Of a stretch of 64,000 nt of DNA, positions 1 to 64,000 are shown in pieces (the first letter of the stretch is position 1; every line of letters begins with the position of its first letter). The notes under the pieces were generated by a model, which was not told the DNA's origin, ran no database searches, and saw nothing but the letters and a program-made list of their open reading frames with translations. Where the stretch lies: positions 40,989,001 to 41,053,000 of the forward strand of contig CM039512.1 of assembly GCA_022432975.1 (NCBI GenBank). The letters run 5' to 3'. This stretch comes from Begonia masoniana. Taxonomy: Eukaryota; Streptophyta; Magnoliopsida; Cucurbitales; Begoniaceae. Made by a program: the position numbers and the translations under genes.

Positions 1-44
1 ACTATTAGGATTTTGTTTTAACTACTGCAATGTAAATGTTTTAG

Positions 45-855
45 GTGAAAAAGTTTGAAGTGAAAGGAGCTCAAAGTGCTAAGAAGACCAGGTAAGTGAA
101 TGTATTAAGATTTTCGGCTAATAGAGCCCTACATCGTGGGAGTACTAGGTTGTTTTAGATGTCTGATGTTTACCTTATGATGATGAGCTTGTCTGCACTT
201 GAAGGATTGATGAATGATGTGAGTTATGCTATTTGATGACCTGCTAGTGAATGTGAAGTTGTCTGCTCTGATAAGATCCTTGTCATAGTCTGATGGGTTA
301 AAAGTTCTCATGTTCATGCATCATGAATGTTTCTCAAGCATAAGAAAATGTTTTAATGCATGTTTTCCATGAACAAGATATGTATGTATATATGTATATA
401 TATAAGATTTATGCAACGTGGATTAAGTGAGGGTTGGGGGCGGTTCGGCTTATGTCGCAGTCCAAAGAAGGACATATGAATACAACCCGCAGTAGGGAAC
501 AAGATCAAACTCACTGTCGAACCCCCTTTACCGGCACAAATCCTCTCTTAATCCACACAACTTATATGAATGATGAATATGATCAATGACTATGAATGAT
601 GAATATGATCAATGACTATGAATGATGAATATGATCAATGACTATGAATGATGAATATGACCAATGACTATGAATGATGAATATGATCTATGACTATGAA
701 TGATGATTTCAAGCAAAGATATGAACAAGAAAAAGACTTATGAGCATGTGATTTTCCCAAACTATACATTCATGCATCCATGTTAGTGTTGCATTCCTTA
801 CCAAGCATTAGGCTTATAGTTTAAACCTTATGATGTAGGTGACGAGTTTTCAGGT
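45..855 (+). other. Putative spliced-leader module, element 1 5' LTR
   Basis: Acceptor TTTTAG at 39-44, 47-nt segment 45-91 ending CCAG, donor GTAAGT at 92, acceptor GATGTAG ending 838, 15-nt segment 839-853 ending CAG, donor GTGAGG at 854. CTTAT upstream of the second acceptor could be a branch point. The positions are seen; splicing itself is inferred. Confidence 0.55.
564..705 (+). repeat. 26-bp tandem repeat in element 1 LTR
   Basis: About five units of a 26-bp ATG-rich motif (core GAATGATGAATATGATCAAT), period 26 (for example 601 to 627). It lies inside the putative second LTR intron (92-838). The matching array in the 3' LTR is near 7791-7930. Confidence 0.9.
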
Positions 856-1264
856 GAGGAACTCAAGGTTAATGAGGATGTCTAAGCTTGGTTGCTGGAG
901 GATGCTCAGTGTGACAGTGCAAGGCTGGATAGGCGATTAAGTTCCCTGGTTATGCTCATAGTAAGTCAGAGTAGTTTATCATAAACAAATGACTAAGTAG
1001 AACTGAATTTCTTATAACAATGAGATTCGGATTTGAATGGTTTGACTTTAGAGTCTAAATACGACTTAAGGATTATTGAATGGTTGTGTTGCTTAAGTCT
1101 TCCGCTATGCGTATTTTGGATAAATTTATGATCCTTACTCTTTGAGGTTTATAGTTACTAAGTTAAGAATCGGGTGAGTTGTGATATGTTCTATCGAATG
1201 AAGATGTTTGATGATTATAGTGTTTTACTGCCGTATGATAGAAGCTGGATGAGGCAATCATCCG

Positions 1265-1730
1265 GTTGACGTCATCGGCAGATGTAGTGTTTAAGACATC
1301 AGATGATGAAAGTGCTATTTTGTCGCCTAGCGATCGACAGATGTAGTGTTTAAGCCATCGGATGATGAAAGTGCTATTTTGTCGTCTAGCGATCGACAGA
1401 TGTTGTGTTTAAGCCATCAGATGATGAAAGTGCTATTTTGTCGTCTAGTGATCGGCAGATGTAGTGTAATAAGTCACCGGAAGATGTAGTTTGTTTCTTC
1501 ACCCGATGATGTAAATGTTAACTTGTCGTCTAGCGTTCGGTGGATGAAGTGTATTTCTTCACCGGATGCTGGGAATGTTATTTTATCGTCTAGCGTTCTG
1601 TGGATGAAGCGTATTTCTTCGCCGGATGATGTAAATGGTATTTTGTCGTCTAGTGTTCGGTGGATGAAGTGTAATTCCTCACCGGATGATGTAGATGTTA
1701 AATTGTCGTCTAGTGACCGGATGACGTGAG
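1265..1730 (+). repeat. 59-60-bp tandem repeats in U5 of element 1 5' LTR
   Basis: Two related arrays. The first has a 59-bp period with the motif ATCGGCAGATGTAGTG and TTTTGTCGTCTAG; the second has about a 60-bp period around TTCGGTGGATGAAGTG. An open frame across it (1523-1729) is only the periodicity of the repeat, not a gene. The 3' LTR counterpart is at about 8495-9005. Confidence 0.9.
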
Positions 1731-2129
1731 TATTTTCTTATTGTTTAAAGTAAGGAAATGTTTTAAATCGGTCACGTGAAACACACATGTCCACCGGTCA
1801 ATGTAGGGTAAATATGAACATCTAGTGGAGAATGTTCGGCACCGGGCGATGTCTTTAATTAGGCACGTGCAATGTCCGTGACCACCGGCGGATGTCTATT
1901 GCTGGTTGAGATCAGAGGTGTCGCGTGGTGGACACGTGATCATCGGTCGATGTGAGACTATAACTCTATCGGTGGATGCAGATCATGAGATGTTTTAAAA
2001 AAAGAGAGAAAATAAAGAGGGAATAATATTAACAATAATAATGAATAAAGTGTATGGAAGCAAGAATTAAATGATTAAGAGATCAAATAATGAATTTGTG
2101 TGGCGATTTCGTTGGGGTCGTTACAATTA

Positions 2130-2140
2130 TGGTATCAGAG
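2130..2140 (+). other. Primer binding site, tRNA-iMet type
   Basis: TGGTATCAGAG begins four bases after the LTR end. This is the standard plant retrotransposon complement to the 3' end of initiator tRNA-Met. The match is shorter than usual because the next bases are AAAA. Confidence 0.85.
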
Positions 2141-2288
2141 AAAAATCGGATTCTAAAACCGATTCTGCAGACTGCCTTCCAGCACTGACTGTCACATGAG
2201 CACACTTCAGCAACTGTAAGTATTTATGATTTCAGTATACGTCATTAAGTTACGATATATCTGTAATGATTTGTTTAAGAATCCCAAA

Positions 2289-3497
2289 ATGGTTAGAGGT
2301 CAGCAGAGAGAGACCAATGAGGATAGCAATGCTATTGCTCAGTTGACAGAGTTGGTCATGCGCCAATCTCACCAGATAGAACGACTGATGACTGCTAGAG
2401 AGGAACAAGGCAACTCCAGTACTAATGCAACTCATGATCATGGGGGTGAGCGTTTCCACCGGCTTCGACCCTCGGTGTTTAATGGACATGTTTCAGATCC
2501 TATTTATGCTGAGGAGTGGGTTCGAAAGATAGAAGACATGTTTAAGTATGCAATGGTTGATGAAGGAGATAAGGTCACCTATGCTGTCTTTCATTTGGAA
2601 TTAAGTGCAAGGCATTGGTGGGACTCGATCCAGAACATCGCTAATGCCGAAGCTATGACCTGGGAGATGTTCAAGACTGCTTTCTTTGACAAGTACTTCA
2701 ATAGGACTGTTCGGGCCAACAAGAAGAAGGAGTTCATGAATCTGCGACAAACTGGCTCTGTGACGGATTACATATGCAAATTTAATGCTTTATCACGGTT
2801 TGCTCCCCGTATGATTGAGGATGACGAGGACAAGATTTACCAATTTGTTCAAGGACTGAAGCCGAGTTTGTACATGAAAGTAAAGACTGCTGGGATACAC
2901 AATGTACCTTATGGTGAAGTGACGGCAAAGGCCTTGGAGCTGGAAGAGGCGGAAATGACAGCATATGCACAGCGTGAGCAGCCAAGAAAATTCACGAAGG
3001 ACACTCAGCCGCCACCACGTCAGAACAAAGGTTGGCAGCCGCAACATAACAGGGGACCACAACAACAACAACAAGGTATAAAGAGACCCTTCAACCAGAC
3101 TGATGACCAAGGAAAAGGGAAGAGGCCTCTGGCACCCTTATGCCCCACCTGTCAGAAGAACCACCCCGGCGAATGCAAGTTGCGTTTTGGCCGCTGTTTC
3201 AGATGTGACAAGGTTGGACATATAGTCAGAGACTGCCCCATGCCGCCAGATCCAAACCGTGCAAGGGTAGCACCTAGAATCTATGCAATGATGGAGGATG
3301 AGGAAGCCGTGCAGCATACAGTCATAACAGGTACCATTATGATCTGTGGTTTTGCTGCTTACACACTTATAGATACGGGAGCCACGCACTCGTTTATATC
3401 AACTTTGTTTGTATGCCAACACAACTTAGAACTTTTACCAGCCGAAAGGCCATATGATGTTATGTTACTATCAGGGAAGTCCCTACATTCAGAATAG
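2289..3497 (+). pseudogene. Element 1 gag and protease start (broken by a TAG)
   Basis: Gag capsid and nucleocapsid followed by the start of the aspartic protease. I chose the ATG at 2289 (MVRGQQRET) because element 2 starts its gag with the equivalent MARRPGRP; the frame is open further upstream to 2226 but that part has no relative. The capsid region carries the retrotransposon gag signature (FNGH, AEEWVRKIEDMF, ARHWWD). A zinc-knuckle CFRCDKVGHIVRDC follows a CPTCQKNHPGEC motif near 3140-3240. The protease motif DTGATHSF is near 3373. The frame ends at TAG 3495-3497, where element 2 has a glutamine, so this is most simply a CAG to TAG change. The same frame continues after the stop. Confidence 0.93.
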
Positions 3498-5198
3498 ATT
3501 ATTAAAGGTGATGTTGTGTCCTTAGGAAGTAAGAAACTATATGTAGAACTGATTGTAATTGACATGAAAGGGTATGAGGTGATATTAGGAATGGATTGGT
3601 TATTTAGGCATTATGCCACAATAAGTTGTAGATCTGGGATGGTTGATTTTCGACCCCCAAATGGTGATCATTATTCCTTTCAAGCTATCCCTAAGATAAG
3701 CAAAATACCGATTATATCCTCACTAGAAATTTACCAGTTACTGAAAAATGGTTGTGAGAGTTACCTAGCTAGCATAATGGATGTTCGGGTGAAGAATAAG
3801 ATAGAGTTACAAGATATCCCCATAGTCTGAGAGTTCCCTAAGGCATTCTTGGATGATTTGCCAGGATTACCACCTGATAGAGAAATAGAGTTTGTAATAG
3901 ATACGTACCCTGAGACCTTACCGGTATCTAAGAATCCTTATCGGATGGCACCTGTTGAGCTAAAGGAGTTAAAAGTCCAACTACAGGAATTAGTAGACAA
4001 AGGATTTATACGCCCTAGCAGTTCCCCTTGGGGTGCACCTGTCTTATTTGTCAAGAAGAAAGATGGTTCCCTTAGAATGTGCATAGACTATAGGGAATTA
4101 AATAAGTTGACAATCAAGAACAAGTACCCCTTACCCCGAATTGATGATTTGTTTGACCAACTGCAAGGAGCAAAGGTATTTTCAAAAATAGATTTACGTT
4201 CGGGTTATTACCAACTGAAAGTTAAGGAAGGAGATATACCAAATACAGCCTTTAGAACCCGTTATGGACACTACGAATTCTTGGTCATGTCGTTTGGACT
4301 GACCAATGCACCTGCAGCCTTTATGGATTTGATGAATTGAGTGTTTCGTGATTACTTGGACAAGTTTGTGATCGTTTTTATAGATGATATCCTGATATAC
4401 TCACGGACAGAAGCTGACCATGCAGAGCATTTAAGAATAGTTTTGACAACATTGAAGGAGCACCAGCTTTATGCCAAATTGTCCAAGTGTGAATTTTGGT
4501 TGGACAAGGTTAATTTTCTTGGTCATGTAGTTTCTGCTAATGGCATATCAGTGGACCCGACCAAAATTCAGGCAGTAAAGGATTGGCCACAACCAAAGAA
4601 TGCCAGTAAAGTCCGCAGTTTCCTTGGATTGGCAGGCTATTACAGAAAGTTCATCAAAGGATTTTCTTTGATAGCTAAGCCCCTGACGAATTTGACAAAG
4701 AAGGACAATAAGTATTCTTGGATCGAAGTTTGTGAGGATAGCTTCCAGACATTGAAGGTGAAGTTAACAACAGCCCCAGTATTGACCCTTCCAACCGAAG
4801 AAGGAAAGTTTAGCGTATTTTGTGATGCATCAAAAGTTGGTTTGGGCTGTGTTTTGATGCAAGAAGGCAAAGTTGTAGCGTATGCCTCTAGGCAGTTAAA
4901 GAGTTATGAACAGAACTATCCCACCCATGATTTAGAATTAGCCGCTGTTGTTTTTGCCTTGAAGATATGGAGACACTATTTATATGGACAGCAGTGTGAG
5001 GTGTTTTCTGACCATAAAAGTCTGAAGTACCTCTTTACACAAAAGGAATTGAACATGAGGCAGAGGCGTTGGTTGGAATTTGTTAAGGTTTACGACTTTG
5101 AGATCAAGTATCACCCGGGTAAGGCTAACTCTGTAGTTGACGCATTGAGCAGGATGTCAAAAACTATGCAATCCGTCGTGTTAACCATGTACCTTTGA
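3498..5198 (+). pseudogene. Element 1 protease end, reverse transcriptase and RNase H (two TGA stops)
   Basis: The frame of the gag ORF continues with the protease C-terminal half (GMDWLFRHYATI). A TGA at 3828-3830 sits where the relative has an arginine codon, before the reverse transcriptase ([34 protein letters not shown]; catalytic [10 protein letters not shown] near 4375). A second TGA at 4338-4340 again sits where element 2 has arginine (CGA to TGA). RNase H follows ([43 protein letters not shown]) up to the linker DALSR. The frame is lost near 5158-5198, beside a run of five A. RT would copy the element RNA and RNase H would degrade the template. The product cannot be made in one piece now. 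Confidence 0.93.
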
Positions 5199-6706
5199 GG
5201 ACAGAAGTTCAGAGGTTTGAATTGGAGATAGTTCCAGAGTTATCAACCTTACTTGCCGATTTGACCATTCAACCAACGATTTTAGAAAAGATCAAAGAGG
5301 CACAACATAAGGACTCAGAGGAGAATAACAGTATGATGAACAAGGTGAAGGACACCACCTCCGAGTTTAGTCTTTCCAAGGATGGGATTCTGAAGTTTAG
5401 AAATAGATGGTATGTCCCTAATGATGAAGGATTACGTAAGCTAATCTTGGCTGAGGCGCATTCATCTCCCTTTTCTGTGCATCCTGGAAGCACCAAGATG
5501 TATCGAGACCTGAAGTTACTCTATTGGTGGCCAAACTTAAAAAGAGACGTTGTTAAGTATGTAGAGTCATGTTTGGTTTGCCAACAAGTTAAAGCTGAGC
5601 ACCAACATCCAGGAGATACCCTTCAGCCTCTACCTATTCCCGAGTGGAAGTGGGAACACATAGCTATGGATTTCGTCGTAGGATTGCCTAAGACAACTAA
5701 GGGACATGATAGTATTTGGGTTGTGATTGATAGACAGACGAAATCAGCCCATTTCTTACCAGTAAGGACAACCTACTCGATGGACCAGCTTGCTGATCTT
5801 TATGTAGAAGAAGTTATTAGGTTGCATGGAATTCCTGCATCTATTGTCTCTGATCGTGACCCTAGGTTCACCTCCCAGTTTTGGAAAGGTCTACAAGGCA
5901 CATTTGGCACGAAGTTATCCTTCAGCACTGCCTTTCACCAGCAGACTGATGGTCAATCGGAAAGGACTATTCAGATACTTGAAGATATGCTGAGGGCGTG
6001 TGTGCTAGATTTCCAGTCATCCTGGAGTCGATACCTACACTTGGTTGAGTTTTCTTACAATAACAGTTATCAGTCCACTATCGGAATGGCACCTTATGAA
6101 GCACTGTATGGCAGGAAATGTAGGTCACCTCTGTATTGGGATGAGGTTGGGGAAGCAAAACTTCTAGGACCCGAACTTCTGCAGCAAATGTCTGAAAATA
6201 TTTCTATTATTAGGAAGAGGATGGTGACTGCTCAGAGTCGACAGAAGAGTTATGCAGACCAAAGAAGAAGAGACCTTGAGTTTTCTGTTGGGGATGAGGT
6301 TTTTCTGAAGGTTTCACCATTTAAAGGAGTACTAAGATTTGGCAAGAAGGGAAAGCTCAATCCACGATTCATTGGACCATTCCCCGTTTTGGCTAGAATC
6401 GGTAGTACAGCTTACAGACTGCAGTTGCCTCCATCATTGGATAAAGTTCATAATGTTTTCCACGTGTCAATGTTAAGGAGATGCATGCGAGATCTGACGC
6501 AAGTTATTCAGCCAACAGAAATTGAGTTAGAACCGACATTGGTGTACGAAGAAAAGCCGGTACATATATTGGAATCTGCAGTTAAAACTCTGAGGAATAA
6601 GGAGATCCCACTGGTCAAAGTTTTATGGAAGAATCATGGCATTGAAGAAGCCACTTGGGAGAAACGACAGGACATGTTAGACAAGTATCCAAAGTTATTT
6701 GTTTGA
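5195..6706 (+). pseudogene. Element 1 integrase with chromodomain-like C-terminus (frameshifted from pol)
   Basis: An open frame of about 500 codons, shifted relative to the upstream pol frame, so it has no plausible start of its own. Seen in order: the HHCC zinc region (H...[14 protein letters not shown]...CLVCQQVK), the catalytic DDE core with MDFVVGLPKT, VSDRDPRF and QTDGQSERT all keeping the acidic residues, the GPF-type module ([15 protein letters not shown]), and a terminal VKVLWKNHGIEEATWE segment resembling the chromodomain-like tail of Tekay elements. Integrase joins the cDNA to host DNA, and the tail is known in this clade to direct insertion to heterochromatin. The catalytic residues are intact, so the damage lies upstream. 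Confidence 0.92.
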
Positions 6707-6732
6707 TCAATTTTCAGGGACGAAAATTTTGT

Positions 6733-6747
6733 TTAAGGAGGGGTGGA
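6733..6747 (+). other. Polypurine tract of element 1
   Basis: TTAAGGAGGGGTGGA lies directly before the TGTAACACCC start of the 3' LTR. It is the expected primer for plus-strand synthesis. Confidence 0.85.
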
Positions 6748-6908
6748 TGTAACACCCGACAACTTCAACTAGGTGACTCCCTAACTGTATTAACGGTCAT
6801 GAATATTCAATCTTCACGGTTTAGAGTTTTATACCAAGAATAATTAATTTCATGTGAATTTAAACTAGGTTGAGTGGCAAAGTTGTAATAATGGAGGGAG
6901 ATGACCAC

Positions 6909-6917
6909 TATATAAAG
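6909..6917 (+). promoter_or_regulatory. TATA box of element 1 LTR promoter
   Basis: TATATAAAG, followed within about 30-40 bases by a CT-rich segment (about 6945-7071) with no ATG. This is the expected layout of an LTR RNA polymerase II promoter and transcript start. The exact start site is not visible. Confidence 0.7.
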
Positions 6918-7071
6918 AAAAAGGAAATGTTTTAAACCTCACTTGAACCACTGTAGCCGACACCTTCCTTTTCGGCGATTTCTTCTCTCCCAAGCTCTTG
7001 CTCTCTGCTTTCAGCATACCCTCTTCGACGATCGGGTTTCTCTGCCACTACTCGACTACTCCGTGCCCGAG

Positions 7072-8081
7072 GTAAGCAATAGACAACGTAGCTATCTGTT
7101 AATTCGTTAGCCCTGTTTTCTACTCGGCATTGGAGTTTTGGGTTTTTCAATGGCCAACTAATAATAAGAACATTTGAAATCTGAGAGTGGGAATGACTCT
7201 TAGCTATTAGACCTTAGGATGACTTGAGATTAGAACTATTAGGATTTTGTTTTAACTACTGCAATGTAAATGTTTTAGGTGAAAAAGTTTGAAGTGAAAG
7301 GAGCTCAAAGTGCTAAGAAGACCAGGTAAGTGAATGTATTAAGATTTTCGGCTAATAGAGCCCTACATCGTGGGAGTACCAGGTTGTTTTAGATGTCTGA
7401 TGTTTACCTTATGATGATGAGCTTGTCTGCACTTGAAGGATTGATGAATGATGTGAGTTATGCTATTTGATGACCTGCTAGTGAATGTGAAGTTGTCTGC
7501 TCTGATAAGATCCTTGTCATAGTCTGATGGGTTAAAAGTTCTCATGTTCATGCATCATGAATGTTTCTCAAGCATAAGAAAATGTTTTAATGCATGTTTT
7601 CCATGAACAAGATATGTATGTATATATGTAAGATTTATGCAACGTGGATTAAGTGAGGGTTGGGGGCGGTTCAGCGTATGTCACAGTCCAAAGAAGGACA
7701 TATGAATACGACCCGCAGTAGGGAACAAGATCAAACTCACTGTCGAACCCCCTTTACCGGCACAAATTCTCTCTTAATCCACACAACTTATATGAATGAT
7801 GAATATGATCAATGACTATGAATGATGAATATGATCAATGACTATGAATGATGAATATGATCAATGACTATGAATGATGAATATGACCAATGACTATGAA
7901 TGATGAATATGATCTATGACTATGAATGATGATTTCAAGCAAAGATATGAACAAGAAAAAGACTTATGAGCATGTGATTTTCCCAAACTATACATTCATG
8001 CATCCATGTTAGTGTTGCATTCCTTACCAAGCATTAGGCTTATAGTTTAAACCTTATGATGTAGGTGACGAGTTTTCAGGT
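7072..8081 (+). other. Putative spliced-leader module, element 1 3' LTR
   Basis: First donor GAG|GTAAGC at 7072, acceptor TTTTAG ending 7278, 47-nt segment 7279-7325, donor GTAAGT at 7326, acceptor GATGTAG ending 8064, 15-nt segment 8065-8079, donor GTGAGG at 8080. The region between the TATA box and the first donor has no ATG. Confidence 0.6.
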
Positions 8082-9432
8082 GAGGAACTCAAGGTTAATG
8101 AGGATGTCTAAGCTTGGTTGCTGGAGGATGCTCAGTGTGACAGTGCAAAGCTGGATAGGCGATTAAGTTCCCTGGTTATGCTCATAGTAAGTCAGAGTAG
8201 TTTATCATAAACAAATGACTAAATAGAACATAATTTCTTATAACAATGAGATTCGGATTTGAATGGTTTGACTTTAGAGTCTGAATACGACTTAAGGATT
8301 ATTGAATGGTTGTGTTGCTTAAGTCTTCCGCTATGCGTATTTTGGATGAATTTATGATCCTTACTCTTTGAGGTTTATAGTTACTAAGTTAAGAATCAGG
8401 TGAGTTGTGATATGTTCTATCGAATGAAGATGTTTGATGATTATAGTGTTTTACTGCCGTATGATAGAAGCTGGATGAGGCAATCATCCGGCTGACGTCA
8501 TCGGCAGATGTAGTGTTTAAGCCATCGGATGATGAAAGTGCTATTTTGTCGCCTAGCGATCGGCAGATGTAGTGTTTAAGCCATCGGATGATGAAAGTGC
8601 TATTTTGTCGTCTAGCGATCGGCAGATGTAGTGTTTAAGCCATCGGATGATGAAAGTGCTATTTTGTCGTCTAGCGATCGACAGATGTAGTGTTTAAGCC
8701 ATCAGATGATGAAAGTGCTATTTTGTCGTCTAGTGATCGGCAGATGTAGTGTAATAAGTCACCGGAAGATGTAGTTTGTTTCTTCACCCGATGATGTAAA
8801 TGTTAACTTGTCGTCTAGCGTTCGGTGGATGAAGTGTATTTCTTCACCGGATGCTGGGAATGTTATTTTGTCGTCTAGCGTTCGGTGGATGAAGCGTATT
8901 TCTTTGCCGGATGATGTAAATGGTATTTTGTCGTCTAGTGTTCGGTGGATGAAGTGTAATTCTTCACTGGATGATGTAGATGTTAAATTGTCGTCTAGTG
9001 ACCGGATAATGTGAGTATTTTCTTATTGTTTAAACTCAGGAAATGTTTTAAATCGGTCACGTGAAGCACACATGTCCACCGGTCAATGTAGGGTAAATAT
9101 GAACATCTAGTGGAGAATGTTCGGGACCGGGCGATGTCTTTAATTAGGCACGTGCAATGCCCGTGACCATCGGCGGATGTCTATTGCTGGTTGAGATCAG
9201 AGGTGTCACGTGGCGGACACGTGATCATCGGTCGATGTGAGACTATAACTCTATCGGTGGATGCAGATCATGAGATGTTTTAAAAAAAGAGAGAAAATAA
9301 AGAGGGAATAATATTAACAATAATAATGAATAATGTGTATGGAAGCAAGAATCAAATGATTAAGAGATCAAATAATGAATTTGTGTGGCGATTCCGTTGG
9401 GGTCGTTACAAAAATCCCCACTCAAAATGAGG

Positions 9433-9640
9433 GGCGCTCGAACGCCAAATGATAGGCGTTCGGGCGCCACCCTCCTGGGCGCACGGTCGGCCATCGCTTG
9501 GTCGATCGTGCGCCCCTTTTTTTCTTCCCGCGCCCGATCGCAGCTCTACCCATGCCCGATCACTGAACTCTCTGGAAAAACCAGAGAGTTCTATGTTCGA
9601 GCGCCTGCATTCAGGCGTTCGATCGCTCCACATTTTTCCC
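9433..9640 (-). repeat. Hairpin cassette at the U5 end of the minus-strand LTR
   Basis: GC-rich inverted repeats: a GGCGC..CGAACGCC pair near 9433-9470, a perfect 11-bp stem at 9565-9591 (GAACTCTCTGG, loop AAAAA, and its complement), and a GAGCGCCTG / CAGGCG pair near 9600-9628. The CTCTCTGG stem reappears in the different LTR at 42129-44544. Confidence 0.75.
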
Positions 9641-10085
9641 TGTATAATCCTACTATCCTTAACACATTTTGACCAATCCTCTAACACGATTTCAACGTAC
9701 ACCGCAACATACATTTTAGCATCAAACTTCCCGATACCTATGCATCTCTATATTCTTGCTCAAACCGACTCGAGACGCATTTGACACGAATTACATTTTC
9801 ACAAAAACGAACTGCATGGATATGTTTAAAAACCGAACATTTTCCTAATATCCAACATTTTCAAAATACATTTACAAAACGTTTAAACTACGAAAAGTAA
9901 CCTATCAACTACCAGAACCAAACATCCTAAAATGTCTATACAATTCATCAATCCAAAACATCCTAAAACCCCAAAATCTATACATACGTCCCCACGGGTC
10001 AGAATAAGCGTCGACTGCTCATGCACACCACAGCAACCGTGCTCCTTTAACCATCCTGTACATCGGGCGGAGGAACATCGTCCTC

Positions 10086-11129
10086 ACCTGCTTCGATATC
10101 ACCTAAACCATACAGACACACTATGAGATAAAAATCTCAGTAAATCCTACGTAAATGTAGATGCGTGCAGTGCACATGGAGTTCAGAAATCATGCATACA
10201 TACAGAGCGTCGCAGACAGAATATCACCGAGATCTCATCTCCCTAACCGAAGGGGGCCCATCCAGCGGTCGGACTACCCCGTGCGGTTAGAGGAGGGGGG
10301 TACATGCTTACAACACGTACAGCCGTGCCTAAGCCCCACCTCGCGTGACCAGATAACAGATTACGTTCATTAATTACATTACATGAGATGTGGTATCGGC
10401 CAGACCCTTAATCAGCCCGCACGATAGATCAAGAGCCCCCAATTTCTGGGCCACATGGTTTTATGAAAACATCGTGCAGAAATTCATTTTTCATGACAAG
10501 TTAAAATACGTGATGCATGAACAGTTCAAGATAAATGTAAACAAACAAACATGTGTACCATCAAGACTATAAAAGAAATAACCTACAAACGCTTAAACCT
10601 AACTACCCAACCAAAGCAGTGAAACTCACAATACTCTAAGATCCTCGACGCGACATCGAAGTACGGTGTAGGCCAATTGGCCAGAGTAAGTCACGAGAAC
10701 TTACCTCGTGCCCGCAGCAGCTCAAGCTCCGTCCACGAGTGTTGTTTGTCTGAGGCAAAACACAACATTCGCCATTAAAACTAGTTTAAGCTAATAACGT
10801 CCAAATTAAACGAACTCTCAACTAAGGAAATTCTCCTAAAATACTAACTTAGCTCAATGAGGCGTTTTCATCCATCAAATAACGCTCAATACCTCGAAAT
10901 TCCTATTAACGAGTTTTCCCCCAAAACTCGGAAATTGTAAAATCTAAAACATTTGTCCTAACTCAACTAACTTTACCCAATAACGCTCAATACGTTTATT
11001 TCACTCACGGTTATGATAGAGCTATCGATTTCGAGTCCTAATTTACGTTTTTCACAAAACCTAAACGGAACCCTAATATTCAACTCCGTGAAGACCAAAA
11101 ACTAATGTTATAGAATCATAGACTCATAC
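10086..11129 (-). other. Putative spliced-leader module, minus-strand LTR 9411-11691
   Basis: Read on the minus strand: donor CTAG|GTATGA at 11129, acceptor GCCTCAG before 10749, 45-nt segment 10749-10705 ending ACGAG, donor GTAAGT at 10704, acceptor GGTTTAG, 15-nt segment 10102-10088 ending GCAG, donor GTGAGG. Same order and spacing class as the plus-strand LTR at 36983. Confidence 0.5.
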
Positions 11130-11691
11130 CTAGGATTGCGATTGAAAGAGAAAACACGGAGAACAGAAGTCGAATGGGGGAGAAACGGAGGTCGGAAATG
11201 TTGAAATCGTCGTGAGGGAGTCGCCTGAGCTCACTGGCGTTCGCGAGGAGAAGAGAAGAAGGAGAAGTGAGGGAGAAGAAGAAAAGCGTTAAGTTAATAT
11301 AATTTAGTTTGACAAATTACCAAAATGCCCTTAGCTCTTATTTCTATTTGTTTCGTCCTTTGTTTCGTTAATTTACTAGCTATCTGGTTTCACTTAATCT
11401 CCTTATTTCGCCTATAGGTCCAACTTATTATTTGAGATCTATTAAAACTGTCTGTTCGCAAATCAGACCACGTTTACTATTTTTACTAAAACGTCCATTG
11501 TATTACGAGAAACTTAATTACTCGAAATATAGCGTTATTACTTCAAAAAATCCCGTAATTTCCTTAAAATTCCAATTAATAATTAGGATCATAATGGCGC
11601 TTTCCTTTCGTAAACTGGGTTTGATTTGACATATTTATAAAAATGCCAATATATATTATAATATAAAATTCCGTACAGGCCAAATATTACA

Positions 11692-13290
11692 GGAGTCCCC
11701 AACGACAAGCCATGCATAGAGAGATAAAGCACCAATGATACATGAACATGAGGAATCATTTGTGGATGATAACTATGTAAGAGGAAGAACATTTCAAGCA
11801 AATTGAGAAGATAGAAACCTAAGCAACATCAAATTGGTAATACTTTTTTTTCAAGGTAAAAGTGATCCCAAGTTATATTGGAATGGAAAAGGAAAATCGA
11901 TAATATGTTTGATTGTCATAATTTCACCGAGGAAAATAAGATTAAGCTAGCCATGATAAAGTTCACGAATTACGAAAGCATGTGGTGTGATCAATTAATA
12001 ATGAACCGAAAGAGATATAGTGAGCAACTAATTCGAACATGGGAGGACATAAAGTTAACTATGAGAAAAAAATTTATTCGTAACCACTATTATCGAGATT
12101 TGTGTAGAAGGTTACAAAGATTGACACAAAGATTCAAAAGTGTGGAGGAATATTACAAAAAGATGGAAATAGCAATGATAAGGGCTAACGTGGACGAGGA
12201 TGTTGAAGCCACAATGACACAAATTATTAGAGGGTTAAATCGAGACGTTGTAGTTATAGTTGATTTACAACACTATGTGGACATGGAGGAGTTGTTGCAC
12301 AAGTCGATCAAGATCGAGGGACAACTAAAGCCAAAAGAGAAGTTCCATGGGAGGAATGAGAGGCCAAAACCCAAGAAAGGATTAGAGGAGAAGTCTAATA
12401 CCCCAAACCCTACCTTTTTGAAAGCTAAGACCAAAACTTCTACGCCAAGTAAGACTCCGAACATTAAATGCTTTAGATGTCAAGGATTTAGTCATATTAC
12501 TTCTAATTGCCCGAATAAAAGAACTATGATTATAATTTATAAAGGCGATTTAACAAGTATTAGTTCAAACGATGACGAAATGCCATAATTGGAAGATTAT
12601 AGCCATGTGGATGTGGAGGAACCAGTGAAAGGTGAATTGTTAGTCATAAGAAGAGTTCAACCGAAGAAAGATGGAAATGAAGTGCAAAGAGAACACATTT
12701 TTCATACTAGATGCTATGTGAACAAAAAGGTATGTAGTTTGATTATTGATAGTGGAAGTTTCACTAAAGTTGCTAACACTTTGTTGGTAGAGAAATTAAG
12801 CTTAGAAACCAAAAAGCATTCAAAGCCTTATAAGCTATGATGGTTGAGTGATTGTAGAGAAGTGAAAGTGACTAAGCAAGTAAAAGTTGCACTCTCAATT
12901 GGTGAGTATAAAGATGAGATCTCCTGTGATATGGTAACAATGCAAACAACATATATACTCCTGGGGAGACCTTGACGATTTGATAGAAAAACAAAGTATA
13001 ACATATTTAAAAATGAGTACTCTCTTGTTCAAGGCGAAAGGGTAGTAACCCTAACATAACTCAAACCTTGGGAAGTTAGTGACAATCAAGAAAAGATTGC
13101 AAAAGAATTCAAAAAGAAGGAAAATTTAAAAAATGATGTGAAAAGTATGATGATGGCAAAAAACATACTTGTACCCTCGTGCAAGAATGATTACTTTTTA
13201 TCCAATGACCTAACCACTTCCCATCCAACAAAGCAAGATGCAACAAAGCTCAAAGCCAATGACCAAGATTCATTAGAAGATAAATGAGAC
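11692..13290 (+). pseudogene. Ty3/gypsy gag and protease remnant
   Basis: The longest open part is 11878-12588. The gag sequence starts upstream (frame with GRTFQAN, LSNIKLVI) and is cut at 11692 by the minus-strand LTR. Features: the capsid stretch KIDNMFDCHNFTEENKIKLA, VEEYYKKMEIAMIRANVDED, IIRGLNRDVV and a zinc-knuckle CFRCQGFSHITSNCP near 12470. The protease region follows with LIIDSGSFTKVANTLL near 12740 and ILLGRP near 12960, broken by stops at 12588, 12840 and beyond. It is closest to the gag of the minus-strand gypsy at 25714-36740, including the ending NKRTMIII. There is no reverse transcriptase after it, so the element was truncated near 13290. Confidence 0.85.
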
Positions 13291-14320
13291 CCACCCAGCG
13301 CGGCAGCACAACCCCAGTGCGCACGTCCAGTGTCTTAAGCCCTCGTGCCCCATACTTGCACCCCACTTCCCAGCGTGACCTTCCGCGTCCCAGCATGACC
13401 TTCCGCGTCCAAAACCTTCTTTTTTTCATATTTTCTTGATTTTCTTTATATTTTTATGTATTAGTTAAGTTTTTTAACCCTAGATCGTTTTCTATAATAT
13501 TTTTAGATTCTTAAGGATATTTCTATTATTTTTAATATTTCTTTTAACCTATTTAAACACTACAGTTGTAACCAGTTAGGAACAATTATTATGAAATATA
13601 TTTGATTAAAACTTATGTTTTTTAGTGATTTTTTTTAAATTTTCTCTTTAATTCTTTGTGAAAAATTAAATTTTCTTTAAGTCAAATCTTGAGAAGTCAA
13701 ATTGGTAGATTTAGTTCTTACCATCAAGTTTAGTTTGGGTCAAACTTCTCTTTCTTGATAACTTTAGTTCCATCGACTAGGTTCGACTCGATCAGCTAAT
13801 TTGTCATGTCTAATATTAGCATATGTCAAAATCAGCTTTTACTTATAAGATATGACCTTCAATAAGATCTTTTCCTTAGTAGATGTGAAATGAACTTTTA
13901 CTTATAAGATTTGACACTCTCATCTAAGTTAGTTCTTATCTAATAATGTTCTACTGTTGTTGATTTATGTTTTTCGATCCTTCTTACTATTCAAACTTAA
14001 TTATCATACTTTATCGTTCCAAGCTATGTTTGACCAATAGTGAGATTAGATTTATCTCTAGAGATAAATAGATTGGTAAAGAAAAATGTTTTGGGAACTA
14101 AGGTCTAAAATCAACCAAAGCTTACCGGAGCTAACCAATTATTTGCTAAATTATTTAATTCTTTTTGGAAGTACTATTTTCTCAAACAACTATGGTCCAC
14201 ATTATTTATACTCATTGAGGCTGTAAACATTAGAATTTTGATCACTAAAGGTAATATGAGAATATCCAACAGAAAAATTTACTCTCTATAATTTACCTCC
14301 TCTATTAACTTTTCTAACTT
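13291..14320 (+). other. AT-rich stretch without recognisable gene; possible copia LTR
   Basis: It starts with a short GC-rich piece holding two copies of a motif around TGACCTTCCGCGTCC (about 13370-13410), then becomes AT-rich. A short repeat around CTTTTACTTATAAGAT occurs near 13838 and 13896. It ends just before a tRNA-Met-like primer site (TTGGTACCAAAGCC near 14321), so the right part may be the 5' LTR of the copia remnant. I could not define its start or a matching second LTR. Confidence 0.4.
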
Positions 14321-15258
14321 GGTACCAAAGCCACCTTTCATGGCTTCCTCTATCAGTCCTATCACTTCCCATACTTCCAAAAACTCTACCTAGAATATTC
14401 CTCCCATCCTCTGTGTAGTCAAATCCTAACTATAAATTTCTATTCCTCTAATTACCTAATCTAGAAAAATTAGCACTCAACATTATTATTGTCAATGGTA
14501 TCAAATTATTTCTTGTAGGGACGATCCTTTCCCCCAAAATTCATAGACTCTACCTTTCTTCCTAATCCTAATTTCTCCATGTGGCAACATGAAAGTCGTC
14601 CGAATGAGTTAGATCTATGCATCCCAATCCGATAATATTCTTTCTCAAATTGTCATATATTCTACCACTGAAGAAATATGGGTTTCTCTGGAACATATGT
14701 ATACATCGGCCTCTTTCGCTCGACTCACTAACTTACGCAATCAGCTACAAACTATTTCCTAGGTTGGGCTATCTGTTGCTGTGTATCTCCAAAACCTAAG
14801 CTCCCTTCGCAATACCATAGTTGCTACTAGTGAAGTGGTTTCACCACAAGATCACCTCATTTACCTTTGTCTTGGTTTAGGTAGTGATATAATCCCCTAG
14901 TCATTTCTATTCGTTCTTAGCCACATCAATCGAAGAGGTTCACAATTTGTAGCCAAGTAATGAGTTTTGACTCGAGAAGCAGAATTTTGCCCATGATATG
15001 AGCTTCCTTCAAAAGTCAATCTTACTTCTCTGAATTTTACACCTTAGTATTTTTCTCTACCTCATACCTCTCCTCCTTCCCCAAATTATTAGGGCGTTAT
15101 CGGTAACTTTGCTTCCTTCTCCGCAAGAATTTTAGACCTTATTGTTAGATTTACCATAAACTAGGGCATCCAGCCTCAGTGTTATAATTGTTCAAATATT
15201 TCATATAAGCTACCACCAAAACCTTCAACATTTTTGTATCTCCTCCTCCTACTACTCT
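14321..15258 (+). pseudogene. Ty1/copia gag remnant
   Basis: A degraded, multi-frame copia-type gag. After a primer-site-like TTGGTACCAAAGCC come recognisable stretches of the copia gag: an IWVSLEHMY-like segment near 14680, ARLTNLRNQLQTIS near 14725, LSVAVYLQNL near 14775 and a VSPQDHLIYLCLGLGSD region near 14845-14890. Stops and frame changes interrupt it. It is broken at 15258 by a minus-strand solo LTR and resumes at 17935. Only a fossil, with no coding capacity. Confidence 0.7.
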
Positions 15259-15547
15259 TGTAACGCCCCCGAACTCACCCAGGCTCAGTGCGCTACTTGG
15301 TTCACTCTTTTCACGTTTAAAACGAGATTTAAAATAATTTTTGATAAAATTTCGACTCGATTTTTGGGTTTTTCGAACCCTCAAAATTTGTTGGAAAACG
15401 TGCCCAAAATACGTGCAAAATGTGCCGGAAAAGATTTGATTAAAACATAGTAGAAATAGGAAAATTATTAAAAAAATTAAAATTTTGTATGCTGAGCACC
15501 TCACGCGCGCATCGTGTGCGCATCGCGCGCGCCACAGCCCGCACGCT

Positions 15548-15588
15548 GGTGCCGATCAATCGGCATTAGGCGCCGATTGATCGGCACC
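15548..15588 (-). repeat. Perfect 17-bp hairpin in solo LTR
   Basis: Arm GGTGCCGATCAATCGGC, seven-base loop, perfect complementary arm. It lies in the GC-rich U5 end, the same relative place as the hairpins of the other LTR families. An adjacent CGATCGATTGG continues the theme. Confidence 0.85.
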
Positions 15589-16154
15589 CTCTCGGGTGCG
15601 CGATCTACATCTGTCGATCGATTGGCGCTGGGCGCTGCGCACGCCCAGCCTGCGCCCTGCGCGCTCCTCCCACGCCCTGTGCACCACCAGCGCCCTTCTT
15701 CCAATTTTTTCATTTTTCCTTCAAACCACTCACACCCAAATCACTCAAAATTTATCCCAAACTTTCCCGACATTTTCGACTCCTTGACCCGTAAATTTCT
15801 CGGAAAACAGACTCCAAAACGTCAGCGAAAACAAGAAAACAAGTGAAAACTAATGTCGTTTATTTCATAAAAACCCGAGCAGCAGAACGGCTAAATTTTC
15901 TAAAACCAAAAATCCTGAAAAATAAATATTTACCAACAATTTCAAATACTTCCAAAACAACATACACAATAGTTTTAAGACCATGATCGTTTAAAAATAA
16001 AATCCCACCACGACTACTAATATACAATCAAAATACCAATCTCATCCCTCACGACTCCCAGAGGACCATGATCAAGACGCCTCGACAAATACCTGCACCG
16101 GCATACCTCGAGCGTCGCCGACTGCTCCTAGTCTTGGGCTTCCTCAACTAGCTC

Positions 16155-17491
16155 ACCTGCCTTAACGTCTCCACCTACACCACAGAATACAAAACGTAAG
16201 CCTAATGCTTAGTAAGTAGGGAATAATGGATGCAAACACATACAATGCACACACACCCTAGCACATGCAGTTTCTACTCACTCTGTTATTCTTGTATCAT
16301 TTCCATATTTTTACTCTATCACCTAGCAGTATGGATCAAGTATGCGCACATCCTATATCATCTACGATGTCCCCACTTTGACCCAACAGTGCGATATCGG
16401 AGGGCCATATCCAAGTCCAGCTCCAAGGATAACCATACCCGATCTCCTAACACACATCCGAGTCCATCTCCAAGGATGCATTTCCATCCGAGTCCCGCTC
16501 CAAGGATTGCCCTACCCCAAACTCCTGGCATACATCCGAGTCCAACTCCAAGGATGCATTTCCATCCGAGTCCCGCTCCAAGGATGGCACCAGGCACACA
16601 TCTGAGACCATCTCCAAGGATGTGTTTCCATCCGAGTCCCGCTCTAAGGATGGCACTACCCAATATCCTCGCATACATCCGAGTCTAGCTCTAAGGATGA
16701 CACTACCCAATCCCCAAACGTTTCATGATCACCGTTCCCACACATTTCATGCTCACCGTTCAACCATACTCAAAACTCATTTTTTTCGTAGTTCGAAAAC
16801 AATGATGCATGTCACACAAATACTAGACACAAAACAAAACACAAAAACCAAACAAGCAAGCAATCCTACCGTTCCATGGTGTAGGTCCGAGGGCACAATC
16901 ATAAACAACTTCTACTTACCTGGATTCCTCGCACGTATTCGCTTACTCCAAGTCACTAATCACTTGCTCGTTAACCTAACATTCATAGATGAAAATGACT
17001 TAGCAACATTCTATAAATCTAAACTAAGTCGAACAACCAATTTTAAAAACCTAAACCCTAAAACCCAAAATTCTCACATTTTCTATCGTCCAACTTCAAT
17101 CGGCCATAACTCACTCGTTTTTCAACGAATTTTGACGTGCCACCTCATTCCGTAAACCTCTATACGTCTACTATCCATTGAAACAATCAAATTCAAAAAC
17201 CAAACACCATGGCCAATTCAAAATCACCGAAACAGATTCGGTCCCTTAGATCAACAAACCCGATTTTTGAAAAATTCACACCAAAACTCTAATCTCTCCC
17301 TAAAAATAACCTAAACTAATCTATCTAAGGTTTAAACTTTCAATTTAGCAAGAAAACATAGCAATCAAATAGAATTTTCGGAGTTACCCTTTACGGTTTC
17401 TCAAACCCTTACTAAAACTCACCAAAAACACATTAAACTACCTAAAATCACTAAAGGGTTGTATAGATTACAAAACCCAACCAAAATTTAC
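16155..17491 (-). other. Putative spliced-leader module, solo LTR 15259-17934
   Basis: Minus strand: donor AAG|GTAAAT at 17491, acceptor ATGTTAG, 56-nt segment 16975-16920 ending TCCAG, donor GTAAGT at 16919, acceptor GGTGTAG, 18-nt segment 16174-16157 ending GCAG, donor GTGAGC. Confidence 0.55.
16380..16705 (-). repeat. Tandem repeats in solo LTR
   Basis: Several units containing CATCCGAGTCC and CTCCAAGGATG, with mixed short spacers. The overlapping open frames on both strands here (87-152 codons) are created by the repeat and are not genes. The array lies inside the putative second LTR intron (16175-16919). Confidence 0.85.
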
Positions 17492-17934
17492 CTTAAACCC
17501 TTGAAGAAATTGGAGGAAAGATGAAGATGAAACCCTCCATGGCTGCCTTCGTGGGAAAGGGGGAAGAAGACAATGAATTTTGTCTTCTAACCTTTAAACT
17601 TTCCTCTTTTTAAAAACCTACTTTCACCTTTTACATTATAACCACAACAAATCAAATTTTTTTACAAATCAACCCCACCCCTTCACCCCTTTTCTTCTTC
17701 CTCACGTGATGCTTCTCTTCTTTTCACCTTTAAATTTTGTTTATTCATTTCTTTATTAGTTCACTTTTAACTTAACACACACAACTCCAATATCTTACTT
17801 TATTCCTAGGGTTGTCACTCACATCTTCACTTTCTAACTCTTATACCAATATAACTCTAGGATTGATGCTAAAAACCTCATAACATAACCTAACTTAAAG
17901 CTACATACGTTAGGGAAAAAATCTTGGTGTTACA

Positions 17935-18132
17935 ACTCCATTACCTTCTACTTCTTCTAAGACAAGTCTGGGCTATTGAACTCTTGGGCCACACACCATT
18001 TCACCTCGTATGTTTCCAATCTAAGTTAGGCTACACATTATGTTGGTTCCATCAAAGTTCTTGTTGGTAATGATATTGCCCTTTTTATTTCTGTATTGGT
18101 AATGCATCTTTGACTTCTCTTCCTTCTTCAAA
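17935..18132 (+). pseudogene. Ty1/copia pol remnant, second piece
   Basis: Continues the copia reading across the solo LTR: a segment resembling the region between protease and integrase (IKVLVGNDIALFISVL near 18045-18100). It ends at the TCAAA target site of the outer gypsy element and resumes at 46084. Confidence 0.55.
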
Positions 18133-18860
18133 TGATGTGCCAAGGGGACAATCACTCGGTCACGAGTCAAGAGTTTATCTAATTTTTCTGCTCATGTAAT
18201 AGCTGATGCAATTAAAGTCCACATGGAGCTAGGGCCAAGCACACAAGACAAGGAGAGACCTTTGCATTTGTTGACATGGGAGAATCCTCAAGCCAAAACC
18301 AAACTTGAAGAAAGAGTCAATGTCCTCCTTGAATCAATTTGATGTAATCGATTTTCTAGTTATTTCTTAGTAGTTCTTTTGCCTTCTTGATGATGGCTAA
18401 ACACTCTTAGCATTAGAAGTTCCTTTCAATTGTGTTTTGTGAGAGAGGGGACCACTTGAAAGTGACGCTTGGAGAGAATGATAGTTTTGCCAAAATTGGT
18501 CATGCATTCATGTACTAGGCTAGGTGTGCTAGCCGAACACACCTCCTTTGTTTCCTCTTGGTAGTTGCTCTTTGGAACCTTAATTTTCTAAAGGGAAGTG
18601 GTATTTATGTGATGACCCGAATGGACACGTATGAGGAGGAACCACCCAGTGCTCCGCGAATCCTGAGTGGGACTTGGGCTGGAGGGTGACGTGCTGGATT
18701 AAAACTCTGTGGATCCCGGGTTGGACTTGGGCCGGAGGGTTCGGTCGTAAAAAGGGGGTCGTCACAATCCCACATCGCTTGGGGAAGTATGTGGAAATAA
18801 AACATATGTAAAGAGACCCTCCCAAGATAGTAAGACGTGTTTTTGAGCACAATTTGCAAC

Positions 18861-18938
18861 AGATCCCATAAGAACTCTGAAGTTAAAAGTGCTTCAGCGA
18901 GAGTAGTACTAGGTTGGGTGACCGACTGGAAAGTCCTC
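18861..18938 (+). other. 5S rRNA-derived segment in Cassandra LTR 1
   Basis: Matches the 3' two thirds of plant 5S rRNA (AGAACTCTGAAGTTAA, GCGAGAGTAGTACTAG, GGGTGACC), covering the internal polymerase III control region. The 5' end of 5S is missing or diverged, and the normal 3' end is absent, so this is not a functional 5S gene. Confidence 0.9.
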
Positions 18939-19354
18939 ACCAAACAAAGCCGTGAGGGGAGGATATTGGGCTACGACCCAATCCCCAAAGCAGACAATAT
19001 CTTACTGGGAAAAGGGGTCGTTACAAATGGTATCAGAGCTTGTACCCAATTGGAAATGTGGCCAACGAGGACGTTGAGCCCCCGAGAGGGGGGGGTGATT
19101 GTGATGACCCGAATGGACACGTATGAGGATGAACCACCCAGTGCTTTGCGAAATCCCGAGTGGGACTTGGGCCGGATGGTGACGTGCTGAGTTAAAATTC
19201 CACAAATCCCGGGTTAGACTTGGGCTTGAGGGTTTGGTCGTAGAAAGGGGGATCGTCACAATCCCACATCGCTTGGGGAAGTATGTGGAAATGAAATATA
19301 TGTAAAGAGACCCTCCCAAGATAGTAAGACGCGTTTTGGAGAACAATTGGCAAC

Positions 19355-19429
19355 GGATCCCATAAGAACTCCGAAGTTAAAAGTGCTTCGGCGAGAGTAG
19401 TACCAGTTTGGGTGACCGACTGGGAAGTC
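19355..19429 (+). other. 5S rRNA-derived segment in Cassandra LTR 2
   Basis: GGATCCCATAAGAACTCC, GCGAGAGTAGTACC and GGGTGACCGACTGGGAAG are closer to canonical 5S than the LTR 1 copy, which has several substitutions. Confidence 0.9.
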
Positions 19430-20071
19430 ATCGCCAAACAAAGCCGTGAGAGGAGGATATTGGGCTACAGTTCAATCTCCAGAGCAGACAATATCTTACT
19501 GGAAAAAGGGGTCTTTACAATTTAAACCAGTCTTTTAGCTACTGAAGGCAGCTTAATTGGAATAGAAAAACTAAAGATTTATTTCTTTCCCAAACCTTGT
19601 AGCTTCTTTGCGTCAAGTCCACAACCCATCGATGAGTCATATCCGGTTGTTGTTGTGTGTTGTTGGACTCAATTTTCATGAGTGTAGTGGTTTCCACGTT
19701 ATTGCATCCCTTCTCTTCCTTATTCCATTAAGGTAGGACAATTAGTCAGGTGTATAAAGCTCCTCCCTCCATAGCAAGTTGGAGTGCTCTTACCCAAAGA
19801 GAGCCAAAGGCCGAGGAAGTGCAACTTATCACTTTTTTGGACCAACTTGCACCAAATCATCCATATCATTCTATCCCCTCCGAGTTAACCCCTGGTTTTT
19901 GGACGACATTTCCACCACATTCATAGTAAGATCCCACTAAAACTTCAGCTCTAGTGGAGTTCATTTGAAGAAGTTGTGCATTCGCAAAAGGGGAGTATTT
20001 TTTGGTCAAATTGTTGGGGTTGCCGAGCGTTTTGTGCTTCAAATTCCAAACCTTAGTTGAAGTACATCATT

Positions 20072-20084
20072 TGGTATCAGAGCC
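20072..20084 (+). other. Primer binding site of outer gypsy
   Basis: TGGTATCAGAGCC, two bases after the LTR end: the tRNA-iMet complement. Confidence 0.9.
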
Positions 20085-20130
20085 TTCTTTTTTCATTGCC
20101 CCTGTTTTTCTGTTAGTTTGTGTTCTTAAG

Positions 20131-21332
20131 ATGATGACAAGGAGTGCTTTAAACAACCCTCAAAACTGTGATAATGCCACTCAAGCAACTGGTGCACCTA
20201 ACCCAAAAGATGGTGAGTCTAGTGTTCAATGGCAGCTTGATGACCTAAACAATAGATTTGGTACTCTTTACCAACTTTTGTTGGAGTCAAGGGACTAGCA
20301 TGTGAGGGCCCCTCAAACCCCAATGCATGAGAAGGGAACCGATAACCCAAGAAGGAGGAACAATCATCGTGTAATCTTTGAAGAGGAGGATTCGTAGGAT
20401 GAAGTTCATGATGGTCTACATGCAAGATACAATCCTAGTAACGGAATGAAGCACACTAAGGTATCCATTTCTTTCTTTAATGGATCTTTTAATGATGATG
20501 TATTTATAGATTGGGTGGAAAAAGTAGATAAAGTATTTGATTACTATGACTATTTGGAGAGTGTGAAGATACAACTAGTCTCTTTGGAGCTTACCGGTTA
20601 TGCTAGTTTATGGGGAGATAATTTAAGTCCTCAAAGAAGGCGTGATAAAGATGCAGACATTGTGACTTGGAGAGTGATTGGCCTTGATGAGAAAAAGGTT
20701 TGTGCCAAGCCACTACAAGCAAGATTTATTTTTGCAAATGCAAAATTTGAAACAAGACACTTTATCCGTGGAAGAATACATAACCGAGTTTGAGACGCTC
20801 AAGATAAGGAGTGGGTTGGAGGAACCCAAAGAACAAGTTATTGCAAGATTCTTAAGAGGTTTAAGTAGAGAGATTGGAGACATAGTGGAATTACAAACCT
20901 TTGAAGTAATGGACGTTGTCAATCAACTCGCTTTGAAGGTTGAGAGACAATTGAAGAAGGAACGTCAAGAAATTAGTAACCACTTTTTCCCTAAGACCAG
21001 GGGTACTTATAAACCACCACCAAAAGTAGAAGAGAAGAGCCCCAATACAAAGAGTTAGGCTTCAAAAGTAGTAGAGGACAAAAAGATGATGGATGACACT
21101 ACTCGGCCGAGGGCAAGGGAGATGAAATGCTTTAAGTGCCTCAGATTGGGGCATATTGCTTCCCAATGCCCCAATATAAGAGAGTCATGATCCTTAGAGA
21201 AGGAACCAATGAAGTAGTTAGTAAAGATGAAGAAGTGGAAAAAGTTAGTGAGGGCATAGAAGGGCAAGAAGAAATTTTTCATGCTCAAGAGGGAGCACTC
21301 TTAATGGTCAACCGAAGAGTCCTCACTATACA
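20131..21332 (+). pseudogene. Outer gypsy gag (frameshifted, several stops)
   Basis: Starts MMTRSALNNP at 20131. In-frame stops occur at 20296-20298 and near 20396. The capsid part runs from 20446 (FFNGSFNDDVFIDWVEKVDKVF, ELTGYASLWGDNL), then shifts frame near 20680 and continues (MRKRFVPSHYKQDLFLQMQN, SVEEYITEFETLKIR, FLRGLSREIGDIVELQ). A zinc-knuckle CFKCLRLGHIASQCP is near 21130. A solo LTR interrupts it at 21333. It would have packaged element RNA; it is now defunct. Confidence 0.88.
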
Positions 21333-21805
21333 TGTAACACCCGAGAATTTCCTGTAATGCACGCATGTCCTAGAATATACGGTTAGGAGGGTTTATTTTA
21401 AGGGTAAAAGGATTGGAATTAAGTCATGTAATAAAAAAAATAGAGAAATGGATTTGGGATTAAGGCAAGCAAAAGGAGAAAGTGATGTTTGACTATTCAA
21501 ACCACTAAGTGGAAAAGTCAAAAGGTGTTTTTGTTTTTCAACCAATAGAAAGGTATCATTGAATGAAATAAATGGAAGAAATAGGTGAAATAAAAAGGGC
21601 TTCACGTTGGAAGAAGAAGAAGAGAAAAGTGAGGGTTGTTTTGCAAATTTTATAACTTTGGTGGGGGGGAAAACAAAAAGTGGAAGAAAACTTTAGGTTA
21701 AAAGTTGATTTCTCTCATTTTTCCCCTTCATCTCCATCGATGCCCTCATTCCTCCATAGCCGACCTCCTTCCTCCCCTTTCTTCAATTCTCTCAAGGCAT
21801 TTAAG

Positions 21806-23063
21806 GTAAAAACTTTATGGGTTTTGGTTTTTGTAACTTTGGAGGAAGATTAGGAGTGTTTTTAGGGTGTTTTGTGGGGGATGGCATAGGGTTTGGAAAC
21901 TCTAGAATGTGAAGTGCGAAAATTGGGTTTAAATGTTAGATTTCTTCCCTATTTTGATGATTTGGTTGTTGAATGACTTGGTTTAGGTAGATGTTAGGGT
22001 TAGATTGAAGATTGGTGAAGTGTTCCACAAAAATGGTTGAAGAACACCTATATACCCGATTCTGTTTGCTGGATTTTCGAGTTGGCCAATTACTTTGTTT
22101 GGTTACATTGAGTGATTCAATGGATAGTAGACGTGTAGAGGTTTCTGAGTTGGGGTGGCACGTCGAAATCCGTTGAAAAACGAGAAAGTTATGGCCGTTT
22201 AAAGTTGGACGTCGGTAAATTTCATAAAAATCGGGTTTGGTGTGTTGGAAATGATTTGTGTCATAATCTAGTTAGTTTAGGTTAAGAATTTCTTTAGTTT
22301 AGTTAGTTGATTTCCATAGAATCTTTTAGTTTGTTATTAAGTAAATTTTCGTTATTTTAGGTGATCGAACGTGTGATTTGATCGGACGAAGTGAACGGGA
22401 ACGTATCGAGAAACCAGGTAAGTAGTGGATGAGTGTTTGTTGCCTTCGGGCCTACACCATAGAACGGTAGGGATTGTTTGTTTATTTGTTATGCTTTGCT
22501 TTTGTTACGCATCGGGTGTCATGCATCATTGTTTTCTAAACTACGAAATCACGAGTTTTGCATGTTTGAGTGGTGAGGATGATGTGGATGAAAGATAAGA
22601 AGTGATATGCAACTTGGTCTCGAGTAAAATAGCTTCGTTGGGCAAGTGGCTCGTTGAGCACCCCGCGAGGGATTTTATTCGAGATGCCCTGCTAATGTAC
22701 GTAATGTGTTGTGAGTATGAATACCTCGACCTGTTCATGCTTGAAGTGCACAATGAGGATTCTACGATCGATTGGGGGAGATTCGTGTTGGCCGTCCTGG
22801 ACTGTGTTGGGACGTGTGCCTCCGGTCTAGCTCCGTGGATCAAGGCGTGGCCGTCCTGGACTGTGTGGGGGCGTGTGCCTACTTGATTCACCTGAAAGTG
22901 AAAGATAAATGCAACCGAAACGAAAAGAAAACAACAGAGTGTGTAGAAACTGCATGTTAGGGTTGAGTCGAGCATTTAGTATGTTCTGGTGCATTTCCCT
23001 ACTTGCTAAGCATTAGGCTTACGTTTTGTGTTCTATGGTGTAGGTGACGAGTTCTCTACAGGT
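21806..23063 (+). other. Putative spliced-leader module, solo LTR 21333-24109
   Basis: Donor AAG|GTAAAA at 21806, acceptor ATTTTAG ending 22360, 57-nt segment 22361-22417 ending CCAG, donor GTAAGT at 22418, block GCATTAGGCTTAC then acceptor GGTGTAG ending 23043, 18-nt segment 23044-23061 ending ACAG, donor GTGAGA at 23062. Confidence 0.6.
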
Positions 23064-23692
23064 GAGATAGACGGGACCGCCGAGGATTAGGCTACAGTTG
23101 GAGGAGTACGGGGTGCGCCGGTGCAGGTTATTGTCGGGGCGTCTCGGCTATTGTCTTCCTCGGGTTTGTGGGAGGTTGTTTTTTTTTTTTGTATGTAGAT
23201 AGTTGATGGGTGTTTTTAAGCTGTTTTGATGGGTTAAGTTATTTGAAGTGTGAATGTTTATTTTGAGAAAAGTTAGAAGAATTTGGAAGTTGGTACGTTG
23301 TAGTTATAAATGTTTGCTTAATTATTTTGGAATGTCCGAGAGTTAGTTGAGTTGATGGATAATAGTCCTACATGGTTGTGGTTTGAAACTGTATGTTTTG
23401 GTTTTAAACTTTCAGGTTTTGGTTTATCGAGTTTTAGGCGTTATGCCCCTCGTTTCGGTTTTAAAACAATTAACGTCGGGTTATGTTTGCTATTTTTTTT
23501 ATTTATCCGTTTGAAGTCGGTTTTCCACAAAATTTATGGGATTTGAAGATTTATGTGTCGGGAGTGTATGGTAAAAATTTCGAGATTTTTGGAGGTGTCG
23601 GACTTGTAGAAAAGTGTAGAAAGGTTGGGAAAGTCAAGAAAAGTCAAAACGGGGTGTTTTGGGACGTTTTTGGTCGAAAATACCCTAGACGG

Positions 23693-23781
23693 CCCGATCG
23701 ATCGGGCATGGGTCACGATCGATCGCGTCCGGGGTCAATTTCGGTGAAAATAGCCCGAGCGGGCCCGATCGATCGGGCCCG
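23693..23781 (+). repeat. CGATCGATCG palindromes in U5
   Basis: CCCGATCGATCGGG at 23693-23706 and a longer perfect 22-base palindrome at 23760-23781 (half CGGGCCCGATC), with a CGATCGATCG between them. Followed by GCGCGC-rich repeats to about 23870. Confidence 0.85.
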
Positions 23782-24109
23782 AAATGCGACCGAACGCAGT
23801 TGGGCACGCACGGGGAACGCCCAGCGCGCGCGCGGCGCCCTGCGCGCGCGCGGCGCCCAGCGTGCGCGCGCCCAGCAGTTTAAAAAAAAAATTTCTAAAA
23901 AAAAAAATACTATTTCTACTTTGTTTTAACCCGACTTTTTCCGACATATTTTAAACGTATTTTGGCACGTTTTTCAACAAAAATCGAGGGTTCAAAAAAC
24001 CCGAAAACCGAGTCGAAAAATTTACAAAAAATCATTTTAAACATCGTTTTAATCACGGGTTGGGTTTGGAATGCGACGCACCGAGCCGGAGCGGGTTCGG
24101 GGTGTTACA

Positions 24110-24620
24110 ATACAAGCCAATAATGATGATTATCAAAGAGAGAACATCTTCCATAGCCGTTGTTTGATCAAGGAGAAAGTTTGCTTGCTCATCATTGTTG
24201 GAGGGAGTTGCACCAATGTTTCTTCTCGTGATCTTGTGAATAAGCTTGGGTTGGAAACTACTCTACATCCTAACCATTACAAGCTAAGGTGGTTGAATGA
24301 CTGAGAAGACATCAAAGTCTCCAACCAAGTATGAATAGAGTTTTCCATTAGGGGATACCAAGTCAAGACCCTTTGTGATGTTGTGCCAATGAGTGCTAGC
24401 CATCTTTTGTTGGGGAGCTCTTGGCAATATGATAGGAGGGCGACTCATGATGGTTATTCCAATTTTTATTCTTTCAAATTTTGAGTAAAGTTGATCAAAC
24501 TAGCTCCACTCAAACCAGAGCAAGTGGCTCTAGATGAAGAAGGAAGAAGGGAGGGAAAGGCAAAGTCCACACTTTTCACGTCCATGAAGAAGTTGGGAAA
24601 GTCTCTTCTAAATGGGGGTC
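24110..24620 (+). pseudogene. Outer gypsy protease region
   Basis: Continues after the solo LTR with a gypsy aspartic-protease region: NIFHSRCLIKEKVCLLIIVGG, in which the catalytic DSG is changed to VGG, then SCTNVSSRDLVNKLGLE. A stop follows at 24302-24304 and broken sequence with a relic LLGSSWQYDR leads towards RT. Confidence 0.75.
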
Positions 24621-25708
24621 TTATAATCCTAATTTTGGACTAATACCAAGCTGTTTTTCCAGAGGAACTTCCACAAGGATTACCAGCCCTTCATGGTGTT
24701 GAGTATCAAATCGATATGCAACCAGGGGTTGTACTATCAAACTGTCCCTCCTATAAGATGAATCCGGAAAAAGCGAAGGAATCACAAAAACAAGTTCAAG
24801 ATTTGCTTGAGAAGGGCTACATTCAAGAATCAATGAGTCTGTATGTCGTGCCCACGCTTTTGGTGCCCAAGAAAGATGACACTATGAGGATGTGTGTGGA
24901 TAGCCGAGTCATCTACCAAATCACCGTCAAATATATATTTCTCATTCCTAGACTCGAAGACATGTTGGATGAGCTTAGTGGTGCATCATTTTTTTCCAAG
25001 GTGGACCTAAAGGGTGATTACCACCAAATAAGAATGAATGAAGGAGACGAATGGTTTGTAATGTTGTTCGGTCTTTTAAGACCAAATATAGGTTTTTTGA
25101 ATGGTTAGTAATGTTGTTCGGTCTTTCGATTGCTCGTAGTACTTTTATATGACTTATGCATTTTGTCCTTAAGGAAATTTTGGAAAAATTTATTGTGGTA
25201 TACTTTAACGATATCTAAGTACATAGTTTGGATCTTGCCTCGCATTTGGAGCATCTTAGAATCCTCTTTGAAACTTTTAGAAATGCTAAGCTCTATGAGA
25301 ACCTTAAAAATGCTCTTTTGTCCAACAGAGAGTTCACTTCCTCGGGTTCATCATCACAAAAGAAGGCATGGAAGTAGATGAATCAAAGATCAAAGCCATT
25401 AAGGGAAGACCGGTACCAAAGGGAATTTCAGAGGTAAGGAGTTTTCACGACCTAGTCTCATTTTATAGAAGATTTATCAAGGATTTTAGTTCGATTATGT
25501 CTCCGATAACCGATTATACCAAGAAGGGGAAAGAATTTCATTGGACATAAGCTTGCCAAAAATGTTTGGAGTTGATTAAGGAGAAGCTTTGTCATGCACT
25601 TATTCTCATGTTACCCGATTTCAACAAGGTTTTTGAAGTGGAGTGTGACGCGTCCAGAGTAGGGATTGGAGCATTACTCATGCAAGAAGCAAGACCTCTT
25701 GCATATTT
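24621..25708 (+). pseudogene. Outer gypsy reverse transcriptase and start of RNase H
   Basis: Pieces in changing frames: PEELPQGLPALHGVEYQIDM at about 24660-24720; 24716-25108 with QVQDLLEKGYIQESMS, VPKKDDTMRMCVDSRVI and FFSKVDLKGDYHQIRM; a damaged palm around 25080-25210 where the YxDD box is only recognisable as YFND-like; 25368-25550 with [37 protein letters not shown]; and RNase [20 protein letters not shown] near 25630. A minus-strand gypsy interrupts RNase H at 25714. It is non-functional. Confidence 0.85.
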
Positions 25709-25713
25709 TAGCG

Positions 25714-26576
25714 TGATGAGAACCACGAGTATATCAAACCCGAGACCTTTCAAAAATGCGGAATAGAAACTCAGAAACGCCTTTGAAATCAAGTATATAG
25801 AACTTGACCCCAATCGAACCTTGCCGACGGAATCATAGTTATCAAACAAGGAGCTTGACCCATAACCAAACTTGTGGTTAGAACCAAAGCTATCAAGTTG
25901 ATCTTTCAAGTTTTGACTTGAAGAAAATTTAGTTCTTCACAAAGAACCAAAGAGAAAATTCTCACAAAGAGTAACTCAAAATCGTGTATATTGCTTCTAT
26001 AATGCTGCAAGGTTTATGCCTTTAAATAGGCTACAAAATATCCTAATGTAAAAAGAAAGTAATTAGGAAACATCTAAAGATTAGGAAATATCTAAATATT
26101 AGGAAACTTAACAAATTAATAAAAAGAAACTTTGTCTACATAATAAAAGGAAATTTGGACCAATTTGATTGATGAATTTCATGGCTCTCCTTCCTAAATT
26201 CGTTGTCCACATTTCTTCAAGAATTAAAAAATAAGTGCTTGCCAAATTTGATAGAGAAAAAGAAATTCTGCATAGATTTTGTATGTGCATGTTTTGTTAT
26301 TGTGCTTTCATCCATGTTGCCACTAAATCTTTAGGTTATTTTAAGTATCTTCGGCTTTCCTTTCCTCCCAAGCATCCTCTTCAATACTTAACAAATTTAT
26401 TAATTTCAACTCGTGTTGAAAAGAATCTCTCTCTTTGATTTACATAATCAATTTATTTAAGGCTTCATGCATTTTCTTTGTTCTTGATCTTGTCATTAGA
26501 CCTCCAATATCTTGACATGGATCTTAAACTTTGGGCTTGAAGTTGGTTGCACCTTGATTCACATCATTCCCTCTCT
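25714..26576 (-). repeat. 3' LTR of minus-strand gypsy (863 bp)
   Basis: Lies downstream of integrase on the minus strand. It lacks the internal duplication found in the other LTR. Confidence 0.92.
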
Positions 26577-27666
26577 CCTCGAAAAGATTCATCCTCAAAT
26601 CCCCTGTATCATATAAAGATAAGTCAGTAACATTAAAAGTAGCACTTACATTACCATATTCACTAGGTAAATCAATCTTGTAAGGATTGTCATTGATGCG
26701 TTCAAACACTTGGAAGGGACCATCTTCTCGAGGTTGCAACTTGTTCTTTCTTTTGTTGGCAAATCTTTCTTTCCTTAAGTGAATCAAAACCCAATCTCCG
26801 AGTTCGAAAATAACTTTCACTCGGTGCTTGTTTGATTGTCTTGCATAATGTTCATTCTTTTTCTTAATATTTTTCCTTACCCTTGCATGTAGTTCCCTAA
26901 CAAATTCGGTTATTTTCTTTCCATCAAAATTAACAACCTCATTAGTAGGTAAATATAACATATCCATTGGAGTTATAGGATTAAAACCATAAACAATTTC
27001 AAATGATGAATAAGATGTAGTAGAATGAACAACGCTATTATATGCAAACTCAACATGTGGTAAACACTTTTTCCATTGTTTTAAGTTCTTATAAATAATG
27101 GCTCTCAACAAAGTAGAAAGTGTTCTATTTACTACCTCGGTTTGTCCATCCGTTTGAGGGTGTGCTAAGAAGGTTGAGAATAAAAGTTTAGTGCTTAACT
27201 TATTCCACAGAGTTCTCCACAAGTGACTCAAAAACTTAACATCTCGATCACTCACAATAGTTTTAGGTAAGCCATGTAACCGCACAATCTCTTTAAAAAA
27301 TAAATCCACAACATGTATAGTATCATTAGTTTTCGAACATGCAATAAAATATGCCATCTTACTAAACCTATCAACAACAACAAAAATATTATCCTTTCCA
27401 CTTTGAGTTCTCGGAAAACCTATAACAAAATTCATAGAAATATCAATCTAAGGTTGAGTAGGTATTGGGAAAGGAGTATACATTCAATGTGGTTTGATCT
27501 TCGATTTAGCTTTTCTACACTCAACGCATTTATCACAAATTAATTGCACATCATGTCTCATCTTAGGCCAATAAAAATGATCACATAAAACATCCAAAGT
27601 TTTTCTTACTCCAAAATATCTTATTAATCCACTTCCATGAGTTTCTCTAACAAACAATTCTCTCAA
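26524..27666 (-). pseudogene. Integrase of minus-strand gypsy (catalytic Asp to Asn)
   Basis: 27666-27484 holds the HHCC zinc region (H..., then CDKCVECRKAKSK) and ends in a stop. 27435-26524 is open for 303 codons and holds the core: [42 protein letters not shown], then [21 protein letters not shown] and the C-terminal [19 protein letters not shown]. The first catalytic aspartate, normally in a MDFVxGLPRT motif, is asparagine here ([10 protein letters not shown]). The other two acidic residues remain. The open frame runs about 50 bp into the LTR, so its tail is partly LTR-encoded. Confidence 0.9.
26577..26592 (-). other. Polypurine tract of minus-strand gypsy
   Basis: The reverse complement TCGAGGAGAGAGGGAA lies directly before the 3' LTR on the minus strand. 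Confidence 0.8.
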
Positions 27667-27799
27667 AGAACACTTAGGAATACAAAATCTATCTTTCTTA
27701 AATAGATAACCGTCATGCCTATAGTAATCACCATATGCAACATTTTCACATAATTTTCAAATTTCACTAAAATTTGAATCTACTACATATAATTTTTTT

Positions 27800-29315
27800 T
27801 AACAAGTTCAAATCCAAGCAATTTAGATTGTAAGGAGGTTACGAGTACATACCTTCGAGACAATGCATCGGCCACTACAATTTCCTTACCTTTCTTATAT
27901 TTGATCATGCATGAAAATGTTTCAATGAATTCCATTCACTTTGCATGCATTTTGTGTTGTTTTCCTTGCGACTTCGAGTGCTTTAAACTCTCATGATCAG
28001 GAATGAATAATAAATTCTTTTTGCCACAAATAGTGTTCCCACGTTTGAAGTGCTCGAACTAAGGCATACAATTCCTTATCATATGTGGAGTAGTTCAAAG
28101 TCGCTCCATTAAACTTCTCGCTAAAGTAAGCAATGGGCTTAGAATCCTGCATTAAAACACCACCAATACATTTTCTCGACGTATCACATTCAATCTCAAA
28201 AGTTTTATCAAAATTAGTTAAAACAAGAATGGTGCATTAGAAAGTTTACATTTTAGGAGATTAAAAGCTTGTTCATTTATTTCAGTCCACTTAAATTCAA
28301 TATTCTTATTTACAAGATTATTTCAGGGAACCGCAATGGTGCTAAAATCTTTAACAAACCTCCCGTAAAAGCTTGCTAATCCATGAAAACTTCTTACCTC
28401 GTTGGCATTCTTTGGTCTTGGCCATTCCTTAATTGCCTTAACTTTTTTGTCATCCACTGATACTCCAATTGAACTAACTACTAAACTAAGAAACACTACT
28501 GAATCCATGCAAAATGTGCACTTCTTTAAGTTAGCGTATAGTTGATTTTCTCTTAAAGTATTAAAAACTGAATTCAAGTGTTTAACATGTGCATCTTAAG
28601 TTTTACTATAAACCAAGATATCATCAAAGTACACAACAACAAAATTTCCAATAAAAAATCTCAACACATGATTCATCAATTTCATAAAAGTACTTGGTGC
28701 ATTAGACAAGCCAAATGACATTACTAACCACTCATAAATACCATATTTAGTTTTAAAGGCAGGTTTCTATTCATCTCCCTTTTTCATGTGAATTTGGTAA
28801 TATCCATTATTTAGATTAATTTTTGAAAATAAGCATGCACCATGTAACTCATCATGCATATCATCAAATCTAGGAATAAAGTGTCGATACTTTACCGTGA
28901 TCTGGTTGATAGCTCGACAATCAACACACATTCACCAAGTTCCATCTTTCTTCGGAACTAAGATGACGGGAACTGAGCATGAACTAAGGCTTTCCTTTAC
29001 AAATCAATTCTCCACTAGTTCATCCACTTGCCTTTGGAATTCCTTGGTTTCTTCGAGATTAGCTCGATATGCCGACCGATTAGGAATTAATGCTCCCGGC
29101 ATGAAATCTATTTGATGTTCAATCCCTCTCAAAGGAGGTAACCCTCTCGGTAAATCTTCGGGAAACACATCCTCAAATTCCTGCAAGAGAGAAGAAACAA
29201 CACTTGGAAGAGATTGAGTTCGCTCATTAGTCGCAAGATAAACATCTTTGTACAACAATACAAGTACTTCTTGCCTCGCTATCATCACACTTTTAACCTC
29301 ACTTTTTCTTGTCAT
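27800..29315 (-). pseudogene. RT and RNase H of minus-strand gypsy
   Basis: On the minus strand from 29315: LLQEFEDVFPEDLPRGLPPL, RQVDELVEN then a stop, [59 protein letters not shown], catalytic [14 protein letters not shown] near 28620, then 28577-28323 with [14 protein letters not shown] and [23 protein letters not shown]. The RNase H part (about 28310-27900) is heavily broken. At least five stops interrupt the frame. Confidence 0.87.
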
Positions 29316-30010
29316 TCCACTTATGCTCCCACTCTCCTATTGTTTTCTCTCACTCTCGTTTTTTCTCTCTTTCACTCACTCTACTATCTTCTGTTTCATG
29401 TTTTTGCTCATTTAATGACTTTCTCTTTTTTTGAATTCTTTTGCAATCCTATCTTGATCTTCACTAGCCTCCTACAATTTTAGTGGTTTTAGAATTATCT
29501 TCATACCATTTTGATTAAAGGAGTACTTATTCTTGAAACCATTGTACTTGAAGTTTCTATTGAATTACCATGGTATCCCCAAAAGGATATGTGTACCTTG
29601 CATGGGTACTACATCGCAAAGAACCTCATCTTTATACTTACCAATTGCGATTCAAACCTTCACTTGCTTAGTCACTTTCACTTCTCCACAATCACTCAAC
29701 TATTGTAGCTTGTATGGCCTAGGATGCTTAACGATTTGCAATCTCAATTTTTCTACTAATAAAGTGCTAGCAACGTTGGTGCAACTCCCACTATCAATTA
29801 TTAAAAACTACATACCTTGTTATTCATGTTGTATCTAGTGTGAAATATGTTTTCCCTTTGCACTTTATCTCTATCCTCATTGGCTTGAACGTTGAGTATA
29901 TGTAGTGATCAATAACTCTCCCCTCACGGGTTCCTTTATATCCACATCATTACAATCTTCTAAGGGTGGCTTTCATCATTAGTTGAACTTACACTTGCTA
30001 TATCACCATT
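29316..30010 (-). pseudogene. Protease region of minus-strand gypsy
   Basis: Degraded sequence between gag and RT with a recognisable aspartic-protease core, FLIIDSGSCTNVASTLLVEKL, near 29800-29750 and a HILLGIPW relic further on. Several stops. The catalytic DSG is kept. Confidence 0.75.
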
Positions 30011-30997
30011 ATCCAAAATAATCATAGTTCTTTTATTCGGACAATTAGAAGCAATATGGCCAAAACCTTGACATCTAAAACATTTAATCTCTCCAGACTT
30101 GATAGAAGTGAAAGTCTTGGTTTTATCTTTTATGGGGGTGGTATTCGATGTCGTGATTTTCCTTTTGAACTCCTCTTTAGGTTTTAAATTAGGCTTATCA
30201 CTCCTCCAATTAGATTTTCATGAAGAGTTTGGGGTTGATCCGATCTTAGAGTTCATCGATTTCAATTGTCTCTCAACTTTGATGGACTTGTGCAACAATT
30301 CTTCTAAATCCACATAATGATGCAAATCCACAATGTCAGCGATTTTTCTATTTAAACCTCCAATGAATCTCACCATTGTTGCTTCATCATCCTCATCTAC
30401 TCTAGCCCTTACCATGGCTACTTCCAACTCTTTGTAATATTTCTCCACACTTTTGATTCCTTGAGTCAAACCCTATAGTTTCCTACATGCATCTCGATAA
30501 TTTTGTTAGGAATAAATCTTTTGCGCATTTGTCTTCATATTATCCCATGTGCGTTTGGGTTGTTCTCCATACCTTTTTTGTGTTTTCATTAATTGATCTC
30601 ACCATATGCTTGCATAATCTGTGAATTCCATCGATACTAATTTGATCTGTTTCTCCTCAGTGTAGTTATGACATTCAAACATCTGCTCAACTTTTCTTTC
30701 CCATTCTATATAAAGTTTGGGATCACTTTTATCTTGAAAAGGAGGGATGATTATTTTGATGTTGCTTAGATTTCCATACTCACGGTTTGTTCTCGCATAT
30801 CTCTCTCTTCTGTAATTTCCATCCTCATAATCAGATTCCTCATAGTAATGCTTCATTGGTGATTTTCCCCTTTGTGCACGGCTATTAGAAGGTGACTTTA
30901 TTCTTTCATACCTCATGTCTAAATTCTTAATTTGATCTTGTATAGCTTTCATGTACATCTCCGGATCAAAGTTAGCATGTCTTTCCTCACTACTCAT
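30011..30997 (-). pseudogene. Gag of minus-strand gypsy
   Basis: Starts MSSEERHANFDPEMYMKAIQ at 30997. A charged N-terminal region leads to the capsid part IPPFQDKSDPKLYIEWERKV and QMFECHNYTEEKQIKLV, with a stop at 30599-30601. It resumes in 30469-30218 (YYKELEVAMVRARVDEDDEA, FIGGLNRKIADIVDLHHYVD) and reaches a zinc-knuckle CFRCQGFGHIASNCP near 30085-30045. The fossil gag at 11692-13290 is a close relative. Confidence 0.88.
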
Positions 30998-31265
30998 AAT
31001 TTCAAAAAATAAAAATAAAAATTATTAGTGAACAAAAAAAATAAGTAAACGGAACTCACTCACTCCCTCACGTGTTTACACTCGATTATATGTCTCTCTA
31101 CTCATGTTTCCCTTAAACAATAGCTTTTATATGATAGTCTCCCTCTAACACCCGAGATTTCTCTAATGCGTATATGTAACGACCCCATATCCCAGCAAGA
31201 TATTGTCCGCTGTAGGGATTGGGCCGTAGCCCAATATCCTCCCCTCACGGCTTTGTTTGGCGAGA

Positions 31266-31338
31266 ACTTCCCAGAAGGTCACCCAACCTGGAATTGCTCT
31301 CGCCGAAGCACTTTTAACTTCAGAGTTCTTATGGGATC
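31266..31338 (-). other. 5S rRNA-derived segment, Cassandra 2 left LTR
   Basis: On the minus strand it contains GGATCCCATAAGAACTC, AAGTTAAAAGTGC, GGCGAGAGCAATTCC and GGTTGGGTGACCTTCTGG, the 5S internal-promoter region. AGTAGTAC is replaced by AGCAATTC. Confidence 0.88.
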
Positions 31339-31712
31339 CGTTGCCAATCATGCTCCAAAACGCGTCTTGCTATGTTGGAAGGGTCTCTTTACATATGTTT
31401 CATTTCCACATGCTTCCCCAAGCGATGTGGGATTGTGACGACCCCCTTTTTACGACCTGTCACCTTCCGTTTCGCCCACGTGGACGTACCGCCATCCGGG
31501 TTCCGGTTTGTGCAGCCATCGTACCCATACGTGCATATTCAGGTCATCACAATCACCCCCCTCGGGGGCCCAACGTCCTCGTTGGCCACATTTCCGGTTG
31601 GGTACAGGCTCTGATACCATTTGTAACGACCCCATATCCCAGCAAGATATTGTACGCTCTAGGGATTGGGCCGTAACCCAATATCCTCCCCTCACGGCTT
31701 TGTTTGGCGAGA

Positions 31713-31785
31713 ACTTCCCAGAAGGTCACCCAACCTGGAATTGCTCTCGCCGAAGCACTTTTAACTTCAGAGTTCTTATGGGATC
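31713..31785 (-). other. 5S rRNA-derived segment, Cassandra 2 right LTR
   Basis: Same sequence and position as the left copy, offset by 447 bases. Confidence 0.88.
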
Positions 31786-33010
31786 CGTTGCCAATCGTGC
31801 TCCAAAACGCGTCTTGCTATGTTGGAAGGGTCTCTTTACATATGTTTCATTTCCACATGCTTCCCCAAGCGATGTGAGATTGTGACGACCCCCTTTTTAC
31901 GACCTGTCACCTTCTGTTTCGCTCACGTGGACGTACCGCCATCCGGGTTCCGGTTTGTGCAGCCATCGTACCCATACGTGCATATTCAGGTCATCACAGT
32001 ATAGGCTTAGGAGTAATCGATTAGAGGGTTGATAGGTTGGAAACCATGAAATGTGAAGTGGGAGTTTGACAAGTCCACCTAAAATGTGATTGGTGGAAAA
32101 GTTGGGTTTGAAAAGTCTAATACTTTACACCAATTTGACTTAATAAAATTGGATGAATTAATGGTGTTTTAAGGAGGGTTTTGGCGTTGGTTTTAAAGAG
32201 AGTAAGTGAGAGAGAGAGTTTGAAATGTCAAACTTGTGTGATTGGTGGAAATTGGTGTTTGAAAGTCAAACAACCAATGGTAAAATTGTGTGAATGAATA
32301 AATGAAATAAATGGTTGGTAAAGGAAATGAAAAGTGGTGGTGTTTGGGCGTTGAAATTGCAATGGAAAATGGAGTTCTTTAAGGTAATTTTTACATGGTT
32401 ATTAATTATTATTATTAATTGATTAAATAAAAAGAGAAAAAGGTGTGGTTTTCTTTCATTCTTCTTCCTCCCATCATGCCTCTCTTCCTCTCCTCCATAG
32501 CCACCTCCCTTCCTCCTCCTTTCTTCATTTGTTCATGTGATTTCAAGGTAAGTTTAATTGGGTTTTTATTTATATGCATGTGGATGAAGTTTGTGAATGC
32601 TTTGAAAGGATTTGGTTGAGTTTTGTGGATGTTTGAAAACCTAGGGTTAGCGATTCCGAATTTTGACTTCTAATTGGTTGTTTTCCTTCTAATTTGGTGG
32701 ATTTGGTTGTTGAATGGATAGATTAGGTGGTTAGGAGGTTAGATTGAAGATTTGAAAGTAAATTGGTAAAAACCCGATTTTATACATTGCTGGCCGATTC
32801 TGTATTTGTGCAATCTGGATTGGTTAAGTGATTTATTTGGTTGATTTAAGCATTTCAATGGATAGTAGACGTGTAGAGCTTTCCGAGTTGGGGTGGCACG
32901 TCAAAATCCGTTGAAAAACGAAGAAGTTATGGCCGTTTAAAGTTGGACATCGGTAATTTGTACAAAAACTGGGTTTAGGTGTTTAGATGTGAGAGTTGTT
33001 TAGTTGTTGG

Positions 33011-33513
33011 TTAGTTTTAGTTTTAGTTTTAGTTTTAGTTTTAGTTTTAGTTTTAGTTTTAGTTTTAGTTTTAGTTTTAGTTTTAGTTTTAGTTTTAGTT
33101 TTAGTTTTAGTTTTAGTTTTAGTTTTAGTTTTAGTTTTAGTTTTAGTTTTAGTTTTAGTTTTAGTTTTAGTTTTAGTTTTAGTTTTAGTTTTAGTTTTAG
33201 TTTTAGTTTTAGTTTTAGTTTTAGTTTTAGTTTTAGTTTTAGTTTTAGTTTTAGTTTTAGTTTTAGTTTTAGTTTTAGTTTTAGTTTTAGTTTTAGTTTT
33301 AGTTTTAGTTTTAGTTTTAGTTTTAGTTTTAGTTTTAGTTTTAGTTTTAGTTTTAGTTTTAGTTTTAGTTTTAGTTTTAGTTTTAGTTTTAGTTTTAGTT
33401 TTAGTTTTAGTTTTAGTTTTAGTTTTAGTTTTAGTTTTAGTTTTAGTTTTAGTTTTAGTTTTAGTTTTAGTTTTAGTTTTAGTTTTAGTTTTAGTTTTAG
33501 TTTAGTTTTAGTT
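33011..33513 (+). repeat. (TTTTAG)n array, about 83 copies
   Basis: Almost uninterrupted hexamer TTTTAG. The long Leu-Val and Phe-Ser frames across it are artefacts of periodicity. The relative at 21333 has only a few TTTAG-like units at the same place, so the array expanded within this LTR. It lies in the putative first intron, just before the TTTTAG acceptor at 33569. Confidence 0.97.
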
Positions 33514-33835
33514 AGAAAATCTTTTAGAGTTTATTGAAAGCTTATCGATTTGAGTTTCCGTGATTTTAGGTCGTCGGACGAGTGATTTGGACGGTAATTG
33601 GACAAGTGATTTGGACGAGCATTCAGGTAAGTAGTGGTAGCTTTTCCTTCGCCTTCGGGCCTACACCATAGAATGGTAGGGTTATTTATTTCGTGTTGCG
33701 TTGTGTTGTTGTTTCGTGTGGTTTGGCATCTTTGAAGCATGCATCAGGTATAGCACGTTAGGTACGCTTAATGGCATTGTTTGGCATTGTGAGCGAGCAC
33801 GAATGTAAGCAAATAAAGTTAATTGTAAATGCATC

Positions 33836-34165
33836 TCGAATAGTGTGCCTTGTCGGGCTGAGGTTGCTAGTAGTAGCACCCCGAGGGGACTCTATGAGAG
33901 ATGACCGGCTAAAGCACATATTGCATTTCGAATGGTGTGCCTTGTCGGGCTGAGGTTGCTGGTAGTAGCACCCCGAGGGGAACTCCATGAGAAATGACCG
34001 GCTAAAACACGAGATCCTGAATAGTGTGCCTTGTCGGGCTGAGGTTGCTGGTAGTAGCACCCCGAGGGGACCTCTATGATGGATGATTGGCAAAACATGA
34101 AATTCTGAATAGGGCGCCTTGTCGGGCTGAGGTTGCTGGTAGTAGCACCTCGAGGGGTCCTCTAT
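33836..34165 (+). repeat. Four tandem units of about 90 bp in solo LTR
   Basis: GTGCCTTGTCGGGCTGAGG recurs near 33843, 33939, 34026 and 34115 (the last copy begins GCGCC). Each unit has the self-complementary CCCCGAGGGG and a TGCT/AGCA stem. It lies inside the putative second intron (33627-34313). Confidence 0.88.
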
Positions 34166-34867
34166 GAAGAATTAAACAATTAAAGCAATGAACAGCAAAT
34201 AAGCACAACTGAGTGATAGAAACTGCATGTGTTAGGTTGATTGCATCATGAGTCGCCTTTGTTTGCCCTACTTGCTAAGCATTAGGCTTATGTTTTTGTG
34301 TTCTGTGGTGTAGGTGACGGAGCGTTCTCAGGTGAGCTCGAGAGAGACGACCAGGATTAGTAGCGGTCGGTGATACATGGAGCTTGCTGGTTTGTGCATT
34401 TGTCGGGGCGCTTCGACCTAGTTCTCGGAGTGTGGTTCGTATTGGAGTTGTAAAGGTCTATGGTTAGTTTTGTGAGTTGATTGAGTGGATATGTTTTGTG
34501 GTGGTTTTCTGGTTGGTGTTGGTGGTTGTATGTTTATTTTGTGGTTTGATATTTGGGGTATGATATGTGTGGGAGTTTTGGGTTTTGTGGTGGATTTGTA
34601 TAGATTTTATTTTGTAGTTGGAGATATTTTGGTTAGTTTGGTTAGTCTGGATTGATGTTTATAGAATTGGGTGATACTGGTTGGAATTGTGATTTTAAAC
34701 GTTGTTTATTTTCAAGTTTTCGATTTCGAAACTTTTAGGCGTTATATTGCCGTTTTTTTTTAAGTCAAATATTTTATGAAAATTATTTTAAATTTCCAAT
34801 TTAAACGCGGGGTTGGCTAGCAAAGTAGTGCACCGAGCCGGGGTGGGTTCGGGGGCGTTACACTCCC

Positions 34868-35812
34868 CATCTTTGTCTTTTATCTTTCAATTTTCTCTTT
34901 AAGCTCTTTATGTAAAAACCTTATCAAGAGAAAAATTCAACAAGCAAAAACAAGCAAGATCAAATTTTTTAACTCAAAATTCTAATTTTCAAAATGGGTT
35001 AGAATCAAACAATTTAGAATCGGATATAGGACTTCAAGAAAGGAAATTTTTCAAGAAATGAAACTTTTTACGAAAGGAAACTTTTCACGAAAGAAAACTT
35101 TTCAATAAAAGAAACTTTTCAAGAAATGAAACTATTTATGAAATGAAACTTTTCACGAAATGAAACATTTTACGAAATGAAACTTTTCAAGCAAAGAAAT
35201 TTTTTTGAAATGAAACATTTCACGAAAGGAAACATTTCACGAAAGGAAACCTTTTATTAAAGGAAACTTTCACGAAATGAAACTTTTTACGAAATGAAAC
35301 TTTTTATTAAAAGAAACTTTTCACGACAGGAAACATTTTACGAAAGGAAAAAAAAAACTTTGATATCTCACAAAATAATGAATTAATTCTTGAATATTCT
35401 GAGAGCAAATACGATTAATCAAGACCTTTGAAGTCTCCAAGAAAGTAGAGTCTATAACTTGGAATAATTGAGACAATCAAAGAAAAAGATGTGAATAACC
35501 ACCCCAAAAGCAAATATTGATGCTTATAATGAAGAAGAAGAAATTGATACTCTAAATATTGAGATTTTTGTTTTTGTTTCTTTTTTAAAGAAGAAAACTT
35601 GATAAGCAAAGAATCGTTGATTCAACGTTTTTTTTTTTTTTTTGGAATTTCTTAATTTTTTTTTGAATTTTTGGATTTGATTTTAATTTTTCTTCTTCAA
35701 ATTTTAATTTTTTTTAATTTTCAAAGGAATAAACTCTAAAAGAAGAAAAAAAACCAATAAAGATAGACACTTGAATCTAGGAGCCAAAGCTCTGATACCA
35801 AATGATGAGAAC
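34868..35812 (-). other. Untranslated leader of minus-strand gypsy
   Basis: Minus-strand sequence between the primer site and the solo LTR, with no coding signal. It holds a degenerate array of 15-17-bp units (GAAACTTTTCACGAAA) at about 35029-35350 and poly-A/T tracts. The primer site TGGTATCAGAGC reads on the minus strand at about 35798-35810, next to the LTR. Confidence 0.8.
35029..35350 (-). repeat. Degenerate minisatellite GAAACTTTT(C/A)ACGAAA
   Basis: About 20 units of 15-17 bp differing by small substitutions. They lie in the leader of the minus-strand gypsy between primer site and gag. Confidence 0.85.
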
Positions 35813-36740
35813 CATGGGTATATCAAACCCAAGACCCTTCAACAATGTGGAATAGAAACTCAGAAATGCCTTTGAAATCAAGTATAAGGAACTTAACCCC
35901 AATCAAACCTTGCCAATAGAACCAAAGTTATCAAACAATGAGCCTGACCCGTAATCGAACTTGTGGTTAGAACCAAAGCTATCAAGTTGATCTTTCAAGT
36001 TTTGACTTGAAGAAGATCTAGTTCTTCACAAAGAACCAAAGAGAAAATTCTCACAAAGAGTAACTCAAAATCGTGTATATTCCTTCTATAATGCTGCAAG
36101 GTTTATGCCTTTAAATAGAATACAAAATATCCTAATGTAATAAGAAAGTAATTAGGAAACATCTAAAGATTAGGAAATATCTAAACATTAGGAAACATAA
36201 CAAATTAATAAAAATAAACTTTGTCTACATAATAAAAGGAAACTTGGACCAATTTGATTGATGAATTTTGTGGCTCTTTTTCCTAAATTTGTGGTCCATC
36301 TTTCTTCAAGAATTAAGAAATAAGTGCTTGCCAAATTTGATAGAGAAAAAGAAATTATACATAGATTTTGCATGTGCATGTTTTGTTGTTGTGCTTCCAT
36401 CACTATTGCCACTAAATCTTTAGGTATTTTTCAAGTATCTTTGGCCTTCCTTTCCTCCCAAGCATGCTCTTCAATACTTAACAAATTTATTAATTTCATC
36501 TCGTGTTGAAAATAATCTCTCTCTTGGATTTCTTTTCCCTCCCAAGCATGCTCTTCAATACTTAACAAATTTATTAATTTCATCTCGTGTTGAAAATAAT
36601 CTCTCTCTTGGATTTCTATAATCAATTAATTTAAGGCTTCATGCATTTTCTTGGTTCTTGATCTTGTCATTAGGCCTCTAATATCTTGACATGGATCTTT
36701 AACATTGGACTTGAAGTTGGTTGCACCTTGATTTACATCA
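35813..36740 (-). repeat. 5' LTR of minus-strand gypsy (928 bp)
   Basis: Longer than the other LTR because of a direct duplication of about 75 bp (about 36460-36535 and 36536-36612, both with CTCCCAAGCATGCTCTTCAA). Confidence 0.92.
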
Positions 36741-36982
36741 TAGCGAGAAACTCAAAGGAGTCGCTCTCAACTACTCAACTTATGATAAGGAATTCTTAGT
36801 CGTCATTAAAGCTCTCGAAGTTTGGCAATATTATTTGCTCCCTAAGAAGTTCATTATTAACAGAGATCATCAAGCCCTCAAACATATCAAGAGTCAAGAA
36901 AAGTTAAATAGAAGGCATGCTAAATAGGTAAAGTTCATTGAGGCTACCTCTACATCATCAAGTACAAAAATGGGGAAGCTAA
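36741..36982 (+). pseudogene. Outer gypsy RNase H, second piece
   Basis: Resumes directly after the TAGCG duplication: [40 protein letters not shown] and LKHIKSQEKLNRRHAK, then a stop in place of the tryptophan codon. It completes the RNase H begun at about 25630. An LTR cuts it at 36983. Confidence 0.88.
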
Positions 36983-38604
36983 TGTAATACTCGGCTATAC
37001 GGAATACTAATATTTTAATGTAAATGGTATTTTTGTAAATATGTCGAATCAAAGCGGTTTTGTAAAAAGAAAGCATCATTACGATCCTAATAATTAATAT
37101 GGATTTTTGGAAAATTTCAGGAATTTTAGGAGTCGTAACGCTAATTTTACGAGAATTACGTTTATCGTCATATAAAGGATACTTCAGTAAAAATAGTAAA
37201 TGAGATCCGTTTTGCGAACGGACAATTTTAATGGAACCCTGATAATAAGCTGAAGTTATTAGCGAAATAAGGAGATTTGGAGAAACCGAATCGTAAGACA
37301 ATTAACGAAACGAAGGACGAAACAAATAGAAAATCAAAGGAAGGGCAAAAAGGTAATTTGCCAGGACAATTTTTTAATTAAAAACACAATTCTCTTCTTC
37401 TTCTCCCTCCTTCACGAATTCTCTCCGTCCTCTGCGATTTTGTCAGCGACTCACTTCTCCCTCACGACGTTTCTCATTCCGACAACCGTTCTTCCCTCTG
37501 ATCGTCTCGATTCTTCGCGATTTCTTCCCCAATCCCGACCCTAGGTACGATTCTAAGGTTTTAGCAAAGTTTGTTTCAGTTTTTACGGAGTTTAAACGAT
37601 TAGGGTTTGTTTAGGGTTTCGTTAAAAACGTGATTTATGATTCGAAATCGATAGGTTTATCGTAGTTGTGGATATATTGACGTATTAAACGTTAATGGAC
37701 AAATTTTAGAATGTATGCAGTGTTTAGGTCGGAAAACCAGATTTTGAGGTTGAGAAATCTCCATTAATGGAGTTTTGTAAATTCGCGAGAGTGAATTGCT
37801 CGATAAAATGCTTCAATGAATCAAATTAAGGCTTTAGGAAATTTCCTTAGTTAATGTTTCGTTAAATTTGGACGTTTAATAGTTTAAACTCATTTTAACG
37901 AAAATATTGTGAAATTGCCTTAGGTGAACGCTTGTGGACGGAGCTTGGATTGCATCGGACACGAGGTAAGTTCTCGTGACTTACTGTGGCCGATTGGCCT
38001 ACACCGTACGTCGATGTCGTCTCGAGGAGTTTTGGTGACGTGTTTGTTTAAATCGCTTTGGTTGGGTAATTAGGTTTAGTCGTTTATAGGTTATGTCTTT
38101 AATTGCTTTTATTGTCTTAATGGTACGTATGATGCATGTTTAATTATGCTATAAATTGTTCACGCATCACGTATTTTAAAGGAGCATGAAAATGAATTTC
38201 CGCACTATGTTTTAAAGAAAATGGCGATGTGGCCTGAAAGGGGGCTATTGATCTATTGTGTTGATCGATTACGGGTCTGTCACAATACCACATCTAATAT
38301 GAATTGATGTATGTTTATGGTCATGCGAGGTGGGGCTCAGGCATGGCTGTGTGTAACACCCGGTTTTACGGGATTTTTTAATTCCATAATATAATAGCAT
38401 TTTTATACATAAGTCAAATTAAGTCCGTTTTGCAAGCAAAAAGTGTTATTAGAATCCTAATGATTTATATGGATTTTAGGAGAAATACGGAATTTAACGA
38501 AGTTTCGAAAAGGCCAAAAACACGTGTGGGCAAAATGGTAATGTTAATTTTATTATATTATTATTATTTTTGTTTTAAAAGAAAATGTAATTTTCTTTTA
38601 AAAA

Positions 38605-38633
38605 CAACTGAATGGCCTGAAGCCATTCAGTTG
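38605..38633 (+). repeat. Perfect 12-bp hairpin in leader of LTR 38352
   Basis: Arm CAACTGAATGGC, five-base loop, perfect complement. Unlike the other families, the hairpin is in the putative first exon, before the first donor. Confidence 0.85.
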
Positions 38634-38776
38634 CTCCCCGCGAGCGAAGAACAGGGCAGAGGGAGGGGGAAGCGCTGGCGATGATCGGCGGAGCAAACCG
38701 CCATGTTTTTCGACACTCTCCGGCCAGACGGCGGCGACGAGCAAGTTTTGGCCCATCTCCGCGCACAAAACGAACG

Positions 38777-40063
38777 GTGAGCCCTATTCTTGCCTTGTTT
38801 TCGGTTCGGTGGTGGCTGAAGGTGACGAGCTTGTTTTGGCTCCGATCATCGGCTGTTTTTGGGTGGTCATGGCTCGAAATTGCCGGACATTAGGCCGGCT
38901 TTAGTCGCCTAGCCGTGGGGAGCCCAATTTTGGCAAAATTCAGTAAGCCTGATTTGGGCATTTCGGGTTTTCTGTGAGTAGCCTCTGAATTTTGGTTAGT
39001 TTATGTTAATTAGGTATGAGGGGGATTGATTGGTGAGGAATCTGGTGAGAATTGATGGAAAATCGAAATGGGGAAATTTCCCTGGTTAGGACAGTTTGCC
39101 TGATTTGACCTAGCTACGGTCGTTTGTTTTGAAATTCCTTTTGGCAGGTTAAAATAGGTTATTAGAGGAGTACATGGCCACTGGAATCGTTCGATTTTGA
39201 TAACCGACGCGAAAATTATGTGCGTTTGAAGTTTCGGGTCGGTTTTTACCGAACCCAAATTAGTGGCCGTTTAGTTAGGTTTTAGTTGGATTAGGCTAGA
39301 AATAGTAGTTTGAGAGTAAATTGGTGAATGTAAGCGTGATTTTAATGAAACTTGAATGTTTTTCATAGGTTGAGCCATAGGCGACGAGATGTGCCAAAAC
39401 CAGCGAACTACGGAAGACAGGTAAGTTCTCGTGATCTTCTCTGGCCGATTGGCCTACACCGTACGTCGAGGTTGTTTTGAGGAATTTGGTGATGCACTTG
39501 TTTATATTGCTTTGGTTGGGTAGTTAGGTTTATTTGTTTTATAGATTATGCTTTACAGTCTTGATGGTATACATGATTGCTTGTTTACTTTCTGTCATAT
39601 TGAACTATTCACGCATCACGTGTTTTAAAAGAACAATAGAAAATGAATTTCCGCACCACGTTTTATAGAAAATGGCGATGTGGCCTGGAGAGGGGCTATT
39701 GATCTATTGTGTAGGCTCGAAAGGGTCTGTCACAATACCACATCTATATTGTAGTCATACAGTTTACAGTTTACAGTTTACATTTTACAGTTTATAGGTC
39801 ACGCGAGGTGGGGCTCAGGCACGGTTGTACGTGTTGTAAGTGTGCACCCCCCTCCTCTAACTGGAAAGAGTAGTCCGCCCGTTGGATGAGCTCTCTCCGG
39901 TTAGGGGGATAGGATCTCGGTGACACCTACAGTGCATCATAAAGTAAAGAAAATGACGCATGGTTTACGAACTCACACGCACAACATGCATTTACATTTA
40001 TGAGTCTTGCTGAGATTTTTATCTCATAGGTGTCTGTATGGTGTAGGTGATCTGGATACAGGT
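38777..40063 (+). other. Putative spliced-leader module, LTR 38352-40726
   Basis: Donor ACG|GTGAGC at 38777, acceptor TTCATAG ending 39368, 52-nt segment 39369-39420 ending ACAG, donor GTAAGT at 39421, acceptor GGTGTAG ending 40046, 15-nt segment 40047-40061 ending ACAG, donor GTGACT at 40062. Confidence 0.55.
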
Positions 40064-41536
40064 GACTACGAGATCCCTCCACCCGAGGAATGATCAGTTG
40101 AAGAAAGATGGCCCGTGGTAGTGTGCTGAGCAGTCGGTGCGCATTTTGACCCGTGGGGATGTAAGTAAAGGTATTGAGAGGTTTTGGGTTAATGATGGGT
40201 TAGTTAGATGAAACTGTATAGTTGAACATATTAGGATGTTTGGTTCTGGTTAGCTGATAGATTGATGTACAGATGTGTTGGCTAACTGTTTTATAAGGCG
40301 TTTTGTTAAATTAGTTATTTAAATGATATGGAACTGCTTGGTATTTTCTTTGAAACAGGAGGATATGTTAAACTTTCAAACGGAACCACGCAGTTTATTT
40401 TCGTGAAAATGTACTTTGTTATAGTTGTGTTTCGAGTCGGTTTTGTGGTGGTATTTTGGAAGACGTATGAGTATCGGGTGCTTGATGTTAAGTTGTATTG
40501 TGAAGCATATGTTTGTGAGGTGGATAGAAATTGTGGTATAGATAGAATTGTGTTAGTGAAATGGTGAGGTTGTATTTTGTAGGTGTTTGGATACGTATTG
40601 TTTTAAATAATTGTTTTGTAATTGTTTTAAACGTTTTATTAAATTGTTTTCCACTTAAACGCTAAGTATAAAAGAAAAAGAAAAATATAGTACGGGAAAA
40701 TCGGGTACAGTGTTTGAGGCATGACACTGTGTGTGTTGCAAGCATGTACCCCCCTCCTCTAGGTGGAAAGGGTAGTCCATCTGCAGGATATGCCCTCTCC
40801 ATTTAGGAGGTTGAGATATCAATGACAACCTATGTAAAGAGAAGAAAATGTTGCATGATTTACGAACTCATATGCACAGCATGCATTTGCATTTACGAAA
40901 CTTGCTGAGATTTTTATATCATAGATTGTCTGTATGGTGTAGGTGACCTTGACTTAGGTGAGGACGAGATCCCTCCACACGAGGAGTGATGCAGTTGACA
41001 GAGGATGGCTCGCGGGGGTGTGCTAGCACAGTCGATGCTTAACCTGACCCGTGGGGAGTGTACGTGCGTATTTTGAAGGTTTTGGGGATTTTTGGGTTAA
41101 TGATGGATTAAATAGGTTGGTTGTACAACTAGATACATTTTACGTTGTTTGGATCTGGATTAGTTGATAGGTTTATGTTTTTAAACGTTTTAGAAACTAG
41201 TTTTGTAAAATGTTTGGTAATAGGGATATGTTCGGTTTTTAAACATATCTATGCAGTTCGTTTTCATGAAAATATATTTCGTTCTAAACATTTTTCGAGT
41301 CGGTTTGAATGAGGTTATGGAGGAGGTACGAGTATTTGGGGTTTTATGTTAAATTGTATTTTGAAAATATATGATGTGTTAATGATAATTGGAAAAGTAG
41401 TGTATGTGTTAATTGTTTGTAGGTATGTTGTGCAAGGGAGGAAGGAAAAACAAGGGAAAAGAAAGAAAAAGGAGGGGGGGGGGGGTGGGGGGGAAGGCAG
41501 AGCGCCTGGCGACCAATCGCCAGGAGTGGCGATCAA

Positions 41537-42128
41537 TGAATCGTTAATCAAAGAAGCCCATGGAGGAGGTTTAGCTAGCCATTTTAGGGAGAAAAAGACC
41601 ATGAAGGCAATAAAGGAGCACTTTTATTGGCCCCATTTACTTAGAGATGTGCACAAAGTGTTAGAAAAGTGCATACTCTGCAAGAAGGCCAAGAGTCGAG
41701 TTCTACCACAAGGACTCTACTTACCTCTACCAATTCCTAGCCACCTTTGGGTGGAAGTGAGTATGGATTGTGTTTTGGGTCTACCTCGCACGTTTAAAAT
41801 CAATGACTCAATCATGGTAGTAGTGGATCAATTCTCCAAGATGGCTCATTTTATAACTTGCTCCAAGATGGATTATTTTCTCCACATAACTGATTATTCT
41901 TCAAGGAAGTGGTCTACATGCATGGAATTTCCAAATCCATCGTCTCAGATAGAGATACTAAGTTCATTTTGGAAGACACTATGAAGGAAGTTAGGCACTG
42001 AATTGCTATTTAGCACCTATTTCACCCCCAAACCGATGGTCGAACCGAAGTGGTGAATAGAACTTTGGAAACTTTATTAAAGAGCATAGTAGACAACTGG
42101 TTCTCCAATTGGGACATTCAACTCACCT
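41537..42128 (+). pseudogene. Outer gypsy integrase, first piece
   Basis: SLIKEAHGGGLASHFREKKT, KEHFYWPHLLRDVHKV and CILCKKAKSR form the zinc region. Then SMDCVLGLPRT, VVVDQFSKMAHFI, and a frameshift before the second catalytic aspartate (the SDRDTKF-like sequence reads out of frame near 41945). [19 protein letters not shown] sequence is near 42030. Interrupted by a solo LTR at 42129. Confidence 0.87.
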
Positions 42129-42559
42129 TGTAACACCCGGAAACCTTGATTTCTAGTTTTAAGCGATAATTGCCGAGTTTTAAATTATAAGTCATATAGA
42201 GTTCCTATTTCGTAGAAATATTAAATTAAGTCCAAATGACGAACGGGAAGTTTCGTTAGAGCCTTAAGAATAAATAAAAATATTTGGAGAAATAAGAGAA
42301 TTTTGGAGAAGTTAAATCGATAAACGGAACGGTGATTTAAACTAAGGAAAAGAGCTAAGGGTAATTTTGTAATTTTGGGAGTCAAAATGTTAATAAAACT
42401 AAATGACTCTCTCTCTCTCCTCACTTCTCCTCTCCACGCACGAAAACCCCTCTCCTTAGGCGATTTTCTTCCTTTCTCCATCGCCATCTCCATCGATCAA
42501 CCACTCCTCCGTTTCCGGCGAGTTTCTCCTCTAGTTTCTTCCCCAAATCGACTCTTAGG

Positions 42560-43262
42560 GTAAGCTCTACGTTTTGGTTAAGTTTATTTGTGATTTAGGG
42601 TTTATTTTAGTTTAGGGTTTTGAACGAAACTTAGGGCTTTTGTTAGGAATCGTTAGGGTTGATTATTTATTACTCATTAATGATGTATTAGTAATTATTG
42701 AGGTAGTTTTAGTAGATTGATGATGTTGGTTGAGAATTAATGTTAAGTCTAGGTTGTTGAAAATGATTTGAAGGACATTAATGGAGTTTTAAAGCTTGTG
42801 AACACCAAGTGTTTGATGAAATGCCTAGGTGAAGGGAAGTAGAGTGTTTAGAAGAATTTGTTCTAGCTCGTGAAGACAATTTGTTAGATTTAGTGTACGA
42901 GAGTCAATGTTAATGGTTTGTTGTTAAATGCCTTAGGTGACCCAAGCTCAAAGGACGGTGCTCGGCATTGCTAGGATTCCAGGTAAGTGAGCGTTAGGCT
43001 TTCCGGCCACTAAGGCCCTACGTCGTACAATGTTGATGATGTTTGATGTGATGAATAAGGTGGAAATAGGGATTGGTAGAAAGGACGGGTAGTTTTAGGC
43101 AGTGCTTTAGTGATTTTAGGTAGTACTCTAGTGATTTAAGTAGTGCTCGTTGATAGGTTTTTCCTTACGTATGTATTACCTCATGCATCATGTTTTACTA
43201 GAGTGCATACGAACTATTTATGAGCATGTTTTATGAAAATGTTGAATTAAAGAATGATAACC

Positions 43263-43293
<31 letters not shown>

Positions 43294-43520
43294 GATAAAT
43301 GAACTACGGGGCAAGTCATGAATGAACTACAGGGCAAGTCATGAATGTACTACGGGGCAAGTCACGAATGTACTACGGGGCAAGAAAACGGTTTAAAAGA
43401 AATGAAACGAAAATGTTTTATAAATGTCATGCATTTATGTAAAGTTATGTTTAGTACGCTCTTTACTAAGCATTAGGCTTAATGTAGTTATTGTATGATG
43501 TAGGTGACGAGAACGAAGGT
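42560..43520 (+). other. Putative spliced-leader module, solo LTR 42129-44544
   Basis: The CT-rich leader (about 42405-42559) has no ATG; donor AGG|GTAAGC at 42560, acceptor GCCTTAG ending 42936, 46-nt segment 42937-42982 ending TCCAG, donor GTAAGT at 42983, block CTAAGCATTAGGCTTAA then acceptor GATGTAG ending 43503, 15-nt segment 43504-43518 ending GAAG, donor GTGAGG at 43519. Confidence 0.62.
43255..43385 (+). repeat. Short tandem repeats in LTR intron 2
   Basis: GAATGAT units followed by about four copies of a 28-bp unit with ACTACGGGGCAAGTCA. They occupy the same relative place as the tandem arrays of the other LTR families. Confidence 0.85.
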
Positions 43521-44074
43521 GAGGAACCACCTTACGACGATCATGTGTAGCGGTCGATGGGCGGAGCTCGTGGCGGCGGCTTGTGTTTTGGCTAGGTTGG
43601 TGACTCAAGGTTTGAAGTTTTTGAGAGTTTTTGGGTAAGATGGGATAGTGATGAATTTGATGGATGTTTAGTACATTTTGATATGTTTTGGGGTTAACAG
43701 TGGATTCCTATAGACTATTGTATGATTGGATGTATTTTGGGTGTTTGGTGACCGTGTAGATAAATTACGATGTTTTGGGATGATTTTGATGTTTTAAAAC
43801 AGGTAGGCTTGTTAAACTTTTAAACGTATCCACGCCGTTTGTTTTTATGAAATTTGATTATGTTTAAGGGGTATTAGGTCGGTTTTGGGTGTTCGAGTAA
43901 ATGTCATGCTTGGTGTGTAATTTAGGGAGGTGTGTGAAGAATTGGGTGAAGGAGTAGTGGGAAGTTAGAGTGCTATTATGTTATGGGTTTTGGTGTTAAG
44001 GAAAATGGTGAGATGTGAGGGTGAAGGATATTGCGTGAAGTGAAGAAAAGAAGAAGGGAGGGAGAAGGAGGCTT

Positions 44075-44312
44075 GGCTCTCTGGAGAAATCCAGAGAGCC
44101 TGGCGATTACTCGCCTCTGGGAGGCGAGTAATCGCCTCAGTGGCGAAAGAAACGCCACTCTCTGGAGTTGATCCAGAGAGTGTGGCGACTGCTCGCCACA
44201 GTTGTGGCGAGCAGTCGCCCATATGGTGATCAATAGCCACAAAAGTGGCTATTGATCGCCATACCTTGTATGGAATGGGCGATCAGTAGCCACTTTTGTG
44301 GCTATTGATTGC
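44075..44312 (+). repeat. Array of seven hairpins in U5
   Basis: Six perfect: 44075-44100 (arm GGCTCTCTGGA), 44102-44136 (arm GGCGATTACTCGCCTC, 3-base loop), 44139-44159 (AGTGGCG), 44156-44182 (CACTCTCTGGA), 44184-44219 (GGCGACTGCTCGCCAC, 4-base loop), 44228-44257 (GATCAATAGCCAC). The seventh, near 44280-44312, has the arm GATCAGTAGCCAC with one G-T type pair. The arms differ in sequence but share GGCGA, TAGCCAC or CTCTCTGG themes. Confidence 0.93.
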
Positions 44313-44544
44313 CATGACATATATATAAAAAAAAAAGAATTTAAATTTAATAGTTAATTGTTTTTATATGTTTTATTTGTTTTAAATTGTAATTGTTTTA
44401 ATGGTTTGTTTTAAATGTGTTATTGAACGAACTTCGATTTCAATTCCGTTTTCGATGTCGTTTTAGATTCTGCTTTACGTACAGTTAGAGTAACAAAAAA
44501 AAAAAAAAAAAAAAATTTACGGTTTCGGGATTAGGGTCGTGACA

Positions 44545-45064
44545 CACCTACATTGATTTTGCATATAATAGGAGTGTGCACAATTCGACCTAAAAGACTC
44601 CTTTTGGGTGGTGTACTGTTTTAATCCACTCATACCATTGGATATTATTCCTTTGCCTACCAAAGAAATGTCAAATCCTAGTGGCGCTAGCAAAGCCGAA
44701 CAAGTCAAGGCGATGCACGAAATGGTTAGGAAGACTATTCAAAAGAAGAACGAGAGTTATGCCAAACATGCCAACCGAGGAAGGAAAGAGATCATTTTCA
44801 AAGAGGGGGATATAGTTTTGCTCCACCTAAGGAAGGAGTGGTTTTCCAATCAAATAAAATCTAAACTCCTCCCTAGAGCCGATGATATCTTCAAAATATT
44901 GCAGAAGATAATAAATAATGCCTACAAACTTGAATTGCCAGGTGACTATGAGTTTTGGCTACCTTTAACTTTCAAAACATATCTCCCTACTTTGGAGAGG
45001 AGAAAAAGGAAAAAGATGACACCTCTTTGGATTTGAGAACAAATTATCAACCATCCTAGGGGGA
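44545..45064 (+). pseudogene. Outer gypsy integrase C-terminus and polypurine tract
   Basis: Resumes with HIDFAYNRSVHNSTK-like sequence, then 44608-45036: CFNPLIPLDIIPLPTKE, MVRKTIQKKNESYAKHANRG, EGDIVLLHLRKEWF, SKLLPRADDIFKILQKI. This is the integrase C-terminal GPF/Y-like region. Frame breaks exist near 44600. A purine-rich AGGGGGA near 45058-45064 directly precedes the LTR. No chromodomain is recognisable. Confidence 0.85.
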
Positions 45065-46083
45065 TGATATACCAAGGGAAACAACAACTCGGTCACGAGC
45101 TAAGGGTTTATTTAATTTGTGTGCTCATGTTATAGGTGATGCAATTGAAGTCCAAATGGAGCTAGGGCCGAGCATACAAGGCAAGGAGAGGCCTTTGCAT
45201 TTGTTGACATGAGAGCATCCTTAAGTCAAAACCAAACTTGAAGAAGGAGCCAATGTCCACACTGAATCAATTTGATGTAATCGATCTTCTAGTTATTTCT
45301 TAGTAGTTCTTTTGCCTTCTTGATGACGGTTGAACGCTTTTAGCATTAGCAGTTCTTTTTAATTGTGTTTTGTGGGAGAGGAGACCACTTGAAAGTGAGA
45401 CTTGGAGAGAATAGTAGTTTTGCCAAAATTGGCCATGCATTCATGTACTAGGCTAGGTGTGCTGGCCGAACACACCTCCTTCATTGCCTCTTGGTAGCTG
45501 CTCTTTGGAACCCTAATTTTCTAAAGGGAAGTGGTATTTTAACCACTCTTTTAGTTACTAAAGGCAACTTAGTTGGCATAGAAAAACTGAAGATATATTT
45601 CTTCCCCAAACCTTGAAGCTTCTTGGCGTCAAGTCCACCACCCATCGGTGAGGCATATCCGGTTGTTGTTGTGTGTTGTTGGACTCCATTTTTGTGAGTG
45701 TAGTGATTTCCATGTTATTTCATCCTTTCTCTAACTCATTCCATTAAGGTAGAATAATCAGCAAGGGTGTATAAAGCTCTCTCCATAGAAAGTTGAGGTG
45801 CTCTTCCTCAAAGAGAGCCAAAGGCCGAGGGAGTGCAACTTATCACTTTTTCAGATCAACTTGAACCAAATCATCCATATCATTCCATCCCCTCCTAGTT
45901 GAGTGCTGGTTTTTGGAGGGCATTTCCAGCACATCCATACTAAGATCCCACTGAAATTTCAGCTCCATTGGAGTTCATTTGAAGAAGTTGTGCATTTGCA
46001 AAAGAGGAGTATTTTTTGGCCAAATTGTTGGGGTTGGCGAGAGTTTTATGCTTCAACTTCCAAATCTTAGTTAAAGTACATCA
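45065..46083 (+). repeat. 3' LTR of outer gypsy (1019 bp)
   Basis: TGATATACC to ...GTACATCA, followed by TCAAA. The intact counterpart of the Cassandra-interrupted 5' LTR. Confidence 0.94.
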
Positions 46084-46535
46084 TCAAATCTCATCAATGT
46101 CCTTCACAAACCCCATCTTTCTAATGACTTTTTGAATGTCAATAAACTTTACTCTGATAATAATACATTAAAAAGACCATCACATTGAAAAAAGATGGTC
46201 ATCCAATGACCTCTCCGACACAATATCATAGAGAGGCGGCAATCTGAAGATCCAGCAGCACTATATGAGTGAAAAAGAAGCTAAAAAGTGACGGCAATAT
46301 GAATCATATATGTATATCCACCAAAACTTGCGAATAGGGCCCGTCAAGGTTTTCATAACTGTATATCAACTAAAATAAGTTTTGAAAACTATGCTATGCA
46401 AAACAGTACAATATAAAAACCTCTACCTCAATGAAGACTACAACCTTACTACCTTTTAGACACACGTAATTGGAAACAAGCATCAGAGTTTTCATAAGTG
46501 TATTGAAAACCATGATAAAAAATTACAACTCTTTT
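46084..46535 (+). pseudogene. Copia remnant, last piece, and unassigned sequence
   Basis: The first about 100 bases continue the copia reading across the 28-kb insertion: LINVLHKPHLSNDFLNVNKL resembles the copia region before integrase (typical form NVLHVPH...LLSVNKL). After about 46190 I recognise nothing. A segment at about 46404-46470 is repeated at about 48988-49055. Confidence 0.55.
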
Positions 46536-47096
46536 TGTAACACCCGAGTTTTCGGGGTTACCGCTCTAAGGATATTTTCGTAAATAAGAAATATAGGTCC
46601 GTTTTGGGAGCGAGAGGTTTTATTAGGGCCTTAGGAATTTATGGGAATTTTTAGAAGAATAAGTAAATTTTTAGAAATCCAAATTGATAGCGTAACGCTA
46701 AGTGTCGTTTTAGCCCTATAGTATTTTAATTAGTAAAAATAATAAATTAAGTCCGTTTTGCGAATGGAGAGTTTCGTTAGAACCTTAAGAATAAGTTAGA
46801 ATAATTGGAGGAATAAGGAAGTTTCAGAGTAGCCAAATCGATAGATGAAATAACGATTTAAGCTAAGGGATTGAGGGAAGGGCAAACTTGTAATTTGCTA
46901 GGTTAAATTATAATAAAATAAAAACAAAAATCCTCTTCTCCTTGGCCATTTTCACGAAACTTCTCCAGAGAGCATTTTGATCTCCTTTTTGGAGATTTTT
47001 TTTCCCCTCCAACGGCGTTCCTCTTTTCAGCCGATTTTCTCCTCCAAAACTCCGACGATTTCTTTTGGGTTTTCTTCCCCTCTAGACGTTCTAGGT

Positions 47097-48047
47097 AAGA
47101 CTCTACTAACCCAAGTGCTTGGTCTCATTTTTGGGTGATTTACGATTAGGGTTTTCGGATAGGATTTTGATAAATTGTGTTTTCGTGTTAGAAATTGTTA
47201 AGGTTGCAATATTTATGATCTTTGATGATAGATTAGGAGTTTTTATCAATGGTTATGTTGAAATTTGGGGTTAAACGATATAAAAGTCAAATAGGGCTTG
47301 TTGGTAAGTAGGTGAGCATAACGTGCTCGACAAAATGCCCGAATGAAGAAAATAAAGTTTTAGGAAAGAATTTCCTTAGTTAGGAGCTTGGTTTAAGTTT
47401 GGAATTCGTTCATTTAGGATCGATTTTAATGCCCTTATTTGTGAAATGCTTTAGGTGGAGACGACCCTTCGGACGGTGCACGGCTTGCTACGGACGCCAG
47501 GTAAGTGGGTACTAGGTTTTCGGCCCTTAAGGCTCTACATCGTGTCAATGTTAGGCTTTTGTTGTTTTGATAATGATTTTCTGATTGTGAGGTTTAATGA
47601 GTTGGGTAGCCTAGGATGTTAATTATTAGTTGATTGTAAAGTTCGTTAAAAGTAGTGTACGTCCATGTACGTTGTGAATTGTTTGGTGATATGTTTTGAT
47701 GATATGTTATACGTAGATTCCTCATGCATCATGTTTTCTCAACGACATATGAAATGTTTTACATGCATGAAAATGAAATGATTAAGTAAGATGGGGTGGT
47801 ATGGCCATGAACAACAAAACCGTCCAACTCGAGGGACCATGAATCACTGTCCATATTGGACCATGAATACGGCCGAAAGGACTATGTACACGCACTTGCC
47901 TACCTTCCCCAACACGATTCATGTTATGAAAAAGAATAAGTTTTATGAATTCATGCATTCATGGACATGTAAAGTATACTGCATCCCCTTACTAAGCATT
48001 AGGCTTAATGTTTTATGTTGTATGATGTAGGTGACAGGTGTGAAGGT
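47097..48047 (+). other. Putative spliced-leader module, solo LTR 46536-48950
   Basis: The leader (about 46930-47096) has no ATG; donor TAG|GTAAGA at 47097, acceptor GCTTTAG ending 47454, 46-nt segment 47455-47500 ending GCCAG, donor GTAAGT at 47501, block CTAAGCATTAGGCTTAA then acceptor GATGTAG ending 48030, 15-nt segment 48031-48045 ending GAAG, donor GTGAGA at 48046. Confidence 0.62.
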
Positions 48048-48608
48048 GAGAGTTTCTCTTGATGGCAAGGAATAGGTGGTCGACGGATGGTGCTCGTGGT
48101 GATGGGATGTGTTTTGGCAAGGTTCGGTGACAGTGGGTGTGCTCCGAGCTATTTTGGGTAATTAATGTGAATTTGTTTTGATGTTAAAGATGTGAGGGGT
48201 TTTAAGATATGTAGAGAAGTTTGTTATTTTGGGATTTGTTTAGTGGATGTAGGCTTGGAGTTGTGTCGTATCGAATGATTTGGTGACGAGTTTGTTTTGG
48301 GAATGTTTTTAAAGAAATTCCACTTTTATTGTTCGATGTTATTTGAGGATTTGGTTGGGTTTTGTTTGATGATTTTTAAGTGATTTAAACTGTATGGATA
48401 AGTTCGGTTTTAGAGCGACCCATGCAGTTGATTTTGAGATAATTCGAAGAGTGTGAAATAAGTTTTGGTCGTGTTTTGAGTGATGGATGAATGTCGGAAG
48501 ATGCTTGAAGATGAGTGAGTTTAATGTAAAAATTGAGTTAAGTATGGTAGGATAAAAAAGGGGAAGAAGGATGAAGGAAGATGGATGAGGGATGAAGATG
48601 TGAAGCAT

Positions 48609-48813
48609 GCTCTGGAATTTAGAATTCCAGAGCAGCTGGCGATTGATCGCCCCAGGGGCGATCAATCGCCCATCGCCTGCAAAGCAGGCGATGGGGGTGG
48701 GGTTTTTACGCCTTCGGCCCCCCCTCCTTTTTCCTTTGATTATTCGCCTGCAGAGCAGGCGATGGGGGTGGGGTTTTTACGCCTTCGGCCCCCCCTCCTT
48801 TTTCCTTTGATTA
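48609..48813 (+). repeat. Hairpins and 70-bp direct duplication in U5
   Basis: Perfect hairpins at 48609-48633 (arm GCTCTGGAATT), 48638-48670 (arm GGCGATTGATCGCCCC, one-base loop) and 48671-48693 (arm CATCGCCTGC). A segment of about 70 bp including the last hairpin, GGGGGTGGGGTTTTTACGCC and CTTCGGCCCC is directly repeated to 48813 (one base changed in the hairpin loop, AAA to AGA). Confidence 0.92.
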
Positions 48814-48950
48814 ATGTTCTTTGCAAAAAATAAAAATAAATAAATAAGTAAATTACAAATAAATATGTTTCACTGTAGACTTATGGAGGCTAAGATGACA
48901 GTAAGTTATGGTTAGGCTGTGACGACCCTGACCGGGTTGGGGTCATTACA

Positions 48951-49779
48951 CTTTTCTTCATATTATAAATAAAAAAGGTCTTGTTCAGTTGCAAAGCAGT
49001 ACAATATAGAAAGCTCTATCTCAATGACGACAACAACCTTGCCGCCTTTTTGGCACATGCAACCGGAATCTTATACTAAAAATGAGGTTTCTAAAATAGG
49101 GACATTGTCAAAACTTATAATCAACCTGGCATCAAATCCCAAATTAGAACACGCGAGATTCCAAAGGAAAATAAATAAGGATTGGATAACTGACTAGCGA
49201 TGATGTTAAAACCCTAATCAATATAAAAAGAAGAACAATAGTTGGATCCTATAATGACCCTAAGAACCTAAGATACCACGAAAAATGATTGCAAAAGTCA
49301 CCGAGGCACATGGTGCCTAGACGAAAAAATTTCCCAAATTTAAAAGACTGTGTAGTGGACTAGAACCCACAATTAGTCAATTGAAACCAACATGAGTTGA
49401 CCCTTGCAAGGTTCGAGCACTGCGCAGTGTTTTATTTATGGAAAGTTACAAGCATGGGTCTTAAACTGGGACTGGAAACTCAACCAATAACATTATAAAT
49501 GGCTGTGAACTTAAAGAGGGACTGATCAACACTTATAAGTGGGGGTCTATCTACCGGTCGACACTTAGAAAGCTTAGGTTTGGCCGCGGTCGACCTTCAT
49601 CCTATCGATTAACACTTTGTAGCTCTCGGGTTAAATCATCAAATGGCCTAGCGGTTGACATTTTCCTTAAAGTGTCGACAACTTTGAGATCTTGGGTTAA
49701 ATTTCTAATTATGCTAGCGGTTGACACTTTCTTCAAAATGTGGACACCTCATTCTTTGGGTCTCAACCGCGATTAACAC
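48951..49779 (+). other. Unassigned sequence with diverged tandem inverted repeats
   Basis: No gene recognised. From about 49550 it holds three or four diverged units of roughly 70 bp containing GGTTGACACTTTC and AAAGTGTCGACA, which pair with each other, plus GGGTTAAAT. Element 2 is inserted in the last unit, which resumes at 58854 (CTTCCCTTGAAGTGTCAACC). Possibly the LTR or U5 of an older element. Confidence 0.5.
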
Positions 49780-51980
49780 TGTAACGCCCCGAGTTATCTG
49801 AACCCGGTTCGCTACTCATTACTTGATCATAACTAAGAAATTTTGAATAAATTTAAAACTTCATTCGACATTCAAAATTTGACATTTTCTAAACGTTCAA
49901 AACATTTGAAAACTTTGCAGCGGAAAATTATTTAAAACTACAATGGGGATTTAACTAGCTGTGAAAATATTGTTGGAAAGGTTAATGGAAATGTTTAAAG
50001 TATTCGGTCAAGAGAAAATAAGGTTTTAAAATGATGGACTACTCAAGGAATTACAAAAGTCAAATTCATCTGCCGACGACAAAGTCAACGGAAGGAGCAG
50101 AAGCAGAAAACCAAAGGCTTCTGCCGATGACGTCCACACAACTTCACCCACAACTTCATCTGCCGATGAAATCATGGTAACTTCACACACCACTTCATCT
50201 GCCGATGAAGTTAACATAACTTCATCTGCCGATGAAGTCAGCACAATTTCATCTCCCAATAGACAAACACACTTCATCTTCCGATAACAACAATATGACT
50301 CCACGCCTTCCGATTCGCTAAACGACAAACGGGTTACTCTACACCTTCCGATTCGCTAAACGACAAACGGGTTTCTCCCTCTTCCGATGGAATGGACTAC
50401 ATCTGCCGACACGTGCTACTCACGTAACTCCTTAAAGCATCTACTGATAGACTTTAAAATTTACATCTTCCGATGGCTTTTCTGAAGACATCTTCCGATA
50501 GAATTTAAAAATTTACTCAACATCTACCGACAGATATCATCTGTCGATAGAGAGCAAAACAACAACTCTAATCGCTTCACTTGCAAATCCAGTAATAAAC
50601 CAACAGAATACTAAATTCAGAGAAAACTAAGATTACTTTTGAAAACTTCAAGTAACTCATTCTTGCTAAAACTAACCAGAGACAATCCAAACCTTTGTGT
50701 CACTAGAAACTCATAAGTACTATCTTGAAATCCCAACAGAATATCGTTATCAGAGAAGAAACTCAAAAGCGAATTCCAAAACATTAAAATTTCTACTGTC
50801 ATGAAAGCTCAGTATAATAAATTTGAAATACTGTCAATTAATCTTTGTTAGTCAATGACACAAGTCAAACCGCCCCATCAGATGCCTGACCGTAGCACAG
50901 CCGTGCTCCACCAACCTCATCTACTCGGTTATGCTCTCAGGGAAATCACCTGCTGTATCCTCAACACCTACATCACAAAACTCATCTATTAGCCTAATGC
51001 TAAGCAAGTAGAGCATTAATGAAATGTATGCTGAAACATAAACCCTGATCATGCAGTTTCTAATTTTCTTAACTCAGTTGTGCATCGTTCATAAACTGGT
51101 CTGATCCCTAAGTTCCCTTGGGAGTGGGATCGGTTCTCCCAATGTAATAAATCCTCTACTCAGTTAAGGGGCGGATTACTTCCCTTAACAGCTAATACAG
51201 ATCCCTTAATTCCCTTGGGAGTGGGATCGGTTCTCCCAATGTAATAAATCCTCTACTCAGTTAAGGGGCGGATTACTTCCCTTAACAGCTACTCTGTTTC
51301 ATTCAATTCATACTCATCATAACCTTGCACATAAATTCATTTTCGTAATTCTTCAAAAACTTAATGCATGACATAAAGAAAAGAAACACTCAAACATGCA
51401 TAAACCTACTGTTTTGTGATGTAGGCCCGAAGGCTCACACATTACTTTACTTACCTGGCTCCTGGAAATCGCTCGGCTATATGTTACTCCAAAAATCTGC
51501 TCACCTAAAACCATTGACAGATTATGGATTAGATCTCCACTAAACTTTATCTAACTACTGAAGTCTAAGGAAGCCAGTTTGGGGCTCTACTGATTAAGCA
51601 TTCCCGATACATCACTAAACCCCAAAACCCAAATCTCTCACCCGCAGCTTATCGAAGATACATACATTGCAATCCTTCAGCTACCCTAGCACTAGAACGG
51701 CAAGTAGTTGATTCAAAACTCACCTTGGTTGGGGAAAACCGGAGGGGAAATCGCCCAGAGGTAGTCTGCTTGAGCTGAGAGGTAAGAGTAATAATACAGT
51801 GGCGGCTAAACCTCACTAAACCTTTCCTTAAATACCTTATCCACAATATAAATTCGCAATTACCACTTTGCCCCTGCCTAGTCATTTACAACCTAATCAA
51901 CATTTCACTAAATTTTAACCATAAAAATTATATTCTACCGTTTAATAACTTATTTTGATTTATTGAAACCGGGTGCTACA
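49780..51980 (-). repeat. 3' LTR of element 2 (2201 bp)
   Basis: On the minus strand TGTAGCACCCGG to ...GGGGCGTTACA. It has two copies of the 97-bp unit at about 51095-51295 and hairpins of the type ACTTCATC-TGCC-GATGAAGT near 50190-50240. Confidence 0.95.
50948..51723 (-). other. Putative spliced-leader module, element 2 3' LTR
   Basis: Minus strand: ATG-free leader above 51724, donor AAG|GTGAGT at 51723, acceptor GTTTTAG, 50-nt segment 51504-51455 ending GCCAG, donor GTAAGT at 51454, acceptor GATGTAG, 18-nt segment 50967-50950 ending GCAG, donor GTGATT. Confidence 0.6.
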
Positions 51981-51996
51981 ATCTACCCTCCTTAAA
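51981..51996 (-). other. Polypurine tract of element 2
   Basis: The reverse complement TTAAGGAGGGTAGAT lies directly before the 3' LTR on the minus strand. It is nearly the same as in element 1. Confidence 0.85.
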
Positions 51997-52015
51997 AGAA
52001 TTTTGTCCTCAAAAT

Positions 52016-55000
52016 TCAGTACCTGAATAACTCCGGATGTTGATCCATCATGTCTTGCTGGCGTTCCCAAGTTGTCTCCTCCAAGTTCTGGTTGTGCCAT
52101 AAGACTTTCACTAGTGGCACTTCTTTGTTGCGCAATACCTTCACTGCATAATCTAGAATCTTTACTGGCTTTTCTTCATAGGTGAGTGTAGGTTGAATCT
52201 CAATGTTCTGCTGTTCAACGACATGAGTTGGATCCCGTATACACTTCTTTAGCATAGAGACATGGAACACATCATGTATTCCTTCCATAGAAGCTGGTAG
52301 CAGTAATTGATAGGCTGCTTTCCCAACTCTCTTCAGGATAGTGAACGGTCCAATAAATCTGGGGTTCAACTTTCCTCTTTTTCCAAATCTCACGACTCCT
52401 TTGAAAGGTGACACCTTAAGGAAAACTTCATCCTCTACTTCAAATTCCAGTTCTCTTCTCCTCTTGTCTGCATAGCTTTTCTGTCGGCTTTGAGCTGTCA
52501 AAATTCTCTGTCGGATGAGGGCAATCTTCTCCACTGTTTGCTGCACGATATCAGGACCTAGTAGTTGTGCTTCACCAACTTCATCCCAGTACAACGGTGA
52601 TCTGCATTTTCGTCCATATAATGCCTCATACGGTGCCATTCCTATTGTCGCCTGAAAACTGTTGTTGTAAGAGAACTCTACCAATGGTAAATACTTATTC
52701 CAAGATCCTTGAAAATCTAATATGCACGCTCGGAGCATATCCTCTAAGGTCTGAATAGTTCTCTCGGATTGTCCATCTGTTTGAGGGTGAAAGGCTGTGC
52801 TAAAGTTAAGTTGTGTTCCCATAGCCTTATGCAAACTTTTCCAAAACTTAGATGTAAATCTAGAGTCTCGGTCTGAAACTATAGTGCTTGGAACTCCATG
52901 TAATCTAATGATCTCTTGCACATACAACTCTGCTAGTTGATCCATCGAATATGTTATCTTAATAGGCAGAAAATGAGCGGATTTGGTCAAACGATCAACT
53001 ATTACCCAAATTGCATCGTGTCCTTTTGCTGTTCTAGGCAATCCTGTAACAAAATCCATTGTCACTTGTTCCCACTTCCATTCCGGAACTGGTAGGGGTT
53101 GCAATGTTCCTGCAGGCCTCTGATGTTCAGCTTTGACCTGCTGGCAGACCAAACATGACTCCACGTACTCCGCCACACATCTTTTCATACTTGGCCACCA
53201 AAAATGCTGCTTGAGATCCCTGTACATCTTAGTACTTCCAGGATGAATAGAGAGTCTAGAAGAATGAGCCTCGGATAGAATTTCCTTTCGAAGCTCGACA
53301 TTAGCTGGAACAAACCATCTATTTCTAAACTTAAGGATTCCATCAGCCGAGCAGTTGAAATCTGTCTTGACAGTAGAATCTATGTACAGCTTATACTTAT
53401 TGCATTCAGCGTCATTCATTTGAACTTCCTTTATTCTCCCCAAAATAGTAGGCCTCAAAGATATGGCCGAAAGCATGGTTGACACGCTAGATACTGCTTC
53501 AAGGTTAAACCTTAGGAATTCAGTCTCTAAGGCTATCGGTATGTCTAGAATCAACGTAGAAACCGATGGAGTCACCCTGCTCAAAGCGTCCGCCACTACA
53601 TTCGCTTTGCCGGGATGATACTTAATCTCAAAGTCATAGTCTTTTACAAATTCCAACCATCTACGTTGCCTCATGTTTAGCTCCTTCTGTGTGAAAATGT
53701 ACTTCAGACTCTTATGATCTGAAAATATTTCGCAAGTTTGTCCATACAGGTAGTGCCTCCAAATCTTTAATGCAAAAACCACTGCAGCTAATTCTAAGTC
53801 ATGAGTAGGATAATTCTTCTCGTGCACTTTTAATTGCCTAGATGCATAAGCTATAACTTTTCTGTCTTGCATCAAAACACAGCCAAGTCCAATTTTGGAA
53901 GCATCGCAATAAATACTAAACTTACCATTTTCAACAGGAAGGGTTAGTATAGGTGCATTGGTCAATTTCTACTTTAAGGTTTGGAAACTGAACTCACACT
54001 TATCAGTCCAAATATACTTTACATTTTTCCTTGTTAACATAGTGAGGGGTGTGGCAATCTTCGAAAACCCCTCAATGAACTTTCTGTAGTACCCTGCTAG
54101 TCCAAGAAAGCTCCTGATATCTGTAGCATTCTTCGGTTGGGGCCATTCCTTAACTGCTTGAACTTTAGCTGGATCGACAGATATTCCATCACCAGAGATC
54201 ACGTGACCAAGAAAGTGAACTCTGTCCAACCAAAATTCACACTTGGAAAACTTAGCATAAAGTTGGTGCTGTCTTAGTAACTCCAACACCAAACCCAAAT
54301 GCCTTGCATGCTCGTCCTCAGTTTTAGAGTAGATTAGGATGTCATCAATGAATACAATAACAAACTTATCTAAATACTCACGAAACACCCTATTCATGAG
54401 ATCCATGAAGGCTGCTGGTGCATTTGTCAAACCAAAAGACATGACCAAAAACTCATAGTGTCCATACCTTGTACGAAAAGCAGTCTTTGGGATGTCTTCG
54501 GATTTAACCTTCAATTGGTAATAACCGGACCTTAAGTCAATCTTAGAGAAAAATCTCGCACCCTTAAGTTGGTCAAATAAGTCGTCAATCCTCGGTAGAG
54601 GGTACTTATTCTTGACAGTTAACTTATTCAATTCTCTATAATCAATGCACATACGCATTGATCCATCCTTCTTCTTGACAAAGAGGACAGGTGCACCCCA
54701 CGGTGAGAAGCTTGGGCGTATGAATCCCTTCTCCAACAAGTCCTCCAACTGTTTCTTTAACTCTTTAAGTTCTGTTGGTGCTAGTCTATATGGATTTTTA
54801 GACACAGACTCGGCTCCGGGGTAAACATCTACAACAAATTCGATTTCTCTATCGGGTGGTAAACCAGGAAGGTCATCTAAAAACACTTCAGGAAAGTCTC
54901 GGACAGTTAGGACATTCTGAGGATTTGCCTTTCCTACAAGCCGTGCGTCTAAAACGCTAGCTAAGAAGCACAAATACTCTTTACACAGGGAAGGTCTAGT

Positions 55001-56500
55001 GTTAATGGAAGTCATCACAGACATCACCTCACTCTTCCTTGAGGCCTGAAAGGTATGTTTCAAATTACCAGGGGGTTGGAAACTAACTATTCCAGTCCTA
55101 CAATCAATTGTGGCATAATGTTTAAACAACCAATCCATTCCTAGGATTACATCAAATCCCATTATGTCCATAATAATGAGATCGGCAGGTAAATTCATGT
55201 TCCCTACCAATACATTGCTATCAGGAATTACTTGGTTAGAGTGCATATGTTCACCAGAGGGTAAGGCAACATCAAATACATGCACAGTAGAGGTAAGCTT
55301 TACATTTAACTTATCAGCAAATGTCAATGCTACGAATGAATGTGTTGCACCAGAATCTATCAATGTAAAAGCGGGTAGGGAATTGACCAGTATAGTACCT
55401 GACACCACAGCAGGCTGCTCATCATCGCCTGGCTCAACCATGGAGAATATTCTTGGCTTAATCACAGCAGGGCCATTCTTCAAGGCCGGACAGTCTCTGT
55501 TAAAGTGACCAACCTTGCCGCAGTTGAAACACCGAGTGACTCTGGGTCTCGGGCAATCTCTGAAAGCATGCCCAACTTCATCGCAATTGAAACACTTTCC
55601 CGATCCAAACCTGCATTCACCCAAATGACTTTTCATACACTTCGGACACTGGGGATACTTCTGACTATCCGGTACTTTCCTCCTTGATCTTTGGCTATTC
55701 TGGCCTTCATTCGGCCTCTTCATCCCTCTCTGTTGTTGTGGTTGAACAAACCTTTGTGGGACTTCCTTTGTTCCAGCACACATCCTTTCAGCCTCTTCCA
55801 CTTCCAGAGCAGTGGACACTACTTCACTTAACGCCAAACCTTTAATACTGCAAAATTTAACTCCTCGGTAAATTTCTGGTTTCAGTCCATGCACAAACTT
55901 GAACACCTTATCCTCGTCTTTGTGAGCAAAGTGTCCAGCAAACCTGGACAGGGACTCAAACTGCCTACTATACTCGGCCACAGACCCTGTTTGCTTCAAG
56001 TTCAGAAACTCTAACTTCTTTGCAGTTTGGACGGTGCTATTGAAATACTTCCCGTAGAAAATGTCTTTGAATCGTGACCATTGCATTGTCAAAACATCTG
56101 TGGTGGTTTCTATTGTCTCCCACCAGAGCTGAGCTTCTCCAGCCAAATGAAAGGTTGCAAATGTGACTTTCTCTTCTTCTCCTATGTTGGCACACCTGAA
56201 CATACTTTCAATCTTCCTAAGCCATCCCTCAGCAATGACTGGATCGGAGGAATGTCCATCAAATGTGGGTGGTCTTAGTCTCCGGAATCTATCTCTAGAA
56301 TGTTCACTGTTAGAACCTGAGTTAGCACTCCCTTGTGCTTCCCGATTCAACAGCACTCCTAATTGATCAGATTGTTGACGCACAATATCAGTCTGCTGAC
56401 GCATTAATTCTGTCAGCTGCCTAATTACACTAGAGTCCTCCTCACGTCTAGGACTCGGTATCTCTCTTGGTATTCTTGGTCTTCCTGGGCGCCTAGCCAT
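52016..56500 (-). pseudogene. Element 2 gag-pol polyprotein, one internal amber codon
   Basis: About 1494 codons from ATG 56500 ([13 protein letters not shown]) to 52016 in a single frame. Order: capsid ([20 protein letters not shown]), two zinc knuckles [14 protein letters not shown] and [14 protein letters not shown] after [12 protein letters not shown] (residues about 285-335), protease DSGATHSF (about 383), RT ([24 protein letters not shown] about 715), RNase H ([15 protein letters not shown]), integrase ([39 protein letters not shown]) and a chromodomain-like tail ([16 protein letters not shown]). The only defect seen is TAG at 53969-53971, codon about 844, between RT and RNase H, where glutamine is expected. 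All catalytic residues are intact. This is not a gag-pol boundary, so programmed read-through is unlikely. Confidence 0.95.
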
Positions 56501-56633
56501 TTTACTAATTTCCTGCACAGGGTTAACTACTCATAAACATTTTATAACTAAAGCTAACATAAACACTTACAGTTGTTGGAGTACTTCCATGCAACGATTG
56601 GCACTGATGAGTAATCTTTTGAACGGTTTAACT

Positions 56634-56650
56634 AAATGTCTCCGATACCA
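56634..56650 (-). other. Primer binding site of element 2
   Basis: The minus strand reads TATGGTATCGGAGACA just inside the 5' LTR. It is the tRNA-iMet type with A to G in TATCAGAG. Confidence 0.8.
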
Positions 56651-56653
56651 TAC

Positions 56654-58853
56654 TGTAACGCCCCGAGTTATCTGAACCCGGTTCGCTACTCATTACTTGA
56701 TCATAACTAAGAAATTTTGAATAAATTTAAAACTTCATTCGACATTCAAAATTTGACATTTTCTAAACGTTCAAAACATTTGAAAACTTTGCAGCGGAAA
56801 ATTATTTAAAACTACAATGGGGATTTAACTAGCTGTGAAAATATTGTTGGAAAGGTTAATGGAAATGTTTAAAGTATTCGGTCAAGAGAAAATAAGGTTT
56901 TAAAATGATGGACTACTCAAGGAATTACAAAAGTCGAATTCATCTGCCGACGACAAAGTCAACGGAAGGAGCAGAAGCAGAAAACCAAAGGCTTCTGCCG
57001 ATGACGTCCACACAACTTCACCCACAACTTCATCTGCCGATGAAATCATGGTAACTTCACACACCACTTCATCTGCCGATGAAGTTAACATAACTTCATC
57101 TGCCGATGAAGTCAGCACAATTTCATCTCCCAATAGACAAACACACGTCATCTTCCGATAACAACAATATGACTCCACGCCTTCCGATTCGCTAAACGAC
57201 AAACGGGTTACTCTACACCTTCCGATTCGCTAAACGACAAACGGGTTTCTCCCTCTTCCGATGGAATGGACTACATCTGCCAACACGTGCTACTCACGTA
57301 ACTCCTTAAAGCATCTACTGATAGACTTTAAAATTTACATCTTCCGATGGCTTTTCTGAAGACATCTTCCGATAGAATTTAAAAATTTACTCAACATCTA
57401 CCGACAGATATCATCTGTCGATAGAGAGCAAAACAACAACTCTAATCGCTTCACTTGCAAATCCAGTAATAAACCAACAGAATACTAAATTCAGAGAAAA
57501 CTAAGATTACTTTTGAAAACTTCAAGTAACTCATTCTTGCTAAAACTAACCAGAGACAATCCAAACCTTTGTGTCACTAGAAACTCATAAGTACTATCTT
57601 GAAATCCCAACAGAATATCGTTATCAGAGAAGAAACTCAAAAGCGAATTCCAAAACATTAAAATTTCTACTGTCATGAAAGCTCAGTATAATAAATTTGA
57701 AATACTGTCAATTAATCTTTGTTAGTCAATGACACCAGTCAAACCGCCCCATCAGATGCCTGACCGTAGCACAGCCGTGCTCCACCAACCTCATCTACTC
57801 GGTTATGCTCTCAGGGAAATCACCTGCTGTATCCTCAACACCTACATCACAAAACTCATCTATTAGCCTAATGCTAAGCAAGTAGAGCATTAATGAAATG
57901 TATGCTGAAACATAAACCCTGATCATGCAGTTTCTAATTTTCTCAACTCAGTTGTGCATCGTTCATAAACTGGTCTGATCCCTAAGTTCCCTTGGGAGTG
58001 GGATCGGTTCTCCCAATGTAATAAATCCTCTACTCAGTTAAGGGGCGGATTACTTCCCTTAACAGCTAATACAGATCCCTTAATTCCCTTGGGAGTGGGA
58101 TCGGTTCTCCCAATGTAATAAATCCTCTACTCAGTTAAGGGGCGGATTACTTCCCTTAACAGCTACTCTGTTTCATTCAATTCATACTCATCATAACCTT
58201 GCACATAAATTCATTTCGTAATTCTTCAAAAACTTAATGCATGACATAAAGAAAAGAAACACTCAAACATGCATAAACCTACTATTTTGTGATGTAGGCC
58301 CGAAGGCTCACACATTACTTTACTTACCTGGCTCCTGGAAATCGCTCGGCTATATGTTACTCCAAAAATCTGCTCACCTAAAACCATTGACAGATTATGG
58401 ATTAGATCTCCACTAAACTTTATCTAACTACTGAAGTCTAAGGAAGCCAGTTTGGGGCTCTACTGATTAAGCATTCCCGATACATCACTAAACCCCAAAA
58501 CCCAAATCTCTCACCCGCAGCTTATCGAAGATACATACATTGCAATCCTTCAGCTACCCTAGCACTAGAACGGCAAGTAGTTGATTCAAAACTCACCTTG
58601 GTTGGGGAAAACCGGAGGGGAAATCGCCCAGAGGTAGTCTGCTTGAGCTGAGAGGTAAGAGTAATAATACAGTGGCGGCTAAACCTCACTAAACCTTTCC
58701 TTAAATACCTTATCCACAATATAAATTCGCAATTACCACTTTGCCCCTGCCTAGTCATTTACAACCTAATCAACATTTCACTAAATTTTAACCATAAAAA
58801 TTATATTCCACCGTTTAATAACTTATTTTGATTTATTGAAACCGGGTGCTACA
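56654..58853 (-). repeat. 5' LTR of element 2 (2200 bp)
   Basis: Nearly identical to the 3' LTR. Diagnostic variants here (GTCGAATTC near 56935, CACGTCATC near 57147, TGCCAACACG near 57280) are shared with the third copy at 61546, not with the left LTR. Confidence 0.95.
57822..58596 (-). other. Putative spliced-leader module, element 2 5' LTR
   Basis: Same signals as in the 3' LTR: donor at 58596, 50-nt segment 58377-58328, donor GTAAGT at 58327, 18-nt segment 57841-57824. Being the 5' LTR, this copy would actually be transcribed ahead of gag. A further acceptor, CCTGTGCAG, lies just before the gag ATG (about 56508-56516). Confidence 0.6.
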
Positions 58854-58858
58854 AACAC

Positions 58859-59582
58859 TTCCCTTGAAGTGTCAACCTCATAGATGATTCAACGAAAGGA
58901 AGTTGTCCAAACTCGCCTTGATCAACAACTTTTGCCTTTGAACGACAAATACACCTTAACACACTCCAAAGACACTAATATAGCGAGAAAGATCAAATGG
59001 ATTATACCTCCACTGCTCGAATCTGCTCCCAACACAACCCTAACTACAAAATCTAAAAATGGAGAGGTTAGAACGACATACCCTCGAATCTTCCTCACAA
59101 AATTCGGTGTACAAAGCCTCACGAACGATCTCCCAAGCACAAGACACGATGAATCACTTGTCAAAAATTTTCATTCTCTCCCTCTACTTGGTGTTGGCGG
59201 CCGAGTGAGAAGAAATGAAACGGGTAGAGTTTTCTACCTCTTTCATAAAAAAAAAATTCTTTTTTGACCCAAATTTTCAATATTTATACTTTTACCCCAA
59301 CTGTATATTTAATATAAAAATATCTCTAATTTTATTCTTCACAACTCCAAACATCATTCGATTTTATACCCAAGGTAAATCTTAAATTATTCCACATTAA
59401 ATTTCTTTCTGCAATTAAACCGGACGGTAATTTTCCCGAGTTACTGACTTTAACAAATTGACTGAAAAATTCAAGGTGGTTGCTAAACGACAAAACTGTT
59501 AACCTATGACTGTTAACCATTTTAAATGCAAATAATTAATACATGGAATTTTACTAATATAATAATGCTAATCTTAGACTAG
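58859..59582 (+). other. Unassigned sequence
   Basis: Continues the sequence broken by element 2. A 127-codon frame (58884-59267) has no recognisable relative and looks incidental. The right half is AT-rich. It ends abruptly where the second copy of the element 2 family begins. Confidence 0.4.
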
Positions 59583-61393
59583 TCTCTTGACAAAGAGGAC
59601 AGGTGCACCCCACGGTGAGAAGCTTGGGCGTATGAATCCCTCTCAACAAGTCCTCCAAACGTTTCTTTAAATCTTAAGTTCTGTTGGTGCTAGTCTATAT
59701 GGATTTTAGACACAGACTCGGCTACGGGGTAAACATCTACAACAAATTCGATTTCTCTATCGGGTGGTAAACCAGGAAGGTCATCTAAAAACACTTCAGG
59801 AAAGTCTCGGACAGTTAGGACATTCTGAGGATTTGCCTTTCCTACAAGCCGTGCGTCTAAAACGCTAGCTAAGAAGCACAAATACTCTTTACACAGGGAA
59901 GGTCTAGTGTTAATGGAATCATCACAGACAGAACTCACTCTTCCTTGAGGCCTGAAAGGTATGTTTCAAATTACCAGGGGGTTGGAAACTAACTATTCCA
60001 GTCTACAATCACTTGTGGCATAATGTTTTTAAACAACAATCCATTCCTAGGATTACATCAAATCCATTATGTCCATAATAATGAGATCGGCAGGTAAATT
60101 CATGTTCTACCAATACATTGCTATCAGGAATTACTTGGTTAGAGTGCATATGTTCACCAGAGGGTAAGGCAACATCAAATACATGCACAGTAGAGGTAAG
60201 CTTTACATTTAACTTATCAGCAAATGTCAATGCTACGAATGAATGTGTTGCACCAGAATCTATCAATGTAAAAGCGGGTAGGGAATTGACCAGTATAGTA
60301 CCTGACACCACAGCAGGCTGCTCATCATCGCCTGGCTCAACCATGGAGAATATTCTTGGCTTAATCACAGCAGGGCAATTCTTCAAGGCCGGACAGTCTC
60401 TGTTAAAGTGACCAACCTTGCCGCAGTTGAAACACCGAGTGACTCTGGGTCTCGGGCAAGTCTCTGAAAGCATGCCCAACTTCATCGCAATTGAAACACT
60501 TTCCCGATCCAAACCTGCATTCACCCAAATGACTTTTCATACACTTCGGACACTGGGGATACTTCTGACTATCCGGTCGTCCTCCCTTGATCTTTGGCTA
60601 TTCTGGCCTTCATTCGGCCTCTTCATCCCTCTCTGTTGTTGTGGTTGAACAAACCTTTGTGGGACTTCCTTTGTTCAAGCACACATCCTTTCAGCCTCTT
60701 CCACTTCCAGAGCAGTGGACACTACTTCACTTAACGCCAAACCTTTAATACTGCAAAATTTAACTCCCGGTCAAATTTCTGGTGTCAGTCCAGCACAAAC
60801 GTGAACACCTTATCCTCGTCTTTGTGAGCAAAGTGTCCAGCAAACCTGGACAGGGACTCAAACTGCTACTATACTCGGCCACAGACCCTGTTTGCTTCAA
60901 GTTCAGAAACTCTAACTTCTTGCAGTTTGGACGGTGCTATTGAAATACTTCCCGTAGAAAATGTCTTTGAATCGTGACCATTGCATTGTCAAAACATCTG
61001 TGGTGGTTTCTATTGTCTCCCACCAGAGCTGAGCTTCTCCAGCCAAATGAAAGGTTGCAAATGTGACTTTCTCTTCTTCTCCTATGTTGGCACACCTGAA
61101 CATACTTTCAATCTTCCTAAGCCATCCTCAGCAATGACTGGATCGGAGGAATGTCCATCAAATGTGGGTGGTCTTAGTCTCCGGAATCTATCTCTAGAAT
61201 GTTCACTGTTAGAACCTGAGTTAGCACTCCCTTGTGCTTCCCGATTCAACAGCACTCCTAATTGATCAGATTGTTGACGCACAATATCAGTCTGCTGACG
61301 CATAATTCTGTCAGCTGCCTAATTACACTAGAGTCCTCCTCACGTCTAGGACTCGGTATCTTCGTGGTTTGGTCTTCCTGGGCGCCTAGCCAT
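59583..61393 (-). pseudogene. Second copy of the element 2 family: gag to early RT, many small indels
   Basis: Matches 54674-56500 from the ATG (61391-61393) to a point early in RT, then ends. It carries many single-base deletions and insertions relative to the intact copy (frames break at about 61082, 60912, 60524, 60009, 59938 and others). Readable pieces: [58 protein letters not shown]. The rest of pol and the 3' LTR are missing. Confidence 0.93.
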
Positions 61394-61545
61394 TTACTAA
61401 TTTCCTGCCCAGGGTTAACTACTCATAAACATTTTATAACTAAAGCTAACATAAACACTTACAGTTGTTGGAGTACTTCCATGCAACGATTGGCACTGAT
61501 GAGTAATCTTTTGAACGGTTTAACTAAATGTCTCCGATACCATAC

Positions 61546-64000
61546 TGTAACGCCCCGAGTTATCTGAACCCGGTGCGTACTCATTACTTGATCATAACTA
61601 AGAAATTTTGAATAAATTTAAAACTTCATTCGACATTCAAAATTGACATTTTCTAAACGTTCAAAACATTTGAAAACTTTGCAGCGGAAAATTATTTAAA
61701 ACTACAATGGGGATTTAACTAGCGTGAAAATATTGTTGGAAAGGTTAATGGAAATGTTTAAAGTATCGGTCAAGAGAAAATAAGGTTTTAAAATGATGGA
61801 CTACTCAAGGAATTACAAAAGTCGAATTCATCTGCCGACGACAAAGTCAACGGAAGGAGCAGAAGCAGAAAACCAAAGGCTTCTGCCGATGACGTCCACA
61901 CAACTTCACCCACAACTTCATCTGCCGATGAAATCATGGTAACTCACACACCACTTCATCTGCCGATGAAGTTAACATAACTTCATCTGCCGATGAAGTC
62001 AGCACAATTTCATATCCAATAGACAAACACACGTCATCTTCCGATAACAACAATATGACTCCACGCCTTCCGATTCGCTAAACGACAAACGGGTTTCTCC
62101 CTCTTCCGATGGAATGGACTACATCTGCCAACACGTGCTACTCACGTAACTCCTTAAAGCATCTACTGATAGACTTTAAAATTTACATCTTCCGATGGCT
62201 TTTCTGAAGACATCTTCCGATAGAATTTAAAAATTTACTCAACATCTACCGACAGATATCATCTGTCGATAGAGAGCAAAACAACAACTCTAATCGCTTC
62301 ACTTGCAAATCCAGTAATAAACCAACAGAATACTAAATTCAGAGAAAACTAAGATTACTTTTGAAAACTTCAAGTAACTCATTCGTGCTTAATTCCCTTG
62401 GGAGTGGGATCGGTTCTCCCAATGTAATAAATCCTCTACTCAGTTAAGGGGCGGATTACTTCCCTTAACAGCTAATACAGATCCCTTAATCCCTTGGGAG
62501 TGGGATCGGTTCTCCCAATGTAATAAATCCTCTACTCAGTTAAGGGGCGGATTACTTCCCTTAACAGCTAATACAGATCCCTTAATTCCCTTGGGAGTGG
62601 GATCGGTTCTCCCAATGTAATAAATCCTCTACTCAGTTAAGGGGCGGATTACTTCCCTTAACAGCTAATACAGATCCCTTAATTCCCTTGGGAGTGGGAT
62701 CGGTTCTCCCAATGTAATAAATCCTCTACTCAGTTAAGGGGCGGATTACTTCCCTTAACAGCTAATACAGATCCCTTAATCCCTTGGGAGTGGGATCGGT
62801 TCTCCCAATGTAATAAATCCTCTACTCAGTTAAGGGGCGGATTACTTCCCTTAACAGCTAATACAGATCCCTTAATTCCCTTGGGAGTGGGATCGGTTCT
62901 CCCAATGTAATAAATCCTCTACTCAGTTAAGGGGCGGATTACTTCCCTTAACAGCTAATACAGATCCCTTAATTCCCTTGGGAGTGGGATCGGTTCTCCC
63001 AATGTAATAAATCCTCTACTCAGTTAAGGGGCGGATTACTTCCCTTAACAGCTAATACAGATCCCTTAATTCCCTTGGGAGTGGGATCGGTTCTCCCAAT
63101 GTAATAAATCCTCTACTCAGTTAAGGGGCGGATTACTTCCCTTAACAGCTAATACAGATCCCTTAATCCCTTGGGAGTGGGATCGGTTCTCCCAATGTAA
63201 TAAATCCTCTACTCAGTTAAGGGGCGGATTACTTCCCTTAACAGCTAATACAGATCCCTTAATTCCCTTGGGAGTGGGATCGGTTCTCCCAATGTAATAA
63301 ATCCTCTACTCAGTTAAGGGGCGGATTACTTCCCTTAACAGCTAATACAGATCCCTTAATCCCTTGGGAGTGGGATCGGTTCTCCCAATGTAATAAATCC
63401 TCTACTCAGTTAAGGGGCGGATTACTTCCCTTAACAGCTAATACAGATCCCTTAATCCCTTGGGAGTGGGATCGGTTCTCCCAATGTAATAAATCCTCTA
63501 CTCAGTTAAGGGGCGGATTACTTCCCTTAACAGCTAATACAGATCCCTTAATTCCCTTGGGAGTGGGATCGGTTCTCCCAATGTAATAAATCCTCTACTC
63601 AGTTAAGGGGCGGATTACTTCCCTTAACAGCTAATACAGATCCCTTAATCCCTTGGGAGTGGGATCGGTTCTCCCAATGTAATAAATCCTCTACTCAGTT
63701 AAGGGGCGGATTACTTCCCTTAACAGCTAATACAGATCCCTTAATCCCTTGGGAGTGGGATCGGTTCTCCCAATGTAATAAATCCTCTACTCAGTTAAGG
63801 GGCGGATTACTTCCCTTAACAGCTAATACAGATCCCTTAATCCCTTGGGAGTGGGATCGGTTCTCCCAATGTAATAAATCCTCTACTCAGTTAAGGGGCG
63901 GATTACTTCCCTTAACAGCTAATACAGATCCCTTAATTCCCTTGGGAGTGGGATCGGTTCTCCCAATGTAATAAATCCTCTACTCAGTTAAGGGGCGGAT
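61546..64000 (-). repeat. LTR of the second element-2 copy, with array expansion, leaving the window
   Basis: Starts as the LTR at 56654 but carries small deletions and lacks one unit of the ACGACAAACGGG repeat. At about 62387 it jumps from a point equal to about 50660 into the 97-bp repeat, skipping about 450 bp. The array then continues to the window end. Confidence 0.92.
62388..64000 (-). repeat. Array of at least 17 units of 96/97 bp, each with two hairpins
   Basis: GGGAGTGGGATCGG recurs every 96 or 97 bases (62400, 62496, 62593, 62690 and so on to about 63942). The length difference is one T in TAAT(T)CCC. Each unit has two perfect stems with 11-base loops: TTGGGAG/CTCCCAA and GTTAAGGG/CCCTTAAC. 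The complete LTRs have only two units. Confidence 0.96.

What the first reader, a model, noticed from the sequence alone, without database searches (positions are those of the whole stretch)
6900..8081. Shared multi-intron splice architecture with 42-57-nt microexons inside all long LTRs
Seen directly: ten distinct long LTR insertions (twelve LTR copies, both strands, several diverged families) have the same ordered signals: GT donor after a CT-rich leader; YYTTAG-like acceptor; a segment of 47, 45, 56, 57, 57, 42, 52, 46, 46 or 50 nt; AG|GTAAGT donor; then an acceptor (T)GTAG or TTTAG 490-750 nt later (split by an insertion in one). Microexons: 7279-7325, 10705-10749(-), 16920-16975(-), 22361-22417, 33570-33626, 37924-37965, 39369-39420, 42937-42982, 47455-47500, 51455-51504(-). 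The surrounding sequence has diverged, so the signals look selected. Inference: transcripts are spliced within R/U5, giving a translation mRNA distinct from unspliced genomic RNA. I know introns in plant gypsy elements such as Ogre, but not this LTR-embedded layout.
Basis: partly seen in the sequence, partly recalled or inferred. Interest (0 to 1): 0.87.

Follow-up and report, generated by a model that had tools for sequence, protein, structure and literature searches.

The report
Folded intron inside plant retrotransposon repeats
The long end-repeats of a very abundant family of plant jumping genes carry two introns, and the second has both of its cut sites held in a conserved RNA knot, which may decide whether a transcript is spliced or kept whole for copying.

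Summary
The window's own genome (795 Mb, unnamed) shows more.

(1) Intron 2 (A copy 7326-8064) has a covarying long-range fold that starts at donor base +1 and ends at the acceptor. P1 pairs the donor GTAAGT with a block ~40 nt before the acceptor. P3 pairs a block ~30-45 nt after the donor with the acceptor TGTAG|G. Hairpins P2 and P4 lie between; P1 and P3 cross (pseudoknot). G.U far exceeds A.C, so it is sense RNA. Eleven of 12 loci picked by the 5' half alone have the 3' half.

(2) The 5' block occurs 40,063 times (reversed control 0).

(3) Splicing is supported: one solo LTR with a 5-bp target duplication lacks both introns; a second copy lacks intron 2. Such copies were rare in the patterns searched.

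Best reading: a splice-or-fold switch. Unspliced, folded RNA is the usual genome; spliced RNA is a separate pool. A role in translation is not shown: ATGs remain after exon 3. Exons 2-3 share a coding-like frame without a start codon found. No RNA data.

The parts
6748..9410 (+). 3' LTR of element A, which holds the focal feature; its 5' LTR is cut by the window start (1-2125)
   Evidence: TGTAACACCC...CGTTACA; 94.9% identity between 1-2126 and 7235-9411
6940..7071 (+). exon 1 of A (start approximate, about 30 nt after TATATAAA at 6909), CT-rich leader
   Evidence: transcription start inferred
7072..7278 (+). intron 1 of A
   Evidence: GAG|GTAAGC ... TTTTAG|GTG; loss of the equivalent intron in L105
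7279..7325 (+). exon 2 (microexon, 47 nt) of A
7326..8064 (+). intron 2 of A, with the pseudoknot at its two ends
   Evidence: loss of the equivalent intron in L105 and L106
7326..7337 (+). P1 5' strand: donor GTAAG(T)GAATGT
7349..7363 (+). P2 hairpin GGCT-AATAG-AGCC (approximate span)
7362..7375 (+). P3 5' strand CCTACATCGTGGGA
8016..8027 (+). P1 3' strand TGCATTCCTTAC
8028..8042 (+). P4 hairpin CAAGC-ATTAG-GCTTA
8052..8065 (+). P3 3' strand, ends on the acceptor ATGTAG|G
8065..8112 (+). start of exon 3 with a 15-codon open frame (GDEFSGEELKVNEDV, stop)
92..838 (+). intron 2 in the 5' LTR of A
10103..10704 (-). B: intron 2 with pseudoknot; exon 2 at 10705-10749
16175..16919 (-). C: intron 2 with pseudoknot; exon 2 at 16920-16975; LTR 15259-17934
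22418..23043 (+). D: intron 2 with pseudoknot (P3 15 of 15 paired); exon 2 at 22361-22417; LTR 21333-24109
33627..34313 (+). E: intron 2 with pseudoknot; exon 2 at 33570-33626
37966..40942 (+). F: intron 2, split by the insertion of element G; the halves of P1 and P3 still match across the insertion; exon 2 at 37924-37965
39421..40046 (+). G: intron 2 with pseudoknot; exon 2 at 39369-39420
42983..43503 (+). I: intron 2 with pseudoknot; exon 2 at 42937-42982
47501..48030 (+). J: intron 2 with pseudoknot; exon 2 at 47455-47500
50968..51454 (-). H, 3' LTR of a young element (LTRs 99.6% identical): intron 2 with pseudoknot; exon 2 at 51455-51504
57842..58327 (-). H, 5' LTR: intron 2 with pseudoknot
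2216..2279 (+). candidate small intron between PBS and gag ATG of A (ACT|GTAAGT ... AAG); relatives have TAG or CAG at the acceptor
   Evidence: coordinates counted by hand

Best explanation
The LTRs of these Ty3/gypsy elements hold the first exons of the element's own transcript: a CT-rich exon 1, intron 1, a 42-62 nt exon 2, intron 2, and exon 3 running into U5. Intron 2 carries a long-range RNA pseudoknot whose two helices begin at donor base +1 (P1) and end at the acceptor (P3). P1 covers the same GTAAGT that U1 snRNA must bind, and P3 covers the acceptor AG. So each transcript is either spliced, which removes the whole fold, or folds, which hides both splice sites and keeps the RNA whole as the genome for reverse transcription. 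Shown: the signals, the covarying fold, intron loss at the exon borders in two genomic copies, and the rarity of such copies in the patterns searched. Inferred: that the fold competes with U1, that it sets the ratio of spliced to unspliced RNA, and that the spliced pool serves another purpose such as translation.
For: Signals: 10 of 10. P3: 13.7 of 15 positions paired on average in the ten window families; own partner better than swapped partner (p 1e-4). RNAduplex own/cross over 40 distinct of 47 loci: P1 -11.0/-8.4, P3 -20.9/-17.8, 0 of 5000 permutations; window families alone P1 -10.95/-6.37, P3 -19.7/-14.2, 0 of 20000. Named-structure count on 26 hand-picked of 47 sequences: 94.6% of cells paired (shuffled 90.2, slid 31.5-43.6), covariation 0.252 against 0.175, 0 of 500. 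In P3, G.U 46 against A.C 9 cells. Blind test: 12 loci taken by the 5' block alone, 11 have P3' and P1' (P3 above all 100 shuffles in 10, tied in 1; P1 below all 50 shuffles in 8, tied in 1, not in 2). Splicing: L105 is a solo LTR with TSD GATCT in which exons 1, 2 (57 nt) and 3 are joined; L106 has exons 2 and 3 joined and keeps intron 1. Rarity: 10,933 unspliced sites against 0 junctions. Exon against intron: G+C 0.49/0.34/0.52/0.42/0.51; ATG 7 against 22.4 expected in exons, 247 against 117 in intron 2.
Against: No RNA data. The fold was never seen to act: it could serve packaging, export or stability, or help splicing. L105 shows that spliced RNA can be reverse transcribed, so the fold is not strictly needed for that. 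Many ATGs remain after exon 3, so the spliced leader is not a clean translation leader. The patterns behind 10,933 and 0 differ in length (27 and 38 letters, both up to 3 mismatches), and the junction pattern covers only one exon 3 type among the 10,933. For P1 taken alone some measures do not exceed their shuffles (pairs changed on both sides 288 of 500 without the bulge; with it 40 of 500, and pair types 179 of 500), and P1 is weak in L047. Ten of 50 loci taken by the acceptor block lack the 5' half. No close unspliced sibling of L105 is among the loci held (best matches about 70-76%), so its exactness rests on the exon borders.
Confidence: 0.55

Rival explanations
1. The pseudoknot is a genome-RNA mark (packaging, dimerisation, export or reverse-transcription signal). 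It sits inside the intron so that only unspliced RNA carries it, and it does not itself steer splicing.
For: The whole fold lies inside intron 2, up to the first exon base. Spliced templates are rare among insertions in the patterns searched.
Against: The fold starts at +1 and ends on the acceptor in all ten window families, closer than a mere mark needs. L105 arose without it.
Confidence: 0.25
2. The fold helps splicing: it loops out the 320-900 nt centre, which holds minisatellites in several families, and brings donor and acceptor near each other.
For: Loop length and repeat content vary widely while the ends stay.
Against: The donor GTAAG and the acceptor AG are themselves inside helices, which should hinder U1 and the second step (established knowledge of splicing).
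Confidence: 0.15
3. Ordinary 5' UTR introns kept for expression (intron-mediated enhancement), with no special switch.
For: CT-rich leader, T-rich intron 1, consensus donors.
Against: Does not explain covarying long-range helices of 8-13 bp (P1) and up to 15 bp (P3).
Confidence: 0.04
4. Exons 2 and 3 belong to a small conserved reading frame, and the introns are kept mainly to make its mRNA.
For: Stop after 15 codons in 37 of 47 loci. In the 57-nt exon 2 set (18 distinct) 4 stops of 324 codons against 19.9 in shuffles, and single codon differences 331/178/430 at positions 1/2/3; exon 3 (24 distinct) 439/190/611.
Against: No start codon found; exon 1 has an in-frame stop in several families. 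Exon 2 starts with an in-frame stop in 26 of the 27 A-family exon 2 matches read. The sequences are related, so the counts are not independent. No gag/pol donor in the right phase is shared.
Confidence: 0.2
5. No splicing: the signals are parts of an RNA structure and the two intronless copies are chance deletions.
For: The acceptor TGTAG is explained by pairing with CCTACA.
Against: Losses at the exon borders of both introns in one LTR and of intron 2 again in a second copy; AG|GTAAGT in 10 of 10 (CAG in 8), of which the exon part lies outside the helix.
Confidence: 0.03
6. A self-cleaving or self-splicing ribozyme; the order of helices recalls that of HDV-like ribozymes (recalled).
For: Pseudoknot with its 5' helix starting at a fixed site.
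Against: No Rfam family for it at gathering score in the window, and none credible at E<=10 in 7260-8130. P1 is 8-13 bp, usually with a bulge, and I saw no short helix in the place of P3 of HDV (not searched for). Exact exon joining points to splicing.
Confidence: 0.02

Closest known systems
[quoted passage not shown]
   Same: Partly spliced intron in a plant Ty3/gypsy element
   Different: Ogre's intron is internal, between reading frames; here the introns are inside the LTR, in R/U5, and have a covarying fold
EVADE and BARE spliced short GAG RNA (PMC12786077 and PMC7730604, passages seen)
   Same: Splicing separates RNA pools in plant LTR elements
   Different: Ty1/copia, splice within the coding part; the review states that plant LTR elements generally lack introns, with Ogre and EVADE as notable exceptions
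CRM4TR cDNAs of maize (PMC3648361, passages seen)
   Different: Satellite transcripts, no general layout and no fold described in the passages seen
HIV-1 5' leader with its major donor in hairpin SL2 (recalled, no call)
   Same: A donor held in RNA structure of the unspliced genome; splicing and packaging are coupled
   Different: Local hairpin, not a pseudoknot over both ends of an intron several hundred nt long
CaMV and other pararetrovirus leaders (shunt recalled; leader and export noted in PMC12786077)
   Same: Long structured leader
   Different: Ribosome shunt over a hairpin, no covarying intron ends (recalled)

Membership tests
Spliceosomal (U2-type) GT-AG intron | GT donor and AG acceptor | tested here: met
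   10 of 10 window families; second acceptors
Spliceosomal (U2-type) GT-AG intron | Precise removal in RNA | tested here: met
   Indirect: L105 (both introns) and L106 (intron 2) lack them at the exon borders; RNA not available
Spliceosomal (U2-type) GT-AG intron | Branch point | tested here: inconclusive
   YTNAY-like motif near -22 of intron 2, seen by eye, overlaps hairpin P4
Ty3/gypsy (Metaviridae) element | gag, protease, RT, RNase H, integrase in this order | tested here: met
   Pfam on the H and A frames searched apart; listed relatives are plant Ty3-gypsy-like proteins
Chromovirus, Tekay/Del clade | Chromodomain at the pol end | tested here: inconclusive
   PF00385 not reported at E<=0.001 for the H or A pol ends, though some listed relatives carry it; clade placement by a tree not done
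Ogre-type intron | Intron between gag-protease and RT frames | tested here: not met
   These introns lie in the LTR
Known structured RNA family (Rfam 15) | Match at the curated score | tested here: not met
   Only 5S rRNA in the window; nothing credible in 7260-8130

The most novel reading that the evidence does not exclude
A splice-or-fold switch built into the LTR: in tens of thousands of plant retrotransposon copies a pseudoknot that begins at the first and ends at the last base of an intron competes with the spliceosome, so that folding marks an RNA as genome and splicing marks it as message.
Probability: 0.45. Interest if true: 0.93.

Novelty: new variant of a known kind. Interest (0 to 1): 0.87.

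Why it matters
How one retroelement transcript serves both as message and as genome is an old question. Plant LTR elements are described as generally intronless (PMC12786077). Here the two fates would be tied to one visible fold, with tens of thousands of natural copies for comparison and a ready assay: RNA reads over the exon 2|3 junction, and intronless LTRs as a fossil record of spliced templates.

Tried and rejected
Rejected: exon 3 as a 15/18-nt microexon with a next donor at CAG|GTGAG (both intronless copies read on past it; G and H have GTGACT and GTGATT there). Exon 1 as coding exon of the exon 2-3 frame (no ATG in phase, in-frame stops). A gag or pol donor spliced to exon 2 of the 3' LTR (no shared phase-1 donor). 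A coding exon inside intron 1 of the D-like group (the conserved block looks like hairpins by eye). HDV-like ribozyme.

Led nowhere: IMG/VR by DNA pattern and by protein gave no relative, so other plants could not be compared. Papers: ten searches (others found nothing). None of the listings or passages that I saw describes LTR introns with such a fold. One search held only a lentiviral vector paper; PMC3059260 on centromeric retrotransposons does not hold the words splic- or intron- in the main text held. Most subscription journals are not in that library.

Weak points: exon 1 of C was set 7 nt off by my search string; the donor is at 17491, not 17498. Exon 1 was taken as 120 nt before the donor in every family. 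Pair counts and codon counts come from related sequences. Choice of loci: L031-L060 are the first 30 places listed; L061-L080 were picked from that list for varied acceptor blocks; L093-L104 were picked from the first 100 places for varied 5' blocks, + strand only; the 26 rows were picked by hand from 47. In one search some first donors were probably picked wrongly (for example L038, L041, L049, L056). The D-like unspliced control count (GAGCARYCAGGTAAGTAGNGG) did not complete.

Full report
What was checked. The window is a nest of Ty3/gypsy elements and LTRs. Element A (5' LTR 1-2125, cut by the window start; 3' LTR 6748-9410) and element H (LTRs 49780-51980 and 56654-58853, 99.6% identical) have both LTRs in view. 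F is split by G. The window's own genome is held: 795 Mb in 308 contigs, unnamed; that it is a plant is inferred from the relatives of its pol.

The layout is genome-wide. CAGGTAAGTN{15,44}CCTACRYCR, the donor of exon 2 with the block behind it, has 40,063 exact matches; the reversed control has 0. The acceptor block AAGCATTAGGCTTAN{12,30}GTGTAGGTGA has 4,018, control 0.

The fold. The conserved block that starts about 30-45 nt after the donor, CCTACAYCR..., is the reverse complement of the last 13 intron bases plus the first exon base at the acceptor. Over the ten window families 13.7 of 15 positions pair. The donor itself, GTAAGT and the next bases, pairs with a block directly before TAAGCATTAGGCTTA; the second half of this helix differs between families and its partner changes with it. 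P1 has 8-13 pairs, mean 10.8, in 41 distinct loci. Between the 5' strands is hairpin P2 (GGCC-loop-GGCC or GCC-TTCG-GGC; no fold predicted for the window copy C); between the 3' strands is hairpin P4 (TAAGC-ATTAG-GCTTA; TTAGC/GCTAA in H; TGAGAT/ATCTCA in B and G; weak in F). The order P1-P2-P3 ... P1'-P4-P3' makes P1 and P3 cross. The loop between is about 320-900 nt (2.9 kb in F, which holds G) and has minisatellites in several families.

Tests of the fold. RNAduplex energies of own partners against partners swapped between loci: P1 -11.0 against -8.4, P3 -20.9 against -17.8, none of 5000 permutations as good (40 distinct of 47 loci). With the ten window families only: P1 -10.95 against -6.37, P3 -19.7 against -14.2, none of 20000. 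On an alignment of 26 of the 47 the named structure has 94.6% of cells paired (shuffled 90.2; slid by 1-3 columns 31.5-43.6), 9 pairs with changes on both sides (5.3), covariation 0.252 (0.175), 0 of 500 shuffles each; further pair types 26 (22.5, 5 of 500). P1 alone: covariation 0.258 against 0.157 without and 0.261 against 0.163 with the bulge, 0 of 500 each, but the counts of pairs changed on both sides are reached by 288 and 40 of 500 shuffles. In P3 over 34 distinct pairs of strands there are 404 Watson-Crick, 46 G.U, 9 A.C and 17 other cells; the excess of G.U over A.C (p 4e-7) points to the sense RNA strand and not to a DNA dyad. As a blind test 12 loci were taken by the 5' block alone. 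Eleven have the predicted 3' strands of P1 and P3; L102 does not. For P3, 10 beat all 100 shuffles and one ties; for P1, 8 beat all 50 shuffles, one ties, two do not. Own against cross for the 11: P1 -9.6/-6.1, P3 -16.6/-13.1, 0 of 5000. Of 50 loci taken by the acceptor block, 37 have donor and 5' block, 3 have the block with a changed donor, and 10 lack it. Rfam has no such family.

Splicing. If spliced RNA is ever reverse transcribed, intronless LTRs must exist. The D-like junction pattern GAGCARYCAG|GTGACGAGNTNTNTNCAGGTGAG (up to 2 mismatches) has two matches in the genome and none reversed; a looser pattern finds the same two. L105 (C7) is a complete LTR of 1,326 bp, TGTAACACCC to CGTTACA, between two copies of the 5-bp target site GATCT. 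It reads exon 1 (...GAGATTAAG), a 57-nt exon 2 and exon 3, with both introns absent. L106 (C2) keeps intron 1 and has exon 2 joined to exon 3; against L065, L064, L069 and L078 the match resumes at the acceptor AG. No close unspliced sibling of L105 is among the loci held (about 70-76% identity), so its exactness is judged by the exon borders. In a second subfamily the unspliced exon 2 end with donor has 10,933 matches (27 letters, up to 3 mismatches) and the spliced junction 0 (38 letters, up to 3 mismatches); the junction pattern fits only one exon 3 type, so the 0 holds for a part of the 10,933. So splicing happens, spliced RNA can be copied, and copies of it are rare in what I searched. 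The usual template is the unspliced RNA.

Leader features. Exon/intron G+C is 0.487 (E1), 0.335 (I1), 0.524 (E2), 0.416 (I2), 0.512 (E3 start). ATG counts against single-base expectation are 6/11.2, 85/114.8, 1/8.4, 247/117.0, 0/2.8, and 156/127.0 in the 500 nt after exon 3 (intron 2 of F left out). Removal of introns therefore takes out most upstream ATGs of that part but not those of U5. Between PBS and gag ATG there is a further short intron-like stretch, ACT|GTAAGT (GTAAAT in L081) ... AG right before gag, in A and H and in six of 12 fetched gene starts; in the other six the PBS pattern was not found and they were not looked at further.

A coding-like frame. Exon 3 opens with 15 codons and a stop in 37 of 47 loci, and the frame continues into exon 2 in many families. 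In 18 distinct 57-nt exons there are 4 stops in 324 codons against 19.9 in shuffles, and codon differences favour position 3 (430) over 1 (331) and 2 (178); exon 3 shows 611/439/190 in the same order. Exon 2 length, taking the shortest candidate acceptor, is divisible by three in 31 of the 45 loci that have one (47 looked at). Against this: no start codon is found, exon 1 is closed in that frame in several families, and 26 of 27 A-family exon 2 matches begin with a stop in it. I leave it open.

How it most likely works. P1 occupies the bases that U1 snRNA would bind, and P3 occupies the acceptor AG. The 3' strands of P1 and P3 are transcribed some 0.4-0.9 kb after the donor, so U1 has a head start; RNA that escapes splicing would fold and stay whole. 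Splicing removes the whole fold, so only genome RNA carries it. This is inference; the fold could also be a packaging or export mark, or help splicing.

Compared with what is known. Plant LTR elements are described as generally intronless, with Ogre and EVADE as notable exceptions (PMC12786077, passages). Ogre's intron is internal (PMC6317226, passages). Sunflower copia elements have spliced isoforms encoding truncated GAG (PMC7730604, passages). [quoted passage not shown] None of these passages mentions a fold at the intron ends. The nearest functional parallel, the HIV-1 leader with its donor in a hairpin, is recalled.

Limits. No RNA data, one genome, unnamed species, related sequences, and no tree. 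The Tekay/Del label is resemblance only: the Pfam chromodomain was not reported for the pol ends of A or H.

Noticed in passing
62388-64000, compared with 51103-51291 and 57977-58165: A satellite array of 96-97 bp units (16.7 copies to the window end) whose unit is the repeat present about twice in the intron 2 loop of H: a satellite that seems to have grown out of an LTR intron.
   Followed up: partly
18608-19520 (+) and 31172-31998 (-): Pairs of direct repeats with 5S rRNA matches (18839-18951, 19335-19439, 31249-31361, 31696-31808), as in Cassandra elements (name recalled; a reference title says that Cassandra carries 5S RNA).
   Followed up: no
33011-33513: Array of 84 TTAGTT hexamers inside intron 1 of LTR E.
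   Followed up: no
intron 1 of C, D, E and D-like loci (for example 22100-22250): A second conserved block, CAATGGATAGTAGACGTG...GGCACGTC...CGTTGAAAAACG, with possible hairpins GACGTG/CACGTC and CGTT-GAAA-AACG seen by eye; structure of intron 1 not tested.
   Followed up: partly
L095, L096, L097 after the acceptor: A longer open frame (34, 36 and 31 codons, GEFLSEEK.AAIE-like) follows the acceptor in three diverged families, with synonymous and conservative changes.
   Followed up: partly
564-706, 7790-7932, 33838-34167, 43298-43384: Different minisatellites fill the loop of intron 2 in different families while the paired ends stay.
   Followed up: partly
37966-40942: Intron 2 of F was split by element G, yet the halves of P1 and P3 still match: a natural record of the pairing from before the insertion.
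   Followed up: yes
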